Shown in pieces: positions 1 through 64,000 of a stretch of DNA of 64,000 nt (position 1 is the first letter of the stretch; every line of letters starts with the position of its first letter). Below the pieces are notes generated by a model. That model made no database searches and had not been told where the DNA came from. It worked only from the letters and a program-made list of their open reading frames with translations. The position numbers and the translations under genes were made by a program. This DNA comes from Bdellovibrionales bacterium (GTDB taxonomy: Bacteria > Bdellovibrionota > Bdellovibrionia > Bdellovibrionales > UBA1609), in assembly GCA_027459485.1 (NCBI GenBank), contig DAIDIG010000003.1, positions 1 through 64,000 of the forward strand, given 5' to 3'.

Positions 1-1
1 C

Positions 2-163
2 TACGTGTATGTCTCGGATCTGTGGACGGCGGAGTCAGTTTTACGCCAGGTGCCTGGGTGGTTCGCCGACTATAATGAAAATCACCCGCACTCGGCCTTG
101 AAATTTATGTCGCCATTAGAGTATAGGAAACAAGCGCTCTCAAGCGCAAAAGTGTACGTTTAA
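2..163 (+). mobile_element. IS3-family transposase OrfB, C-terminal end (cut by window edge)
   Basis: The frame starting at base 2 is open for 53 codons to a TAA at 161-163. It contains the DYNENHPHSALKFMSPLEYR signature near the end of IS3-family OrfB (DDE integrase-like) transposases. In that family the last catalytic Glu lies upstream, here outside the window. The frame is intact as far as visible, so the copy may be complete to the left. I could not find a terminal inverted repeat after the stop; decayed gene fragments begin immediately downstream. Confidence 0.8.
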
Positions 164-169
164 CCGGGG

Positions 170-390
170 GCCATTCCAGAACTCAATGTCGCATGGGCTG
201 AGAAATGCGGCGTGGCCGTAATTGGGGTGGATGGCATCGAATCGCGGGTCGCCTCCAACAGTTGAGCTCACAATCACATAACTTTGCGTTTCGACGCGAG
301 CCCCGGCGCAATGTCGCACGCGCCAATACGCGTATGTCGTCGGTGCAAGTCGCGCCATCGACAAGGTCAAGATTTACACGCTTATTGTTT
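170..390 (-). pseudogene. nitrilase/carbon-nitrogen hydrolase fragment A
   Basis: Read on the minus strand, this piece has nitrilase-like landmarks: GATCTDD around the expected catalytic Cys, then in another frame RVRHCAGARVETQSYVIV and NYGHAAFLSPCD. A frameshift separates the two, and there is no start or natural end. It abuts the transposase end on one side and the truncated HEPN gene on the other. It is a remnant, not a functional enzyme. Family assignment is by motif resemblance only. Confidence 0.55.
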
Positions 391-541
391 AACAGTTGGC
401 CTGTTGAGCAATATACAATATATTTTCAAGGCGTCCGGCTTTCGATGTTAAAAGTGCGCGGGCTGATTCGAGATCCCCGCGGGCGATCTTAAAAAGTTCA
501 AACGAATATTCTTTTTTGTACTTCTGTCGGAGTGGCGTCAT
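389..541 (-). pseudogene. truncated HEPN-domain protein (HepT-like)
   Basis: A 50-codon minus-strand ORF starts with an ATG that overlaps the stop of the upstream MNT-like ORF (ATGA), the usual coupling in MNT-HEPN pairs. Its residues read ARGDLESARALL, then RLENILYIAQQAN, which match the start of the HEPN helical domain (DLxxA followed by the AQQA segment). HEPN proteins are normally 110-150 residues, and the catalytic RxxxxH motif would lie beyond the stop here. It ends where nitrilase fragment A begins, suggesting truncation by rearrangement. Confidence 0.6.
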
Positions 542-788
542 TTAAGTTTCCAATTCGGATAGAGTTCGATGCCTTGTTTTGAAATATCGAATGACACTCC
601 GCCAACGTCCTTCATTCGCTCAAACCTCGAATGCTGTAAAACGACGAGATCAAGCCGCGAACAAATGAGCCAAAAATAAAAACTCGAATGTCAGAGCGAA
701 CGGCAATCAGCCTATCCAGCATGCTTTTGATGAGCGTGGCCCATTCGGGCTGATTCGTATCGATACTGTGCAACCGCTTAAGCGACAT
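538..788 (-). pseudogene. frameshifted MNT-type nucleotidyltransferase (MntA-like)
   Basis: From an ATG at 786-788 the minus strand reads a short N-terminal helix region and then VFIFGSFVRG, the GSxxRG motif of minimal nucleotidyltransferases. The frame then breaks. A second frame continues with LVVLQHSRFERMKDVGGVSF and ends in the ATGA overlap with the HEPN ORF. The span is not a multiple of three, consistent with a small deletion near the SDxD catalytic stretch. In intact systems MntA AMPylates and neutralises the HEPN toxin; here both genes are dead. Confidence 0.6.
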
Positions 789-852
789 AAGAAATTTATC
801 TCACAATCTTTCAGCCGTGTAGAGCCGGGTAGGGCGGTGGAGAATCCGGCCT

Positions 853-1055
853 TCACTTCTTCTCGCGTACGTGTACCAACTGCTTTCGATTCAGAACGGT
901 GCCGTTTCGGCGCACGCGGTGGAGGGCGGCGAGATCCAAGTCGGCGAAATAAATTTCTTCGATGTTTGATTGGCCTTCGCGAACGCAACCGCGGTCGGGG
1001 AATTCAAGATCGCATGGGCTGAGAAATGCGGCCTGGCCGTAGTTGGGATGGATGT
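853..1055 (-). pseudogene. nitrilase/carbon-nitrogen hydrolase fragment B (C-terminus)
   Basis: The minus-strand frame reads NIHPNYGQAAFLSPCDLEFP, then IEEIYFADLDLAALHRVRRN and NGTVLNR, which match the last third of nitrilase-family proteins. The upstream two thirds, including the catalytic triad, are missing: the frame runs into the end of the glycosyltransferase gene. About 50 bp (1004-1053) closely resemble 184-232 in fragment A, so two related genes or a duplicated segment once lay here. Confidence 0.55.
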
Positions 1056-2510
1056 TTATCGAGTAAAGTCCGATTGTGGGGTCGTAAGGGCGCCTTGAAC
1101 TTGTGAGGTGCACAGGCGTTTATTCATTACAATCAACAATTCGCGTGTTTGGAGACAAGCTACGATTTGTTTATCGAGCGCCAATTGATGATTTTCAGCT
1201 GGTCCCCATCGGTCGCGATAGAAAAATGCAATTGAACGATTGTCTGAGCGATTGAGTTTTTGCCAAATTTCAGATTCAGGGCGCGGTATGGGTACACGCT
1301 GCCAGTACCAAACGACCGCACTTGCCGGGATCTCCCATGTTTTTTGAAACGCTGGGGCGCCAATCATGTAAACCTTTCGATTATCGTGCATCATTTTAAG
1401 AGCTGGCACGAAGGTTCGAAAGGGAGATGGGATGCCGTGAATTTTAACGGGCAAGAAAGCGGTTGTGACAAAAAATACAACGGCGAGACCTGTGATGACA
1501 TATGTGAGAGTTGAGGCTGAAACGCGTTCGAAAATTAAATAGGCTTGAAACCCGGCCGCCATCGCGAGCCATGGGTAAACTGGTATGACGTACTGACCAT
1601 AATGCCGAGAACTAAAACTATAGGCCAAAACGTGAATCAAAATCTCGCCCAAAATTAAAATGGAGAGACCTTTATGCCCTTTTCGAAATAGCGAATAGAT
1701 CCCGGCTACTGCAAATAAAGTCACGACATTGCCGTCGATCAATATTCTCGTAACATACCAAAAGTAATCGTGCAGCGCTTGGTGGATCGAGTTTTGCACA
1801 ACCAGTTGGCGATACAAATAGGCCTTCCAGAATAGAAAGCCCTGTGATTCGAAGTGGGCGACAGTAAAAATTAAAATTGGGATCAGAGATGCGAGGCTCG
1901 CCCAAAAGAAACGACTTTTTCTTCTTTCTACAAACAAAATAGCCAGCATAGCAGGAATGGTCGCGAGTGCCGCAACACCTTTTGCCAAAACGGCAAGGCC
2001 CATAAATAATCCACCCCACCAAAAATCAGCAGTTCGGTTGCGTCGCTCGCCGCGATGTAAGAAATAATAACCAAGCCAAACAAAGCCAATCATAGGGGCG
2101 TCGAGCCAGCCACTACTTTGAAAGTTCATGTAACGGTTCACTAAGAGCAAACTTAAACAGGCCCAAACAGCGGCCTTCTCACCGAGCTCTTCGCGAGTTG
2201 TTTGAAACAGGCAAAGCATAATCGCTACGCCGAATATTTGCGCCGCCAAACGAATGGTTTGGGCGGTTGCACCGAGGTATTTAAATATAATGGCGTCCAT
2301 CCAGAGTACCAAGTAGGGATGGTCGACAAATGGGTCAAAGAGTCCAGGTGCCAATCGTGGTCGAAACCAATGACCTGTCTCTAAAATGTTAGTAGCCAGT
2401 GCACCGTATGATGGCGAGCTGACGCCGAGCGCGGGTTCCCAAAATTTAGAAAATACGAAGAGCAGAAAAGCCAGAATAATTAGAATCAAGCTTTTATTTT
2501 TTTGGCCCAC
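1056..2510 (-). CDS. GT39/ArnT-like integral membrane glycosyltransferase
   Basis: A 484-residue protein with about ten hydrophobic segments. It has the layout of the GT-C superfamily (PMT/ArnT): a first transmembrane helix, then an early loop with acidic residues (DPFVDHPYLVLWMDAIIF) where the catalytic Asp normally sits, many further helices, and a soluble C-terminal region. Family members move a sugar from a polyprenyl-phosphate carrier to lipid A, protein or glycan; the acceptor cannot be predicted. The last ~15 residues overlap decayed nitrilase DNA, so the original C-terminus may have been altered. It stands alone. Confidence 0.75.
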   Translation of the reverse strand: MGQKNKSLILIILAFLLFVFSKFWEPALGVSSPSYGALATNILETGHWFRPRLAPGLFDPFVDHPYLVLWMDAIIFKYLGATAQTIRLAAQIFGVAIMLCLFQTTREELGEKAAVWACLSLLLVNRYMNFQSSGWLDAPMIGFVWLGYYFLHRGERRNRTADFWWGGLFMGLAVLAKGVAALATIPAMLAILFVERRKSRFFWASLASLIPILIFTVAHFESQGFLFWKAYLYRQLVVQNSIHQALHDYFWYVTRILIDGNVVTLFAVAGIYSLFRKGHKGLSILILGEILIHVLAYSFSSRHYGQYVIPVYPWLAMAAGFQAYLIFERVSASTLTYVITGLAVVFFVTTAFLPVKIHGIPSPFRTFVPALKMMHDNRKVYMIGAPAFQKTWEIPASAVVWYWQRVPIPRPESEIWQKLNRSDNRSIAFFYRDRWGPAENHQLALDKQIVACLQTRELLIVMNKRLCTSQVQGALTTPQSDFTR

Positions 2511-2623
2511 ACGATAGCATCCTTAATTGAATTCGAGCCATGAGTTTCGGATGATTTTGTTATCTCATTTTGATTCAATTTGCGAGCTGCAGAATAGCGC
2601 GGGTAAGTATTTTAGTTACTTAG

Positions 2624-3268
2624 TTAAAGCGACACGGGGGGATTGGTTATTTGCGCGGCGATCTGATTCAGCGTGGAATTGTCAGTGCATTCGTTAACTA
2701 CTTGATCGGGCGCATTTGACCCAAATACATTTTCTATTACGACTTGAATATCGGGGGCACTAGACCCGCTAAAACGAAGGACCCACGCCTGATCGAAAAC
2801 GCGGTTCGGCCATTTGGCCATACTTGCAGGTAGGTTTGCACCGAATGCGCGCGCCAATCCTGGGATCGCCCCGTGCTCCCAAGCCATAAGCACGGTCTTG
2901 CCATCAAACGCAGGATTGCTCAAAATTTCCGGGACGATAACTGAATACTGTTCTCGGGTGGCGGGATCACGAACTGCCAAATTTAGGGCTTGGGCTGTCG
3001 GCGCAATGGTCTCAATCGCTCGGACGGAAGAGCCCGGATGGGTCGGAGCCGCGGCATATACGCCAGCCGGTCGTCCAAACCGCTCGATGGTAGGGTTTGA
3101 AAGAAAAAACTTCGGCAACAAGTATGCGCGTTCGCATCCTCGCTGATTTAATTCGTTCCCGACCGCCGGTTTTTCGCCATGGCGAACGATCACGACTTGA
3201 GCGGGTGTTGCCCAACCGCGCATCGAAACTAAAATCAAAACCAGCAAAATAAAATTTAAAAACTTCAT
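2624..3268 (-). CDS. exported histidine phosphatase family protein
   Basis: The preferred start is the ATG at 3266-3268 (MKFLNF), because it puts a short charged N-terminus before a hydrophobic stretch ending in WATPA, a plausible signal peptide. A start 18 bases upstream is possible. The mature protein opens with VVIVRHGEKP, the RHG phosphohistidine motif. AWEHGAIP near residue 150 supplies the second active-site His region. At about 215 residues it fits single-domain branch-2-like or SixA-like members. The substrate is unknown and the location is probably periplasm. No operon partner. Confidence 0.75.
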   Translation of the reverse strand: MKFLNFILLVLILVSMRGWATPAQVVIVRHGEKPAVGNELNQRGCERAYLLPKFFLSNPTIERFGRPAGVYAAAPTHPGSSVRAIETIAPTAQALNLAVRDPATREQYSVIVPEILSNPAFDGKTVLMAWEHGAIPGLARAFGANLPASMAKWPNRVFDQAWVLRFSGSSAPDIQVVIENVFGSNAPDQVVNECTDNSTLNQIAAQITNPPVSL

Positions 3269-3354
3269 AGGCCGGCACTCTAGCACAAGTTAGTCGCTGG
3301 AGCAAAAATTCGCATTTGGCTATTGCTAGGAATCCGATGGTGTTATCTGGGGGC

Positions 3355-4101
3355 TCAACGCTGCGAGTTCAGCTTCGACAGCAGGCGCAAGATTTCGAGG
3401 TACAGCCAGACGAGGGTGACGATGAGAGCGAAGCCGCCGTACCACTCCATGTATTTCGGTGCGCCCATTTCAGCGCCGCGATTGATCACTTCGAAATCCA
3501 TGATCAGGTTTAGGGCCGCGACAATCACGATGCCCACTGAAATTGCAATGCCGATCGGCGAAGCGCTGTTGATATACGGTACCGCGTGACCGAAAACGTG
3601 CAACACCATATCGACGAGGTAGGTGACCATGATGGCGCCCGTCGCGAAAAACACGATTTTTTGAAAGAGCGGGGTGGCGCGAATCACTTTGAAATGATAG
3701 AGCGCGAGCATAAGCCCCAATGTGCTGAGGGTAAGAACAAGAGCATTCATCGCGATGCCGGGGTAGGCGCGCTCGAGGAGGGATGAGATGCCGCCCAAGA
3801 CCACTCCTTCAGCTACGGCATAAACCGGCGCCAACGCGGGGGCGAGCGTTTGCTTGAAACTAATCACCATGGCCAAGGCAAAACCGCCGAACAAGCACAG
3901 AAACATGAGCGGGCCGCCGATGGCGCCGGGTGTTCCCCATCCGAGGTACCCGCCGACCAGGACGAGCAAAAACAAAATGCCTGTTTTGTTGACAGCACCC
4001 GAGACCGTCATCGCGTCCGAACCGTAGGCCGAACGCGAGCGATCGAATGCTTTTCGAAGAGTAGGATTACCAGATTTTAGTTCGCCGAAATTAAATGCCA
4101 T
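3355..4101 (-). CDS. Bax inhibitor-1/YccA family membrane protein
   Basis: 248 residues with seven closely packed hydrophobic segments after a soluble N-terminus of about 30 residues (FGELKSGNPTLRKAF). The N-terminal NPTLRKAF block and the final DFEVINRGAEMGAPKYMEWY stretch are characteristic of the bacterial BI-1-like branch (YbhL/YccA relatives). In BI-1 structures the equivalent acidic residues form a pH-sensitive calcium-leak pore; the bacterial role is not settled. Single gene; the next gene upstream on this strand is the MscS channel. Confidence 0.85.
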   Translation of the reverse strand: MAFNFGELKSGNPTLRKAFDRSRSAYGSDAMTVSGAVNKTGILFLLVLVGGYLGWGTPGAIGGPLMFLCLFGGFALAMVISFKQTLAPALAPVYAVAEGVVLGGISSLLERAYPGIAMNALVLTLSTLGLMLALYHFKVIRATPLFQKIVFFATGAIMVTYLVDMVLHVFGHAVPYINSASPIGIAISVGIVIVAALNLIMDFEVINRGAEMGAPKYMEWYGGFALIVTLVWLYLEILRLLSKLNSQR

Positions 4102-4171
4102 AAAAACCTCGCTGCAGTTACCCCTATTATAATCCGCTTGCCGGTATCTGCAAGAGGCATTTCAGCTTGGC

Positions 4172-5212
4172 TTAGGCATTATGAATAACCCGTTGCGGGT
4201 AGGGGATGTCGATCCCCTCAGCTTTGAAGCGGGCGTGAAGCGCTTTGACCATTTCGTGTTTGAGCGTGTACTGATCGACGAAGGTTTTCGCGCGCAAACC
4301 GACCGACATGCCGATCGAAGAATCGTCGAAACTGTTGAAGTGAGCCCAAGGTTCGTAGTCCGCGACCGCTCCCGCAGTTCGCTTTAGCACGTCACGCGCG
4401 ACTTCGATCGCCACGCGCTCAACTGTTGGCAAATCGGCGTCGTACGAAACCCCGACGTTCACGCTGATCGCCACTTCCGGTGTCGGCAAATTGTAATTAA
4501 TAAGGCGCGATGAGGCGATTTTAGAATTCGGTACGACCACCACGTTACTTGAAAGTTGCTGGATGCGCGTACTGCGCCACCCGATGTGGACGACATAGCC
4601 TTCCATCCCGTTGCCGTCGTCAAGGCGGATGTAATCGCCGATATTGATCGGATGATCGGCCAAGACGTAAATGCCGCTAAAAAAATTGCTCAAAGTGTCT
4701 TGCAGCGCCAGCGCGACCGCAACCGAGCCGACGCCCAACGATGCCAACAGCGGCGTGATCGAAATGCCGAGGCTGTCGAGAATGATCAGGCCGCCGACCA
4801 GATATACAAAAACACTGACGACGATTTGAATGAGCTGGCGACTTCCGACGCTGAAACGCGAAAAATACGAATGGCCGCTGACAAGAACGCGCGAAACTCG
4901 ATTTAACACGACCAGGCTTACGGCTATGAAGTAAACGCGAAGGCCGACATCAAAGAGCCGCATGTGGCGAAACGAAACGGGTATAAAATCTTCGGCCAGC
5001 GAGACTGCCATGCCGATAACCAAGAGCTTCGCCGGCAAATCGAGTTCTTGAAGGGCCCGCGCTCGCCAACCGTGCGGGTCTTTAACCGCCCAACGACGAA
5101 TCCGTGACCACAGCCATTTCTTGAAGACCGCTACAACAATTGTCGAAATGATGAAAACGACGACGAACATCGTCCAAGGGCCGAGAAAATTGGGGATGCC
5201 GTTAACGTCCAT
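4172..5212 (-). CDS. small-conductance mechanosensitive channel (MscS family)
   Basis: 346 residues. Several N-terminal hydrophobic helices precede the pore-lining TM3 signature (LLASLGVGSVAVALALQDTL) followed by NFFSGIYVLADHPINIGDYI, the most conserved part of the MscS beta domain. The C-terminal alpha/beta cytoplasmic domain is complete (to IPYPQRVIH). MscS channels open under membrane tension and release solutes in osmotic downshock. The length is slightly above E. coli MscS (286), due to extra N-terminal helices. Monocistronic. Confidence 0.92.
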   Translation of the reverse strand: MDVNGIPNFLGPWTMFVVVFIISTIVVAVFKKWLWSRIRRWAVKDPHGWRARALQELDLPAKLLVIGMAVSLAEDFIPVSFRHMRLFDVGLRVYFIAVSLVVLNRVSRVLVSGHSYFSRFSVGSRQLIQIVVSVFVYLVGGLIILDSLGISITPLLASLGVGSVAVALALQDTLSNFFSGIYVLADHPINIGDYIRLDDGNGMEGYVVHIGWRSTRIQQLSSNVVVVPNSKIASSRLINYNLPTPEVAISVNVGVSYDADLPTVERVAIEVARDVLKRTAGAVADYEPWAHFNSFDDSSIGMSVGLRAKTFVDQYTLKHEMVKALHARFKAEGIDIPYPQRVIHNA

Positions 5213-5401
5213 CGTGAACCTACCTCTTTTTGTTCATCTGAAATTCAGTAAAAACTCTAGGTGCTTCTCGGTCAAGCGGCAAGGCCGACCGATTGCAGGC
5301 ATCTGTTTAAGAGCTAAACACTTCCATCTCGCTGAAGTGAATTCGTTTCGGCGCCAATGGCCATTCAGAATGACAGCGCCAAATCTGCGCTCTTGCAAAA
5401 T

Positions 5402-5430
5402 TTGATATTCTTTAAATAATCAGATAAAAT
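5402..5430 (+). promoter_or_regulatory. sigma70-type promoter for the 5.5 kb lipoprotein
   Basis: TTGATA at 5402-5407, a 17-bp spacer, and TAAAAT at 5425-5430: each hexamer is one mismatch from consensus at ideal spacing. It lies about 80 bp before the likely translation start. The rest of 5213-5510, the divergent gap to the MscS gene, shows nothing else I can name. Confidence 0.6.
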
Positions 5431-5528
5431 GACTGGCGAAGTCAGAACAAACCTTCTCCTTTGTAGGGCAATCAAGAGTCGAGTTTATTTAATACAGTGG
5501 TGGGTGTGTTATTAAAGTTTCTCTTCTC

Positions 5529-8500
5529 TTGCTTTGTTTGACACTAAGCGGTTGTGGAAAGGTTTGGTTCCAAGTTAACCTGAAGGCCAAATCGATCCGA
5601 TTAGTTATAACACGGCCGCCATTCAATCCGACGGCCTCAGGCTCTACAATTCCGATTCAAGTTAGCATTGAAGACAGCAACAACAACGTTGTGATTTCGG
5701 GCCCAGACTCAACCGCCTCAATTACACTTAGCCAAACTGGCGCAGGCCCGGCATTGAGCGGCACGTTGACAGTTAACGCCGTGGCCGGAGTTGCTGACTT
5801 CGCAAATGTTCCTGTCGCCATCGGTACAATTGCGACAGCAAATGTCATAACTGCGACAAAAGCCGATACGACAGCCACAGGTGGCACTGCCGCAATGACG
5901 GCATCGACCTCAAGTTTCGACACTGTAGCGAACGATGCTTGGCTAGGTTCAGTGCCGACTGCCAAATGGCTAGCTACCTCGGGAACATCTGTCGCTGGCC
6001 TCGGCGACGGAATGCTCAACATGCCCACCGCCGTTTTCGTAGATAGTAGCGGCAATGTTTACGTTGGCGATAACCAAAACAATCGCGTTGTGAAGTACAA
6101 TGCTGCCGGCATCTATCAAGGTTGGGTTGGCTGGGTGTCTTCGTCACTGCCAACTGGTGGCGTCAGCGGCTGTACTTCAGCGGTTGTCGCCAGTCCTACG
6201 CCAGGGTGGTGCACCGGAGGTGCGGCTGCAAATGCCACTGACGCCACCCCAATGCAACCCTTTGGAATTTGGGGCGACAATACTTATTTGTATGTTACGT
6301 CGGGCGCCGGCGCAATATTACGATTCAATGCAAGCACTGGCGCGTACGCTGGGTGGATAGGCTATTATAAAGGTTCGGCTGGCACCCTCAGCGATACATA
6401 CACCGTTGGATGTAGCACATTAAACGGTTCAGTAACTCCAACTGCAACACCAGGTTGGTGCGTCGGCGGAGAGCGTAATTATATCAAAAGCGCTGACACT
6501 ATTGGCGGATTTGACGGGCCGATGGGCATAAGTGGCGATGCAACTTATTTATATGTGGTTAATACGAATCCCAGCAATATTGCACGCGTCAACATTACAA
6601 CCGGAGCAGCCGCAGGCTGGATCGGTAACATTAATATTGCTGGCGGTGGCACTTGTGGCTCTACAGGCACCTTTACAACCTCGTGGTGCTCTGATGCATC
6701 CGCGACTAGTCAATCGAATTCGAATTTGGATGGTTCGCTGAATTTGGACCCCACTGACGCCGCCGGCGTTTACGCCTACGGTGGAAGTCTTTATGTAACC
6801 GACAGTACTGAGCGTGTCATTTATCAATACACCGCGAGCACTGGCGCATTTGTTGGCTGGGTTGGACTGGTCGCCTACACGCCGATGCCGACAGGCGGTG
6901 CTGCTGGCTGCACGACGACGACAAATGCGTACACTCCTGGCTGGTGTATTGGCGGACATTCGAATGGTACTGGCAATCCGACAATAGATGAGTTTAACGA
7001 GCCCTCGGCAATTACCGGTGATGGCACCTACCTTTATATTCTCGACAACGCTTTTCGTATTTCAAAAATTCAAATCTCAGATGGCGCTTACGTCGGTTGG
7101 GTCGGCGGCATCAACAATGCTTCTAGTGGGGGCTGCGGCGCCACCGGAACATTTACGTCTGGTTGGTGCAACGTGAACGGAACAACCGCAACTCCAGGCA
7201 ATATCTCTGGGATGATCTCGTCTGCAACAAGTACTTATGCTGCACCTTGGAGCGGGTGGCCGACAGGTGCGATTTATTACAGCTCTGGTGGGTTATGGTT
7301 AGCCGACTCTGGCAATAATCGGTTAAGCGAATACAACTCTACGACCGGGGCTTTCATTGGATGGACTGGAGCTGCAACTACGCCGACTGTTGGTTGGCAA
7401 ACTGGCGCCTATTCTGGCGGTGGCAGCGATGACAGTTCATTCGGACAATTACTTTCTGGAGTTACTACCGACGGCAGCAGCCTATTTTTTGTAGATAATT
7501 TTAGGCTAACGAATTACTCAATTAATCAAAATTCTGTTTCTTATATTGGATGGTCTGGCGAAGTGGCTCTGCCTCCGTCGAGTGGCGCGGCCGGATGTTC
7601 GTCATCATTGATCGGTGGCACAACACCGGGCTGGTGCACCGGTGGTTATTCACAGCCAGGACCGTCTAACTGGGGTGATTGGGGTGGCTCTGGCGGCATA
7701 ACCGAAATCCCTTGGATTGGGACTGCATTAGCTATGGACTCAAGCTACATATACGTGGCTGATGGCAATACCGTTACTCGATACGATCATAACGGTGTTT
7801 ACGCGGGCTGGATAGGTCTTATAGGCGTCAGCCCAACTGGTGGTTTCAGCGGTTGTAATGGTGCCGCTGTAGGCACTATCACACCTGGCTGGTGTACCGG
7901 CGGAGGCGAAAACACAGGTTCTCAATCTGGTGCCTATGCTATTCCGGCCGGAGTATATTCTGACGGCACCTATCTTTACATCGCCGATCAAAGCAATGGC
8001 AGAATTGATAAAGTGAACGCGTCCACTGGCGCATTTATCGGTTGGATCGGTAAGATTTTAACGAGCCCCACTGGAGGCGTAAGCGGTTGCGCGGGCGCCG
8101 CCGTAGGTACAATCACGCCCGGGTGGTGCACGGGCGGAACGTCCGACAACACGTATAACAGCAATGGCGACGGCAGCCTACCATACATTCAGGGTATATC
8201 CGGTGACGGGACCTACATTTACGTTCTTGTCCAGCGCGGAGGTCCCGCTATTAAAAGATTTAATGCAAGCACCGGCGCGTTTGGCGGCTGGCTAGGCGTA
8301 ATAAATACCAACGGCGGGACATGTGTTGCTGGCTCCGGCAATTTTACAGGTGGCTGGTGCAATGGTGGCACGGCCGGGTCGGGAACAACCGGAGTAGGAT
8401 CAGTGGGTGGCGGCAACAGTACGGGCATTTACGCTGACTCTTATTCTATTTATGCTTTAACTAACAATGGTGCTGTTTCTAAATTCAACTCTATTTCAGG

Positions 8501-8738
8501 CGCTTTTGTTGGTTGGAGGGGTGTAATCAGTGTGTCGCCAACTGGAGGCGATACCGGGTGTGCCGGCGCAGCAGTTGGCACATTTACTTCTGGTTGGTGT
8601 ACAGGAGGCAATTCAGCATCAAACCAGCATTTCAGTCTACCGGGTTCGCTTAATAATCCGTTTCAAATATCAGGGGCCGGTTCTTTTATTTATGTTGCTG
8701 ACCCGGGCAACTTTCGAGTTGTTCGACTTGGTAAGTAA
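5529..8738 (+). CDS. giant GWxG-repeat surface lipoprotein (beta-propeller-like), paralog 1
   Basis: A lipobox (LTLSGC) is followed by an Ig/invasin-like domain (about residues 25-130, ITLSQTGAGP...AGVADFANVPV). About eleven imperfect repeats of 70-90 residues follow. Each combines an NHL-like strand set (GDGTYLYV...R..K.....TGAFxGWxG) with a Cys-bearing insert (PTGG...GC....TPGWCTGG). The paired Cys suggest one disulfide per repeat outside the cytoplasm. The TTG start at 5529 leaves almost no signal peptide; an in-frame ATT at 5511 would give an M-K-V-S-L5 n-region and a normal lipoprotein signal, after GGTGGG, so the true start may be 5511. Function unknown; adhesion or ligand binding is a guess. 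Confidence 0.8.
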   Translation: MLCLTLSGCGKVWFQVNLKAKSIRLVITRPPFNPTASGSTIPIQVSIEDSNNNVVISGPDSTASITLSQTGAGPALSGTLTVNAVAGVADFANVPVAIGTIATANVITATKADTTATGGTAAMTASTSSFDTVANDAWLGSVPTAKWLATSGTSVAGLGDGMLNMPTAVFVDSSGNVYVGDNQNNRVVKYNAAGIYQGWVGWVSSSLPTGGVSGCTSAVVASPTPGWCTGGAAANATDATPMQPFGIWGDNTYLYVTSGAGAILRFNASTGAYAGWIGYYKGSAGTLSDTYTVGCSTLNGSVTPTATPGWCVGGERNYIKSADTIGGFDGPMGISGDATYLYVVNTNPSNIARVNITTGAAAGWIGNINIAGGGTCGSTGTFTTSWCSDASATSQSNSNLDGSLNLDPTDAAGVYAYGGSLYVTDSTERVIYQYTASTGAFVGWVGLVAYTPMPTGGAAGCTTTTNAYTPGWCIGGHSNGTGNPTIDEFNEPSAITGDGTYLYILDNAFRISKIQISDGAYVGWVGGINNASSGGCGATGTFTSGWCNVNGTTATPGNISGMISSATSTYAAPWSGWPTGAIYYSSGGLWLADSGNNRLSEYNSTTGAFIGWTGAATTPTVGWQTGAYSGGGSDDSSFGQLLSGVTTDGSSLFFVDNFRLTNYSINQNSVSYIGWSGEVALPPSSGAAGCSSSLIGGTTPGWCTGGYSQPGPSNWGDWGGSGGITEIPWIGTALAMDSSYIYVADGNTVTRYDHNGVYAGWIGLIGVSPTGGFSGCNGAAVGTITPGWCTGGGENTGSQSGAYAIPAGVYSDGTYLYIADQSNGRIDKVNASTGAFIGWIGKILTSPTGGVSGCAGAAVGTITPGWCTGGTSDNTYNSNGDGSLPYIQGISGDGTYIYVLVQRGGPAIKRFNASTGAFGGWLGVINTNGGTCVAGSGNFTGGWCNGGTAGSGTTGVGSVGGGNSTGIYADSYSIYALTNNGAVSKFNSISGAFVGWRGVISVSPTGGDTGCAGAAVGTFTSGWCTGGNSASNQHFSLPGSLNNPFQISGAGSFIYVADPGNFRVVRLGK

Positions 8739-8750
8739 ACGCGATGGATT

Positions 8751-10535
8751 TTAGGGTTGGTTGCAATTGGCCCACCAACATTGATTTGTCGAAATAAAAT
8801 TATTTAAGGCGGTCCACTTCGACGGCGCGCTCGTAGTCGAAATTTGCAATAACGACTCAGATGCGCCCCACTCGCCGTATTGGCTATAGCTACCAATGTC
8901 AGAAAAATTCATAAATAGCGTACCGCCGTTACTCTTCCAGTCTTGCAAGTAAGTTAAGTAAGTCGAGCCCATACGGGCATCACGATTTGCATTTGCAAAA
9001 AACCGATTTAACGCGGTTTCGCTTGCGCTGTTGGTGGCAAAACTCTGACCCCCTTCATAGGCCACAAGCGGTAGGTTGGCGGCTGTCGCTACTTGCGCGT
9101 AATTAGAAACCCAGCCGATTGCCTGACCTATAAAACCGCCTGCTGGTACGGATGAATCATTTTGTGAAGTCATAGATTGAAAAAATGAACCTAAACCGCC
9201 ATCACTTTGAGACATCCATGCGGTCGGCAGAACCCAATTTGGATTCGCACCAAAATATGGCGCAATTGCCAGAACGCCAATGCTGTGTTTAGAACAAGGG
9301 GCCCCTGAGGTCCAGAGTGGGCAATTCAAAGCCTCAGTAGCAGTCCAGGTGTTAGCAGCTTGCGCCGCGAAAACACAAATTACCCGATTTGAATCCGAGG
9401 CCCAAACTGATTTCCAGATATCACACATTTGTGCAACTCTCATGCCGTACCAATCGCGATTTGCCTGATAGGGGTTTGCTCCCGGCCAAAGTGCCAAACC
9501 TTGGTTTTGCGCATAACTCTCTTGCGAAAAACCCGAGTTCCACACTTCATTGCTAAGTTCTACGTAAACTCTCAAGTTTGACGCCAATTGAGAGTGAACG
9601 AGCTTCGCCATCATAGTTATATAATTATCGTCGGCCATAACAGGCACATTGAGCCAGGGGTCGGCACCTACTGCGTTAGAGAGCGCCACGGGTATCTCTA
9701 ACGGCGCGCCATTTACGGTGCCCCAAAATGCGTTTGAAACCATTGGTCGATTCAGCCACGACGAGAGCTGCGTACCGTTTGTATCGAGCCAATCCATGAA
9801 TCGCAATACTTTAAATGACTTAATTGCTTGTAAAAAATCAGGGTTAAATATTTGTCCGCTGGCTAGCGCGGCTTCACGGTCGGCTCTGACAACTCGAATA
9901 TTCCTGATGTAATTGCCAGTTCCGTTAGGATCTGTTGAAGTAATCACTAAATTGATCCCGCCAGAAGAAGGTGTAACATTGATGACGTCCCGGCCAGGCG
10001 CCGAGCTTACAAGTTGACCATCAAAGCCATATGTTATTGTCCCCTCACCATCGTACAAGACTACATATTGACCGGCCGGATAGTAACCTTTGCTTGTGTT
10101 TGGAAATGATCGGAATAGCAACATCCCAACACTATTAAAAAGTTGGGGACTGTTTGGATCAGCTGAGCTGGCTTTCAGCGATTTCGGATAACCGTCCGAA
10201 TCCAGCTGAAGATAGGCTTCTTCGCCAGTATCCCATGTTGAGTTTGAATGCGTAACCCACTGATCATTATTTTTGAACTGATTTAAGAATGGCATTTCGC
10301 TCGACCAATACGCGATGCCCGCTAAATTTGTACCTAAGGGCGAATCGGTATTGCTTTGATTTAAACTTACTGAAGGTGGCCCCGAACCTGCAACAGTCGA
10401 ATTACTCGAATTTGAAAGTGCAATTGTTCGAAATCCGCCAGAGCAATTCTGAAAAGTAATTTCCACGCTAATAACAGACAAAACCACAATTACGGCTTTG
10501 GAGGTCCTATTTAGAATTTGTCGACTCAAAGCCAT
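8751..10535 (-). CDS. exported glycoside-hydrolase-like (clan GH-A type) lipoprotein
   Basis: 594 residues. The N-terminal hydrophobic segment ends in FQNCS, an atypical lipoprotein Cys. A linker and a beta-rich module (about residues 70-220) come next. The C-terminal half has the pattern of a TIM-barrel glycosidase: VYVELSNEVWN near residue 325 (Asn-Glu pair, candidate acid/base) and LPLVAYEGGQSF near residue 500 (candidate nucleophile Glu). Homologous open frames are often labelled cellulose-binding proteins, but I cannot name the polysaccharide. It is divergent from paralog 2 and lies tail-to-tail with paralog 1, 12 bp apart. Confidence 0.65.
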   Translation of the reverse strand: MALSRQILNRTSKAVIVVLSVISVEITFQNCSGGFRTIALSNSSNSTVAGSGPPSVSLNQSNTDSPLGTNLAGIAYWSSEMPFLNQFKNNDQWVTHSNSTWDTGEEAYLQLDSDGYPKSLKASSADPNSPQLFNSVGMLLFRSFPNTSKGYYPAGQYVVLYDGEGTITYGFDGQLVSSAPGRDVINVTPSSGGINLVITSTDPNGTGNYIRNIRVVRADREAALASGQIFNPDFLQAIKSFKVLRFMDWLDTNGTQLSSWLNRPMVSNAFWGTVNGAPLEIPVALSNAVGADPWLNVPVMADDNYITMMAKLVHSQLASNLRVYVELSNEVWNSGFSQESYAQNQGLALWPGANPYQANRDWYGMRVAQMCDIWKSVWASDSNRVICVFAAQAANTWTATEALNCPLWTSGAPCSKHSIGVLAIAPYFGANPNWVLPTAWMSQSDGGLGSFFQSMTSQNDSSVPAGGFIGQAIGWVSNYAQVATAANLPLVAYEGGQSFATNSASETALNRFFANANRDARMGSTYLTYLQDWKSNGGTLFMNFSDIGSYSQYGEWGASESLLQISTTSAPSKWTALNNFISTNQCWWANCNQP

Positions 10536-10761
10536 AAAGTCCTCAAAGATGCAAAAGTCAGACTTGTAGCCACCCGCGGTGCGCGCTAAGCCGTTTATAT
10601 CTTTGGCACTGTATGATTATCGGACGTATTTCACCTAAAACTTGAGCCGACTCTTCGGCGCACCGAAAATTGGAACCAAAGTTGCCTCAACATGAGACTT
10701 ACAAATCGCAACTTAAGCCTCAATTATGCAGAATAACCGGTAATCTTCCGATACGTTATTC

Positions 10762-13700
10762 ATGCGGCGCCGGTACGTATTGCTATTCTTAATGCCCATT
10801 TTCATTACCGGATGCGGTAGAATTTGGCTTTCGTTTAGCACGAAAACTCTGAGTCCTGGCGTCGCCACGCAACTTGTTTTTTCACAAGCGCCTTATAGTG
10901 AGACGGCGGCCGGCTCTGAAATTCCTGTTCAAATCAAAATCGAAGATGCGTATGGGAATGTCGTAATCAGCGGAGCCGACTCAACAGCAACGATCACGCT
11001 CACACTAACAAGCGGCTCGGGCCCACTCAACGGTACAACTACTGTGACTGCTATTAACGGAGTCGCCAGTTACGTCTTCAAAGGTGTCAACATTGCCTCT
11101 CTCGGCTCGGGCGATGTCATCACGGCGACAAAATCTGACGAAACCAGTTCAGGTGGAGTCGGCGTACTTAGTAAAGCGAGCTCTTCATTTGATGTCACCT
11201 CGAACTATTCTTGGTTTGGCGCGACGGCAACGGTCAAATGGTTAACAACGGGTGGTCAGCCTGCCGCTGGCCGAGGTCAGGGAATGTTCGATAGCCCAAC
11301 CGGAGTCTTCGTTGATAGCTCGGGCAACGTCTACGTGGCCGATAAGGGCAACGCTGAAATTAAAAAATTCAATTCATCAGGAACTTACATCGGTTGGGCC
11401 GGTTTCGTTGGCAAGACGCCAACAGGCGGAGCCTCCGGTTGCACAACGGCGGCCGAAAACAGTGGCACGCCCGGGTGGTGCACAGGCGGAATTGGCACAA
11501 CTGTTACCAATCAAACTTTTTTCGACGGCATTTGGGGTGACGGTACGTACTTGTACGTCGTGAGTAGCGTTTGGTCTGTTGTCTTTCGATTTGACGCTTC
11601 AACCGGGGCGTATAAGGGTTGGACGGGGGAATACAGCGGGGATGCCGGAAATGGAGTCCTCCTCAATACCTATACGGCTGGTTGTAGTAGTGTTAACACA
11701 GGTCAAATAACTCCTGGATGGTGCGTGGGCAGTGAAGCGCAAGGACCTGGTGGCGGAGATTCATACAACGGAGGTATTCCTGGTGCGAACAGCATCACGG
11801 GTGACGGAACTTATCTTTACGTGCTAACCGGCGACAAGATTCAACGCTTCAACGCCGCAACCGGCGCTGCCGACGGTTGGGTTGGTAATCTCGGAACAGT
11901 CGGCGGTGGTACGTGCGGCGGTTCAACTAACGTCGTGGTGACGAGTTGGTGTACAGACGCAACCGCTGCTCCACAAGATGGGCCGCCAAATCGAGAAGAC
12001 GGCACGCTTTATAATGCCAACGGCATTTATTATGATAGCGGCAGCTCAAGTCTTTATGTTTCGAATACCGCTGAACAAGCGGTCAGCAAATACACTGCTT
12101 CAAGTGGAGCTTTCGCTGGCTGGGCCGGTTTGGTTAGCACCACCCCAACAGGGGGTGTTGCCGGCTGTACGTCGACCAGTGGTGGAAGTCCAACTCCTGG
12201 TTGGTGCACAGGCGGTAGCGCCTCATCGACATCAACTATCGACGGAGTTAATGACCCCCGAAGTATTGGTGGTGATGGCACATATTTATACGTGCTGGAT
12301 CAGAATAGAATTAATCGTTACAACATCTCATCCGCCGCATATTCGGGGTGGATCGGTAATATCGGTAACTCTGGTACGGGCTCGTGTGGCAGCACCGGCA
12401 GTTTTACTAGCGGTTGGTGTACATCTGCGGGGTCGACATCCGCATGGGGTGTGGGCGATGGCATGATCGGATTTAGTTACAATGGTTGGACGTATGGTGT
12501 TGGTGCAGTTTTTGCCGATGGCTCCGGTAATTTGTGGCTTGCCGATGTCGGTAACAATCGCATTAGTAAATACACGGCTTCAACCGGTGCATTCGTTGGT
12601 TGGAGCGGCGCTGAAGCTAGTACAGTTACAGGTTGGCAAACAAGTACCACTGATAATGCCGGTGCAAACACCGATAATTCATTCGGAATATTTTTTGCGG
12701 GAATTTTTACGGATGGCACAAATCTTCTGACATCAGATGACAACCGGATTTCGAAATACACGCTTTCTAGTCTCTCATACGATGGATGGCTCGGCGATGT
12801 TGTCCAAAACCCAACTGGTGGCGCGGGTACCTGTACCTCAACCGCGCCTGGGAGTGTTACTCCGGGTTGGTGCACAGGTGGGTACTCTCAACAGGGTCAA
12901 ACGTTTGAAGGCGGCATTGATGATACTTCGAGTGAGAAGCTTTTTGCGGACGGCACGTATATCTACGCAGTTGATGGCAACTGGGGGCAACCAGAAGTAA
13001 AACGCTACAACGAAAGCACGGGTGCATTTGAAGGCTGGATTGGCATGGTCAACTCAACGCCGACTGGTGGTGATGCGGGATGCACGTCCACATCAACCGG
13101 AAATCCAACTCCCGGCTGGTGTATTGGTGGCTCGTCTGAAAACAGTAGCGCATCAGGTGGCTTTGGTTCTCCGACCGCCATTTATTCGGATGGCACCTAT
13201 CTGTACGTAACTGAACCGAACAGTTATCGCGGCAATACTCGCGTCGACAAAATTGTCGCATCAACTGGGCAGTTTGTTGGTTGGATCGGCGCGATAAGTT
13301 CCTCACCCACGGGGGCGAACCGGGATGTTCAGGCGCAAGCGGTGATACTCCAGGCTGGTGCACCGGCGGTAGCGCGAGTGGCGTAGGTGATACGACAGGT
13401 GGTTTGGGTGACCCTCTTTCGATCACGGGTGATGGCACATATATTTACGTGGGCGGAGCCACAGCCGTGCGTCGCTATTTGGCTTCGACTGGCCAGTTCG
13501 AAGGATGGATAGGCGTGGCAAGCACGCCGGGTGGCACATGCACAGGTGCGGCCAACCAATTCAATGGCGGATGGTGCTCAGGTGGAACTTCAATCGTCAA
13601 CTCCACAAACACCCATGGCCTTGATGAAATCGGCGCAACAGACTCCGCCACCGGTATGTACACCGACGGGAATTATCTATATGTCGCAAATTATCTCGAT

Positions 13701-13997
13701 CAGTGGAATGGCTATGGCAGCGGTGGCGCGCTCATTTCGAAGTATATTTTGGGCACAGGGGCTTTCGTCGGTTGGAAGGGTCTAATATTACTATCGCCAA
13801 CCGGCGGGGACCCAGGCTGCAATGGGGCAACCGTTGGCACATTTACTCCTGGATGGTGCACGGGTGGACAGGCCGACGGCAATTACGAAGCAGACGTTAT
13901 GGACCCGATCGGCAGTTATCCGCAACTCACCGGTTCAGGTGGGTTTCTTTATTTTGCGAATCAGGTATTTTTTCGAGTAGATCGTATTGGCAAGTGA
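10762..13997 (+). pseudogene. GWxG-repeat surface lipoprotein, paralog 2, broken by one frameshift
   Basis: It starts MRRRYVLLFL with lipobox ITGC, then the same Ig-like domain (VVISGADSTATITL) and repeats as paralog 1. The first frame runs to 13386 but leaves the repeat pattern after ISSSPTG; the pattern resumes in the +1 frame (GEPGCSGASGDTPGWCTGG) and runs to the stop at 13995-13997. The break is in a run of five G at 13311-13315: six G would restore one frame of about 1078 codons. This could be a sequencing or assembly error, a real mutation, or slippage. Both halves read cleanly, so the gene was intact recently. Its stop lies 9 bp from the ICE left end. Confidence 0.85.
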
Positions 13998-14005
13998 TTG
14001 GCCAC

Positions 14006-14022
14006 AGCTTGGTGGACCAAGC
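14006..14022. other. attL of the ICE
   Basis: It contains AGCTTGGTGGACC, identical to the end of tRNA-Ala at 41722-41734. It is also part of a perfect inverted repeat, GCTTGGT-GG-ACCAAGC at 14007-14022. Serine integrases cut at a central dinucleotide between inverted half-sites, which here would be the GG at 14014-14015. Confidence 0.75.
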
Positions 14023-14535
14023 ATTTCTTTAACCGAACTAATCTATCCTATTGATTTTACGCCGCATTCATTTTCTAGAAAAACCCGAATTTCACCTGAA
14101 GACATAAAATTGATTATCGAAAATTATAAAAATGGCTACTCGCTTAAAGACATTTCGAAAGTCGTGGGCCGCTCAAAAAACAAAATTCGGCGTGAGCTAA
14201 TTCGAAATGGAATCGAGTTGCGCGAAAACATAGTTCAAGCCACGAATGCGAAGCCGCTCAAGCGCGGCAAACAAGGCAGTCGACCGTACTATGGTTTTTG
14301 CTACTTTGAAGGTCAGATCACAAAAGACCCGCGCGAATTCCCAACATTGCAACTTATCCACCGTCGCTGGAGCGAACACAAATCGAGTCACAGTATTGCT
14401 CTTGAACTCAATCGAGCGAAGTTATATGCGCGCAACGGTCGGGCGTGGAGTCGCGCTGTGGTTCGAACTATCATTATACGATTTGAACGTAAAAACATTC
14501 TTTTGCACAAAGGGGGCAAATATGAATTTAGATAA
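14014..14535 (+). pseudogene. C-terminal domain of the ICE integrase, detached by integration
   Basis: The open frame reaches back to a TTG at 13987, inside the end of the neighbouring lipoprotein, but the meaningful protein begins at the att core. About 171 residues read SISLTELIYPIDFTPHSF, then an HTH-like block (SLKDISKVVGRSKNKIRREL). A block resembling the Recombinase domain follows (YYGFCYFEGQITKDPREFPT, LIHRRWSEHKSSHSIALELN). The integrase at 40029 enters the other copy of the core in the same frame, so on the excised circle the two form one ORF. With no obvious own start, it may be silent while the element is integrated. An alternative is that it is an independent small DNA-binding protein. 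Confidence 0.7.
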
Positions 14536-14701
14536 ACTCATCGAATGGGCCGTTATTGTCGTGCTTGCATATGCGGCGACCGGGCACCTTGGCGATTTGC
14601 AACGTTGGGTCTGGCGCGAACAAGCAAAGGTCCTTTACGCATCACGAGCGTCGGCTTGGCCAACGCCGAGAATGTGGCCGGAGAAAAACAACTCTCGCTA
14701 A
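14522..14701 (+). CDS. small single-pass membrane protein coupled to the recombinase tail
   Basis: The ATG at 14522 lies inside the last codons of the preceding frame and is preceded by AAAGGGGG, a strong ribosome binding site. The 59-residue product has one hydrophobic helix (IEWAVIVVLAYAATGHL) followed by a Trp/Arg-rich tail (GDLQRWVWREQAKVLY). The overlap implies translational coupling, so on the excised circle it would be expressed with the full-length recombinase. Function unknown. Confidence 0.6.
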   Translation: MNLDKLIEWAVIVVLAYAATGHLGDLQRWVWREQAKVLYASRASAWPTPRMWPEKNNSR

Positions 14702-14711
14702 GGTGGGGAAT

Positions 14712-14978
14712 CTACGATCCAGATGCAGCTAGCTGCTGCTTGAGTGATCTCGCTACCCGCCTTGATAAAAATGCGACTATCAGTCTTTGCAAACGGGGAT
14801 GGGGCCTGGCTACTCCAGTTGCCCACCTAGAGACCGTCGACTCCGCAACTTCAAATTCAGAAGCTAAATCGCGCTGGTATAGCCCCAAAGTTTTAGTCGC
14901 GGTATCAATAATTTTAGCAAATTTCTCGTCAGATTCGTCCCAGTTTTCACATAGTCTCTTGACTTCTTCCAATCTCAT
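14712..14978 (-). CDS. helix-turn-helix DNA-binding protein
   Basis: 88 residues, minus strand. The central segment LYQRDLASEFEVAESTVSRW is a clear HTH: the first helix is QRDLASEF and the recognition helix is ESTVSRWATG. GVARPHPRLQRLIVAFL, which follows, is typical of XRE-like repressors that end their helical bundle this way. It is transcribed away from the GNAT gene (164-bp divergent gap) and convergent with the recombinase tail. Placement near the left end of the element suggests a control function; its target is not known. Confidence 0.65.
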   Translation of the reverse strand: MRLEEVKRLCENWDESDEKFAKIIDTATKTLGLYQRDLASEFEVAESTVSRWATGVARPHPRLQRLIVAFLSRRVARSLKQQLAASGS

Positions 14979-15142
14979 AAATCACCTCAAATTCCATTAT
15001 AAGGCTCAATTAAAATGCTTGCAATACGGAAGTTATATTATAGACTAAATCAAGTAATATTAATGTGTTATATATATGGACGGAATATTAAGCTAATGCT
15101 TATTAGAATGCAATTCGTGTTTCAAAACGATACGGGCGATAA

Positions 15143-15802
15143 ATGATAATTCGAATCGCCACGTCCCAAGATGGGCCAAGTTTGAGAAATTTCTATGCCC
15201 AATTTTCTAGTAAATATTTATTACCAAGGCCTGACTCAGATTTTGATACAGCCATTTCGCGCGGGCAGTTTTTTATCATCGAGGATGCGCAAACAATCTG
15301 CGCTGCGGCTGGTGTATTCGATTATGGGGATAATCTTCCGGCCGTTGAATTATCGGAGACATGTGTCGCTACAAATTATCGCGGATTTCGAATGCAGGCC
15401 CTTTTACTACAGATTCGGATAGCGTCAGTGGCGGTGTCGCAAGGCTCAAATGTAGTGGTCACAACGGCGATAGACCCAAGAAATAAGATATCCAAAAATA
15501 ATATTATTAAAGCCGGCTTCGTTCCCTGGGAACCGATAAAAGCCGTATACTCAAGTTGTCCAACATGCAAGAATCGACCCTGCACCCTTAAATTCTGGCG
15601 GCGTTGTTGTTGCGACTACTATCAGTTACCTCGACACGAGTCGGTACGCGCCATTAGGGATTTGATCAACAGATCCAATGGAAACAATATCCATCTCATA
15701 AAACAACAGAATATGTTGAGCATTGGCGTGGCCTGGAAACTCCTGACTGACCATCAGCGTAGAGCGGCTCTGCAGGACATAGCAAATGGCGGGCATTGGT
15801 AA
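15143..15802 (+). CDS. GNAT-fold N-acetyltransferase-like protein
   Basis: 219 residues. It opens IIRIATSQDGPSLRNFYAQF, a typical GNAT first strand and helix, and continues through FFIIEDAQTICAAAGVFDYG and VELSETCVATNYRGFRMQALL, where acetyl-CoA contacts (R/QxxGxG/A-like, here NYRGFRMQ) would be. The C-terminal part is Cys-rich (SSCPTCKNRPC...RRCCCDYY), resembling a small metal site unusual for the family. No substrate can be inferred. Its neighbours are an HTH regulator and the signalling operon, both inside the ICE. Confidence 0.6.
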   Translation: MIIRIATSQDGPSLRNFYAQFSSKYLLPRPDSDFDTAISRGQFFIIEDAQTICAAAGVFDYGDNLPAVELSETCVATNYRGFRMQALLLQIRIASVAVSQGSNVVVTTAIDPRNKISKNNIIKAGFVPWEPIKAVYSSCPTCKNRPCTLKFWRRCCCDYYQLPRHESVRAIRDLINRSNGNNIHLIKQQNMLSIGVAWKLLTDHQRRAALQDIANGGHW

Positions 15803-15924
15803 CAATTAAAGAAGGAACTATCACGCCGATTGCCGACGCCGCGCTCAAGCACTTTCGCAAAAGCTATGAAGAAGAGAAGTGGCCCATCGAAGACGGCCTC
15901 TACAATCAAGCAAAAAGAGCATAG
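15796..15924 (+). CDS. possible 42-residue ORF
   Basis: A TTG start overlaps the end of the GNAT gene and is preceded by GGCGG. The product reads as a charged helix (ALKHFRKSYEEEKWPIEDGL). It has protein-like composition but no recognisable family, and might be a fragment of something larger. Confidence 0.25.
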   Translation: MVTIKEGTITPIADAALKHFRKSYEEEKWPIEDGLYNQAKRA

Positions 15925-15967
15925 CAATCGCCGACGGTACACCCAAAAATCAAAAACATCGATTTAA

Positions 15968-15985
15968 TTAACGGAAATCCGTTAA
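15968..15985. promoter_or_regulatory. palindromic operator upstream of the sigma54 operon
   Basis: TTAACGGA-AA-TCCGTTAA, perfect 8-bp arms. The same palindrome recurs three times before the conjugation operon (27734, 27804, 27874). It lies 177 bp upstream of the -24/-12 promoter, within the normal range for an enhancer site of a sigma54 activator. The remainder of 15925-16160 has no gene. Confidence 0.65.
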
Positions 15986-16162
15986 ATTTTCGCATTTGCA
16001 ACTTAGCGAATTTCCTCGGGTTCGTGGCGTTTGTCATAAAACATGAAAATGTTTCGGAAAGTATTACGCGCAAACTTGATGCGACATCACCGCGATTTCG
16101 GCTTAGATCAAAACTAATCGTGTTTGAAGTCCGGTCGACCGACCAAACCGGTGGAAATCGGC

Positions 16163-16177
16163 TGGCACGGAAATTGA
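16163..16177 (+). promoter_or_regulatory. sigma54 (-24/-12) promoter
   Basis: TGGCACG at 16163-16169, four bases, then TTGA at 16174-16177. The -24 element is perfect; the -12 element has GA instead of GC. It sits just upstream of the gene for a sigma54-dependent activator, suggesting autoregulation. Confidence 0.65.
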
Positions 16178-16218
16178 TGTAACGAAATTTGAAAGGCAAA
16201 AGCTACGAGGCGCAAAAG

Positions 16219-17616
16219 ATGATGCACAACATTTTATTCATTGATGATGACCGGGGCATTTTAAATTCGCTCAAAGACTTTCTTGAAAACGAAGGCTTCT
16301 TTGTAAAAGCAGTACAAAATCCTGATGAGGGTATCGCACTCGTCAGACAAAACACGATTCGGTTTTCGTTGGCACTTGTCGACTATCATTTTCCTGGCGC
16401 TGGAATAACCGGTGCAGACGTCATTCGAAAACTGCGCGAATATGATCCTAGACTTAAAATCCTTGCGTTCTCAGGAGACAAGACAGACGCTATTCACAAT
16501 CTAACGCTTCAAAGTGGCGCCATATTTTTTCTTCGAAAAGATACTTCAAATATGAGGCTTCTCGGCAATATTCACCGTATGTGCCAAGAGGTCGAGCGCG
16601 AAACACAACCGGCGCAAATTAATTCTGATGCTCAAGGCGTCGAACTAATAAATAAAGTTGGATTAACCGGTGTTTCTAATCATCAAGCAAAGGTTGCAGA
16701 ACTTGTGGTATTGTTCGCTCCGCAAAAAGATTGCGTGCTCATTCGCGGCGAAAACGGCACGGGTAAAGAAGTAATCGCAAGGGCAATTCATGATTTATCA
16801 CCGCACGCTCGCGGGCCGTTTGTTCCGGTCAACTGTGCGGCCATTGCCGAAACACTTATTGAGCGCGAACTGTTCGGTCACGAAAAGGGAGCTTTCACGG
16901 GCGCCACATCCTATAAGCCTGGCAAATTTGAGGCAGCAGATGGCGGGACACTATTCTTAGATGAAATTGGCGACATGCACTATCACCTTCAATCGACTCT
17001 TCTTCGCGTGCTTCAAGAAATGTCGATCACACCTGTCGGTTCAACGACCGTTAAACAAATTGATGTGCGGGTGATCGCGGCGACAAACGCGCCACTTGAA
17101 GAAAACATTAAGAACGGAACCTTTCGAGAAGACTTGTTTTATCGCCTCAATGTTCTACCGATAAATCTCGCGCCACTTCGCGAGCGGCCAGAAGACATTC
17201 CGCTTCTTGCGCAAGTTTTTATCGATCAGGCAAACCACGACTATAATTCAAACAAAATCCCGACCCAGTCGCTGCTCGAAGAACTTAAAACCTATTCGTG
17301 GCCAGGTAACGTTCGAGAATTAAAGCACGCAATCACAAACATGGTCATTATGTCGAAAGGTCGAACGCTCGACACCAAAATCATCGACGATAAATTAAAA
17401 AATGAAGTTAAACCGATTGCGGCGATCGATTTTGAAGTGATGCAGTTTAAAGCATTTCAAGATGAAGATCGCATCATTCGCGAAGCGCTCAGACGAGCTG
17501 ATTACGTCGTGTCAAAGGCTGCGCGACTAGCAAATATGAGCCGAAGTACGTTTTGTGACAAAATGAAACGTCACGAAATTGACCCAGCAAAACTTAAACC
17601 CTCGGAGGGTGCATGA
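16219..17616 (+). CDS. NtrC-family sigma54-dependent response regulator
   Basis: The start chosen is the ATG at 16219 (MMHNILFIDDD), after GAGG; the longer TTG frame adds ten residues without a good site. Domains: receiver (about 1-120; IDDD acidic pocket, phosphoacceptor Asp in LALVDYHFPG, Lys in FFLRKDTS); AAA+ sigma54 domain (about 150-375; Walker A GENGTGKE, GAFTGA loop, Walker B GGTLFLDEIGD); Fis-type HTH at the end (VVSKAARLANMSRSTFCDKM). It activates sigma54 promoters after phosphorylation. First gene of a coupled operon whose last gene encodes a histidine kinase, its probable partner. Confidence 0.93.
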   Translation: MMHNILFIDDDRGILNSLKDFLENEGFFVKAVQNPDEGIALVRQNTIRFSLALVDYHFPGAGITGADVIRKLREYDPRLKILAFSGDKTDAIHNLTLQSGAIFFLRKDTSNMRLLGNIHRMCQEVERETQPAQINSDAQGVELINKVGLTGVSNHQAKVAELVVLFAPQKDCVLIRGENGTGKEVIARAIHDLSPHARGPFVPVNCAAIAETLIERELFGHEKGAFTGATSYKPGKFEAADGGTLFLDEIGDMHYHLQSTLLRVLQEMSITPVGSTTVKQIDVRVIAATNAPLEENIKNGTFREDLFYRLNVLPINLAPLRERPEDIPLLAQVFIDQANHDYNSNKIPTQSLLEELKTYSWPGNVRELKHAITNMVIMSKGRTLDTKIIDDKLKNEVKPIAAIDFEVMQFKAFQDEDRIIREALRRADYVVSKAARLANMSRSTFCDKMKRHEIDPAKLKPSEGA

Positions 17617-18023
17617 AAACTAAAGAAATCATCGTAACACTAGCACTATTAATGGCCGCACACGCGCAGGCCCAACAGGTCGCTGGTCAAAATACCAAGC
17701 CGCCGACTAGGCAATTCACAACAGAGCAAAAAATTGAACTCGCAGGCGCCATTAACTTACTCTTTGAAGACGACGTTTTAGATGTTACGCCCGATCGCTG
17801 TTTAACAGTCAAGCCCCTCGACGGGCGATTTACGTCGAACAAAAAGGTCGAAATTGAAAACGCTATGAAACTACTCGTTGATGAGCATGTTCTTGATGTC
17901 AATCCGAACGAGTGTATGCATTTTGACGGCGATATTATCACTCAACTACGACAGATGGGCCTACTTGTATACGGTGACTCGAAAGTTTTGACTGTGTGTA
18001 TTGATCCAATGCGGACGAAGTAG
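17613..18023 (+). CDS. small exported protein with an internal duplication
   Basis: The ATG overlaps the regulator stop (ATGA). The 136-residue product begins with a signal peptide (MKTKEIIVTLALLMAAHAQA). Two similar halves follow: KIELAGAINLLFEDDVLDV...C and KVEIENAMKLLVDEHVLDV...C. Each half ends in one Cys, with a third Cys near the C-terminus. I recognise no family. Position in the operon suggests a periplasmic role in signal detection together with the binding protein that follows. Confidence 0.75.
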   Translation: MKTKEIIVTLALLMAAHAQAQQVAGQNTKPPTRQFTTEQKIELAGAINLLFEDDVLDVTPDRCLTVKPLDGRFTSNKKVEIENAMKLLVDEHVLDVNPNECMHFDGDIITQLRQMGLLVYGDSKVLTVCIDPMRTK

Positions 18024-18048
18024 ATAATGCAACAAAGTCGATTTAAAC

Positions 18049-19584
18049 ATGGCGAAATTTAGAATATTGGTCGCATCCGTCTTTATCGTTGCGATTGTTG
18101 GAGGAATTTATTCTTATATGAAAAATACTGATTCAAACAGTCGCGTGCTGCGGGTTGCATTTCCATCGACAAAGCCCGTGTCGAGCTATGAGCCAACAAA
18201 CATTCACTGGTCCGATCAATATATTTTTCTAGAAAATGTGTACTCTCCGCTTTTTGAGTTCGACAATAACGGAACCCTTCGCGCTGGTATTGCAGAAGCC
18301 GATAAGTGGGTTGGCAGTGAACTGCAACTTTCGATTCGAAATAATCTAAAAACTGAAAACGGAACGCCAATTACGGCGGCCGATGTTGTCTTTTCGCTTA
18401 AACGACTTTTGGTTTTGTCTGGCAACACACACGGAGATTTCAAGGAACTCGTCTGTGGTGGCGCTCAACTGAAATCAGTCGAAGACAATTGTCCAGAAAT
18501 TACGAGTAAAGGCAATGTTGTCATTATCAAAACAAAAAAGCGCGAACCATTTTTAATACCGATGCTCGCGGCTTTGGATTTTGCTATTATCCCGCAATCA
18601 AGTGTCGATCCAAAAACACTAAAAATCGTTAACTACAAAGAAACAAGCGGGCCATACTACGTCGCCAGAGACGACGGTAATGGCAACGTTGAACTCAAAA
18701 TGAACCCGTACAGTTATCATGCCGCCAAAAACATTCCTCAGATCGTGGAGCTTGTGCCAGAAATGACTCCAAAAGCAAGCCTCGACGCTCTTCTTCACAA
18801 TCAAGTTGATCTCGTCACAACAATTGACTCTGCACGTGCGAGCGACATGCTCCCATTTGCTGAAAAGCATCCTCAGTTTCGACTGCATAGAACGTCTGAT
18901 ATTCGGGAGCTATTTCTTTTATTTACTGAGCGTGGGCTTAAAGAACTATCCGCCGATGAGAGACATTACGTTGCAACACGCGTTCGCGAAGCGTTTTTAA
19001 ATATTTATAAAAATAATCCAGCGTACAGTCCAGTCGACACGTTTTTTCCAATTCTGAGCGACGGTGCCCTAACAGCGAACGAGCAAATTAAAATTGATTC
19101 GTTAAATGCACGTAACGGTGAAAAGCCCGATCGTAAAATTGAAATTGGAATTCTCCATCAGGGTGACCGGGGCCTCTGGATCGAACAGATTCAAAAATAT
19201 CTGCCGAATGCCAATTGTGCTCCAATAACCAATATTCCGGCCTTTGAGAAACACGAGTCAATCTCGCAACTGCCGGACGCGTTTATTGCAACGACTGACA
19301 TTTCATTTCAAGAGGATATCAATCTTATTTCATACTCCGTCAACGCGGGGCTCTTCGGGCTCTCAAAATCGGAGCGAGCGATATGGCTTAAAAAATATAT
19401 GACAACTGAAGATTTAAAAGAGCGCCTTCAAATGCTTAGCAAACTTCAATATAACGCTTTGTCGTCGCCTGTACTTGTCCCGCTTGTTGCATCCCCATAT
19501 ACGGCGCTTGTGCGAAAACCGTGGCGCTTTGAACTTTCAACCCAATACGCGAATGATCCATTATGGAAAATAAAACACGATTAA
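18049..19584 (+). CDS. membrane-anchored peptide-binding protein (SBP_bac_5 family)
   Basis: 511 residues. An N-terminal hydrophobic helix (ILVASVFIVAIVGGIYSY) with no lipobox or clear cleavage site may stay as an anchor. The rest has the layout of oligopeptide/dipeptide ABC binding proteins: ENVYSPLFEFDNNGTLRAGI, LSIRNNLKTENGTPITAADV, VVFSLKRLL, ETSGPYYVARDDGNG, MTPKASLDALLHNQVDLVTT. No ABC permease or ATPase lies nearby, so it more likely presents a ligand to the co-encoded kinase than imports it. Its last codons overlap the start of the YcaO gene. Confidence 0.85.
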   Translation: MAKFRILVASVFIVAIVGGIYSYMKNTDSNSRVLRVAFPSTKPVSSYEPTNIHWSDQYIFLENVYSPLFEFDNNGTLRAGIAEADKWVGSELQLSIRNNLKTENGTPITAADVVFSLKRLLVLSGNTHGDFKELVCGGAQLKSVEDNCPEITSKGNVVIIKTKKREPFLIPMLAALDFAIIPQSSVDPKTLKIVNYKETSGPYYVARDDGNGNVELKMNPYSYHAAKNIPQIVELVPEMTPKASLDALLHNQVDLVTTIDSARASDMLPFAEKHPQFRLHRTSDIRELFLLFTERGLKELSADERHYVATRVREAFLNIYKNNPAYSPVDTFFPILSDGALTANEQIKIDSLNARNGEKPDRKIEIGILHQGDRGLWIEQIQKYLPNANCAPITNIPAFEKHESISQLPDAFIATTDISFQEDINLISYSVNAGLFGLSKSERAIWLKKYMTTEDLKERLQMLSKLQYNALSSPVLVPLVASPYTALVRKPWRFELSTQYANDPLWKIKHD

Positions 19585-20447
19585 CTAAATGGCTCGTTGA
19601 TAATCGAGATGCCATGAACCCGCATTTTACCGAGTACAATTGGCCCGAGCGGTACTTTCGCGGCCTTCATGACTTTGAAGCCCGCATTACTGTGCGAGAC
19701 ACCATTACCGATGCCGCAGGCGATGTTACTGCTGTTCGGAGTACCATTGAAGTATGCGGTCGCGGAATCGACTTCGATGAAGAACTCGCACTTGAAAAAG
19801 CATCGTCTGAAGCGATCGAACGATTTATCTGTTTGAAGCTTAACATGATGTCTGAAGGGTTTTCTGTTTCTGGTCGAATCAGCTCCGATGAGCACGCAAA
19901 AAACGAGGCGCTTGAACGGTATTACTTTTTCGTTCACGAAATTCGACGCCAACCGTTTGAACAAATAATTTCCCCCGAAGCAAGCCGTCTGATCGAACAA
20001 TTTGATACACAAAACCCTCGCTATTCAGTTCGCTTTTATCGAATGGCAATTAAAGATTCCATAAATGGCGTCGTTTGCGCAATCGGCGAAGGAGCCGCCA
20101 ATCCAATGTTTTTGGGGATCGCTTTAAGCACTGACTTAGAGCGCGCTCTCACTCGTTCCATGTGCGAGGCACTCGCAAATTATGCCCGTTTCTCGGATGC
20201 CCCCAAAGAGTATTTCGCAGAAGTAGAACTTGATGAGAACGCATGGATTTGCAAGGCGAAATTCTTAAAGGAGGTTAGTCAGCTGTTCGCTTGCGATAAC
20301 TTAGGGCAGAACAGACTTCCACCGATTGCACAACCTACGCTTCTGCGCGAGCCGATCGATATTTCAAGAATTGACCTGCTTCGCGAGTGCCCCATTTTAC
20401 CTATCCAGTACAAAATCGGCGATTCCCGTCCAGGAGCATACCCATGA
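19563..20447 (+). CDS. YcaO-domain protein
   Basis: 294 residues. It starts inside the end of the binding-protein gene (22-bp overlap); a second Met at 19615 is possible. Motifs fit YcaO: GRGIDFDEELALEKASSEAIER and KNEALERYYFF provide two ExxER ATP/Mg sites, and GEGAANPMFLGIALSTDLERAL matches the later conserved block. YcaO enzymes use ATP to activate peptide amide bonds (azolines, thioamides, amidines). The PxPxP tail of azoline synthetases is absent (it ends RPGAYP). No cyclodehydratase partner or precursor peptide is evident. A role in making or modifying a signal is inference. The stop overlaps the kinase start (ATGA). Confidence 0.75.
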   Translation: MENKTRLTKWLVDNRDAMNPHFTEYNWPERYFRGLHDFEARITVRDTITDAAGDVTAVRSTIEVCGRGIDFDEELALEKASSEAIERFICLKLNMMSEGFSVSGRISSDEHAKNEALERYYFFVHEIRRQPFEQIISPEASRLIEQFDTQNPRYSVRFYRMAIKDSINGVVCAIGEGAANPMFLGIALSTDLERALTRSMCEALANYARFSDAPKEYFAEVELDENAWICKAKFLKEVSQLFACDNLGQNRLPPIAQPTLLREPIDISRIDLLRECPILPIQYKIGDSRPGAYP

Positions 20448-22003
20448 CAAACGAGCTTCGGAAAAAAATAAAACAATTTGAAATGAAGCAGGTGATTGCC
20501 GCGACGTTTGTCCTCGTAATCGCCGTGGGAATTGCAATTATAGTTAACACGATTCAGTTAAATGCCACGGCCAAACAGGCCACAAGCTTTGTTACCCGTG
20601 TCATTCAGTTTGAAGATCTTAGACAAGCTAACGTAACCCTGAACGATACAAGACTCGATGGATTTTCAAGAATCATCTTTGATTCAGATAACCGAACTCG
20701 ACGCTTTACGCTCCCGCCTCCATTAAACAATAATCCAACCTCAATTTTACATAGGTTAGTAACTTCGAAAATTACGCTACCTGCCGACGACAAGCTCGAA
20801 ACTGGATACAACGACAGGATCACGTTTGAGTACAACGATTTTCGCCTTGTGCCGTACGCGCTTGCAGTTTGGTTTTTGCTCTTACTGGTATCTATTCCGC
20901 AGACTCGATATATGAAGAAAAAGCTCGTCGAACAGTTTGATGCGGAGATGAAGGGAATCGAAGCCCAAGCTAAAGCTGATATTGCACGCGAAGTGCGCCA
21001 TAATCTTCGAACACCACTTGCAGCCCTTATGCGAATTCCGGCAGGGCTGCCTGATAGCGTAAAATCGTATCGCGATCTTATTCAAAGCTCCGTCACACAA
21101 ATGCGCTCTATTGTTTCAGCACTTGATGACAATTCAGACGATAGTAAAAGAGAAATGACAAAAGATGAGTCGCCGGACATTTACGACACCATTGTTCAAG
21201 CACTTCGTGAAATTTCAGCCGTCATACCGAATCGAATTAAATTTAGCTACGATATCGATGATGCCATTGTATCGGCGATTTCTCCGCACGTGCCCCATGA
21301 GCTTCGTGCGCTTCTTGGTAACATCGTGAATAACTCTATTGAAGCAATTGACGGTGATGGGGAGATCAAAGTTATAGCGCGAGATTTAGGGCCAGAAGTT
21401 CAAATTTCAATCGAAGACACGGGATCAGGTATTAACACCGACGTCATCTCGCACATTTTTGAAAATGGTTTTTCAAGCGGTAAAAAAAGCGGTTCTGGCA
21501 TCGGACTTCATCATGCAAAAACCTGGATTGAAAAATGGGGAGGTCAAATCACTGCTGCGTCAAAGCCAAATCACACCACAACAATTTTGATTCGGTTGCC
21601 GATTGATGAGCGCGCAAGTTGGTACATTCCACGACTTAAATTTTCAAAATCTGACCGGCTTGTGATTTTAGATGACCAACCATCGGCGCACAGTTTATGG
21701 AAGATGCGCCTTGAAGAAGCAGGCGCTCTTAAACAAGCGCAGTTTGCATTGACAGATCAAGATGCAGAACGACTCATTCTTGAGGCTGCACCATCGTCGG
21801 GGAACACGCATTATCTATTCGACTACGACATTAAATCAAATGTGTCTGGACTCGATCTTCTGGGTCGTCTTCCAAACGACGGGCGCCGTTATCTCGTCAC
21901 CGGTCATTTTGACGAACCTGAGATTCGAAACCGATGCGATAAAATCGGCGTATACCTCTTGCCAAAAAGTGAACTCGCGCGAGTGCCGATTGTGGTGGTT
22001 TAA
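20444..22003 (+). CDS. hybrid sensor histidine kinase with degenerate C-terminal receiver
   Basis: Start at the ATG overlapping the YcaO stop. Domains: TM1 (about 18-36), a periplasmic sensor of about 100 residues, TM2 (about 130-148), then the kinase core: H box REVRHNLRTPLAAL (His near 186), N box GNIVNNSIEAID, G boxes DTGSGI and SGSGIGLHHAK. The last ~130 residues look like a receiver (VILDDQPSAHS, FDYDIKSNVSGLDLL, LLPKSEL). It would sense a periplasmic cue, plausibly the co-encoded binding protein, and signal to the NtrC-type regulator that opens the operon. Confidence 0.9.
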   Translation: MTNELRKKIKQFEMKQVIAATFVLVIAVGIAIIVNTIQLNATAKQATSFVTRVIQFEDLRQANVTLNDTRLDGFSRIIFDSDNRTRRFTLPPPLNNNPTSILHRLVTSKITLPADDKLETGYNDRITFEYNDFRLVPYALAVWFLLLLVSIPQTRYMKKKLVEQFDAEMKGIEAQAKADIAREVRHNLRTPLAALMRIPAGLPDSVKSYRDLIQSSVTQMRSIVSALDDNSDDSKREMTKDESPDIYDTIVQALREISAVIPNRIKFSYDIDDAIVSAISPHVPHELRALLGNIVNNSIEAIDGDGEIKVIARDLGPEVQISIEDTGSGINTDVISHIFENGFSSGKKSGSGIGLHHAKTWIEKWGGQITAASKPNHTTTILIRLPIDERASWYIPRLKFSKSDRLVILDDQPSAHSLWKMRLEEAGALKQAQFALTDQDAERLILEAAPSSGNTHYLFDYDIKSNVSGLDLLGRLPNDGRRYLVTGHFDEPEIRNRCDKIGVYLLPKSELARVPIVVV

Positions 22004-22148
22004 AGCGCTGCCTGGGGTGCTACCGGGGTTGCGCTCTCGACCTCAGACTTATGTTAAGCTCAATGGTCTAAATTAATCTCTTCTAAAGCCGTCTAGTTTC
22101 CTGTCTAAGTCCATTATTTTGTTAGGATTTTTAGCCGATGCGACATTG

Positions 22149-23405
22149 ATGAGTAGTGTCTGGCGAAATTCGAATAAGCGTGCGGCAAGTACCATTTTCT
22201 ACAAACAGAAAATGGCTGGCGCCAACATTTTTTCGTTGTGCGCGTTTTTGGTATTTCTCACCTTAGCAACTTTGAGTCGAGTGGCATTAGCGTCGTCCGG
22301 TATTAAAGAACCCGCTCGTATGCAACATGCTAAATTTTCTTACACGACTGAGGCAATCACTGACGCGTTTCAAGTTCAATGGACCGCACCTAAGTTTGTA
22401 AAGCTAATAAATAAAACCCATGGCCGTTTTTTGATCGCAGGTAAGACCGCTCCTGGAATCATAATTCGACTTGAACCGAACGCCGTTTGGATAGACCCGC
22501 CGATGAAAACAGGAAATCTCACGATCAATGATATGTCGCCAAACAGAACAGAGATTACGATTCAAAGAGACGGTCGCTTTAAATTTCTTGTGACATTGCC
22601 ATTTGCGTACGTCCAACTTCCATTTTCGGCGAAGAGCCCACGGTTGGTGTCGATCGCCTCATCGGTCGCGCGGCAGAATGCGAAATCCGTCAATGGTCGC
22701 TCGCCCGCGAGCGTAGAAAGCGACCCGAGTGTGCAGCACTACATCCTTTCTATGAAAATCAGTAAACCGCCGCCAATAAAGGCGTCGATCCTAAAAACGG
22801 CTTCGCGTTGGAAATTCGGCCTTGATGCGCGATCGGTAGCGTACTCGCAGACAAACTTATCTAGTTTAAATGAAACGATGCTCGCGTTTGACGTATTGTA
22901 TGAGCGCACGTTAGCGAAAAGGTGGTTGTTTAGGGCTCAGTCATTTATTGATCTTGCCGGGGACGCCCCGCTTGCGACAAATGAAAATGAAGGCTCGGCT
23001 CGTTTTTGGAATTCAAACGCCGATGTGATTTACGCCTTTCCGCACGAAGCGCGCACGTGGGCTTTTGGCATCGCGGGTGGTGTTTTCTACACTTCGATGT
23101 ATCCTCAAGGCATAAATTTCGGCTTTCGTAATTTATGGGGTCCAGAACTCTACCCGATCGCCACGTACCTTCTAAACAATAAAAATAGCCTCGATTTTTA
23201 CCTCAAGTACTCTCCCGTTTTTTCACAAACGCCTGTGAATTTCGGCAGTCACGAGTTAGACGCTGGGGTTGAGTGGACGCGGGATCTTACCGATAAGAGG
23301 AGTGTTTCGTATAAGCTAGAACTATTGCAAGACGTTTTAAAAGGAGACGGTGCAAGCGCTCAAAGCACCGCTGTTAATCTAGGAGTATCGCTGTGGCTGC
23401 CATAA
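22149..23405 (+). CDS. exported outer-membrane beta-barrel-like protein
   Basis: Start at ATG 22149 or 22212; both keep the hydrophobic segment ANIFSLCAFLVFLTLATLSRVALA, a signal peptide. The first half of the mature protein is beta-rich and basic. The second half alternates polar and hydrophobic residues in barrel-like strands (WLFRAQSFIDLAGD, TWAFGIAGGVFYTSMY, LDFYLKYSPVF, SYKLELLQDVL) and ends ...LGVSLWLP, with the barrel-like penultimate aromatic. No named family. It immediately precedes the DGR target gene and follows the signalling operon by 145 bp. Confidence 0.6.
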   Translation: MSSVWRNSNKRAASTIFYKQKMAGANIFSLCAFLVFLTLATLSRVALASSGIKEPARMQHAKFSYTTEAITDAFQVQWTAPKFVKLINKTHGRFLIAGKTAPGIIIRLEPNAVWIDPPMKTGNLTINDMSPNRTEITIQRDGRFKFLVTLPFAYVQLPFSAKSPRLVSIASSVARQNAKSVNGRSPASVESDPSVQHYILSMKISKPPPIKASILKTASRWKFGLDARSVAYSQTNLSSLNETMLAFDVLYERTLAKRWLFRAQSFIDLAGDAPLATNENEGSARFWNSNADVIYAFPHEARTWAFGIAGGVFYTSMYPQGINFGFRNLWGPELYPIATYLLNNKNSLDFYLKYSPVFSQTPVNFGSHELDAGVEWTRDLTDKRSVSYKLELLQDVLKGDGASAQSTAVNLGVSLWLP

Positions 23406-23509
23406 CGTCTCAAAATGAATCATCTAGAGCAAGCATGGTAAGAAAGCGCATTTCGAAATATAATTTATCTAGAGGCGCATATGACCAGATCACGAAGGAC
23501 GTTTGCTGT

Positions 23510-24820
23510 ATGGGTTATTTTTTTAAAAGTCGAACACTCAAAATCATACGCGTTTTTGTTGCGAAGTATTTCACAAACCTCGCCTTAGGTGTTGCGGCAT
23601 TTTTCCTGATGTTTGGCTTAAGTTTTACCTTAAGTGGCTGCGGAGCCACGCTTGCGCAGGTGGCTTCGAGCGGTTCAAGCGGGGGCTCGACTCAAGGCCC
23701 AAGCGCGTTTAGTTTCACTAATCAAACGGGTGTTTCGCAAAGCGCAACTATCGTCAGCAACACCGTAACTCTCAGTGGTTTTACCGGCCCGCTCGCCGCC
23801 GATTGCAACGGTTGCAGCGCGATCATCCGCGATGGCGTCGTTGGTACAACATCGGCGATATTCTCGCCCGGCGACACCGTGGCGCTCGAAGTGCTCTCAA
23901 GCTCGTCTGCTAACACGGCCGTGACAGCGACGCTCACCGTGGGCGCGACAACTTCAGGCACGTGGAGTGTGACAACTGGCAGCGGATCAAGCAACACGCC
24001 AGTTGCGTTTAATTTTCAAAATCAAACAAATGTTATACCCAACACAACAATTTCAAGTAACGCTGTTCAAATTTCGGGCTTTACAGGTACGCTTACGGCG
24101 ACTTGCGATTCGGGTTGCACAAATATCGAAGTCGAGGGGGTTTGGCAGGGCGCTACGACGGCTACCGTGTCACCCGGCAACTGGATCGCTATTCAACAAA
24201 CATCGTCTTCGAGCACAAGCACGCTAACAAGCGCAAGCATTACAATCGGCTCGACAACGTCAAGCCCGTGGACAGTCACGACGTCAGCGACAACAGACCC
24301 GTGCTCTGGCTCGCCCACAATCGGCACAACATGTGCCGACGGCACAATTTATGCCGGTCTTTCACCGGACGGCAATGTGCCGATGTATACCACCCCTTGC
24401 GATATTGGTCTTACGTGGACGGGATCTGTATGCTCAGGGGTTCGCTTGACTGAAACGTGGAATGACGGCTCAACAAATTACACCGTAGTAGGAGCATCAT
24501 CAGCAACATCCGGTTCAACAAACACTGCAACTCTTGTCGCGCAAGGCACATCGCCGTCACCAGCCCCCTATAATGCCGCAAGGTACTGTGCCACAATGTC
24601 GGCCAATGGGCATAGCGATTGGTACTTACCGTCAACAGACGAGCTCAATGTTCTTTACACGAATGAGGCTGCAATCGGAAACTTTGACTTAAGCGGAAAC
24701 TATTACTGGTCGTCCACGGAGTACAGTAGTAATTACGCGGACAATCAGCAGTTCTCTAGTGGTACGCAGCCCAACAACATCAAGAACGCCACAAACGATG
24801 TCCGATGCGTGCGGAAATAG
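23510..24820 (+). CDS. DGR-diversified surface lipoprotein with DUF1566/Lcl-type C-terminal domain
   Basis: The open frame extends up to 23393, but the ATG at 23510 follows GAAGGAC and places a basic segment and long hydrophobic stretch before the lipobox (TLSGC). Two Thr/Ser-rich Ig-like repeats follow (FSFTNQTGVSQSATI and FNFQNQTNVIPNTTI). The C-terminal 130 residues form a DUF1566-like, C-type-lectin-fold domain: GLTWTGSVC, NGHSDWYLPSTDELNVLY, YYWSSTE, ending DVRCVRK. The last 111 bp before the final two codons are the variable repeat. It would display a hypervariable binding surface outside the cell. Confidence 0.92.
   Translation: MGYFFKSRTLKIIRVFVAKYFTNLALGVAAFFLMFGLSFTLSGCGATLAQVASSGSSGGSTQGPSAFSFTNQTGVSQSATIVSNTVTLSGFTGPLAADCNGCSAIIRDGVVGTTSAIFSPGDTVALEVLSSSSANTAVTATLTVGATTSGTWSVTTGSGSSNTPVAFNFQNQTNVIPNTTISSNAVQISGFTGTLTATCDSGCTNIEVEGVWQGATTATVSPGNWIAIQQTSSSSTSTLTSASITIGSTTSSPWTVTTSATTDPCSGSPTIGTTCADGTIYAGLSPDGNVPMYTTPCDIGLTWTGSVCSGVRLTETWNDGSTNYTVVGASSATSGSTNTATLVAQGTSPSPAPYNAARYCATMSANGHSDWYLPSTDELNVLYTNEAAIGNFDLSGNYYWSSTEYSSNYADNQQFSSGTQPNNIKNATNDVRCVRK
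24705..24815 (+). repeat. DGR variable repeat (VR)
   Basis: 111 bp aligning without gaps to the template repeat at 25552-25662 (constant offset 847). Eight differences: 24726, 24734, 24745, 24770, 24771, 24780, 24788, 24789. At every one the template has A; VR has G, T, T, C, C, T, G, C respectively. They change six codons (N to S, N to Y, K to N, N to P, N to I, N to A). The last 22 bp are identical in VR and TR, consistent with the IMH end. Confidence 0.95.
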
Positions 24821-24853
24821 TCTCAATCATTTAGTCATTTAATTATTTGGATT

Positions 24854-24882
24854 GCCCGCCGAAGGCGGGTCAAAATTTTTTT
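24854..24882 (+). terminator. hairpin plus T-run after the variable gene (terminator and/or DGR target hairpin)
   Basis: CCCGCC-GAA-GGCGGG at 24855-24869, followed by seven T at 24876-24882, starting 39 bp after VR. It has the form of an intrinsic terminator. In the Bordetella phage DGR a hairpin just downstream of VR is needed for target recognition, so it could serve that role as well. Confidence 0.6.
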
Positions 24883-24929
24883 AGAATTTCGCAGGCCGTA
24901 GATGCAACAAAGAATTACCGAGGCATGAA

Positions 24930-25277
24930 ATGGCTCAATATCAGCACCTTCCAATCTATCGACTCACCTATGAACTCTTGCAGCAAATTGTAAAACAGAC
25001 CAAAGATTTTCCGCGCGAATATAAATTTACTTTAGGTCAGCAAATGAAAAATGAAGTGATCGAACTTGTCGTCCTCATTTACCGCGCGAACTCGGCGCTA
25101 GACAAATCAGAGCCTATCAGCGCTCTGCTTGAACGAGTGCAAGTTGTTGAACTTTTGACCCGTCTCTGTAAAGACATGCGAATTCTGCCAACAAAAGGCT
25201 ACGCGACACTTGTAGAGATGACGGAATCGATATCTAAGCAAGCCCATGGCTGGAAGCGCGCCGTCGAGAAGAAATAA
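24930..25277 (+). CDS. avd: DGR accessory variability determinant (Avd)
   Basis: 115 residues, ATG after GAGG. All-helical, basic, four-helix-bundle type (S23-like) protein: LPIYRLTYELLQQIVKQTKDFPREYKFTLG, EVIELVVLIYRANSALDK, ALLERVQVVELLTRLCKDM, TLVEMTESISKQAHGWKRAV. This matches Avd proteins, which form a pentameric barrel that binds the reverse transcriptase and template RNA and is required for mutagenic cDNA synthesis. It sits between the target gene and TR, the standard DGR order. Confidence 0.9.
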   Translation: MAQYQHLPIYRLTYELLQQIVKQTKDFPREYKFTLGQQMKNEVIELVVLIYRANSALDKSEPISALLERVQVVELLTRLCKDMRILPTKGYATLVEMTESISKQAHGWKRAVEKK

Positions 25278-25449
25278 AAATAAACTATAATAATTTGAGT
25301 TATTGATCTCAACAATTATTAGCTATACACCAGCTCTGTGGGAAAAAGGGAGTGGTAGCCAGAATGAAATGGGTCATGGCCTATTACAGCGAGCGTCTTC
25401 CTATCTCGGGATGGGCGCGGTTGGTATTAATCCAACCTGTTTCTTGAGG

Positions 25450-25463
25450 CTTGAATATTCAAG
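25450..25463. repeat. 14-bp perfect palindrome in the TR leader
   Basis: CTTGAATATTCAAG in the non-coding stretch between avd and TR (25278-25551). This stretch probably forms part of the TR-containing RNA; I see no gene in it. Confidence 0.35.
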
Positions 25464-25551
25464 TCTTAAGGTTGGCAGGCTGAGAAATCGGTTTTACTGC
25501 CAGCAAGTAGACGCCCATCGCAACTTGTATGTTGTCAACTGGGGACTCACG

Positions 25552-25662
25552 ACTGGTCGTCCACGGAGTACAATAGTAATAACGCGGACAAACAGCAGTT
25601 CTCTAGTGGTACGCAGAACAACAACAACAAGAACAACACAAACGATGTCCGATGCGTGCGGA
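25552..25662 (+). ncRNA. DGR template repeat (TR)
   Basis: 111 bp, the donor copy for VR 847 bp upstream. About 41 adenines, many arranged as AAC/AAT codons in the VR frame (a run of four AAC at 25617-25628), which maximises amino-acid choice after A-to-N mutagenesis. TR and its flanks are transcribed and copied by the adjacent reverse transcriptase in the family. Overlapping open frames here are incidental. Confidence 0.93.
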
Positions 25663-25709
25663 GTAGAAGCCGCTCTCTTTTTCCCTTTTAAAAATGGATT
25701 TAGCAACCT

Positions 25710-26834
25710 ATGGATTTAGCATTTGAAGAAGTTGCACAAGCTTATTTTGATTGCCGCAGGCACAAGCGCCGAACCCTTTACGCACTCGATTTCGAATTTA
25801 ATTTAGAAAAAAATCTATTTAGGCTTTTCGAGGAGCTTCGCGAGGGGCGCTACAAAATCGGAAAGAGTATTGCCTTTGTTGTTGAACAGCCGAAAATCCG
25901 CGAAATTTGGTCGGCGACGTTTCGCGACCGTGTCGTACATCACGTAATTTATAACCGTTTAAGCCCGAGATTTTATCCAAGTTTCATCCGCGACACTTTT
26001 GCGTGTATTCCTGGTCGCGGTAACCTCGATGCATCCAATCGTCTTTGGGCCGGGATGCGTTCAATTACCCGCAATTGGAGCATGTCAGCCTATTTTCTCA
26101 CTGCCGACATCAGAAATTTTTTTCCGAGCATTCATAAGCCAACTCTTTACGAGTTTTTACTTACAAAGACGCCGGAGTCATGGCTTCGCGAACTTATTTA
26201 TCAAGTCCTTTTTCACGATCCTCGAATTTACTGTTGCGCGAGATCGTCAAAAGAGGCTTTTGCGCGCGTGCCCGCGTACAAAAGCCTTTGGCATGCGCCG
26301 CTAGATCGTGGGCTTCCAATCGGCAATCTCACCAGTCAATTTTGGGCTAACGTATACTTGAATGACTTTGACCAATGGATGAAACATGAGATTCGGGCTC
26401 ATTATTATTATCGCTATGTGGATGATTTCGTCGTGCTTCACGAATCGCCCGACTTTTTAAACGAATGTTTCAAACGCTCGAGTGAATTTTTAGCGACACG
26501 CCTTAAAGTCGAAATTCACCCGTTTAAGCACCGACTCGGGACAGTCGATCAAGGGGTAGATTTCGTTGGCTACTTTCATAAACCGTATCGTCGATATCTA
26601 AGAAAAAGAACCGTCAATCGTATGAAAAGTGCTGTGAACTGCTGGAGAGCTGATCCTGATGCGTTTAACGACCAGTCGCTCTTACGCCTTCGAAACACGT
26701 TTAATTCATACAGCGGGCTACTTCGTCACTCGGCAAGCTTTCGTTTGCGCCAGCATCTTGGCGAAAAGGTAAACTGCCTCTTCATTTCGCCCGATAAATC
26801 GTATGCCAAATTGATTTTACCTGTCAGAAAATGA
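25710..26834 (+). CDS. DGR-type reverse transcriptase
   Basis: 374 residues. RT motifs in order: REIWSATFRDRVVHHVIYNRL, FLTADIRNFFPSIHK (motif A with catalytic Asp), GLPIGNLTSQFWANVYLNDFD (the xxGNLTSQ form that distinguishes DGR RTs from the QGxxxSP of retrovirus-like RTs), YYYRYVDDFVVL (YVDD, near residue 234), HRLGTVDQGVDFVGYF and a basic thumb. It makes adenine-mutagenised cDNA from TR for transfer into VR. It lies 47 bp after TR and ends the DGR cassette. The next gene is convergent. Confidence 0.95.
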   Translation: MDLAFEEVAQAYFDCRRHKRRTLYALDFEFNLEKNLFRLFEELREGRYKIGKSIAFVVEQPKIREIWSATFRDRVVHHVIYNRLSPRFYPSFIRDTFACIPGRGNLDASNRLWAGMRSITRNWSMSAYFLTADIRNFFPSIHKPTLYEFLLTKTPESWLRELIYQVLFHDPRIYCCARSSKEAFARVPAYKSLWHAPLDRGLPIGNLTSQFWANVYLNDFDQWMKHEIRAHYYYRYVDDFVVLHESPDFLNECFKRSSEFLATRLKVEIHPFKHRLGTVDQGVDFVGYFHKPYRRYLRKRTVNRMKSAVNCWRADPDAFNDQSLLRLRNTFNSYSGLLRHSASFRLRQHLGEKVNCLFISPDKSYAKLILPVRK

Positions 26835-26881
26835 TTCTGTTAATCGGCGACACTGGCAACTTGAAATGTCTAATTACCTTT

Positions 26882-27598
26882 TTACCTTTCAAGGCTTCGT
26901 ATGATCGCTTTGACTTGTTTTCGATGGGACTTTGACGAATCCAAAAACATGATGCCGACACCGCGTGGCGCCTCGCTTCTTCGAACGATGCGTCCTTCGC
27001 AAGCCATCTCGATGTCATTGTGGCGAATATCAATTTTCAAATTTTCGCTTTCGCGTGATTGATAACCGCCATCCGTCGGCAAATCGACAAAGCACCCGCC
27101 GATCGAAATATCTAAAATTGGCGCTGTTATTTGTTTGCCGTTTATTTCAAAGGTGCCATCAAAATTTGCGTGATGCCGCTTTGGAGTCTCCCACCACCTG
27201 ATTTTAGGATTGAAATAAGCTTCGCGAAATCGCTTTCGCGCCATTATGAAAAACGCGCACCCCACTAAAATAAAATCGACAAGGTACATGACGTTAAGGC
27301 TTTTCGGATGAGCGATGAGTTGCGCTATGTCCGCACCGATCACTCCCACGCCGAAAATGAAAAGTAAAATATAACCCCAAGGTCTCACGCGCCAAACGCT
27401 ATACCCGACAAGAACGCTGCCGATACCAAAAAGGCAAATAAGCTCAATGGCAGTGCTTGGCAGAGGAGTACGGCGCCCCATCGACTTTGAAGCGTATATA
27501 ATCGCCAGAAGGACAAGAGGCACAAGCAAGAGACAAATTGAAATCGCTTTAATTAGCCACGGTTTTGTTTTCATATTCGCGCGCTCCCATCGTCTCAA
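26882..27598 (-). CDS. membrane protein with C-terminal PilZ-like domain
   Basis: 238 residues: four hydrophobic segments (about residues 14-130), then a soluble domain of about 90 residues. RRHHANFDG...APILDISIGGCFVDLP resembles the PilZ pattern (xxRxxx...DxSxxG), but with KRHHANF in place of the canonical RxxxR, so cyclic-di-GMP binding is uncertain. The final part RGVGIMFLDSS also fits PilZ. A second ATG (MKTKPW, residue 9) may be the true start. It is convergent with the reverse transcriptase and divergent from the conjugation operon, so its promoter lies in the operator region. Confidence 0.7.
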   Translation of the reverse strand: MRRWERANMKTKPWLIKAISICLLLVPLVLLAIIYASKSMGRRTPLPSTAIELICLFGIGSVLVGYSVWRVRPWGYILLFIFGVGVIGADIAQLIAHPKSLNVMYLVDFILVGCAFFIMARKRFREAYFNPKIRWWETPKRHHANFDGTFEINGKQITAPILDISIGGCFVDLPTDGGYQSRESENLKIDIRHNDIEMACEGRIVRRSEAPRGVGIMFLDSSKSHRKQVKAIIRSLER

Positions 27599-27732
27599 GT
27601 TTATGATAGCTACGGTGCAATTATAAATATATTTTGTGGCGATCTGGTTTCGATGTCGCCGACACCCAGTCGGAAGTCGTGGTGCTCATCGGTCGACAAG
27701 GTTTTGCCCGCAATCGAACCAAGACTGACATA

Positions 27733-27752
27733 CTTAACGGATTTCCGTTAAG
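27733..27752. promoter_or_regulatory. operator palindrome 1 of the conjugation promoter region
   Basis: C-TTAACGGA-TT-TCCGTTAA-G, 9-bp arms. It starts (TTAACGG at 27734) exactly 70 bp before copy 2. It has the same arms as the site upstream of the sigma54 operon at 15968. Confidence 0.7.
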
Positions 27753-27803
27753 CTAGTTAACATCCTGATTTCGCGACATTAATCCCGAAATTTACTGTTA
27801 CCC

Positions 27804-27821
27804 TTAACGGATTTCCGTTAA
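27804..27821. promoter_or_regulatory. operator palindrome 2
   Basis: TTAACGGA-TT-TCCGTTAA, 8-bp arms, exactly 70 bp after copy 1 and 70 bp before copy 3. The DNA between copies 1 and 2 and between 2 and 3 is loosely similar as well (TTAAC and GTTA at matching positions), so these may be decayed 70-bp repeats. Confidence 0.7.
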
Positions 27822-27873
27822 CGGACTTAACCCACCGAAATTCCGAAAGAAACTGCCCGTTTTATTGTTAGCG

Positions 27874-27891
27874 TTAACGGAATTCCGTTAA
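27874..27891. promoter_or_regulatory. operator palindrome 3
   Basis: TTAACGGA-AT-TCCGTTAA, fully self-complementary. It lies 79 bp upstream of TTGGCAC (27969-27975), a possible -24 element whose -12 partner is poor. No gene is visible in 27599-28069 apart from these sites. Confidence 0.7.
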
Positions 27892-28069
27892 TTTTTTTGG
27901 TTTTCTAAACCACCGCAATTTTCACAAAAATTGCAAATTCAAAAAGTATTTCAAGCACATAAGTGCACTTGGCACACTTTGGTTTCTCGCGTGCATAAGA
28001 CCCCTCCCAGAAGAAGCGGCTCAGTGACGCGGGCCAGATGACAAACGCCAAACAAAAGGAGGTGCGAAT

Positions 28070-28468
28070 ATGTCACGAACATACAAAGACAGAAAAGACA
28101 ACCAAGTGGTTCAGTTTGCCAAATCAAAACGGCAAGCACAACCACTCAAACAAAAATACATCCGCTTTAAACAATGCGGATATGAAACGTCGAGCGCCGA
28201 AAATAACGATGAGAATTTGGATGGCAACTTATGCCCGAACTGTGGGGCGCCAACCCATTTTGAATCCTATTTTCTTACATGCGCTCATTGCGGCTGGATC
28301 GATGCAGCCGACGAGTCCATCGATTTAAAAATGCGTGCGTTTGACATACGAGCCGATGATCTCGGCGAGTGCGATTCGATGCTCAACAGCGCCGAATCGA
28401 ATCCCGACGCAGACGACGACTCAACCAGCGATTCAGACGACAGACCGGGTGCGGAAGATGCCGCATGA
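28070..28468 (+). CDS. zinc-ribbon protein, first gene of the conjugation operon
   Basis: 132 residues, ATG preceded by AAAGGAGGTG. Basic N-terminus, then a four-Cys ribbon (LCPNCGAPTHFESYF, LTCAHCGWID) around residues 60-85, then a very acidic tail (DADDDSTSDSDDRPG). No named family. The ribbon suggests nucleic-acid or protein binding; the position suggests regulation or assembly of transfer. Its stop overlaps the next start. Confidence 0.6.
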   Translation: MSRTYKDRKDNQVVQFAKSKRQAQPLKQKYIRFKQCGYETSSAENNDENLDGNLCPNCGAPTHFESYFLTCAHCGWIDAADESIDLKMRAFDIRADDLGECDSMLNSAESNPDADDDSTSDSDDRPGAEDAA

Positions 28469-28566
28469 AAAATCAAATCAACCAAAACCAACAACCAAAT
28501 AACGCGCGTGAAGATCGGCAAGCCTGCCGCTTCATCATCGCGCAAGAATTCGGAGGTGAACTATGA
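28465..28566 (+). CDS. 33-residue coupled ORF
   Basis: It starts at an ATGA overlap with the zinc-ribbon gene and ends in an overlap with the next gene (CTATGA), so it is bracketed by translational coupling. The product is Asn/Gln-rich at the start, with FIIAQEFGG at the end. No family recognised. It may only bridge translation. Confidence 0.4.
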   Translation: MKNQINQNQQPNNAREDRQACRFIIAQEFGGEL

Positions 28567-29027
28567 ATAATAACGTAATTCCAATGAAAGATACCGACCA
28601 AAATCACGACCACAAAATCGAATCCAAAACTGAGCGCTTCGGCGTTTTCACAGGAGAACTCAGCGCCATTGGCGAGTTAAAAGAAAAAGAACGAATCGGC
28701 TCCGCATACATGAAGCGCGGGACCAAACAATTTCGCCTTAAACTTTGGCTCATGAATGACACAAGCTATTTTGTTGTCACAGATCATAAAGACCAAAGTA
28801 AATACCGAATTGTAATTCCAGAAGAATTTCGTTTTTCAAATGGCGAAACGAAAACGCGCTGGCATCAAGTCGGCGATGGAGAAGTTGCTGGCACTTATTT
28901 GAAACTCAAAATCTATCTTCTGACTGAAGAATTTTTTCTTTCGATGTTTCCAGACAGATTTCAGCGCCAAGTCGGATGCGATGGAAACGGCGGCGCAAAC
29001 TTTAATCACGCCCCAGATGCGGCGTGA
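28563..29027 (+). CDS. uncharacterised conjugation-operon protein
   Basis: 154 residues, ATG after GGAGGTGAACT. Hydrophilic with a beta-rich middle (FRLKLWLMNDTSYFVVTDHK, KYRIVIPEEFRF) and no signal peptide or membrane helix. I recognise no domain. It overlaps its upstream neighbour and lies 13 bp before the pilin-like gene. Confidence 0.55.
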   Translation: MNNNVIPMKDTDQNHDHKIESKTERFGVFTGELSAIGELKEKERIGSAYMKRGTKQFRLKLWLMNDTSYFVVTDHKDQSKYRIVIPEEFRFSNGETKTRWHQVGDGEVAGTYLKLKIYLLTEEFFLSMFPDRFQRQVGCDGNGGANFNHAPDAA

Positions 29028-29040
29028 AGGAGGTGGTCTT

Positions 29041-29322
29041 ATGACTAAAAAACAAACACTTTATATTCTAACAATTGCAGCACTCATTCTTGTACCAGCG
29101 CTTGGCTTTGCAAGCGTTGAGTCCTCGCTTGTCGATATTCAAAGTAAACTCACAGACGTTATTTTGCCGACGCTCTCAATCATCGGCATCGCTATTGCTG
29201 GGTTTTCATTTTTGACGGGCCACGAGCGAGCAAAGGTTCATATTTGGTATGCGATCATCGGTTGCGCCATTGGGTTTGGCGCACAAGCAATCGTCAATTT
29301 TATTTCAGGAATGGTTCACTAA
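29041..29322 (+). CDS. VirB2/TrbC-like pilin subunit
   Basis: 93 residues. The ATG at 29041 follows GAAGGAGGTGG; a longer open frame reaching upstream is not needed. A signal peptide (ILTIAALILVPALGFA) is followed by two hydrophobic segments (VILPTLSIIGIAIAGFSFLT and VHIWYAIIGCAIGFGAQAIV) separated by a short charged turn (GHERAK). This is the hallmark of VirB2/TrbC prepilins, which build the conjugative pilus. The next gene starts at the stop codon. Confidence 0.8.
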   Translation: MTKKQTLYILTIAALILVPALGFASVESSLVDIQSKLTDVILPTLSIIGIAIAGFSFLTGHERAKVHIWYAIIGCAIGFGAQAIVNFISGMVH

Positions 29323-29681
29323 TGGAATCACTCATGACGTCAACCGTCCCACGAAGCCTCGATACTAAAAGTAAACTTTTGGGACTCGAACTTGGCGATG
29401 TATTGATTCTTCTTTTAAACCTGTCGGCTGAAAATCTGATTTTTGGCTCGACGGCTATTAAGATGCCGATGGTCCTTGGTACAAGTGCTTTGCTATTTGC
29501 CGTGTTGTTTTTTGTCAAACGCGGCAAACCCGATGGATACATCCAACACTTCGGCGAACACCTGGTTTCGCCGACCGTGCTATCGGCCAATACCATCGAT
29601 GAAGATTACCGCAAGTTTGGAGGCGCGAATCAGCTCAGCACCAGTAACGGCGTTGACTTTGCGGGTGACTCATATGAATAA
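29322..29681 (+). CDS. VirB3/TrbD-like inner-membrane protein
   Basis: 119 residues. ATG at 29322, touching the pilin stop. Hydrophobic segments (LGDVLILLLNLSAENLIF, MVLGTSALLFAVLFFV) are followed by a short basic and soluble tail, as in VirB3. Position between the VirB2-like and VirB4 genes is the canonical order and is the main argument. It is expected to associate with the VirB4 ATPase. It overlaps VirB4 by 8 bp. Confidence 0.7.
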   Translation: MESLMTSTVPRSLDTKSKLLGLELGDVLILLLNLSAENLIFGSTAIKMPMVLGTSALLFAVLFFVKRGKPDGYIQHFGEHLVSPTVLSANTIDEDYRKFGGANQLSTSNGVDFAGDSYE

Positions 29682-32199
29682 GCACGCCGCCTTATGCGAA
29701 GAGTTGCCATATTGGGAATTCGAGCCACAAGACGCCGAGCCAACTTGCCTCGCCCATTTGATTTTGTCAGATGGTTCGATCGCAGCGGCACTTGAAGTGA
29801 CGCCAATTGATATCGAATGCTTCGATGAGTCCCGCATCAACCAATTAACGCTTGGACTCCGATCATTTCTGAATGCACTGCCTGAAGGGATGACGTGTCA
29901 ATTTCTAGTCAAAGTCGACCGCGACGACGGCGCTCGGTTAAATGAGCACACAGCCCTTCGGTCAACTCGCATCGAGTTTTTATCAGCACTCGACGATGCG
30001 CGGATATCATCAATAAAAAGGAAAGTTGAAGAACGTGCTCTTTTACAGCCACGTCTTTATTTCTGCCTTCGAACAGAAGGCGTTAAGCGGCCCGGTGCAT
30101 TTTCATTTGGCGCAACAAAGAAATTCGGAGTCGAATTTAGTAAAAACTATGACGAAAGAGTTCAAACGCTTTCGCAAGCAATCGATGGTGCTGAATCCGC
30201 ACTTTCAGGACTAGGACTTAATTCAAAAAAACTCGATCGATCGGCTTTAATCAAAATTCTATATGAGCATTTAAACCCAACACGTTCTGAATCAATAGCC
30301 GTACCGAAAGTGGCAGCGCGACCCACGCTAATTGATGGCGATTCACCTCGGTCCCAAATCGTATTTGGGGATCTGATACTCATGAAAGAAGATTTCGTGC
30401 TCGACGGGAAGCGAACGCGTGTTCTGACACTAAAAACAATGCCTGAAATGACTTATGCGGGAATGATGAGCGCGTTTCTTGCATTGCCATTTAAGTATGA
30501 TCTGTTTTTAAGCTTTAAAATTCCAGACCAATCAAAAGAAATGCGAGGCTTAGAGCAAAAAAGGCGCATGGCCCATTCATTGGCGGCATCGACATCAAAC
30601 CGCGTAAGTGATTTAGAAAGTGAATCGCGTCTCACGCAAACAACAGATCTTATTCGCGAGATCATTGAAACAGGCCAGCGAATATTTCAATCAGAACTCG
30701 TTATTGTATTGCGGGCGGATAATACGTTATCCGGAAATCGAGAGCTTAACATGCAATCAAAAGAAGTGCTCTCGCGCTTCAAATGGTTAAGTGGTTCGGA
30801 AGGTATATCCGAGACCGTTGGAGCTTGGAAGATTTTTAAGAGTGATTTGCCTTTTGCCCCAATGCAGCTCGTGCGTATTAAACGCATGAAAACAAATAAT
30901 CTCACTGACTTTTTGCCGGTTTATGGACCAAAGCTTGGCGATGATAAGCCAATGTGTCTTCTCAACACACGGCTCGGCGGCATATATTCGTACAATCCCT
31001 ACGATCCAAAACTCACCAATTACAATATGCTTGTCACAGGCTCCTCCGGCAGTGGCAAAAGTTTTGCGAACAACTTTTTAATGCTTCAACAAATCGCTCG
31101 CGGCACGCGTGTATTCATAATCGATATTGGTGGATCGTATCGCAAACTCACAAATCTTCTCGGCGGACAGTATTTTGAAATAAAGCTATCAGATGATTAT
31201 TCGATAAATCCATTTTATTTGTCAGACCACTCAGAGCCACCAAGTGGCGAACGCCTCAAGGGCCTTGTGAGTATTATCGAGCAAATGGTTGTCGATGCAG
31301 GAGAAAAGCTATCAAAGTTTGATCGGGTACTAATCGAAGAAACACTCACGCAAGTATTTGAGTTCGCGCGCGCACGTGCGCCCATGAAATCGCCTCGTTT
31401 ATCTGATTTTGCCGATTTTTGCGCAAAATCGGCCGAAGAATCCCTCAGACGTATCGGCAAATTGCTCTTTCCGTGGATTGGTAATTCGCCGTACGGTCGG
31501 CTCCTCGATCGTGATGGATCAATTCAAACTGACGCGCCGGTTGTCGCGTTTGATCTTAAAGGGCTTTCGCAATACCCAGATTTGCAATCGGTCATGATCC
31601 TAATTCTCACGAATTTTATTTTGGATCAGGTTGAAAAAGACAAATCTGTTCCAAAACGGGTGCTTCTTGACGAAGCGTGGGAGCTTTTAAAAAGTCCTGC
31701 GGCAAGTTCGTTTATGGAATACGCGGCACGCACGTTTCGAAAAACAGGCTCGGGAATAACTTTTATTTCGCAGGGCTTAGAAGAATTTGTCGGAAGCTCC
31801 ATTGGTCCGGCGATTATCAATAACACTGCAACAAAACTCATTATGCTTCAAAAAGGCGACACAAAAGTATTGACCGACACGCTCAAACTCAATTCGCAAG
31901 AACTGAGGCTTATTCAAAGTCTTGAACAACGCAGAGGTCAGTTTAGCGAAGGTTTTCTGATGGAGGGTGAAACCCGTGCAGTCATTCGCATTCAACCATC
32001 ACCGCTTGAATATTGGATTTCAACAAGTGATGCCCGTGACAATCAGTTTATCGAAGAAGAGATGAACAATGGGTCGTCGCTTGAAGCTGCGATTACAAAG
32101 GCAGCTGAAGTCGCGCCATATGGTGTGGCCGCCATGAAGTCGCCCGCAACCCGCGCGGCCAATAACGGCGTTGACTTTGGCGGGGGGCCACATGAGTAA
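29674..32199 (+). CDS. VirB4/TraC-family conjugation ATPase
   Basis: 841 residues from the ATG at 29674. The N-terminal half lacks motifs but matches the family in length. The C-terminal RecA-like domain has Walker A GSSGSGKSF (about residue 460), Walker B RVLLDEAWELL, and FISQGLEEF plus the C-terminal motifs of VirB4 (ATKLIMLQKGD). The protein powers pilus biogenesis and substrate transfer at the inner membrane. It is intact and is the largest gene of the operon. An in-frame upstream extension exists but overlaps the VirB3-like gene and has no binding site. Confidence 0.93.
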   Translation: MNKHAALCEELPYWEFEPQDAEPTCLAHLILSDGSIAAALEVTPIDIECFDESRINQLTLGLRSFLNALPEGMTCQFLVKVDRDDGARLNEHTALRSTRIEFLSALDDARISSIKRKVEERALLQPRLYFCLRTEGVKRPGAFSFGATKKFGVEFSKNYDERVQTLSQAIDGAESALSGLGLNSKKLDRSALIKILYEHLNPTRSESIAVPKVAARPTLIDGDSPRSQIVFGDLILMKEDFVLDGKRTRVLTLKTMPEMTYAGMMSAFLALPFKYDLFLSFKIPDQSKEMRGLEQKRRMAHSLAASTSNRVSDLESESRLTQTTDLIREIIETGQRIFQSELVIVLRADNTLSGNRELNMQSKEVLSRFKWLSGSEGISETVGAWKIFKSDLPFAPMQLVRIKRMKTNNLTDFLPVYGPKLGDDKPMCLLNTRLGGIYSYNPYDPKLTNYNMLVTGSSGSGKSFANNFLMLQQIARGTRVFIIDIGGSYRKLTNLLGGQYFEIKLSDDYSINPFYLSDHSEPPSGERLKGLVSIIEQMVVDAGEKLSKFDRVLIEETLTQVFEFARARAPMKSPRLSDFADFCAKSAEESLRRIGKLLFPWIGNSPYGRLLDRDGSIQTDAPVVAFDLKGLSQYPDLQSVMILILTNFILDQVEKDKSVPKRVLLDEAWELLKSPAASSFMEYAARTFRKTGSGITFISQGLEEFVGSSIGPAIINNTATKLIMLQKGDTKVLTDTLKLNSQELRLIQSLEQRRGQFSEGFLMEGETRAVIRIQPSPLEYWISTSDARDNQFIEEEMNNGSSLEAAITKAAEVAPYGVAAMKSPATRAANNGVDFGGGPHE

Positions 32200-32896
32200 A
32201 CGAAAACTGTACGCACTTGTGATTCCGTGTGTTTTATTATTGAGCATCCCCGCGCACGCCGATTTTTGGGGCGGAGACGATGTTGAGCTTGCCCAAATTC
32301 TTGTTCAAGCGATTGCAACCGTTAACGAGCTTCACACAGTCATTTCTACCGGCAATGACACGCTAAACCTTCTAGATAGAATCAATAAAGGAGTCGGCGT
32401 TGGTTTGAGTGGTCTTCGCGGACTTGATCCGCGCTTTAATCCTGGCACATACGGGAACCTACAAAACCCAAACAGTGCCCTTCATGCTGTCCAAGAGATT
32501 TACGGTTCCGATCCAAGTGGCATGGATCACGACCTTATTAAGTCCCAAGATCAAAGTGTCGCTGAAGTGATTTCGATGAACAGGCGCCTTTACGATTACG
32601 CCCAAGAAGTCGACGCAGAAAAAGATAAAATATTGTTTCACGCGCAAGGCGTGAGCCCACAAGGTGCCGGACGGCTTGAAAACCAAGCGCTTGCGGTATT
32701 GATTGGCGTCACAACGGAGTTACTGCGTACCCAAAGCCAGATGCTAAAGCTCATGGCTGAGAATTTGGCGCTTTCAACACGAAAAGAAAAAATCGAAACC
32801 GAAAATGTTTATGATAATTACGGAGCTCTTTCGCGCGATTTTGCGCATTTGCCAAAAAATGTGAAGCTTCCACGGCTTGGTGGGGGTGCCCCATGA
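32192..32896 (+). CDS. VirB5/TrbJ-like exported protein
   Basis: 234 residues, ATG at 32192 overlapping the VirB4 stop. A signal peptide (YALVIPCVLLLSIPAHA) leads into a mostly helical, coiled protein: LAQILVQAIATVNELHTVIS, SVAEVISMNRRLYDYAQEVD, AVLIGVTTELLRTQSQMLKL. It resembles TrbJ/VirB5 minor pilus components, usually at the pilus tip or involved in host contact. Family assignment is by shape and gene order. Confidence 0.65.
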   Translation: MSKRKLYALVIPCVLLLSIPAHADFWGGDDVELAQILVQAIATVNELHTVISTGNDTLNLLDRINKGVGVGLSGLRGLDPRFNPGTYGNLQNPNSALHAVQEIYGSDPSGMDHDLIKSQDQSVAEVISMNRRLYDYAQEVDAEKDKILFHAQGVSPQGAGRLENQALAVLIGVTTELLRTQSQMLKLMAENLALSTRKEKIETENVYDNYGALSRDFAHLPKNVKLPRLGGGAP

Positions 32897-33771
32897 TTCC
32901 CAATATGGATTTACTTGGCGGGCTTATCATGCGTATGCACGATAGCCTTTCACACCTTTTTTATCTCATGATGCCGGTTGCAATTTTACTCTCCGTCATA
33001 ATCGGATATCTAAAATCCGGAAGTCCCGATTTTCCAGACATTGTAAAGCGCTGTCTTGTGGCGTCCCTGCTACTTGTGTCGTTCCCGTGGGTGTCGAACA
33101 TGATCTTGGATTTAGGTAATGGCCTCGCGGCACAAATCAGCAACATGCAAGGACTCAATACGTTCATGCAAATGGCTGAAGCAAAATCTCGCGATTACGC
33201 AACAGCAAAAAGTGTGATCCTATTAAAATTCGATGACCTGTTCATTGCGGTATTAAGTTTTGCAAGCTTTATACTGCTCTACTTTTCGAGATACGTCACA
33301 ATTGCGCTCTACGTTTTTTATTGGGTGCTTTTGTGTATCCTCTCGCCACTCATGATTCTTTGTTACATTTTTCCTGGAACTACAAAAATCACAACGAACT
33401 TATACAAAGGTCTCATCGAAGTGTCGCTGTGGAAGGCGCTTTGGGCGATCATGTCGGCCATGCTCACGTCGCTTTCATTCGGAACCATGTACAAATCAGA
33501 CGGATCATACGCGTCGCTCATTGTGCTCAATTTCGTGATATCGATTGCGCTTTTATTTACCCCACTCATTGCACGCTCGCTTATTAACCAAGGAATCCAA
33601 GCCACCGCTGGAACAATCGGCGGAGCCGCAGCCCTTGCGATGGTGAGCGTTCCGGCAAAACTCGCAACAGTTGCACGGACGTCACGTGAGGTGATTTCAA
33701 ACACCGGCACCTATGCGGGAGCCAAAATGACGTCCATTCGAAACACATTTAACCCTAACCAACGGAGGTGA
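32893..33771 (+). CDS. VirB6/TrbL-like polytopic membrane protein
   Basis: 292 residues with five or more membrane helices (LFYLMMPVAILLSVIIGYL, CLVASLLLVSFPWVSNMIL, LFIAVLSFASFILLYFS, VTIALYVFYWVLLCILSPLMIL, IVLNFVISIALLFTPLIA) and a Gly/Ala-rich soluble tail. TrbL/VirB6 proteins form the inner-membrane translocation channel. The start at 32893 (overlapping the previous stop) could be the later Met at 32932. The sequence is divergent; gene order supports it. Confidence 0.7.
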   Translation: MIPNMDLLGGLIMRMHDSLSHLFYLMMPVAILLSVIIGYLKSGSPDFPDIVKRCLVASLLLVSFPWVSNMILDLGNGLAAQISNMQGLNTFMQMAEAKSRDYATAKSVILLKFDDLFIAVLSFASFILLYFSRYVTIALYVFYWVLLCILSPLMILCYIFPGTTKITTNLYKGLIEVSLWKALWAIMSAMLTSLSFGTMYKSDGSYASLIVLNFVISIALLFTPLIARSLINQGIQATAGTIGGAAALAMVSVPAKLATVARTSREVISNTGTYAGAKMTSIRNTFNPNQRR

Positions 33772-33775
33772 ATTT

Positions 33776-34405
33776 ATGAATCAAACAAATATAATTCAAA
33801 CAAAACCGAATCAGTCAAAAACATTAGTTACAATACCATTTCCCAAAATGATCTTAGAATTTGCAAGAGAAAATTTCAATCTTAAGATGCTTTCTCTCGC
33901 ACTTTTATCAGTTACTTTTTTATCGCTTATGCTCGTGCTTGTAGTGCTTAGGCGCGGTCCGACTGTGATTGCCCTTGATGGTACTGGTCAGATTTCAACG
34001 ATCAACACTAAAATTACTGACCTTCAGATTGAAGCGGCGGCCAAACAGTATTTTTCATACAGATACTCGTGGAGCCCTGATACGATTTCGTCGCAGCTTA
34101 AAAAAGCCGAGTTTTTCATCGCGCCATCAGAAGCGTCTGATTTTTCTCGCTCGATGCAGGCGACAATAAAATATGTCGCCGAAAAAGATGTGACTCAACG
34201 TGTTTACCCAAGAACCATGGCAGTCGATTTTAAGAATAAATCGATTGCCGTTATTGCAGACCGGATCACCGAATTTGACAAGCTCAAAGCGGCAACCGTT
34301 CTTCACGCACGACTCAACTTTGAAATTGGTGATCGAACGGTCACAAACCCATGGGGCGTTTACATCACAAGCGAAACTGAATCCGACACAGGTAGCAGCC
34401 AATGA
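33776..34405 (+). CDS. TraE/VirB8-like assembly protein
   Basis: 209 residues, after GGAGGTG. A cytosolic N-terminus of about 40 residues, one membrane helix (MLSLALLSVTFLSLMLVLVVL), then a periplasmic domain with NTF2-like features (AAKQYFSYRYSWSPDTISSQ, VTQRVYPRTMAVDF, KAATVLHARLNFEIGDRTVTNPWGV). This is the TraE form of VirB8, a scaffold of the T4SS core. It is followed by TraK- and TraB-like genes, the F-type order. Confidence 0.8.
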   Translation: MNQTNIIQTKPNQSKTLVTIPFPKMILEFARENFNLKMLSLALLSVTFLSLMLVLVVLRRGPTVIALDGTGQISTINTKITDLQIEAAAKQYFSYRYSWSPDTISSQLKKAEFFIAPSEASDFSRSMQATIKYVAEKDVTQRVYPRTMAVDFKNKSIAVIADRITEFDKLKAATVLHARLNFEIGDRTVTNPWGVYITSETESDTGSSQ

Positions 34406-35199
34406 GTGCAAATTTTAAACTTGTTCTGTCTGAACTCGGTTCACTCGTCACATTGTTCGTAACCGAGATCACAGCACTTATTGCGCTACTTCTTATCGGC
34501 AAACCGTCCTTTGCGGTGATTCGAAGCGTTTACCCACGAACAAATAGCGTTGAAACTATTAACACCGCTGTCGGTATTGCGACAATTATCGAAACACCTC
34601 AGGCCATTGAGTCAGCCATTATCGGCGACTCGTCGGCATTCGAAGTCCAATACTTAAACAATGCCGTGACAATTAAGCCCATCCGGTATGGAGCGCGAAC
34701 GAATTTATATCTTGTCACGAAAGCAGAGCGCTACAACTTACGACTGAGTACCACAAGACAAGCGAATGCTGATTATGTCGTCTATATTAAGGACAAATCC
34801 CCATCAGAGAAGATTCGCTGGCAAAAACTCGATCGTGTGTCGCGCAGTTACTCGACTGAACTTCGCGTTTCGGAGGTTGGCCACTCGCCAGATGGATATC
34901 TATTGCTGTATGGGTATTACTACTCAGAAAACGACAAATCCATTGACGATGGATCAAGCGGTGCGCCGCCCACGCAATCGAAACTCTGGGCATCCGATAT
35001 CTGGGTTTATCAAGATAAAAAGCCAGTCGAAATAGATACGCTTTATTTATCAAAGATGACAGGAACAAAGCGAAGCCCGATATATTTTAGTCTTTCAATT
35101 AACAACGCGAGTCTCAATCGCCACGAACCGCTCGTACTTGAAATCAAGGGCCAGCACGACGTCGGCGTCGAAGTACCGGAGTATTTCGTATGGAAATGA
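34402..35199 (+). CDS. TraK/VirB9-like core-complex protein
   Basis: 265 residues, overlapping the TraE stop by 4 bp. An N-terminal hydrophobic segment (EITALIALLLIGKPSFA) acts as signal or anchor. The body is beta-rich: TIIETPQAIESAIIGDSSAF and VTIKPIRYGARTNLYLVTKA, the pattern of VirB9/TraK (strand followed by xxLxVxT). In F-like systems TraK joins TraV and TraB to form the envelope-spanning ring. It has no lipobox; the lipoprotein at 37879 might play the TraV/VirB7 part. Confidence 0.7.
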   Translation: MSANFKLVLSELGSLVTLFVTEITALIALLLIGKPSFAVIRSVYPRTNSVETINTAVGIATIIETPQAIESAIIGDSSAFEVQYLNNAVTIKPIRYGARTNLYLVTKAERYNLRLSTTRQANADYVVYIKDKSPSEKIRWQKLDRVSRSYSTELRVSEVGHSPDGYLLLYGYYYSENDKSIDDGSSGAPPTQSKLWASDIWVYQDKKPVEIDTLYLSKMTGTKRSPIYFSLSINNASLNRHEPLVLEIKGQHDVGVEVPEYFVWK

Positions 35200-36161
35200 C
35201 AAAGTTAGAACGACTTCGAAAGATGCTCTCGCGCGTGACTTCAAAACTCAAATCGCTGTTCATTAAAAAGTCGGATGTCAGCGATAAAGCTGAAGTTAAC
35301 GGTCGATCGGTCAAACTTCTTCTGGTTTCGTTTGTCTTCATTTTTGTTGTCATTGTGATTGTTATGCCGTCGCCGAAACATGTTCAATTTGAACATTTGG
35401 CGCTAGCGACAGATACGACGAGCAACACATCAAGTAACAGTTCGAGCAATACTCTGGGCGCAAACGAGACACCAAGCGGCGATTCTAATGCCGAGGCGCT
35501 TTGGGGTGATCCACGCCCCGAGGTCGCCCCTGGTGGCCTCAGTCAAAACAATCTCAATACGCCAATGATTTTGAATTCTGGCAAAAACGCCAAAACTCGT
35601 GTGCCAGCCGGTCGGGACCTGCACCTAAAGCTTCTTGATAGCTTTACGACGTCCGATGACCCAGTGCCGGTCTTGGCCGTCCTTACGATGAGCGCCGTTA
35701 CCGACTCGGGGCTTACGTTACCACAAGGAACCGAATTTTATGGCGAGGCGAACTTTGACCGTGAGTCGTCACGCGCAACAGTCGAGTTTAAACAAATTTC
35801 GCTGCCTGATGGAGCGATTCAAAACGTTTCGGGAATTGCAGTCGGAAGTGACGGACTTCCAGGCATATCCGGCGATGTCCACTCGGACGCTGTGAAAAAC
35901 ACGGCTGGTGAACTCATTACATCGTTTGTCGGCGGCTTTGCATCCGGCAGCATGCAAACCAATATACTCGGCGGCTCAAGCGGTGGTGTTCAAAACGGAC
36001 TTCTCAATGCGGCGAGCGAAACAGCTCGAAACCTCGCACAAAATTACGGAAACAAACTAAAAACAGAACGCGAATGGATCACTGTCCCAACTGGAACCGA
36101 ATTTGATGCCATTCTTACATCGTCACTAAATTTACAAAATTCGGGAGGCGCCGGTGACTAA
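35190..36161 (+). CDS. TraB/VirB10-family core-complex protein
   Basis: 323 residues. A short cytosolic N-terminus and one TM helix (LLLVSFVFIFVVIVIVM) lead into a Ser/Asn/Pro-containing linker. The C-terminal VirB10-like beta-barrel domain follows: RVPAGRDLHLKLLDSFTTSD, LTLPQGTEFYGEANFD, SLPDGAIQNVSGIAVGSDGLPG, a glycine-rich region, and WITVPTGTEFDAILTSSL. VirB10 spans both membranes and transmits the ATPase signal to the outer-membrane pore. It overlaps the TraK-like gene by 10 bp. Confidence 0.82.
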   Translation: MEMTKLERLRKMLSRVTSKLKSLFIKKSDVSDKAEVNGRSVKLLLVSFVFIFVVIVIVMPSPKHVQFEHLALATDTTSNTSSNSSSNTLGANETPSGDSNAEALWGDPRPEVAPGGLSQNNLNTPMILNSGKNAKTRVPAGRDLHLKLLDSFTTSDDPVPVLAVLTMSAVTDSGLTLPQGTEFYGEANFDRESSRATVEFKQISLPDGAIQNVSGIAVGSDGLPGISGDVHSDAVKNTAGELITSFVGGFASGSMQTNILGGSSGGVQNGLLNAASETARNLAQNYGNKLKTEREWITVPTGTEFDAILTSSLNLQNSGGAGD

Positions 36162-36193
36162 ACCGGCGACCCTCCAGAAAGGTAGGTCAAAAT

Positions 36194-37879
36194 ATGAGTA
36201 TCAAAAATGAAAATCAACATTATGAAAAATCTCTTCCAATCACAGCCGGTGCCGTCGCACTTGGCATCGGTTGGCTGAAATATAGATACCAAATTCTTTT
36301 ATTCTACGTTCATTATCGAATCGCGATTGCGTTTGTGATTTCATGTATTGTTTTTGCGATTCTAATAAAGGTTCTCGATAAAATTGAAAAAGCTCGTGCC
36401 CCAGGTGATCTTGAAAAGCACGTCCTTCGTGAATCAAAAGATGAAGACTCAGTCTTTATGGGTTTTACCGATAAAGGTAAGCGCGTTTATTTTAAAGAAT
36501 CGATGAGACGAAAACATATTAGTGCCACTGGAACAACCGATGCCGGCAAGTCGGAATCAGTTACCATTCCGCTATCAATTCACGATATGAAAAAAGGGCG
36601 CGGGCTTATCATTATCGACGGCAAGTCAGATTTCAGTCTGATTGATAAGATTTACGCTTACGCTCGGGCTTATGACCGCGAGCATGATGTGCGTATTCTT
36701 TCAATTTGCAACCCTGAGATTAGCCAAACATTTAATCCGCTAGCCGGCGGCACGCCGCTTGAAATCACAGAGCGCGTTTTTAAAGCGCTCACATTTGAAA
36801 ACGAGTATTACAAAAATATTCAGTACACAACACTTCTTCAAACGCTTCTTATTTTTGAAGCGGCCAAGATTAAACCGACTCCACTCAAAGTGGTTGAAGC
36901 CTTGCGATCAAAGGAGCGAATTAAACATCTCGCAACTTTGACCCAAGTTCCAGCACTTATCGAGTGGGCAACGGAGCAGTTTTCACTTTCTCGCGAGGAG
37001 CGAGAACAGCGAACGAGTGGGCTCATTACACAACTTCAAGTTATGACAGTCGGAGAACTTGCGCCCATTTTCAATGCTGAAGACCCTGCCATTAACATGG
37101 ATGAGGCGTTTTCAGCTCGGCATATTATTTATTGCCAGCTCCCGGTCGGTAAGATTCCCACACTCGGTAAATCAATCGGTCGACTTGTCCTACAATGTGT
37201 TCAAGGAGCGGTCGCTTCACGGCATCTCGACAGAAATAAATCCCGAGAGTTTTTCTCCGTTTACCTCGACGACTTCACGGAATACCTGACAGAAGGTTTT
37301 GTGACTCTGCTCAACAAATCTCGAAGTGCCAACGTCGGTATTGTGTTTGCCCACCAGGCAATCGGCGATCTCGCAACTTTAGGAGAGCCGATCAAAAACT
37401 CGATTCTTACGAACGCAAACGTTAAGGTTTTTATGAAAACTAACGAACCTGACTCTGCCGAATACTTTGCAAAAACAATTGGCACCATTGAAACCGCGAA
37501 AGTTACTGAGCGACAAAAAAGCGGTGCCTTTGGCCACACAAAGACCGGCGAAGGTTCGGTCAGAGAGGCTGAAGAATTTAGGGTCCATCCCAACGTGTTC
37601 AAACAGGAACTCGGCGCCGGAGACGCCGTCGTCATTTTGCCGCACAATCGTGGAAGTCTTCCGGTACGGATGCACTTTCGAATGCTACCCGACCTCGACC
37701 CCTATGAGCTGCCTCGAATTAAAAAACCAGTGCCACAGAGTCTACCGCCACTTCCTACGGACACCGATGCGCCAACCGTGCCTGACGGCTCTACGGTGCC
37801 TAGCGGTTCTCCAGCGCCCGATTCGATGTCAGGCGGCATGGTGGATGAGGCAAAGAAAAATAACGGGGAGGCTGCGTGA
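36194..37879 (+). CDS. type IV coupling protein (VirD4/TraD family)
   Basis: 561 residues. N-terminal hydrophobic helices (YQILLFYVHY, IAIAFVISCIVFAILI) are followed by an ATPase domain: Walker A GTTDAGKSE (about residue 117), IIIDGKSDFSLIDKIY, Walker B EFFSVYLDDFTEYL, and NVGIVFAHQAIGDLATLG, a signature of coupling proteins. The tail is Pro-rich. It links the relaxase-DNA complex to the secretion channel. The upstream RBS (AAGGTAGG) lies in a 32-bp gap, the longest in this operon. Confidence 0.92.
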   Translation: MSIKNENQHYEKSLPITAGAVALGIGWLKYRYQILLFYVHYRIAIAFVISCIVFAILIKVLDKIEKARAPGDLEKHVLRESKDEDSVFMGFTDKGKRVYFKESMRRKHISATGTTDAGKSESVTIPLSIHDMKKGRGLIIIDGKSDFSLIDKIYAYARAYDREHDVRILSICNPEISQTFNPLAGGTPLEITERVFKALTFENEYYKNIQYTTLLQTLLIFEAAKIKPTPLKVVEALRSKERIKHLATLTQVPALIEWATEQFSLSREEREQRTSGLITQLQVMTVGELAPIFNAEDPAINMDEAFSARHIIYCQLPVGKIPTLGKSIGRLVLQCVQGAVASRHLDRNKSREFFSVYLDDFTEYLTEGFVTLLNKSRSANVGIVFAHQAIGDLATLGEPIKNSILTNANVKVFMKTNEPDSAEYFAKTIGTIETAKVTERQKSGAFGHTKTGEGSVREAEEFRVHPNVFKQELGAGDAVVILPHNRGSLPVRMHFRMLPDLDPYELPRIKKPVPQSLPPLPTDTDAPTVPDGSTVPSGSPAPDSMSGGMVDEAKKNNGEAA

Positions 37880-38175
37880 TGAAGCGAAAATACAACGCGA
37901 TCTTTATCGCTGCCGCATCAATGGCACTACTCGCGGGCTGTGCTAACTCGCCCACTTGCGGGAATGCCCCAAACGCACATACTGTGTACTTCGGCCACTC
38001 CTGTCGCGAGCGCATCAAACAAGTCATTGTGGGATCGGAGATTAACATCCCGTCAAATATCAAGCGCGATGCGCTTTCAAATTTTGACTTACAGTGGAGC
38101 GATACATCAGTTGATGGCGGCGAGGTTACACTCGGTCATTATGATCTAGTGCCGAAGGATGATGCCGGGCGATGA
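37879..38175 (+). CDS. small lipoprotein (VirB7/TraV-like position)
   Basis: 98 residues. The ATG at 37879 overlaps the coupling-protein stop. Signal with lipobox ALLAGC at residues 16-21, then a mature part with four further Cys (SPTCGN, HSCRER region). T4SS core rings need a small lipoprotein, and this is the only candidate in the operon; sequence alone does not prove that role. Its end overlaps the relaxase-like gene. Confidence 0.6.
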   Translation: MKRKYNAIFIAAASMALLAGCANSPTCGNAPNAHTVYFGHSCRERIKQVIVGSEINIPSNIKRDALSNFDLQWSDTSVDGGEVTLGHYDLVPKDDAGR

Positions 38176-38984
38176 ATAAATCATACGATCAAGTTAAAAA
38201 ATCGACGATTGATTTTGCAGCACGATTCGGATTTGTGACGCAAAGTTTATTTTTTGAGTATTTGTGTCCGAGGCAAAAAACGCAGCAATATTGGTATTGG
38301 CGCGAGCTGGAGCGAGACAACATTATACGGTCGTCAAACTCCCTGGATCACGTTTTTTATTTAACAAACACCGGCCGCAAGCAAACTTTGCGGCCGGTTA
38401 CCCCAGCTCGATCCGTATTTTTCGTCGAACACGATAGCAGCACGGCGGCACTATATTTTGAGCTCGAACGCTCAGGCTTACTGCTGCAATCATGGACCGA
38501 TTACGAACTGTCATGTAATCCTCTGGACTCCTGTGGTGTCCTAGGATCAGATCGATTAGAAAAAATTCCGGACCTTGTCGTCGATATGAAGTCGAAAGAT
38601 GGTCGACTCAGAATTGCTTTTGAAATGGAGCGATCGCGAAAGTCAAACGAGCGTTACGGCCATGCGGCGCTTCAATATCTTCGATTCAAAAATGTGAATC
38701 TACTCCTATATTGCTGCAGTACCGAGGCGACAATGAAGGCAGTCGAGCGCGCTTTTAACGCCGAAGTATTTCGAAAAGCCGAAAAGACGCCGGTGCTATT
38801 TTTATCGTCAGATTTCGAAAAATCAAAAATGCAGGCCGAAGCCCGCTTCATGGGCTATCGGCTCTCCCTTAAAAAATTGATATTAGCTGCACTGAAGCAG
38901 TCTGAAACAAATTGGCAAAAAACACCGGAAAACGCCCGGAATGAATTCCGGACGATTTCCGACACTAAAAAGGAATCGGCTTGA
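38172..38984 (+). CDS. probable relaxase of MOBC / replication-relaxation type
   Basis: 270 residues. The N-terminal third looks like a winged helix (TIDFAARFGFVTQSLFFEYL...WYWRELERDNIIRS). The middle has IPDLVVDM...LRIAFEMERSRKSNERY: an Asp and a Glu on neighbouring strands followed by KS and RY, the restriction-nuclease-like active-site pattern of MOBC relaxases and PF13814 proteins. It follows the coupling protein and immediately precedes an oriT-like repeat nest, the expected place. No Tyr/HUH relaxase is present elsewhere in the element. The family call needs a profile search. Confidence 0.55.
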   Translation: MNKSYDQVKKSTIDFAARFGFVTQSLFFEYLCPRQKTQQYWYWRELERDNIIRSSNSLDHVFYLTNTGRKQTLRPVTPARSVFFVEHDSSTAALYFELERSGLLLQSWTDYELSCNPLDSCGVLGSDRLEKIPDLVVDMKSKDGRLRIAFEMERSRKSNERYGHAALQYLRFKNVNLLLYCCSTEATMKAVERAFNAEVFRKAEKTPVLFLSSDFEKSKMQAEARFMGYRLSLKKLILAALKQSETNWQKTPENARNEFRTISDTKKESA

Positions 38985-39011
38985 ATATTTTAAAAGCGAT
39001 TCCATTACTTA

Positions 39012-39113
39012 GCGTCCCCCCAACCCCGTCCCACTCGGCTTCGCCGTCCGTGACCACCCCCAACCTACCAGTTGAAGGTGGTCACGTACCGTGGTTCGGG
39101 GTTGGGGGGACTA
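39012..39113. other. probable origin of transfer (oriT): nested inverted repeats
   Basis: Outer arms GTCCCCCCAACCCCG (39014-39028) and CGGGGTTGGGGGGAC (39097-39111), 15 bp and perfect. Inner arms CGTGACCACC (39049-39058) and GGTGGTCACG (39077-39086), 10 bp and perfect, enclosing CAAC/GTTG. A further small hairpin CGGC-TTC-GCCG lies at 39036-39046. It occupies the 167-bp gap between the relaxase-like gene and an accessory gene. A terminator is less likely: there is no T-run. Confidence 0.6.
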
Positions 39114-39151
39114 GCCCTAAACATAAATCATATTAACAAGTGAGGTGAACT

Positions 39152-39595
39152 ATGAAAGAAGAAACAATACAAAATACAGAAATAAATAAATCAAAAAACG
39201 AATCCAAAGAAATTAAATTCAAAAAAGACAAAGATGAAGCTCAAGTTACAATTTCGCTCGATTCCGAACGAAAACTAAAACAATTACTTGAACGAGTAAA
39301 CAATAATTTCGAATTTGGTAAAATCACGCGAAAACAATTACTCGATCATGTGATTGAACAAGCGACGCTCGATTTTACGGATGACAATATTCAGGCCGTA
39401 AGACAAAGCTGCATTACCGATCTTATGCTATTCGAAAAGCAATTTCGAGTTGCAAAAAAGACTGGCGTTGTGCCGGATGCGCTACGCGAATACTTATGGA
39501 AATCAAGCGACCTAACTCACAGTCCCAAACGAAACAAAAAGACTAGACTAGAGAAGTATAACAATGATATACATGAAAATGAGGGGGCCACATGA
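39152..39595 (+). CDS. putative relaxosome accessory / DNA-binding protein
   Basis: 147 residues, ATG after AGTGAGGTG. A highly charged N-terminus (Lys/Glu/Asn-rich) precedes AQVTISLDSERKLKQLLERV, which resembles the beta strand and first helix of ribbon-helix-helix proteins, with RKQLLDHVIEQATLDF as a second helix. The tail is basic (SPKRNKKTRLEKY). Location next to the oriT-like repeats fits a nicking accessory protein that bends or marks oriT. Overlaps the next gene by 4 bp. Confidence 0.5.
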   Translation: MKEETIQNTEINKSKNESKEIKFKKDKDEAQVTISLDSERKLKQLLERVNNNFEFGKITRKQLLDHVIEQATLDFTDDNIQAVRQSCITDLMLFEKQFRVAKKTGVVPDALREYLWKSSDLTHSPKRNKKTRLEKYNNDIHENEGAT

Positions 39596-39855
39596 GTCCG
39601 AAGCACATCAAAAAATTAAGAAAGAGCTTTGGATTTACGCAAAAAGTGATGGCCAGGGCGTTTGGTGTCGGAACCTTGACCATGAGTCAATATGAAAACG
39701 GTGTTCGAAATCCTGGGCCGACTGCGCTCATTTTGTTAGAACTGTTAGACTCATTGCCGAAGAAAAGGTCGCTTGAGTTATTTAAACTTTTCCACTCGAA
39801 GGCTAAAGAGCTTAAGCTTGGCAGTGGTAGTTCGACGCATGAGTCGCCCAACTAA
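39592..39855 (+). CDS. XRE-family HTH regulator
   Basis: 87 residues. HIKKLRKSFGFTQKVMARAFGVGTLTMSQYENGVRNP is a canonical XRE/Cro-type HTH (FTQKVMARAFGVG, then TLTMSQYENG). The following GPTALILLELLDSLPKK is the usual continuation. Likely a repressor or antitoxin-like regulator controlling the integrase/oriT region. No toxin partner is recognised beside it. It overlaps the upstream gene. Confidence 0.75.
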   Translation: MSPKHIKKLRKSFGFTQKVMARAFGVGTLTMSQYENGVRNPGPTALILLELLDSLPKKRSLELFKLFHSKAKELKLGSGSSTHESPN

Positions 39856-39874
39856 AAGGAAAGGGTCAAAAACG

Positions 39875-40039
39875 ATGACGAACGTGCAATCTATGAAACT
39901 TGAATTTATTAAAGATGAATCCGGGCAATCTGCGAGCAGATCGGCAGAGGTATTAAATTTAATTGCACAGATGATTGAATTGTCTCATAAACGCGGGCGA
40001 CCCTCCAAAGGCGACGAGGTGAACAGCTATGCCGCTTAA
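39875..40039 (+). CDS. small AT-hook-like protein
   Basis: 54 residues, ATG after AAAAGGAAAGGG. The C-terminal HKRGRPSKGDE contains the RGRP core of AT-hook minor-groove binders. The helical part before it (SRSAEVLNLIAQMIELS) may mediate pairing. Its stop codon overlaps the start of the integrase gene, so it is likely co-translated and may be an excision or directionality factor (inference from size and position). Confidence 0.55.
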   Translation: MTNVQSMKLEFIKDESGQSASRSAEVLNLIAQMIELSHKRGRPSKGDEVNSYAA

Positions 40040-41762
40040 AATAGGAGCATACGTTCGCGTGAGTACCGATGAACAGGCATCCGCCATTGAGGGTTCGCTC
40101 GATAATCAAAGGTATCGGCTCAGAACATTTATCGAGTTAAAAAACACTCAAGCCAATAAGTGGGGCGATATTATCGAGTTCTACGTCGATGATGGATATT
40201 CCGCTAAAGACACTAGAAGGCCCGCATACCAACGCTTGATGAATGATGTCAGGCAAAAAAAGATCGAGTTGATATTGATTACTGATTTGTCGCGCCTATC
40301 TCGCAATATTTTTGATTTTTGCAGCTTGATGGGAGAACTCGAAAAAACTGGGGCACAATTCTTGTCGCTCAAAGAACAATTTGATTCCAGTACCCCAGCC
40401 GGTAAAATGATGATCTACAATATGATAAATCTCGCTCAGTTCGAGCGTGAGCAAGTCAGTGAGCGAGTGGCACTTGGCACCCATGCCCGGTCAATGCGTG
40501 GCCTCCTTAACGGGGGGCGTGCGATTTTGGGTTATGATAAGAGCCCGAGCAAGCCCGGCTCATATGTCGTTAATGAATCGGAAGCCGCTGACGTTAGAAA
40601 AATATTTCGCCACTTTTTGAACACGGGTTCTCGTACCAAGACGATTTTGTTGTTGGAAGAAGCGGGTATCAAGCCAAAATCGAGCCACGGGATAAAAAGC
40701 GGCAATACCGAGTCCAAATGGTGCAGTCACACCTTGGGTGCCTTACTCAAGTCACCGGCCTACATCGGCTACCACGAAGTCAATAAACGCAATAAAGCGC
40801 GTGATCAGAGCCGCCTCAAGCCGCATCAACAATACAAATTAGTTAAGGCCTCGTGGCCCGCAATTATTTCTGAAACGGATTTTAACAACACGAAAATATT
40901 GCTTGATGAAGCCCAAAAATTAGAACGAGCGCGGTTTGCGAATGCTCAGATGAACACTTATATTTTGTCGGGAATACTTCGTTGTTCGGAATGTGGTTCA
41001 CCCTTGATCGGACAAACGGCCCATGGTCGAAAAACGACCCATCGATACTATGGACACACTAGAGCCCACGCGAAAACCGATTGTGCAATTCATCGAATAT
41101 CGGCTCAAGAAGCAGAGGCCGTCGTTTTAGATTACGTATTGAATGCAACTAAAGACACTCACTATCTCGATCACGTCGAAGGTAACCTTCGACAAATGCG
41201 AAACGTGAAGAGTCTGGATGCCGCCCGAGATAAGCGATCCATTGTTGCCGATATTAAAAAATTAGAAATTAAAATTGAAAATCTATTATTGATGCAAAAT
41301 CAAGCCAGGACGGCGGGCGGTGTTACTTACATCACAAATAAGTTCAACTCATTATCTAATGAAAAGGCTGAACTTGAAGGCCGGTTGGCAAATCTGACTG
41401 CACAGCGGGAGTCAGAAGAATTGGTCAAACAATCAGTACAACTGATTTCTGAACGTTTAAGTGATTTTCGCCGGGGGTTCGCTAAAGCGAGACCGGCCAT
41501 GAAAAAGATGTTGCTTAAGAAATTGCTCAAGCAGGTTTTGGTGAGCGAGGATGGGCTTCATATTTTTATGCTGCTCGCCGATGGAGTGGACATTCCAAAT
41601 CATCAGATCAAATTAATTCGATTAGAGGGCGCGAAGAAAGACTCGCGCCCTCAGTTTGCCCTCGTTCAGAGGGCTTCGGGCGATGGCTGTAATGTTACGG
41701 TTCATGGTTCGGTTATTGGAAAGCTTGGTGGACCCGACCGGGATCGAACCGGTGACCTCTAA
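40029..41762 (+). CDS. large serine recombinase (integrase) of the ICE, C-terminus replaced on integration
   Basis: 577 residues as read. Resolvase domain: AYVRVSTDEQ with catalytic Ser12, DLSRLSRN, QFEREQVSERV. Recombinase domain: KSPAYIGYHEVNK. Zinc ribbon: ILRCSECGSPLIG...TDCAIH. Coiled coil about 395-470. Through LGGP the sequence belongs to the element; the last eight residues (DRDRTGDL) are antisense tRNA-Ala. On an excised circle the frame would instead run into the ORF at 14014-14535, giving about 740 residues. Whether the truncated form is active, for example only in excision or not at all, cannot be told. It overlaps the AT-hook gene by 11 bp. Confidence 0.93.
   Translation: MPLKIGAYVRVSTDEQASAIEGSLDNQRYRLRTFIELKNTQANKWGDIIEFYVDDGYSAKDTRRPAYQRLMNDVRQKKIELILITDLSRLSRNIFDFCSLMGELEKTGAQFLSLKEQFDSSTPAGKMMIYNMINLAQFEREQVSERVALGTHARSMRGLLNGGRAILGYDKSPSKPGSYVVNESEAADVRKIFRHFLNTGSRTKTILLLEEAGIKPKSSHGIKSGNTESKWCSHTLGALLKSPAYIGYHEVNKRNKARDQSRLKPHQQYKLVKASWPAIISETDFNNTKILLDEAQKLERARFANAQMNTYILSGILRCSECGSPLIGQTAHGRKTTHRYYGHTRAHAKTDCAIHRISAQEAEAVVLDYVLNATKDTHYLDHVEGNLRQMRNVKSLDAARDKRSIVADIKKLEIKIENLLLMQNQARTAGGVTYITNKFNSLSNEKAELEGRLANLTAQRESEELVKQSVQLISERLSDFRRGFAKARPAMKKMLLKKLLKQVLVSEDGLHIFMLLADGVDIPNHQIKLIRLEGAKKDSRPQFALVQRASGDGCNVTVHGSVIGKLGGPDRDRTGDL
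41625..41652 (+). repeat. 10-bp inverted repeat within the integrase gene near attR
   Basis: GAGGGCGCGA and TCGCGCCCTC with an 8-base loop, about 70 bp before the att core. There is no T-run. It could be an RNA hairpin at the end of the integrase message or part of an integrase arm site. Confidence 0.45.
41722..41734. other. attR of the ICE
   Basis: AGCTTGGTGGACC, the second copy of the boundary repeat, comprising the encoded CCA end of tRNA-Ala plus four bases. The left half-site here (GTTATTGGAAA-GCTTGGT, 41712-41729) joins around GG to the right half-site at 14016-14033 to form the reconstructed attP. Confidence 0.75.
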
Positions 41763-41801
41763 CATGCCATGCTAGCGCTCTCCCAGCTGAGCTACGGGCC
41801 C
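41726..41801 (-). tRNA. tRNA-Ala(GGC)
   Basis: 76 nt with encoded CCA. Minus-strand acceptor GGGCCCG pairs with CGGGTCC (one G-U pair). D arm GCTC/GAGC, anticodon stem CTAGC/GTTAG, loop ATGGCAT with anticodon GGC, T arm ACCGG-TTCGATC-CCGGT, discriminator A. The tRNA remains complete because the element carries or restores its 3' end. It serves as attachment site of the ICE lying to the left. Confidence 0.95.
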
Positions 41802-41935
41802 GTCGTGAACGGCAAAGGGAACCGAATTTTTAACCTCCAAAACCCCCGGCGGCAAGAGATTTCAAGAGCTTGCTGATTGGCACAACAGCGCCTAAGATAT
41901 TTTGGCATCGTAGACGCTTCATCCAGGGGAGTGAT

Positions 41936-42442
41936 ATGCGCACATTCGCACTCGCAGCCGTCGCCGCAACAATTGCCGGGCTTGCTTTGACCGTGTCGCG
42001 ACCGGTTCATGCCAAAGATCTGACCAACCGTCTCGGGATCGGTTACGCCAACAACTTTTCAACGAATATACCGAGTCTTGCCGTTCGCTATTACCCGAAT
42101 CCAAAGGTGGCGGTCGGGGCCGAACTTGGCGTCGATACCCAGCAAAATAATTCGAACTTTGGCTTTCAGCTGAACGTCCATCGCGTCGTTTTTACCGAAG
42201 ACAATCTTAATTTTTTCATGGGTTCGTCCGCCGGTCTTATCAGCACACAAACGGCCGGCAGTTCGACGCAATCGGGTTTTGAGCTCGCGGCCTTTGTCGG
42301 TTGCCAATTTTTCTTCACAGGGCTGCCGAATCTCGGGTTTAATTTCGACGCCGGGATGGGCGTTGATTCGATTTCGAGCCAAGTGCGGGTGCGCACAATT
42401 GGCGACGATCCGCTCCACGCGGGGATTTACTTCTACTTCTAA
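41936..42442 (+). CDS. small outer-membrane beta-barrel protein
   Basis: 168 residues from the ATG at 41936 (after AGGGGAG). Signal peptide TFALAAVAATIAGLALTVSRPVHA. The mature protein consists of amphipathic strands (LGIGYANNFSTNIPSLAVRY, KVAVGAELGVDTQQ, FGFQLNVHRVVF, LNFFMGSSAGLI, FELAAFVGCQFFF, LGFNFDAGMGVDS) and ends HAGIYFYF, with the terminal Phe typical of BAM substrates. Probably an eight-stranded barrel. First core gene beyond the ICE; 13 bp separate it from the RidA gene. Confidence 0.75.
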   Translation: MRTFALAAVAATIAGLALTVSRPVHAKDLTNRLGIGYANNFSTNIPSLAVRYYPNPKVAVGAELGVDTQQNNSNFGFQLNVHRVVFTEDNLNFFMGSSAGLISTQTAGSSTQSGFELAAFVGCQFFFTGLPNLGFNFDAGMGVDSISSQVRVRTIGDDPLHAGIYFYF

Positions 42443-42455
42443 AGGAGTCTTAAAA

Positions 42456-42836
42456 ATGGCAAAAAAAATCATAAAGTCGAATCAAGCGCCGGCCCCGATC
42501 GGCCCATATTCTCAAGCGGTGGCGTCGGGTGAATTTTTATTTTGCTCGGGTCAAATCGGGCTCAGCGCCAAAACCGGCGAAGTTGTCTCGGGCGAAGTAA
42601 AGGAACAGGCCGAACAAGTTATGTCCAATATCGAAGCCGTGCTAAAAGAAGCCGATATGACGTTCGATCACGTCGTGAAAACGACGATTTTTCTCACCAA
42701 TATGGCTGATTTTGCGACAGTGAATGAAGTCTACGGTCGGCATTTTACGAAAAACCCGCCGGCGCGTTCAACCATTGCCGTCGCGGGGTTACCGAAAGGC
42801 GTGAAAGTCGAAGTTGAGGTGATCGCCCGCCGATGA
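42456..42836 (+). CDS. ridA: RidA family (YjgF/YER057c/UK114) enamine/imine deaminase
   Basis: 126 residues, ATG after AAAGGAG. It shows the full RidA pattern: SNQAPAPIGPYSQAV at the start, FCSGQIG, VVKTTIFLTNMADFATVNEVY, PARSTIAVAGLPKGVKVEVE near the end (the catalytic Arg is in PARST). The trimer hydrolyses reactive 2-aminoacrylate/enamine intermediates from PLP enzymes. Normal length. Its stop overlaps the start of the DUF218 gene by 4 bp. Confidence 0.93.
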   Translation: MAKKIIKSNQAPAPIGPYSQAVASGEFLFCSGQIGLSAKTGEVVSGEVKEQAEQVMSNIEAVLKEADMTFDHVVKTTIFLTNMADFATVNEVYGRHFTKNPPARSTIAVAGLPKGVKVEVEVIARR

Positions 42837-43396
42837 AGTTGCCAGCCAAATGGATCTTCATTGCGGTCGTGGCTGTCACGGCATTTTTCGTTTTTCAGTT
42901 CGCGCGCGATCGCGAACGTATTTTGCGAACTCAGGTCACGTCGTGGACGGACGACATCCATGCGGATTGCGGTATCGTTCTGACCGGCGGGCGGGCGCGG
43001 ATACCCGAAGGTTTCAGTCTCTTGGCCGAACGTCGAATTCGCAAATTGATTATTTCGGGAGTCTATAGCCAAGCCGACTTGCCAGGGATCTTCCCGCAAT
43101 GGCCGTTTTACGGGGTGGTCGACCCGCACGACGTGATACTTGAAAAGCACTCCCTCACGACATACGGTAATGCCGAGCAGAGTTTGCCGTTAGCCAAAGC
43201 CCTTCATTGTCGTGACGTTATTCTGGTCACGTCTCGGGTGCATATGTATCGCAGTTTGCATACGTTTCGGGCGGTCTTCCCCAAAGCGATCGCAATTTAC
43301 CCTCACGCGGTGATCGCCGGTCATTACAATCCGCACGCGTGGGAGCTTTACTCTGAAACTTTAAGGACGATGTTTTATGATCTTTGGGCCTATTGA
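42833..43396 (+). CDS. DUF218 / YdcF-SanA family envelope protein
   Basis: 187 residues. N-terminal membrane anchor (WIFIAVVAVTAFFVFQF), then the DUF218 core: CGIVLTGGRARIPEGF, LAERRIRKLIISGVY, STTYGNAEQS-like (LTTYGNAEQSLPLAKAL) and DVILVTSRVHMYRSLHTFRAVFP. Proteins such as SanA and ElyC act in cell-envelope integrity and peptidoglycan precursor handling. Overlaps RidA and the downstream permease by short stretches, implying co-translation. Confidence 0.85.
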   Translation: MKLPAKWIFIAVVAVTAFFVFQFARDRERILRTQVTSWTDDIHADCGIVLTGGRARIPEGFSLLAERRIRKLIISGVYSQADLPGIFPQWPFYGVVDPHDVILEKHSLTTYGNAEQSLPLAKALHCRDVILVTSRVHMYRSLHTFRAVFPKAIAIYPHAVIAGHYNPHAWELYSETLRTMFYDLWAY

Positions 43397-44660
43397 AATT
43401 CAGTTTTTCTACCGCTATTTTTTTTCGAAGCGGTCGGGCTCCGTCGTGCGCAGTATGGCCCGCATCAGCTGGCTTGCGACCATGATCGGTGTGTTTTCGC
43501 TGATTGTCGTGGCGAGTATCATGAACGGATTCAATCGCAGCATTCGCACGCGCCTTCTTTCAGTTCAGCCCCACATTGTGGTAACAGCCGGCGGCGACGG
43601 CGTCGATGAGGCGGCACTTAAAAAGATCCGCAAGGTGCTGACGGATCTCGGTCTGAAAACCGAGCCATTCATACAACAAGACGTGATCGTACGTAGTCTC
43701 GATGGCCGTTTTTCTGGCGGAGTCATCAAAGGGACCAGCAATAAGGGCGTGCAAAGTTTCATGATGCGCCTCATGCGCGCGCGCGATCATCACACGCCGT
43801 CTCTCGAAGATTTGGATTTCACTGCATTAGGGCCGAAAGAAGTCATTCTTGGGAGTGATCTAGCCGCCAACCTGAATGTTTTTGAGGGTGACGAGGTGAT
43901 GGTGATCCCACCCGAGACGTTATTAATGCCAGCCGGGACGCCACCGCGATTTGAGCGCATGCGTGTACGCGACATCGTGAACACTGATATCCAAGATCTC
44001 GATTCGCAACTTGTGCTTTATAGTTTCGGCAATTTGGCGCATGGGCTTCACGAGCCGCTTCGCTTTCGCTCGCCACTCCAAGAAGACAAAGGATATGAAA
44101 TTCGCTTAAGCGCACCTGAAAACGCTGAAACTGTCGCTGGTGAAATTCGCGCTGGTCTTGCAAAACTGAATGTGCACACAACAGTCGAAACCTGGGGCGA
44201 CCGCAACCACGCCCTGTTTTTCGCTTTGAAACTCGAAAAATTGGCGATGATGACGTTTCTTGGTCTAAGCGTTTTGATTACTTCGTTTTCCCTGATCACA
44301 GTGTTGGTGATGCTACTCTCGCAAAAGCGAAAAGAGATCGGTCTATTGATGGCGCTTGGGCTATCGCAAAAGGCCACGCGGGCGCTCTTTATGAAAATGG
44401 GGCTCATCCTCGCGGGTATGGGGATGTTTTTCGGGTTGCTTCTCGGCCTCGGGGCAAGTCTTTTTCTTGCGCACTACCCTCTGCAGATATTACCCGATGT
44501 ATACTACGATTCATCACTGCCTTCAGAGGTGCACTATGTTTTCGTGGCCGCTGTCGGCGTTGGTTGTTTAATACTCGCATTTGTTTCAGCGTATTGGCCC
44601 GTTCGTCATTATTTGAGTCGCGCCCCCGCTGAAAATCTTCGACAGTTCGTCGTCGAATAG
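43377..44660 (+). CDS. LolC/LolE-type lipoprotein-releasing ABC permease (FtsX-like)
   Basis: 427 residues. TM1 near residues 30-50 (RISWLATMIGVFSLIVVASIMNGF, which continues into the LolC/E-typical MNGFxxxxxxRxLxxxPHI), a periplasmic domain of about 220 residues, then three helices with the FtsX cytoplasmic motif (MLLSQKRKEIGLLMALGLSQ). LolCDE extracts outer-membrane lipoproteins from the inner membrane. No LolD ATPase lies beside it. It starts 20 bp inside the DUF218 gene. Confidence 0.85.
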   Translation: MIFGPIEIQFFYRYFFSKRSGSVVRSMARISWLATMIGVFSLIVVASIMNGFNRSIRTRLLSVQPHIVVTAGGDGVDEAALKKIRKVLTDLGLKTEPFIQQDVIVRSLDGRFSGGVIKGTSNKGVQSFMMRLMRARDHHTPSLEDLDFTALGPKEVILGSDLAANLNVFEGDEVMVIPPETLLMPAGTPPRFERMRVRDIVNTDIQDLDSQLVLYSFGNLAHGLHEPLRFRSPLQEDKGYEIRLSAPENAETVAGEIRAGLAKLNVHTTVETWGDRNHALFFALKLEKLAMMTFLGLSVLITSFSLITVLVMLLSQKRKEIGLLMALGLSQKATRALFMKMGLILAGMGMFFGLLLGLGASLFLAHYPLQILPDVYYDSSLPSEVHYVFVAAVGVGCLILAFVSAYWPVRHYLSRAPAENLRQFVVE

Positions 44661-44679
44661 GCGGGTAGCGGCGCAACTT

Positions 44680-44708
44680 TTGCAGTTAAAGTGTAAATTT
44701 TCTGTATT
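44680..44708 (+). promoter_or_regulatory. possible sigma70-like promoter for the TolC-like gene
   Basis: TTGCAG (44680-44685), 17-bp spacer, TGTATT (44703-44708), 49 bp before the ATG. The -35 is reasonable and the -10 weak. Confidence 0.35.
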
Positions 44709-44756
44709 GTGGAGCGGCGCCCCTTTCGTTAATTTGCCCTTCAACAAGAGGGTAAT

Positions 44757-46100
44757 ATGGGGCTCTTCAATCGGGGATTTTTGCCAACAGTTGTAATTTG
44801 CGCGGTCACCGGAATGACGCTCCCGGCGTCGGCGATTTCGCTCAACGAGATCATTGGTGATGCTGTCACCCACAACCCTCAGCAGCAGGCCAATGATCTG
44901 ACCGTACAATCTTATAAATTGGATGCCGACGGCACGCGCAAAGATACGGTTTACCCGCAGATCAGCATCAGCGCCGGCGATACAAGATCTCAACTAAATC
45001 AGAACATGCCAGGTGGCAACATTACGAATGCCGGGATATCGGCAAGTGAGACTGTTTACGATGGGCATGCCGCAATCGACAGCGTGAAATCACTCGATTG
45101 GGCCGCCAAAGCACAACAAGCACTATATGAATCCACTGACCCGTATGTGCCCTACACGGCAGGGAGTGTGGCCCAACAGGTTTTCACTTTGTATGTGTCG
45201 TGGGCGTCGATAAGGGCCCAGCGCGAAATGGATCAAACGGTGATCGATTTTTTAAGCGAGGTGTTGCCGCTCACCGAAGACAGTAAGGCTGTCGCTCTTT
45301 TAAAATCGTCGATTCAATCGAATAAAGATCAAGTCAATGCAAGCGATAAAACTCTAGCTTCGACTTTTGCCGATCTTTGCTACTACTCCTTTACTAAGTT
45401 ACCCAAAGATATCGATTCGTTGGAGCAAACCGACCAACAGATGAAACAAGATTTAGAACCGTACCAAAACATGCAGAAAGCAATTCGCACGGCCAAACAG
45501 AGAAATTACGATTATCTCGCGCGACTTTATCAATTAAAACAGACGATTTACCAGGACATGGCAACTCGCGCTCAGTTAACTCGCCCAGTGGTGACGGTGA
45601 ATGTCGGCGATGGGTGGACTGAATCCCGGACATTCGAGGCCGGGGTACCAATTACCGCGTCGGCTGGGCCTTATGTCGGCATCCAAGTGACAATGCCGAT
45701 CAGTTTCGGCCTGCGCGACCATTTACAAGCTAGCCATTACCGAGTCCTAGCGGCAAAGAAGCAACTGAAACAACAAGAAGCAGATTTCACATATACGATC
45801 GAGTCTACATTCCGCAATCTCAACGATGTGGACGCCGAAGCAACTGAATACGACGCCACCAAAGAGGCTGATTTTGAGCTGATTACGAATTTTATAGACG
45901 AGCACATCAATGCTAAAAAAGAGTTCTCTTACAATGATATTACTCAGCTTTCTGGTCTACTAAACAATTGGGGTGGCAGCGATATGAGCTATCTCGGAGC
46001 CTTATCACAAGCCGTCACATATCGTTATAATCTTGAAGTCGCGATTGGTATTCTATTTGATTCAGCTGGATACCACCGCAATCGACTCTCAAGCAATTAA
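44757..46100 (+). CDS. TolC-family outer-membrane efflux protein
   Basis: 447 residues. Signal peptide ending PASA, then ISLNEIIGDAVTHNPQQQAND, the typical TolC N-terminus (LxxxxxxAxxxNPxL). The rest alternates long amphipathic helices and strands: ISISAGDTRSQLN, GISASETVYDGHAAIDSVKS, PYVGIQVTMPISFGLRDHLQ, ending with a second LxxA helix pair. It would form the trimeric outer-membrane duct of a type I or efflux system; no inner-membrane partner lies adjacent. Somewhat divergent. Confidence 0.8.
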   Translation: MGLFNRGFLPTVVICAVTGMTLPASAISLNEIIGDAVTHNPQQQANDLTVQSYKLDADGTRKDTVYPQISISAGDTRSQLNQNMPGGNITNAGISASETVYDGHAAIDSVKSLDWAAKAQQALYESTDPYVPYTAGSVAQQVFTLYVSWASIRAQREMDQTVIDFLSEVLPLTEDSKAVALLKSSIQSNKDQVNASDKTLASTFADLCYYSFTKLPKDIDSLEQTDQQMKQDLEPYQNMQKAIRTAKQRNYDYLARLYQLKQTIYQDMATRAQLTRPVVTVNVGDGWTESRTFEAGVPITASAGPYVGIQVTMPISFGLRDHLQASHYRVLAAKKQLKQQEADFTYTIESTFRNLNDVDAEATEYDATKEADFELITNFIDEHINAKKEFSYNDITQLSGLLNNWGGSDMSYLGALSQAVTYRYNLEVAIGILFDSAGYHRNRLSSN

Positions 46101-46117
46101 CCCGAGCGATTTCAGCT

Positions 46118-46999
46118 TTAAACCTGCACATCGAACTCGCGCAAGGTTTGATTGAGCGAGGTTTTTTTGTCGGTGGATTCTTTGCGCTTACCGATAATGA
46201 GAGCGCAATTGACGTGGTACGTGCCAGCCGCGAAATTTTTCGCCACACTGCCGGGGATCACGACCGAATTCGCCGGCACTTCGCCTCGATGTTCAACGGC
46301 GGATGAGCCTGAAACATCTATGATTCGAGTCGACGAAGTGAGACTCACACCGGCGCCAAGCACAGCGCCCTCGCGCACAATCACCCCTTCGACCACGATT
46401 GAACGACTGCCGAGAAACACGTGATCTTCAATGATGACAGGGCTTGCTTGCACGGGTTCGAGAACGCCGCCGAGGCCGACTCCGCCGGAGATATGGCAAT
46501 GAGCACCGACTTGCGCGCACGAACCGATCGTGGCCCACGTATCAACGAGCGTACCGGTGCCCACTCGCGCACCGATATTCACGTATGAGGGCATCAAAAT
46601 CGCACCGGGTTCGACAAACGACCCGTAGCGGGCGATGGCGTGCGGTACGACGCGAACGCCTTCTTTGCCGCTCCATTTTTTCGTCGGGATTTTATCGAGA
46701 AATGATAATTCACCCGCACGCGAGGGCTTGAGTCTTCGTACTTTAAAATAAAGGAGAATCGCCTTTTTGACCCACTCGTTGACGTGCCACTCACTGCCCG
46801 CCGCCGGTGATTTTTCGGCGACGCGAATTTCGCCTCGGTCGAGAAGAGCGATCGCGCTCTCGATTTCACGAACATCCGCGGCCTTGAACGGTCCATTCGC
46901 GGCGTAAAGGCGATTGATCGTGTCGGCAAGAGTTGCACTTGATGGCGAGCGGCTATTGTTCAGGCGTTTGGTCGATTGGCTTTTCGCTTGGCGGCGCAT
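46118..46999 (-). CDS. dapD: 2,3,4,5-tetrahydropyridine-2,6-dicarboxylate N-succinyltransferase (DapD)
   Basis: 293 residues. An extended basic N-terminus precedes the DapD helical domain. The left-handed beta-helix is clear: GSFVEPGAILMPSYVNIGARVGTGTLVDTWATIGSCAQVGAHCHIS, then GVGLGGVLEPVQASPVIIEDHVFLGSRSIVVEGVIV. DapD transfers succinyl from succinyl-CoA in the succinylase branch of lysine/diaminopimelate synthesis. It lies near lysC and lysA of the same pathway but on the other strand. The start may be later than annotated, as the first 20 residues look unconserved. Confidence 0.93.
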   Translation of the reverse strand: MRRQAKSQSTKRLNNSRSPSSATLADTINRLYAANGPFKAADVREIESAIALLDRGEIRVAEKSPAAGSEWHVNEWVKKAILLYFKVRRLKPSRAGELSFLDKIPTKKWSGKEGVRVVPHAIARYGSFVEPGAILMPSYVNIGARVGTGTLVDTWATIGSCAQVGAHCHISGGVGLGGVLEPVQASPVIIEDHVFLGSRSIVVEGVIVREGAVLGAGVSLTSSTRIIDVSGSSAVEHRGEVPANSVVIPGSVAKNFAAGTYHVNCALIIGKRKESTDKKTSLNQTLREFDVQV

Positions 47000-47128
47000 A
47001 CGGTGTCTCCTTCACGTCATCCGTACCACAACGAGAGATATTGATCACGCGTTTCGCGCCCCGCGTGAATGCCAGGCCACAGCCTAAACTGACACTTTAA
47101 GAATCAGCAACAAAACCCGTGGTAAGAA

Positions 47129-47785
47129 TTAAAATCGTTTTTCGATCGACTTCAGTGCCTCGTGAATCGCCGGCACGTGTATTTTTAAAATTTTAGCGGA
47201 ATCGAGGCCGCGCTCGATTTCGTAAGTGATCGTCGGGATGCCGCGCTCAAGACCGCAATACGTGCCGAGGCAACCGGGTGTCGGGTAGCCGATATCCTCT
47301 TTGATCTCATAGCCGGTGCGGCTATGAATGATCTCGGCTTCAGGGCGGCAGGCGCCGTTGATATTCAAACAAGGCTGCCACGAATGAAGGCTAAAAACAA
47401 ATTGCGGTTTGACCGAGTCGATCCATTTCACCAAAGCTTGATTTTCGGGCTCTGAATTGGGCTCGGCCCCTGGTGCATATTTTTCTTCGGCGACGTTGGC
47501 CGTCCAATCTTTCGTCGGTAGATTGCGATTGAGGTCAACGGCCCGCGCGTTTTTTCGCTTTCCGACTAGCACTCCGTCGACATTGAACTGGGGGATGATC
47601 GTGAGCCGGGCTTTGAGTGTGTAAGCGGAGTGAAACGTCTGCAAAAGACCGAGGCTTGCGACCACTCCCTCAGGTTCGTTGCCGTGGACGCCACCCAAAA
47701 TCAGTACTTCGGGGCCGACGCGGCCGAAGCGATACCCCATAATGGGTAAACCTGTGGATGTTAAGCCGAATTCAAATGTTTCCAT
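47129..47785 (-). CDS. M14-family zinc carboxypeptidase/amidase (MpaA-like)
   Basis: 218 residues with no signal peptide. Zinc-site motifs: LGGVHGNEPEG (HxxE) near residue 33, FSLHSWQP (third His) near 131, and YEIERG near 195 (catalytic Glu). VDLNRNLP provides the Arg/Asn substrate-binding pair. The arrangement matches MpaA, the cytoplasmic amidase that removes diaminopimelate from murein tripeptide, and succinylglutamate-desuccinylase relatives. Position among dapD, lysC and lysA supports DAP recycling (inference). Confidence 0.75.
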   Translation of the reverse strand: METFEFGLTSTGLPIMGYRFGRVGPEVLILGGVHGNEPEGVVASLGLLQTFHSAYTLKARLTIIPQFNVDGVLVGKRKNARAVDLNRNLPTKDWTANVAEEKYAPGAEPNSEPENQALVKWIDSVKPQFVFSLHSWQPCLNINGACRPEAEIIHSRTGYEIKEDIGYPTPGCLGTYCGLERGIPTITYEIERGLDSAKILKIHVPAIHEALKSIEKRF

Positions 47786-47817
47786 GCCGCTTCATCCTAT
47801 GCTAAGACTGCTTCGCC

Positions 47818-49059
47818 GTGCAAACAAACAAAAATATAGTAGTAAAGAAATTCGGCGGCACGTCTGTCGGCACGCTCGAGCGCATTGAAAATGTCGCCAC
47901 GCGTGTCTTGCGCGACCACACTGAAAAGGGCGAATCGCCGGTCATCGTTGTGTCGGCCATGTCAGGCGAAACGAACCGGCTCGTGCGGCTGGCTAACGAT
48001 TTGAACCCGTATTACCGCGGCCCGGCCTATGACATGCTTCTCGCAAGCGGTGAGCAAGTCGCAGTCGCACTGCTCACAATTGCTCTCGAAAAAAAGGGCG
48101 CGAAAGCGGCGCCTTTACTCGCGCATCAGGTCGGCATTCAGACCGACGCGATTTTTTCGAAAGCGCGCATTCGCTCGATCGACACGACAAAAATCCAAGC
48201 GCTCGTGGAGCGGGGAGTGATCCCGGTCGTGGCCGGGTTTCAAGGCGTGACCGAAGACGATCAAATCACGACGCTCGGTCGGGGCGGCTCCGACACGACG
48301 GCGGTGGCGCTCGCGGCCGCGCTCAAGGGTTCGGCCTGCGAAATTTACACCGACGTGCCGGCCGTTTATTCGGCGGACCCGCGTCTCGTCGCGAAGGCGC
48401 GCGAACTTAAGACCATCGCGTTCGAAGAAATGATGGAGATGGCCTCCGTCGGTTCGAAGGTTTTGCACTTTAGAGCGGTTGAAATCGCCGCGAAATACAA
48501 TATCAAAATTCATTCACGTTCGTCGTTCGAAGACCGCGAAGGGACGTGGGTGATGGCGGAGGGCAATATGCTCGAAAATCCAGTGGTGTCGTCGGTCACG
48601 CACGACCCGGCGACGGTCGTGATTAAATTAAACCCTGTGCCCGCGGGAGCGGGATTTCTCGCCGATCTTTTCGGGCGACTTGCCGAGAAAAACGTCGTCG
48701 TCGACATCATCACGCAAAGCGCGAGTGAGAAAAGCGGCAAGAGCGCCGAGGGTTGGCAAAGACTTCACTTTTCAATCCCCGAAGAAGACCTGGCTCAAAC
48801 TGAAAAGATACTTCATGAAATTTTAAAAGCCGAAACCGAAGTCACGATTCTGCGCGAAATGGCGAAAATTTCAGTGATCGGCGTCGGCATGAAAAACCAC
48901 CCCGGCGTCGCTGCGCGGTTTTTTAAAATTTTCAAAGATCACAAAGTCGATGTTCACCTCGTCACGACATCCGACATTAAAATCAGCGCCGTGATTGATA
49001 AAAGCCAACTCAAAGAAGTGGCCGAAGCACTCCATACGGAATTTGACCTGGATGCGTGA
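47818..49059 (+). CDS. lysC: aspartate kinase
   Basis: 413 residues. The given start is GTG at 47818. VVKKFGGTSVGTLERI is the diagnostic aspartokinase N-terminus. GRGGSDTTAVALAAAL and CEIYTDVPAVYSADPR complete the kinase domain. Two ACT domains follow (about 265-413; VVIKLNPVPAGAGFLADLF and ISVIGVGMKNHPGVAARFF), the site of feedback control by lysine and/or threonine. It catalyses the first step of the aspartate pathway. Its end overlaps the lysA start by 8 bp. Confidence 0.95.
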   Translation: MQTNKNIVVKKFGGTSVGTLERIENVATRVLRDHTEKGESPVIVVSAMSGETNRLVRLANDLNPYYRGPAYDMLLASGEQVAVALLTIALEKKGAKAAPLLAHQVGIQTDAIFSKARIRSIDTTKIQALVERGVIPVVAGFQGVTEDDQITTLGRGGSDTTAVALAAALKGSACEIYTDVPAVYSADPRLVAKARELKTIAFEEMMEMASVGSKVLHFRAVEIAAKYNIKIHSRSSFEDREGTWVMAEGNMLENPVVSSVTHDPATVVIKLNPVPAGAGFLADLFGRLAEKNVVVDIITQSASEKSGKSAEGWQRLHFSIPEEDLAQTEKILHEILKAETEVTILREMAKISVIGVGMKNHPGVAARFFKIFKDHKVDVHLVTTSDIKISAVIDKSQLKEVAEALHTEFDLDA

Positions 49060-50251
49060 ATTTTACCTCGACCCGCAGCTCGGGCCCTTCAAAACGCCGT
49101 TTTACGTTTACGATCTCAATGGCATCCGTGCCCGCGTTGAGCTTTTAAAATCACGTCTGCCAAAGAACGCGCATATTCATTTCGCGATGAAATCAAACAA
49201 CAATCGCGCGATTCTTCAAGCGTTACGTGAACTCGGGGTCGGCGTTGATTTGGTTTCGTCGGGTGAAATGCGCCGAGCGCGCGAAGTTGGGTTTACGCCT
49301 GAGCAAATGATTTTTTCAGGCGTCGGTAAGACACGCGATGAGATCTCACTCGCACTCGAATGGAACATCCACCAACTCAATGTCGAAAGCCTGCCTGAAC
49401 TCGAGCGCATTGCTGAACTCGCCAATGGTATGGGTAAATGTGCCCATGTGGCGCTTCGTATGAACCCGGATGTCGACGTGAACACTCATCCGTACATTCG
49501 CACGGGGTTTCGCGAGAACAAATTTGGCTTTGATTTTACAGAAATCGCGCGCGCGGTCGAAATTTTGCGGGCACACCCGAAGGCTCTTTCGCTGCAAGGG
49601 CTGACGGTTCATATCGGTTCGCAAATTCGCGACATAGGCGCATTTCGCGACGCCATTCGAAAAACGCTCGGCTTATGGCGCGAACTAAAGGCTCAAGGTT
49701 TTGACCTTCAGTCCTTTGATGCCGGCGGCGGTCTTGGTATCGACTATCTCAGTGGCGATCTGAGCGATGATGAGAAGTCGATTGAGGCGTACGCGACGAT
49801 GCTCAAAAATGAAATCGCACCTCACGTCAAGTGCCTTGATCTCGAGCCAGGTCGAATACTCGTCGCGCGTTTCGGCGCACTCGTGACCGAGGTTCAGTAC
49901 GTGAAGCGCACCCCGTACAAGAATTTTATCATTGTCGATGTCGGGATGAACGCTCTGTTGCGCCCGGCCCTTTATGAAGCCCACCACCGAATCGTGCGAA
50001 TAGATGAAAGCCAGAGCGTGGCGAAACCGGCGCCAGGGTCTTCGGATGTTTTCGATATCGTCGGCCCAATTTGCGAAAGTGCCGACGTTCTCGGGGCCGA
50101 GAGGGTGATGCCCGCCGATATAAAGGCCGGCGATCGCCTGGCCGTTCTCGATGCGGGAGCGTACGGGTCCGTGATGTCGAGTCAATACAACTTGCGAGAC
50201 ACGGTAAAAGAGTACATTCTAGGAAGAGGCAAAATCCGCGAGCACGATTAG
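49052..50251 (+). CDS. lysA: diaminopimelate decarboxylase
   Basis: 399 residues from the ATG at 49052, inside the end of lysC; the longer open frame is only lysC in another frame. FAMKSNNNRAILQAL carries the PLP-binding Lys. DVNTHPYIRTGFRENKFGF, LQGLTVHIGSQI, FDAGGGLGIDY (PLP phosphate loop), GPICESADVLG (substrate Cys-Glu) and YGSVMSSQYN are all present. It converts meso-diaminopimelate to lysine. Fold-III alanine-racemase type. Coupled with lysC. Confidence 0.95.
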   Translation: MREFYLDPQLGPFKTPFYVYDLNGIRARVELLKSRLPKNAHIHFAMKSNNNRAILQALRELGVGVDLVSSGEMRRAREVGFTPEQMIFSGVGKTRDEISLALEWNIHQLNVESLPELERIAELANGMGKCAHVALRMNPDVDVNTHPYIRTGFRENKFGFDFTEIARAVEILRAHPKALSLQGLTVHIGSQIRDIGAFRDAIRKTLGLWRELKAQGFDLQSFDAGGGLGIDYLSGDLSDDEKSIEAYATMLKNEIAPHVKCLDLEPGRILVARFGALVTEVQYVKRTPYKNFIIVDVGMNALLRPALYEAHHRIVRIDESQSVAKPAPGSSDVFDIVGPICESADVLGAERVMPADIKAGDRLAVLDAGAYGSVMSSQYNLRDTVKEYILGRGKIREHD

Positions 50252-50263
50252 CGGGCATCTATT

Positions 50264-50860
50264 ATGAAACAGTTCTCAAAATATTTTCTTCGCGGCGTAT
50301 TTACGCTTTTACCGGCCGGTCTCACGATCTTTCTTTTGTTTTCGTTTCTACGGTGGACCGAAGACGCGGCGTACTCGTTTTTTTCTGAGTTACCGGGGCA
50401 CATATATTTTCCGGGCCTTGGGCTCATTCTCGGTATTGTGATCATTTACCTGATGGGAGTGTTCACGGCCGTGCCATTTTCGCGGCGAATTTTCGCGGCG
50501 TTTGAATTGCCGTTTAAAAACGTGCCGATTGTGAAGAGTATTTATTCGGCGGTGAAAAGTTTGTCGGATTACTTTTCGCCCGAGCACAAAGTGGAGCAGC
50601 AAGTGGTGATCGTTCGCGTGCCCGGTTTTGACGCCGAATTCGTCGGCTTTGTGACCAGGCGAAATCTCAACGATCTGCCGCGCGAATTCACAAAAGGCGA
50701 CCGCGTTGCCGTGTTCGTGCCGCTTTCTTATCAAATCGGCGGGCTCACGATGTTCATCCCGCGTGCGTGGATCAAAAGCACCGATATGAAAGTCGAAGTT
50801 GCCATGCGCTCATCGCTCACAGCGTGGATGCCGGCGCGAGCGGATGCTGACGGAGATTAA
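50264..50860 (+). CDS. DUF502 family membrane protein
   Basis: 198 residues. Two N-terminal helices (FTLLPAGLTIFLLFSFL, LGLILGIVIIYLMGVFTAV) are followed by the DUF502 core: NVPIVKSIYSAVKSLSDYF, FVGFVTRRN, RVAVFVPLSYQIGGLTMFIPRAWI. The family is widespread in Gram-negatives and its function is unknown. It follows lysA by 12 bp, possibly as part of the same transcript. Confidence 0.9.
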   Translation: MKQFSKYFLRGVFTLLPAGLTIFLLFSFLRWTEDAAYSFFSELPGHIYFPGLGLILGIVIIYLMGVFTAVPFSRRIFAAFELPFKNVPIVKSIYSAVKSLSDYFSPEHKVEQQVVIVRVPGFDAEFVGFVTRRNLNDLPREFTKGDRVAVFVPLSYQIGGLTMFIPRAWIKSTDMKVEVAMRSSLTAWMPARADADGD

Positions 50861-50879
50861 TCTGACTGAGAACATATAA

Positions 50880-50942
50880 ATGAAAAAAATAGTGATCACG
50901 ATTTTGGCGGTGGCAGTCGTTTCAATCGCCGCAGGTAAATGA
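50880..50942 (+). CDS. 20-residue signal-peptide-like ORF, possibly a truncated gene
   Basis: Starts ATGAAAAAAATAG and reads MKKIVITILAVAVVSIAAGK, then TGA. The same frame stays open after the TGA to a TAA at 51027-51029 with a small, Ala/Ser-rich sequence, so this may be a short exported protein broken by one stop. Only a weak RBS is visible. Confidence 0.25.
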   Translation: MKKIVITILAVAVVSIAAGK

Positions 50943-51025
50943 TTTGCTTTCACGGCAGCCGCAAGCGACCGAGCAAGAAGTGAAGGGGTTTCAATATCTG
51001 CTGGCGCTTCTCGTGTCACCACGCT

Positions 51026-51682
51026 TTAACGTGTGTGCCAACCCGCGAAGACGCTTAGTAACTTATATTGGTTTTTGATGCCCATGTTGCCAGCAGTAAG
51101 ATCGCTCAGCGCGAGCAGGGTCTGCTTCGCGATGTCTTGAAATGCGCGGGCGACAGGGGCCTTGATTTGCCCGCCGGAATTGTAGCGAGCACTGAGGATT
51201 TCAACCAAACTTGCGAGTTTTCGATCATGGCTTGAGTTTGGCGAGCTTTCTGAACTTTGCCGAGCTGCGCTTTCTTGAATGTGGTCTAAAATCCGCATCG
51301 TGAAGTTTGAAAAGCGCGCGCCTGTCTGGTCATCATTGAGTCGAGCGATTGTTTTTGCGAGAGCTTTTTTAAAGCGATTATAAGACCTTTTGTTCTTTAA
51401 CTGAGGCATGAACACGCCGTAGTCCGAAAGCGCCGCGGTCAACGCCTGTGAAAACTGCGGGCTAGTTAAAAGCCCGGTGTCGTGCACGATCCGTAAAATT
51501 TGAGCTACTGTTTCTGCGCCCTCGACAGTTTGCTGGGCTAAATCCGAGTTTAATAACCTTTCGCAATTGAATGTTTGAACGCCATCTGCGGTTTGCACGG
51601 TGAAAGGTTGAGTCGCCGCTGCGGCACGGGCCAAGCTGATAAGCAGAACGATTTGAAATAGTTGAACATAAAGCCGCCGCAC
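51026..51682 (-). CDS. exported protein of unknown function
   Basis: 218 residues. Signal peptide (LFQIVLLISLARAAA) followed by a helical, soluble protein with one Cys near residue 39. No domain recognised: LRIVHDTGLLTSPQFSQALTAALSDY and FKKALAKTIARLNDDQTGARF are typical stretches. It lies downstream of murI on the same strand, with a 101-bp gap, so it may have its own promoter. Confidence 0.65.
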   Translation of the reverse strand: MRRLYVQLFQIVLLISLARAAAATQPFTVQTADGVQTFNCERLLNSDLAQQTVEGAETVAQILRIVHDTGLLTSPQFSQALTAALSDYGVFMPQLKNKRSYNRFKKALAKTIARLNDDQTGARFSNFTMRILDHIQESAARQSSESSPNSSHDRKLASLVEILSARYNSGGQIKAPVARAFQDIAKQTLLALSDLTAGNMGIKNQYKLLSVFAGWHTR

Positions 51683-51783
51683 AAGGCTCCCTCACGTATA
51701 AAAAACTGAACTTAACCTATATAACAGGTAGGAGTGTGCGCGAACGAGGTTCGATCGGTGTTAAGAAAAACTTCTAGCCAAGT

Positions 51784-52590
51784 TTAGACTTCTGCAAGCT
51801 CGATCGACGCGCACGGCAGAGGCGCCAGAATTCGTCGCGCGAGCGCTTCGAATGTATCCGAAACATCGGTCGTATAGAGTTTGAACGTTCCAGTTCGCCC
51901 GTCGTGTTTGGCGGGGAGTTTGTGCAGTTGAAAATCGCGCTCAATTTGATCGCCGATAGCCTCGGCCGAATCGACGGTTTGTACCCGCCCGCCGAGGGCT
52001 TTGTTAAAGGCCTTCTTTAAAATCGGGTAGTGCGTGCAACCCAAAATAAGGGTGTCGATGTTCGAGGCGAGTAGCGGCGATAAATAGCGATAGACGACTA
52101 GGTTTGTGATCGGATCGTCATCCCAGCCTTCTTCAACGAGTGGCACGAGCAAGGGGCAGGCCTGCTGAAATACTTGAATCTCGGGCTTTAACTTATGAAT
52201 TTCGTTCGGGTAGCATTCGCTCAAAACCGTGGCGCGAGTCGCCACAACGCCGATTCGTTTACTTTTTGTGGTCAGCGAAGCGCAAAGAGCACCCGGCCCG
52301 ATCACATCGTAGAGCGGGACGTCGCTTTTTACCGTATGGGCTTGAGTCGAGCCCGAATTGCACGCGACAACGACCGCCTTCACTGGCAGGCGGTTTAAAA
52401 AAGCTAGATTTTGCGCCAGGTATTTTTGGATTGTACGCGGCGATTTCGAACCGTAGGGGATTCGCGCCGTATCGCCCAAATAAACAAAATCTTCGTGGGG
52501 GAAGCGCTCACGCAAATGCCGAAGCACCGTGAGCCCGCCAAGGCCCGAGTCAAATACGCCGATCGGTAGCTGCGACTGATCTTGGGCCAT
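51784..52590 (-). CDS. murI: glutamate racemase
   Basis: 268 residues. IGVFDSGLGGLTVLRHL (Asp/Ser loop), YLGDTARIPYGSKS, VVACNSGSTQAH (first catalytic Cys region; ACNSGS where most family members have ACNTAS), and TLILGCTHYPILKKAF (second catalytic Cys plus His). It interconverts L- and D-glutamate for peptidoglycan. It shares the ATG/stop boundary with the IMPDH-family gene upstream (1-bp overlap), so the two are co-expressed. Confidence 0.95.
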   Translation of the reverse strand: MAQDQSQLPIGVFDSGLGGLTVLRHLRERFPHEDFVYLGDTARIPYGSKSPRTIQKYLAQNLAFLNRLPVKAVVVACNSGSTQAHTVKSDVPLYDVIGPGALCASLTTKSKRIGVVATRATVLSECYPNEIHKLKPEIQVFQQACPLLVPLVEEGWDDDPITNLVVYRYLSPLLASNIDTLILGCTHYPILKKAFNKALGGRVQTVDSAEAIGDQIERDFQLHKLPAKHDGRTGTFKLYTTDVSDTFEALARRILAPLPCASIELAEV

Positions 52591-53645
52591 TACGCAGAGC
52601 CATGTAGTCCATGCGCGTGCGATTCGCGTAAACCCAACGGCGACATCTCAATAAACTGCGTGCGCTCGCGAATGTCTTCGATGCGAAGGGCGTTGATGTA
52701 GCTCATGCCCGAACGCAACCCGCCCGCGAGTTCGCGAATCATATCGGCGACGTGCCCTTTGATTGCGACATAGGTGGACTCCCCTTCAGGCGCCATGCCT
52801 TCAGGGACTTCACCACGCCACGAAACTTGCGCGGCCTTCGACGCCATACCGCGGTATTCTTTTTTGCCGTGGCGAATGGCGCCGGGCGTTTCAAGCGTAC
52901 CGGCAAGCAGTGACCCGAGCATCACACTGTCTGCGCCGCAAGCTAAGGCTTTAACGATATCGCCCGACGTTTTGATACCGCCGTCCGCAATGAGTGGCAC
53001 GCCCATGTCGGTTGTGACTTCGGCGCACAACGCAATCGCGGTGAGCTGCGGTACTCCGCAACCTGTGATCACGCGAGTGGTGCACATCGAACCGGGGCCG
53101 ATGCCGACTTTGATGGCATCCGCGCCCGCTTCGCAGAGATCGCGAGCAGCTTGCGGGGTGGCCACATTACCAGCAATCACTTCAACGTCCGGATAGGTGT
53201 CCTTTAACCATTTCAGTGTCTCAAGCATTTGAATCGAATGTCCGTGGGCGATGTCGATCGTGAGGACGTTCGCACCCCATTCCACAAGGGCTTTGGCGCG
53301 ATCGCGCGTGTCACCGTTAACACCGACGCTAGCGGCAATGGTCGTGGCACCCGCAGCTTGAACGGCTTTGACCTGTCGGGCTTGATCGGCAATCGACATA
53401 AAGCGGTGAAGAATGCCTACGCCGCCTTCATTGTTCATAGCAATCGCCATGTCGGCTTCGGTGACTGTATCCATGTTCGCGCTGACAAACGGCTTCTGGA
53501 TGCGCAATTTTTTCGTCAGACGCGTGCACAAATCGGGGTGTTGGCGCGAGCGCACATCCGATTTTTGCGGGACAATCAAAACATCATCAAAAGTCAGGCC
53601 ACGGCTTCGACTCGCGAAATCGCGCCAGGTAAACATGAGGCTCAT
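52590..53645 (-). CDS. IMP dehydrogenase/GMP reductase family enzyme without CBS domains
   Basis: 351 residues. It begins [16 protein letters not shown] and has the catalytic loop [26 protein letters not shown] and [15 protein letters not shown]. The Bateman (CBS) insert of typical IMPDH (about 490 aa) is missing, and the flap reads [16 protein letters not shown], closer to GMP reductase (xSEGxxxxVPxKG) than to IMPDH (EGxxGRVPYKG). GMP reductase, converting GMP to IMP, is therefore favoured, though a CBS-less IMPDH cannot be excluded. Upstream partner of murI. Confidence 0.85.
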
Positions 53646-53666
53646 TTAACCCCTCCCAAATGCGGG

Positions 53667-54359
53667 CTAGCTTTTCCCGCCCAAGCGATCTTTGCGCGCT
53701 TGGTATAACATAAAAAGAAACACGTTGGCATAGTAATTGACAACGAAAAAACCCGCCGTGGCCGCAATGGCCACAAGGGGAAAACCCGTGACCGGAAAGC
53801 GCTCGCGCACGGCGGATTGCCAGCCGTCGAGCGCCGCCAATACCCCTACGAGCACGAATAGCTGAAGGGTGACTCCTTTGACGAGGCGGTTTGACTCTTC
53901 AAGAGCATCGACTTCGCCCGACTGATACGCTGGGTCAGCAACGACCACGTACGGCACCAAAAAAAACCGCAGATATTTAACGACCCCAGGCAAGATAAGG
54001 GCGAGCGTCCAGAGGATCGTCACAGCCAGTGCGCGCAAACTCTCGGCCGCCAGCGGTTTCACATGCACGGCCGCGAAATCGCCGAAACTCTTAGCCGGTT
54101 CGTTTCGTTGCAGCTCCATCACCCGCTGCGGGATGAGTAACGTAAACACAAAAAACTCAACCAGAGACACGAGAATCTCGCCCAAGGCGGCGGTCAGATT
54201 GACCCCCGAAGCAGGACGGTAGTGGACATTCATATAACTGAAATATTGGTGGAACAGCTCGCACCCAAAAGTCGTGACAAGCAGCCACCCCCAGCTTCGT
54301 TTCAAAACCGGCCCGAAAAAACGGTTGGATTGGCCGAACGCGCGAATGAAATCTTTCAT
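53667..54359 (-). CDS. polytopic membrane protein of unknown function
   Basis: 230 residues from the ATG at 54357-54359 (MKDFIRAFGQ). A longer open frame runs antisense through tRNA-Leu and is not coding. Five or six hydrophobic segments: GWLLVTTFGCELFHQYF, ILVSLVEFFVFTLLIP, ALAVTILWTLALILPGVVKYL, LQLFVLVGVLAAL, LVAIAATAGFFVVNYYANVFL. The middle LRFFLVPYVVVADP motif resembles YciC/DUF975-type proteins, weakly. Ends 21 bp before the IMPDH-family gene on the same strand. Confidence 0.65.
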   Translation of the reverse strand: MKDFIRAFGQSNRFFGPVLKRSWGWLLVTTFGCELFHQYFSYMNVHYRPASGVNLTAALGEILVSLVEFFVFTLLIPQRVMELQRNEPAKSFGDFAAVHVKPLAAESLRALAVTILWTLALILPGVVKYLRFFLVPYVVVADPAYQSGEVDALEESNRLVKGVTLQLFVLVGVLAALDGWQSAVRERFPVTGFPLVAIAATAGFFVVNYYANVFLFMLYQARKDRLGGKS

Positions 54360-54466
54360 GAATTGATCTTGAGGTCTCGGCCCTGTAGTATTCAACAAAA
54401 TAAACCGCGCGACACAGTTTTGCTCTGCCGCTTTTTTTGGCACGGCCGCTGCTTGCGCGTTGCTTA

Positions 54467-54559
54467 GCCCCGGTGGCGAAATTGGTAGACGCACAGGACT
54501 TAAAATCCTGGGCTTCGTGTTAAACGGGCGTGCCGGTTCAAGTCCGGCCCGGGGCACCA
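54467..54559 (+). tRNA. tRNA-Leu(TAA)
   Basis: 93 nt with encoded CCA and a long variable arm (class II). Acceptor GCCCCGG pairs with CCGGGGC. Anticodon stem CAGGA/TCCTG encloses CTTAAAA (anticodon TAA). T arm GCCGG-TTCAAGT-CCGGC. Its 3' end faces the tail of a serine-recombinase remnant, the same geometry as the tRNA-Ala/ICE junction. Confidence 0.95.
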
Positions 54560-54639
54560 GTTGATACTTTGCACGAACCGGCACGCATTGAGCCGGAAAC
54601 ATCAGGAAAATTAGAAATAGCTGCAGCCGAAGCGGCGGG

Positions 54640-54933
54640 GGCGTAAACCCCCAACCTTATCTTTGTCGGATAAAGTTCGGCAAACTTGATGAGGTTTGAG
54701 TAGATGGGCCTACGATCTTCAACCGGAGCCTTTTCGAGGGTGGCAATCGCACGCTTGACCCTAAATAGTAGTTCAGTTTTATCAATACTGCCCTTTGAGA
54801 GCTGAAGTCGTTCAGTCGAAAGGTTTGATTTTGCTGCCTCAAGGCTTTTTAGTTTTTTAAGCGATTCTAAAATAATTTCTTCGATTCTTGGCGCTCTGAC
54901 ATTTTCAAGTTGGCAGCGTTTTAGACGATTCAT
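54640..54933 (-). pseudogene. C-terminal remnant of a second serine recombinase
   Basis: The minus-strand frame from ATG 54933 reads RCQLENVRAPRIEEIILESL, then a coiled-coil stretch and KAPVEDRRPIYSNLIKFAEL, YPTKIRLGVYAP. This looks like the post-zinc-ribbon coiled coil and end of a large serine recombinase. The resolvase and recombinase domains are absent. The frame continues into antisense tRNA-Leu (to 54538), just as the ICE integrase does at tRNA-Ala. Interpreted as the scar of an older element at tRNA-Leu. The ATGA overlap with the upstream frame could be chance. Confidence 0.55.
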
Positions 54934-55320
54934 TGCGAATCAATGCCCAAGTCGGGCCTTTTCGATACAATGACCTTCTCAACTTCGTCGTATCCTGAAA
55001 GCGAGTCTCTCACAATTATCCTATTCCCATTTGATGAATAGACGTAGAGGCCGCTGACGTAACGCCCGCCTACACGTTTTAATAATACTATCTCTGAGAA
55101 ATTGATTCTCGAACGACCAAGGTACCCATTATTGCCAGCAATAAAAGAATCTGATATCTCCACTGTCGAATTCCGTCCAGCCCAAACAAGAAAGCATCCC
55201 CAGGGCGAACGTAATTACAAACAACCCAAGCAAATTTGATGGCCCTAGCTGACTCCAGGTAAATTGTGAATGGGCACGGTAGAAATACAGCATGTAACCA
55301 AGAGGTGCCAAAATCAAATA
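54930..55320 (-). pseudogene. frameshifted small membrane protein
   Basis: One minus-strand frame gives two hydrophobic helices (ILAPLGYMLYFYRAHS, NLLGLFVITFALGMLSCLGW). The next frame continues with SDSFIAGNNGYLGRSRINFS, EIVLLKRVGGRYVSGLYVYS and NRIIVRDSLSGYDEVEKVIV. The two fit as one anchored protein with a beta-rich PH-like domain, broken near 55163-55175. No named family. Confidence 0.4.
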
Positions 55321-55966
55321 AGGCCATTTGTTATCGCGAAAAACGAGGGTCTACTGTGAGAGGACGTCCATACATTTATTGTCTAAGTGTTTTTTTGTGT
55401 TGTCCAAGTTGGATCGGAAGGTGCTGGACGTTTGTGGTAGTTGCAGTTGTCTATTGGCCTGAATTCCAAATCAATATTCAGAAGGATTTGGCACTTTGAG
55501 ATGGTGGTGATCATGTCGAAACACATCAGCGCCACCACTTCTACCGGCCCGAACCCGACGTGCTCGATTTCTTCGCTCAGCGCCACGGCAAGCTTTGCGT
55601 CGGCCATGTCAACTTGCACTCTCATGGCTTATCGAGTCGCCAAATTTCGTCAGCCAAACGCACAATTCAATGTAAAAGCATTGCATTCCACTTCGAAAAC
55701 ACGTGAAATCAAACTTCAGGTATCACCTCGATACTTGGCGATCAGGTCAAAAGTGGGCTTTAAACTTCCTATTCGCCCGAACTCCTGTACCGAATTAATG
55801 TCATCGGATGTTAAAAACGCGCTTTTGTCTAAAAACAGAGAAAATTCTCTGGAATTTTCCGCGTCATTGGATCGTCAACGTCTGAAATTGATTCTATCGC
55901 TATTTCGCGGTTTGTTGCTATGGCAAGCCTCTTGCTCTGCAGGCCAGCGATAGAAAGGGCACAGTC
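55321..55966. other. degenerate stretch without a supportable gene
   Basis: Several short frames on both strands look partly protein-like (minus strand 55383-55625 with AKLAVALSEEIEHVGFGP; minus strand near 55730-55860 with SVLDKSAFLTSDDINSVQEF). None has a full start-to-stop structure with a ribosome site. Best read as decayed cargo of the tRNA-Leu element. Confidence 0.4.
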
Positions 55967-56383
55967 ATGGAAAAAGAAAGATTTCAAATCGCAGCACCCC
56001 ACTTCTTGGGAGCACTTTGTTTGCTCGCACCGTATCTCGGGCTATTGGCCGCGATTTTTTACTGGCTCGCCAAGAAGTACGAACGCGCGGAGTTTGATAG
56101 GGAAGGTCGAAACGCGATTAATTTTCAGGCTATTTACTTTTTGGCTCGTGAAATCGCGGCGCTCAGTTTGCTTATCCCATCAATCGCGATCGAGCACCAG
56201 GCGTCGCTTGTTGGCATGGCCTTTGACGTGAAGGTCATTCACTGTTTGTCGTTTGTGATCGGCATACTGACTGTTACCGGATTTGGCTTCAGCCTGCTTG
56301 CGGGCTACAAAACCTATAATGGCTTAGATTATCGTTATCCCATTTCATTCGACGTCATCGGACTTGTTACGAGGCGCAAATAG
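55967..56383 (+). CDS. DUF4870-like small membrane protein
   Basis: 138 residues. Three or four hydrophobic segments around the family hallmark EFDREGRNAINFQAIYFL (xxxxxxGREAINFQ). The first helix (LGALCLLAPYLGLLAAIFYWL) and last helix with YRYPISFDVIGL also fit DUF4870/Tic20-like proteins, whose role is unknown. Single gene, with no close partner. Confidence 0.75.
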   Translation: MEKERFQIAAPHFLGALCLLAPYLGLLAAIFYWLAKKYERAEFDREGRNAINFQAIYFLAREIAALSLLIPSIAIEHQASLVGMAFDVKVIHCLSFVIGILTVTGFGFSLLAGYKTYNGLDYRYPISFDVIGLVTRRK

Positions 56384-56584
56384 ACTCAAACGTTGCATTC
56401 TAAGAGCCGCTCTGACTTTCCAAATATCTGGACGGTTATTCGACATAATCCGGTTTCGTGGACGAAATACACACCAAGTCAAATATATTGACCAATAGCT
56501 CGATCGGGTTTTGGCAAGGCGATTGCTCTGCAGACTGACGAACAAATAATAAAATGACCCAATAACAAAAAGGGGAGGCCTTCA

Positions 56585-57565
56585 ATGAAAACTTTCAAAT
56601 TTAGAGCGATATTCTTAGCCACGACAATGGCAATGATTTACTCGCAAGCGGCTTTTGCGGGGTTGGTCTTGACGCCTATTCGATGTGCCGGAGATAACTT
56701 ACCGCAGTGGCTTCATGATACGGATCCGGCTCATTATGGCCTTAATACGCCCAGCAACGGGACGGCCCGCGGGCGCCAAGCTTGGTGGAAGGTTTGCGAT
56801 CCTGAGGAATATGCCACCGTAAATGCCGGTAGCGCCAAATTCGGAATTGCCGCCGAATATGACCCGACGGCAAATCATAATAACGGTACTTTCACGCGCT
56901 GGTACCCAACGTTTGGGGTGATTAACGGAATTGATCCCCGCACAGAAATGCTTGATTTCTCTCGCCCGGGTAACTGGGTAGCACCCACAGTTGCACCGCC
57001 AACAGTCGGCGATCCGGCATGCCAACTTCCGACGAATTATACATTTGTTGGGATGTGCGCCTCAGGGTGTGTGACTCCCGATCAGGAGATCAGTACGCCC
57101 GACGCCGACATACCAATTCGAGACCTCGAAAAGATCAATAAGCCTTCGGTTTTAGTACCAATGATTTCGCACCAAAGTGTGATCGGCTACGATCCGATCA
57201 AAGTCGAACGATTTATCAAAGACGGGACAGACGCACTTCAAAAAATCGTCGTGATTTCGACACAATCGGGCGGGCATTTGCGTGTGTCTTTAGAGCACCC
57301 ATTGCTCGTAAAAGACTACACTATGCGCAAAGCTGAAAATCTGAAGGTCGGCGACAGCCTGGTTCGCGCTGACGGTCAGCCGGATGTCATCGTGGCTATT
57401 CAAAACGAAGAGTACTACGGTAAGGTTCACAATTTGACAGTCGACAATTCAAATTTAGATAAAAGCTTGTACATTGTTGGGGGCTTCATCAGCGGCGATA
57501 AAAAATTTCAAGACACGCGTTTATCGGACATCAATCGTAAAATATTTCGTACGCTTGTGAACTAA
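56585..57565 (+). CDS. exported protein with C-terminal Hint (hedgehog/intein) domain
   Basis: 326 residues, ATG after AGGGGAGG. Signal peptide ends QAAFA (about residue 25). Residues 26-158 have four Cys and no known fold. From Cys162 a Hint domain: CVTPDQEIS (block A nucleophile), IPIRDLEK, HLRVSLEHPLLV (block B His238), ENLKVGDSLV, then YYGKVHNLTVDN...LYIVGGFISGD (block F-like). The terminal Asn-nucleophile of splicing inteins is missing, so self-cleavage or cholesterol-ligase-like chemistry is likelier than splicing. Followed 34 bp later by a subtilisin-like gene, suggesting an exported processing system. Confidence 0.75.
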   Translation: MKTFKFRAIFLATTMAMIYSQAAFAGLVLTPIRCAGDNLPQWLHDTDPAHYGLNTPSNGTARGRQAWWKVCDPEEYATVNAGSAKFGIAAEYDPTANHNNGTFTRWYPTFGVINGIDPRTEMLDFSRPGNWVAPTVAPPTVGDPACQLPTNYTFVGMCASGCVTPDQEISTPDADIPIRDLEKINKPSVLVPMISHQSVIGYDPIKVERFIKDGTDALQKIVVISTQSGGHLRVSLEHPLLVKDYTMRKAENLKVGDSLVRADGQPDVIVAIQNEEYYGKVHNLTVDNSNLDKSLYIVGGFISGDKKFQDTRLSDINRKIFRTLVN

Positions 57566-57599
57566 ATCAGAACTCTTAAATTGAGAACGGGAGCCTCAG

Positions 57600-59648
57600 A
57601 TGAACTGGAAAACTGTAGTCACTTTTGCGTTTTTACTCGCAGGCTGCAATAGCCGCGGCAATATTTCATCACCTCAAACTTCCGGTTCTCGTTTAATTAC
57701 ACGAGCCGTTACCTGTCAGCCCTCTACCGACCCGATGGCGTGCGTCCGTGAAAACTGTGTGAACGCCGGCGCAACTTTCGATGAGGTACAAAAACTTTGC
57801 ACCTGCCCGTCGGGTTCAATCTTATCCACGGTGGGTAAATATAGCTGCAAACCAGTCGACCTAACCCCAGACCAATCCGGGGCCGTCACTTCTCTCGTAA
57901 CCGCGACGAATGGGCGAGTTGATGACTGGCTTCTAGTTAATGTGCGCAATTCGGATCTTGCTAAGAATTTTATTTCAAGCTTGGGTGGCAGTTTGTCGCA
58001 GATCCCGCTTTTTAACCATTCGCGGCAGGTTTTCACACTATTCAAAAATGCCAACGACATGAAGATTCTCAACCTCAATCCGACCTCATTGCATGATATC
58101 AACGCATTGAACATCGAGGGTATGTTTTTGATGCCTGACCTTAATTTGCCGGTCGACGCTAATGGCGGGATCGGTGACGCTGTTGAAGGGCTACCGTTCA
58201 TACAGGCGATAACTCCGCCATCAAATCTTCCGGTCGTGACTGGTCAGAGTGATCTAGATCAAGTTATTGCTGCCAGCCTTAAACAAGCTCAGGTCGGCAC
58301 TATCGGTGAGACGTTTTTAGTCTACAGCGAAAACGGGTGCGCGGATCAGTGTACAGGGCGAACTGTTTTAATAGATAATCAACGGTTTCTGGCGTATCGA
58401 GTTCGCCAATTTTATCAAGGCGCGCTCATGCAAGATCAGATCTCGATTTTTGACAAAATCAAACGTCGTACGGACATTACACTTTTCTTGTTTGATCGCA
58501 AAGTTAGCAACTACATTTTGCAGCAAAACGGCGAGATCTCGCTCCATGCCAACGAGCCTGGCATTTCAAACAGTCAAATTACTGAAATTAGCACGGTTCC
58601 TGATCCGAACACGGTACCACCTTTCACGTTGAATGCTGATGAAGTGCCCGTTGCAAGTTTTGAAACGGCATTCATTAACAAGGGCGCGGATTTTGCTATT
58701 TTGCGCGGACCATACAAAGATTCACACGTTTACGGGTGGTTCAAGCCAGAAGATAATTTGCCCTACTTTAAAAATTATCATGATCTGCCGACAATGTTTG
58801 GCGAAGAAGATATTGAGTATCTATTCACGAATGCCGGCCATGGACTCGAAGTCGCGCAATTCGCCACTGATTTATTTAAACACAGCTTCATCCCATTTGT
58901 AGGTAATGATTTATTTGATGGTGTATTCAATAAATTTTTGTACAATTACATTCAGAGTCGCCCGTACAAGCCACTTGTAGCATCTCTGTCGCAGACATTT
59001 GGGCTTTCGCGAGAAGCATGTACCAATAGCCCCCTTGGGCAGGCAGTTCGAAGTCATACTAACAGAGTACTGTGGGTTGTCGCAGCGACGAATTCACGCG
59101 AGCCACTATCGTTAGACTCGTACGCGTGCCCGCAAAACTTAGTGTCTCCGAATTTACTCAAGGTTGCGTCGTCGAGTGACGACCAGACCCTGGCGCCGAG
59201 CTCGGCCTATGGTCAATACACCGTGAATATTGCAGAAATTGGTTGCCCAAGTTTAGACGGAAACTGCCGCCCTCAAGATGTCGGCACGTCTTACGCGGCT
59301 CCGCGTCTCGCCAGAAAAGTTGCAGACCTCATGACTGAGTACCCGACTGTCAGCGCGACCGACGTCGCATTCGCTATTCAGGCCACAGCGCGCGTTACTT
59401 GTACACGTTGGTTGGGTGAGTTGAATCCGATTCCGGTCATTTCGGGCGGGTTTGCCGACGCATATGCCGCTGGCAAACTTTTGGCTGAGCGGCCGCAATG
59501 GCCGGCGAGCCGCGAATTAACTTCGTCTGACTGGCAGCAGCTTTTACTTCAGGCGAAACAGAGTCAGTACTCCGGCTGGTACGCCCCCGGTGCTATCTCA
59601 AATTGTGTTCTCGAACAGGCAAAACTATTTATGAAACGAGGAGGCTAA
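57600..59648 (+). CDS. subtilisin-like (S8) lipoprotein, divergent
   Basis: 682 residues. Lipobox FLLAGC at residues 12-17. A Cys-rich EGF-like stretch follows (VRENCVNAGATFDEVQKLCTCPSGS). The second half has NAGHGLEVAQFATD (His motif, HGxxVA) and DVGTSYAAPRLARKVADL (Ser motif GTSxAAP, near residue 562). The canonical Asp motif is not obvious, so it may be degenerate or a very divergent protease. Start is ATG, 34 bp after the Hint gene. It probably acts on the outer surface or in the periplasm, perhaps on its neighbours. Confidence 0.7.
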   Translation: MNWKTVVTFAFLLAGCNSRGNISSPQTSGSRLITRAVTCQPSTDPMACVRENCVNAGATFDEVQKLCTCPSGSILSTVGKYSCKPVDLTPDQSGAVTSLVTATNGRVDDWLLVNVRNSDLAKNFISSLGGSLSQIPLFNHSRQVFTLFKNANDMKILNLNPTSLHDINALNIEGMFLMPDLNLPVDANGGIGDAVEGLPFIQAITPPSNLPVVTGQSDLDQVIAASLKQAQVGTIGETFLVYSENGCADQCTGRTVLIDNQRFLAYRVRQFYQGALMQDQISIFDKIKRRTDITLFLFDRKVSNYILQQNGEISLHANEPGISNSQITEISTVPDPNTVPPFTLNADEVPVASFETAFINKGADFAILRGPYKDSHVYGWFKPEDNLPYFKNYHDLPTMFGEEDIEYLFTNAGHGLEVAQFATDLFKHSFIPFVGNDLFDGVFNKFLYNYIQSRPYKPLVASLSQTFGLSREACTNSPLGQAVRSHTNRVLWVVAATNSREPLSLDSYACPQNLVSPNLLKVASSSDDQTLAPSSAYGQYTVNIAEIGCPSLDGNCRPQDVGTSYAAPRLARKVADLMTEYPTVSATDVAFAIQATARVTCTRWLGELNPIPVISGGFADAYAAGKLLAERPQWPASRELTSSDWQQLLLQAKQSQYSGWYAPGAISNCVLEQAKLFMKRGG

Positions 59649-59649
59649 A

Positions 59650-60318
59650 TTGAAAAAGTACGTATTCACTCTAGCGGCTTTCGCTTTCGCGGCATTTCTT
59701 CTGAAGTCTCAATTTGGTCCGGTGCGATCGATTAGAAAAGAAGTCGAAACGAAACAAGCGATTGCAGCCGTGGTGACAGCTAAGCCCGCTGCGGGTTCGC
59801 GGCAATCAAAGGCAGTCCGTTCAATAAAGATAGCCAAAGTTGTAAACCCGGCACCTGTAAACCCAATTGATCTTCGGTTACTTAAAATCACAAACCTTTT
59901 GCAAGTGGTCGTGCCGACCGAATACAAAATGAACGCTCTTCGTAAACTGCTGAATGACCCCGAATTACGAGCAAACATTCATTCAGCGTTAAATGATCCA
60001 ACAACGTATTCGGGTGACAAATTTTCTCGCAAACTACGTTTGCTGGATGTCCTCTATGAGGGACTCAAATTTCCCGACCAAAGCATCAGTGAATCGTATG
60101 AAGTTTTAGCTCAGAAAATCTTATCGGAGCCCGCCCCGGCGGCTTACGGTAGCCATCCGGAGCGGCAGCATCAATTTCGAGCCGACCGGGCCGAAATTGC
60201 CTTAGTCATTTTGAAAACCATGCCGCGGGATGCGCAGCAGATGCAAAGTGTACCCGCAGCAAGAGGCGCATTTGAAGAAGCGGCACGGCTGCAGTCCGTG
60301 TACGAGGTGGCCCTGTGA
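59650..60318 (+). CDS. anchored helical protein, unknown
   Basis: 222 residues, TTG start after GAGGAGGC, 1 bp past the preceding stop. An N-terminal hydrophobic segment (VFTLAAFAFAAFLL) is followed by a basic linker and a helical domain (LRKLLNDPELRANIHSALND, KLRLLDVLYEGL). No family recognised. The coupling to the protease gene suggests a joint function. The stop overlaps the next start. Confidence 0.6.
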   Translation: MKKYVFTLAAFAFAAFLLKSQFGPVRSIRKEVETKQAIAAVVTAKPAAGSRQSKAVRSIKIAKVVNPAPVNPIDLRLLKITNLLQVVVPTEYKMNALRKLLNDPELRANIHSALNDPTTYSGDKFSRKLRLLDVLYEGLKFPDQSISESYEVLAQKILSEPAPAAYGSHPERQHQFRADRAEIALVILKTMPRDAQQMQSVPAARGAFEEAARLQSVYEVAL

Positions 60319-60818
60319 AAAAGTGGTTTACCTTTGGGTGTTTAAGCCTATTTTTACTTTTGGCCTTGTTCAGATTTCTACAGATTAAGACAAGGCGTAA
60401 TCAAGAATCAAGATTCGAGCGGCTTGTCAAACAATTGGATTCTCAAATTAAAAATCCACCCGTGCGGTCGGAACCGCTCAAGGCCGGCACTCATGATCGC
60501 GCACAAATGTTTGAAGTTCGCTCTGCCTACGATCAACTGAATTTGAATGGAGACATCGGCAGCAGGCAAATTTTTAATCTCAGCACCATAAGCGAGGGCC
60601 TTTGCGCAAAAAACTCCATTGTGCGCGCGACGACTGACGACATTGTTCGGCATATTCTCACATCGTATGTTCGGCATCACCGGCGAGGAAATTGGCACAA
60701 GAATCGAATTGTCGACGAATTTTTTAAGCTCTACAAAAAGAATCCCGGGGCCGACTTGGCGCATTTTTTAAGGGTGTTTCCGAATAGCCCTGAGGCCGAA
60801 TATCTAAATGAAATCTAG
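60315..60818 (+). CDS. second small anchored helical protein, unknown
   Basis: 167 residues, GTG start overlapping the previous stop by 4 bp. One hydrophobic segment (FGCLSLFLLLALFRFL), then charged helices. Its C-terminal half (IVDEFFKLYKKNPGADLAHFLRVFPNSPEAEYL) is similar in style to the previous gene product, but I cannot show homology. Part of the same four-gene coupled set. Confidence 0.55.
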   Translation: MKKWFTFGCLSLFLLLALFRFLQIKTRRNQESRFERLVKQLDSQIKNPPVRSEPLKAGTHDRAQMFEVRSAYDQLNLNGDIGSRQIFNLSTISEGLCAKNSIVRATTDDIVRHILTSYVRHHRRGNWHKNRIVDEFFKLYKKNPGADLAHFLRVFPNSPEAEYLNEI

Positions 60819-60828
60819 GGGAGTATGT

Positions 60829-63800
60829 ATGCAATCTTTTACGATTATTTTACTGAGCCTTTTGATCGGCTGTATTGCGTCTGCCGGAGCTCCGCCGCCG
60901 CCTCAGGATATCGCAATAAAGGCCGGCTTGAGTGACACTCCCGTACTTGGGCGCGGCTACGATTCACGCAGTCAAAATTTTGTCGGAACTTGCGTTAAAG
61001 ATGACGGTGGTTCGACAAACCTCAATTTTATCGGCTCACTCGGCGTCCGCTTAAATTCGAACCAAAACGATGCGGCTTCTTCGTTAGGGATGCAGGCCGG
61101 TAGTCGCTACCGCACAGGCGTAACGGAGGTTTCAGCAGCTGCGCAGTTCGCTCAGTCGACAATAGAAACCGGCTACAATGTGGATTTCACATACAAGTTT
61201 GACTCGTCCTATACACAACAATTTCTGCTGGATGGCGAACACGAGCTTGATATAATTTCAAATTTTAAAAATTTGCTGACTAACATTAGGGGTTTTTTCT
61301 TTTCGTGCGGTGACGAATACGTTTCAAGTCTCGGTCGAGCCGCGCGGTTACTCGTTAATCTCAACGTTTCATTCTCATCAAAACGGCAAGCGCAATCGTT
61401 TGCCGCGAATTTTGCGTTCAATTCTCCCAGCGTCGGCGTCACTGCAGCGATTCAAAAAGCTGCAAGTCACGTCAGTAAAAGAACGACAATGCGGTTCTAT
61501 TCGGTTCAACTTGGCGGTACGCCCGGGTATTCCGGTCATGCGATTTGCCCGAGCAGAATAGCGGGCGCGGCAGCCGATAACGATTGTGCAAGTCCGATCA
61601 TCCAGTGTGGCTTTGGCAATTTTGATAACTGCATAAAACTTCTTGAAGGCGTCGTAAAGTACAGCGCTTCTGATTTTTCAAATCAAGTAACGACGGCAAA
61701 CGGTGATCCGCTAAATTATGCCGTGGTCAGCGTACATACACAGCCTTATATCTACGCTGGCGGACAATTTCCGCTTCCGCCCGATAAATCGACCGAGCTT
61801 GTGTTCACACAGGAGCTTAAAAAGTTAAACGCCTTATTTGAGGGCTATTTTGCAACTTGGGTACTAGCGGACCACCTTGAACTATCTGGTGCCCCTCGAC
61901 TGTCACCACGCGAAGCGGGCAAAATGATTTTAATAGAAGACGGCTTGCACAAAATTGTAAACGGGCTCGTCACAAAAATCGAAGGCTGCTACGAATATGG
62001 CTATGACACCTGCCATGCCAATAGTTTAGCTGCGGACGCCGATATTCTTAAGCGCCTTGACCGTATGCGGTCGGATGTCGATCCCATTTTATTAGCACGC
62101 GTCAAACAGGCGAGTGATTTGAATCCAATTTTAATTAGCTTGGTACAACCTGAAACATTCGCTCAATATTGTGACCTGGCCACAGATGATGACCCTGAAA
62201 TTAAGCAAACTGTAGTAAGCATGGAGAAATGGGCGGTCGCTCGCGAAGCTAAGGCGAAAACAGGAAAAACATTTGGCCAGGGCGATGTATGTGCCAATTT
62301 TCAATCCTACTTCGAGCAAATCAAGAATCTCACTCTTACGAACGACGGCTCCGCCTCGGACAATCTACCGATTGGCAGCTTAGCCCCCATTGCCATACTT
62401 AAAAACCTCGTATCACTGAATCTGTCGGGCCAGGTGATTCAAGACGTGACGGATTTACAATCTCTGCAAAATCTCACTTCGCTTAAATTAGATCGTGATT
62501 TAATAAAAAATGTTTGCCCGCTCGCCGGCCTTCGAAATCTTGAACGCCTAAGCGTAGAAAATAATGGAATTGACAGTCTTAAATGTTTAAGTGCGGCACC
62601 CAAGCTTATAGCGTTAGATGCGCGGGGTAATTCTAACCAACTTGTTTGTCCGTTGGCTCATATCTCAGGATGTAAACTGAAAGACTTCAGTAAATCCGTA
62701 ACTGTATTTGATCGAACTGACAATTGCGGCGTGCATGTCGGGTCAGAGGCTCTTGCGGTGAGCGGCCATCGTGTATTGGTTGCCGGAGGCGCTACGCCCG
62801 CGTTCGGTTTACAGGCGACAACAGCGCTTGATGTATATGATGAAGATAGTTGTAGTTCCAGTGGTGCACAATTGCAGATTCCGCGAACTAACTTTACGTT
62901 GACGCGCTTGAAAGATGGTCGAATTCTTGCGGTTGGCGGATACACCGACACGCTTGAGGTTATTGATCCAGTTACGTTCAAATCTCGCCTGCTTAAAGCG
63001 CGGATGATGTCGGCTCGCAGTTTTCACACGGCAACGCTCTTGAACGATGGCCGTGTCCTCATCGTAGGTGGCTACACAGACGAGATTTCGATAAATCTTC
63101 GCTCAAACAATATTTCATCAAGTTACGAGATTTTCGATCCGAAGACGGAGCAAATTGAAGTTCGCGGAAGGTTATCTGTTCCGCGTGCCGAGCACACTGC
63201 CACGTTGCTGCCGGATGGGCGCGTGTTGATTATAGGCGGCTATGAAGGGACACGAAATCTTTCACTCGCTGAGATTGTAGACCCTATCGCAAACACAGTT
63301 ACAACACTCGAGCATCGTCTCAACGTTGGGAGGTTCGGTCAGTCCGCTGTTTTGCTACCGAATGGAGATGTTTTAATTGCCGGCGGGTTTCAATGGGCAC
63401 CTCAAGATAGCAAGGGGCAGGTGTCATGGCGGTTGGCAGGCGTAAAATCGCTCGAAATCTTTGATCCGAAGACAGAGACCTTTAGCTTGGTACACGATCA
63501 GCTGTCTGTAGGGCGCGGATTAATGGGTTTGCAACTCATGTCCGACGGGCGAGTTCTGCTATTCGGCGGAAATACAAAAGGTCAATTGTTTGATCCGACT
63601 GCGGCGTTCGCTGGGCAAAACGGCACCGATCATGAGCAGGCTCTCGCATCTGCGTCGTCGGTCATTGAAATCTTTGACCCTATGAACAATGGAGTGTTTG
63701 ACGTCGGCAACCTCATTCAGAGGCGTTCACAACTTACTTTTGCACCCGTCACTGCGGATTCAATACTGGTGGTTGGTGGCATGGGGAGTGACCTATCTCT

Positions 63801-63849
63801 GCTCACTGGGGAGCTCATGGTGTATAATCCGCCTGAATTGAAAGAATAA
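60829..63849 (+). CDS. large exported protein with leucine-rich and Kelch-type repeats
   Basis: 1006 residues from ATG 60829 (MQSFTIILLSLLIGC, RBS GGGGAG); an ATG at 60808 is less likely. The N-terminal ~450 residues are novel, with scattered Cys (IRGFFFSCGDEYVSSLG, GCYEYGYDTCHANS). Leucine-rich repeats follow (about 500-620: LVSLNLSGQVIQDVTDLQSL, LTSLKLDRDLIKNVCPLAGL, LERLSVENNGIDSLKCLSAA). The C-terminus is a Kelch/galactose-oxidase-type propeller (DGRVLIVGGYTD, DGRVLIIGGYEG, NGDVLIAGGF, DGRVLLFGGN). A secreted binding or effector protein is likely. Last gene of the Hint/protease set. Confidence 0.75.
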   Translation: MQSFTIILLSLLIGCIASAGAPPPPQDIAIKAGLSDTPVLGRGYDSRSQNFVGTCVKDDGGSTNLNFIGSLGVRLNSNQNDAASSLGMQAGSRYRTGVTEVSAAAQFAQSTIETGYNVDFTYKFDSSYTQQFLLDGEHELDIISNFKNLLTNIRGFFFSCGDEYVSSLGRAARLLVNLNVSFSSKRQAQSFAANFAFNSPSVGVTAAIQKAASHVSKRTTMRFYSVQLGGTPGYSGHAICPSRIAGAAADNDCASPIIQCGFGNFDNCIKLLEGVVKYSASDFSNQVTTANGDPLNYAVVSVHTQPYIYAGGQFPLPPDKSTELVFTQELKKLNALFEGYFATWVLADHLELSGAPRLSPREAGKMILIEDGLHKIVNGLVTKIEGCYEYGYDTCHANSLAADADILKRLDRMRSDVDPILLARVKQASDLNPILISLVQPETFAQYCDLATDDDPEIKQTVVSMEKWAVAREAKAKTGKTFGQGDVCANFQSYFEQIKNLTLTNDGSASDNLPIGSLAPIAILKNLVSLNLSGQVIQDVTDLQSLQNLTSLKLDRDLIKNVCPLAGLRNLERLSVENNGIDSLKCLSAAPKLIALDARGNSNQLVCPLAHISGCKLKDFSKSVTVFDRTDNCGVHVGSEALAVSGHRVLVAGGATPAFGLQATTALDVYDEDSCSSSGAQLQIPRTNFTLTRLKDGRILAVGGYTDTLEVIDPVTFKSRLLKARMMSARSFHTATLLNDGRVLIVGGYTDEISINLRSNNISSSYEIFDPKTEQIEVRGRLSVPRAEHTATLLPDGRVLIIGGYEGTRNLSLAEIVDPIANTVTTLEHRLNVGRFGQSAVLLPNGDVLIAGGFQWAPQDSKGQVSWRLAGVKSLEIFDPKTETFSLVHDQLSVGRGLMGLQLMSDGRVLLFGGNTKGQLFDPTAAFAGQNGTDHEQALASASSVIEIFDPMNNGVFDVGNLIQRRSQLTFAPVTADSILVVGGMGSDLSLLTGELMVYNPPELKE

Positions 63850-63858
63850 AGGGGTTCT

Positions 63859-64000
63859 TCACGGTTGATGGTGGACCCGACAACTGATCTTTTTTCGTTT
63901 TATGTAAACAACTTTATGGATTTCGGCCACGGTCTCACCAGAAGAATCCGTCACGATGACATCCTTTTCAAAATCCATTTTAGGTTCGGAACCTAGACGA
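63859..64000 (-). CDS. 3' end of an unknown gene (cut by window edge)
   Basis: A minus-strand frame is open from the window edge to a TGA at 63859-63861 (47 codons). It reads MDFEKDVIVTDSSGETVAEI and HKVVYIKRKKISCRVHHQP. It is convergent with the LRR/Kelch gene. The family is not recognisable from this piece. Confidence 0.4.
   Translation of the reverse strand, partial: RLGSEPKMDFEKDVIVTDSSGETVAEIHKVVYIKRKKISCRVHHQP

Follow-up and report, generated by a model that had tools for sequence, protein, structure and literature searches.

A diversity-generating retroelement from Bdellovibrionota with a structured RNA module, putatively part of its template RNA, upstream of the template repeat

The window analysed here, a stretch of 64,000 nucleotides, corresponds to positions 1–64000 of contig C3 in a genome of 2.75 Mb whose relatives are Bdellovibrionota. 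It carries the following elements of a diversity-generating retroelement (DGR):

23510–24820, plus strand: target gene, an open reading frame starting with the ATG at 23510, with a C-terminal Lcl_C (DUF1566) domain (PF07603, E 6.6e-11, over the cut-off)
24705–24815, plus strand: variable repeat (VR)
24855–24869, plus strand: GC-rich hairpin CCCGCC-GAA-GGCGGG about 40 nt 3' of the VR, a target-side hairpin or terminator
24930–25277, plus strand: avd (accessory variability determinant; bAvd PF22296 over the cut-off; phrog_3206, E 2e-27)
25340–25356, plus strand: 5' arm of the closing helix, GGGAAAAAGGGAGTGGT, forming 17 bp with 25669–25685 (p 0.0005 against shuffles, 0/19 cross-locus)
25355–25521, plus strand: conserved structured RNA module, a P0 hairpin followed by a P1 multi-branch junction (models R1/R2; covariation on alignments A4, A6 and A7, the members of A5, A7 and A8 having been picked partly by earlier models)
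25365–25388, plus strand: P0 hairpin with a YNNG-type tetraloop and the flanks GCCAGAA and AGCGAGC (covariation, 19 loci)
25410–25417, plus strand: 5' strand of P1, GATGGGCG, pairing with 25512–25519
25512–25519, plus strand: 3' strand of P1, CGCCCATC (covariation, six loci)
25552–25662, plus strand: template repeat (TR), located by repeat comparison with the VR
25669–25685, plus strand: 3' arm of the closing helix, GCCGCTCTCTTTTTCCC, 6 nt after the TR
25710–26834, plus strand: DGR reverse transcriptase (RT; RVT_1 over the cut-off, YVDD)

An earlier note on this DNA had described VR and TR as repeats of 111 bp with eight differences, all of which are adenines in the TR, and an ungapped comparison reproduced precisely this pattern. 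With an adenine content of 37% in the TR, the restriction of eight out of eight mismatches to adenines would be expected by chance with a probability of about 3.5e-4. A second complete DGR cassette (L002), which carries the same RNA module and an RT that is 64% identical, is located on the same contig of this genome (241581–244004, minus strand), and there all 12 of 12 differences fall on TR adenines. The same was observed in relatives (7/7, 16/16, 10/10 and 15/15), so that adenine-only differences have been seen in six cassettes altogether. Searching the TR against its own genome returned only the TR/VR pairs of these two cassettes and no further VRs. The changes were said to affect AAC, AAT and AAA codons, which is borne out by the six codons that are altered from TR to VR: AAT to AGT (S), AAA to AAT (N), and four AAC codons to TAC (Y), CCC (P), ATC (I) and GCC (A). 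The VR resides in the coding C-terminus of the target, whose DUF1566/Lcl-type domain, as proposed earlier, scores over the Pfam cut-off; a lectin-like nature of this domain is assigned by family only. As the protein sequence contains a lipobox-like LSGC motif, its product may be a surface lipoprotein. The 3' ends of VR and TR are invariant, and hairpins with loops of 3 nt and differing stem sequences follow the VR in six cassettes; for known DGRs, the hairpin 3' of the VR has been described with a 4-nt GRNA loop (PMC3240598).

The assignment of the two remaining genes relies on family models. The Avd protein reaches 57 bits with NF033474, which is under that model's cut-off of 80. The RT is 30% identical to Brt of BPP-1, the best-studied DGR (E 2e-42), and both belong to phrog_1423 (E 7e-102 for the RT of the window); its closest solved structure, 8ub7, is that of a reverse transcriptase. 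The retron RT model NF038233 scores only 48 bits against a cut-off of 235, placing the protein outside the retron RTs as this model defines them. Open reading frames and Pfam families agree with the gene order target, avd, TR and RT that had been claimed. This order had been called standard, which holds for the genes but not for the RNA layout, as the structured RNA occupies the avd-TR interval, unlike in BPP-1. Judged from the adenine-only TR/VR differences in a C-terminal Lcl_C domain together with the avd and RT families, the locus is a genuine DGR, as the earlier note had stated, and as such it is of a known kind. In L002, L014 and L134, the start codon of the RT open frame is located inside the 3' end of the TR (MCAE... 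in another frame), and TR and RT gene can thus overlap.

Several features of the surrounding DNA should be mentioned. Genes for type IV secretion or conjugation (TraC/TraG, TrbL, CagX, TrbI and T4CP) reside beside the DGR at positions 28000–41762 of the window, and in the same region a serine recombinase ends beside a tRNA gene (41729–41801, minus strand). This region is likely to represent an integrative conjugative element adjoining the DGR. At 27734–27895, in the interval separating the DGR from the conjugation genes, three copies of a palindrome-like sequence, TTAACGGA(A/T)TTCCGTTAA, were observed, which possibly serve as an origin or operator.

The gaps between avd and TR and between TR and RT gene measure 274 nt and 47 nt, respectively. 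Four cassettes show conservation of the avd-TR stretch, and the minimum free energy folds of six cassettes are concordant in predicting the P0 hairpin followed by a junction that is closed by the 8-bp P1 helix and encloses further hairpins. Across the six loci, 93.5% of the cells of the module are paired, compared to 36–51% for slid control structures, and 16 of the 31 pairs display changes on both sides; the 32 double-change cells compare to 10.6 in shuffled alignments (0/500 shuffles). P1 is paired to 100% in these loci, and in five of its eight pairs both partners have changed. For P0, the comparison could be extended to 19 loci from several phyla and from phages, in which 95% of the cells are paired (34–47% when slid) and 58 double-change cells occur versus 15.5 after shuffling. 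An Rfam search with the module yielded no match, and a promoter scan directly ahead of it gave signals not clearly above chance.

The distribution of the module was determined using two covariance models, R1, which was trained on six sequences, and R2, which was built for P0 from 21 sequences. R1 identifies L022, a locus outside its training set, at 5e-27, and also finds distant DGRs in Bacteroidota, Parcubacteria and phages. Across 369 genomes of the phylum, its strong matches sit at DGRs, including a decayed cassette (G053) and a distant cassette with the arrangement avd-module-TR (G232). In the former (G053:C6:416740, L187), what is left of the cassette is the VR gene, avd and a portion of the RNA module, TR and RT having been lost. 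With R2, each matched locus gave a single match, in 70 of 97 sources and in 23 of 30. In all 62 matched DGR loci with a located TR, 49 of which were not used for training, the module ends 87–187 nt 5' of the TR on the same strand; 12 related loci with a located TR gave no R2 match. Within the 5'-module group, the models find nothing 3' of the TR. Some loci display deviating arrangements. In Gastranaerophilales-type metagenome-assembled genomes (L026–L033 and L052), avd is immediately followed by the RT gene, an intervening TR and a VR pair are both absent from the locus, and the template must reside elsewhere or have been lost. Four phage DGRs of the same group (L054, L094, L117 and L124) possess two or three VR targets per TR.

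A second element connects the two ends of this region. Bases just 5' of the module pair with bases just 3' of the TR to form the closing helix, which was assessed by an ungapped helix score against shuffles, a test that replaced RNAduplex, as the latter is too permissive over 330 nt. Helices of 10–22 bp occur in ten loci including that of the window (the others being DGR2, G007, G016, G249, L021, L022, L034, L053 and L024). In all of them the 5' arm ends 0–2 nt before a conserved GC and the 3' arm begins 5–13 nt past the TR, while the sequences of the arms vary widely from locus to locus. For eight members of the clade tested against shuffles, the combined Fisher p is 6e-15. The closing helix is clear in the clade of the window and in a few other loci; what the main phage group displays is only a shorter helix, in which the 3' flank of P0 pairs with the end of the TR (UUGAAUCUG/CAGAUUCAA, GGUAACCUG/CAAGUUACC) and which is weak per locus (Fisher 6e-6). 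In most helix-bearing loci, (U/C/G)AGC directly follows the helix. In L188 and L016, the GCC after the closing helix is replaced by ACC, which provides a natural test of the role of that G.

Relatives of BPP-1 Brt were collected from GenBank. In VP58.5, ACA1 and a Vibrio phage, avd is separated from the TR by 8–25 nt and the R2 match starts exactly 7 nt after the TR. In Burkholderia phage Magia and Pseudomonas phage phPA-G, the module precedes the TR. The model R3, applied to 87 relatives of VP58.5 and BPP-1, gave 14 matches starting 6–14 nt past the TR and two off-target matches elsewhere. In BPP-1, the best R3 match corresponds to the first 50 nt of the spacer and is weak (E 0.6); R1 found no match in BPP-1, and most of its close relatives are without an R3 match. 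Aligning the P1 junction of the 5' group by eye to the remainder of the BPP-1 spacer gave no convincing match, and for this reason the priming adenine was not transferred from BPP-1. In the reading favoured here, the module would be homologous to the BPP-1 spacer. In the RT tree, ten 3'-module rows and 24 5'-module rows are placed on opposite sides of one branch (support 100/100), although several of the ten lack a model match and were classified by spacing alone (short avd-TR gap, TR-RT gap of 113–161 nt). Magia and phPA-G, which were found through Brt, group with the 5' set. The clean split is in part a matter of sampling, since a query from the 5' group itself was used to collect most of the 5'-module loci, and in a full survey the layouts may be divided less cleanly. 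The 5'-module rearrangement appears to define a whole branch of DGRs.

Taken together, we consider it likely that this is a chromosomal Bdellovibrionota DGR which uses adenine-mutagenic retrohoming to diversify the Lcl_C tip of a surface lipoprotein and whose template RNA has the opposite arrangement to that of BPP-1. The support is comparative: besides the TR/VR pattern, it comprises the module and its conserved position, the closing helix, and the agreement of the two layouts with a deep split among the RTs. By analogy to BPP-1, the module may bind and load RT-Avd and position cDNA priming. In 3'-module RNAs, the 3' end of the TR runs directly into P0. In 5'-module RNAs, the P0 hairpin and P1 junction, which putatively load the RT-Avd complex, are placed 5' of the TR, and the closing helix would bring the 3' end of the TR beside P0 again. 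The simplest reading is a circular permutation of one RNA that would preserve the geometry of RT-Avd loading, with the helix substituting for the lost covalent link between TR and module in a retron-like topology.

It might further be speculated that priming itself is retron-like, the closing helix corresponding to the retron a1/a2 stem and cDNA synthesis starting at the 2'-OH of the conserved G that immediately follows it. The helix stops 0–2 nt before this G, mostly within (U/C/G)AGC, and in retrons the terminal stem of 8–30 nt likewise ends at the priming G in TAGC, also CAGC or GAGC (PMC6868368); the locus in the window also displays a terminal stem ending at AGC, a likeness that concerns topology only. 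However, the spacer of BPP-1 recruits bRT-Avd and provides an internal adenine that primes the cDNA (PMC12875486), the conserved G is an A in L016 and L188, the latter being the second G249 cassette, and the conserved GC is also engaged in a predicted 2-bp pair within the module. We regard such priming as conceivable but rather doubtful.

Less probable still, and in our view unlikely, is that the 5' structure is a cis-regulatory element of the RT gene, such as an attenuator or a translational control, and not part of the template RNA machinery. Its position on the 5' side of the RT gene would fit, as would the 3' arm of the closing helix, whose end is 24 nt away from the RT start codon, and a P2 hairpin that appears terminator-like in a pattern scan, near chance level. 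Yet the module stays with the TR and not with the RT gene: it is found 5' of the TR when the RT is encoded on the other strand (L053), ahead of the TR (L158), after the TR along with avd (L035), or at a distance (L041 also belongs to these cases), and it resides 3' of the TR in phages of the BPP-1/VP58.5 type. An ordinary BPP-1-type DGR, in which the RNA recruiting the RT would follow the TR and untranslated filler would make up the avd-TR stretch, would agree with the shared gene order but is very improbable, as the TR-RT gap measures only 47 nt, compared to 144 nt in BPP-1, and yields no model match, and it is the avd-TR stretch, with the module at 25355–25521, that is conserved and covarying.

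A permuted template RNA, as favoured here, would have several consequences. In the literature searched, priming and templating of DGR cDNA have been described from a single phage, BPP-1, with the structured RNA following the template. In the DGR literature, which was covered in part, we found no description of a 5' module or a permuted layout, and an earlier mention is possible. If a major RT branch has the module before the template, re-linked by a helix, the mechanism based on BPP-1 needs a second form, the shared geometry with the TR 3' end next to P0 becomes the essential feature, and DGR RNAs become directly comparable with the msr-msd RNAs of retrons. If priming occurred in retron fashion, the two systems would share their priming topology. 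The strongest version, that a large DGR branch employs a permuted template RNA (5' msr-like module, TR and closing stem) primed at the conserved G, and that BPP-1 is unrepresentative, is a tentative proposal that we hold to be more probably wrong than right. In practical terms, the covariance model finds TRs and also decayed and split DGRs without needing a VR, and the placement of the module tells engineers which RNA flank to retain.

Among known systems, BPP-1 (mtd-avd-TR-brt) shares with the locus in the window the order of target, avd, TR and RT, the adenine-only TR/VR changes, and a related RT and Avd (phrog_3206). In BPP-1, however, avd abuts the TR and the structured spacer of 144 nt follows it, in contrast to the module 5' of the TR and the short 3' gap observed here. 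Phage DGRs of the VP58.5/ACA1 type possess the same P0 module (GCCAGAA-hairpin-CAGUGC) according to both R2 and R3, but there it starts 7 nt after the 3' end of the TR, whereas in the window the entire module lies upstream of the TR. Retrons (msr-msd) similarly have a structured RNA at the 5' side, the template downstream, and a stem that pairs both ends and terminates at a conserved AGC (PMC6868368). They differ in that the template in the window is a TR that shares homology with a target gene, and in that its RT and Avd belong to DGR families.
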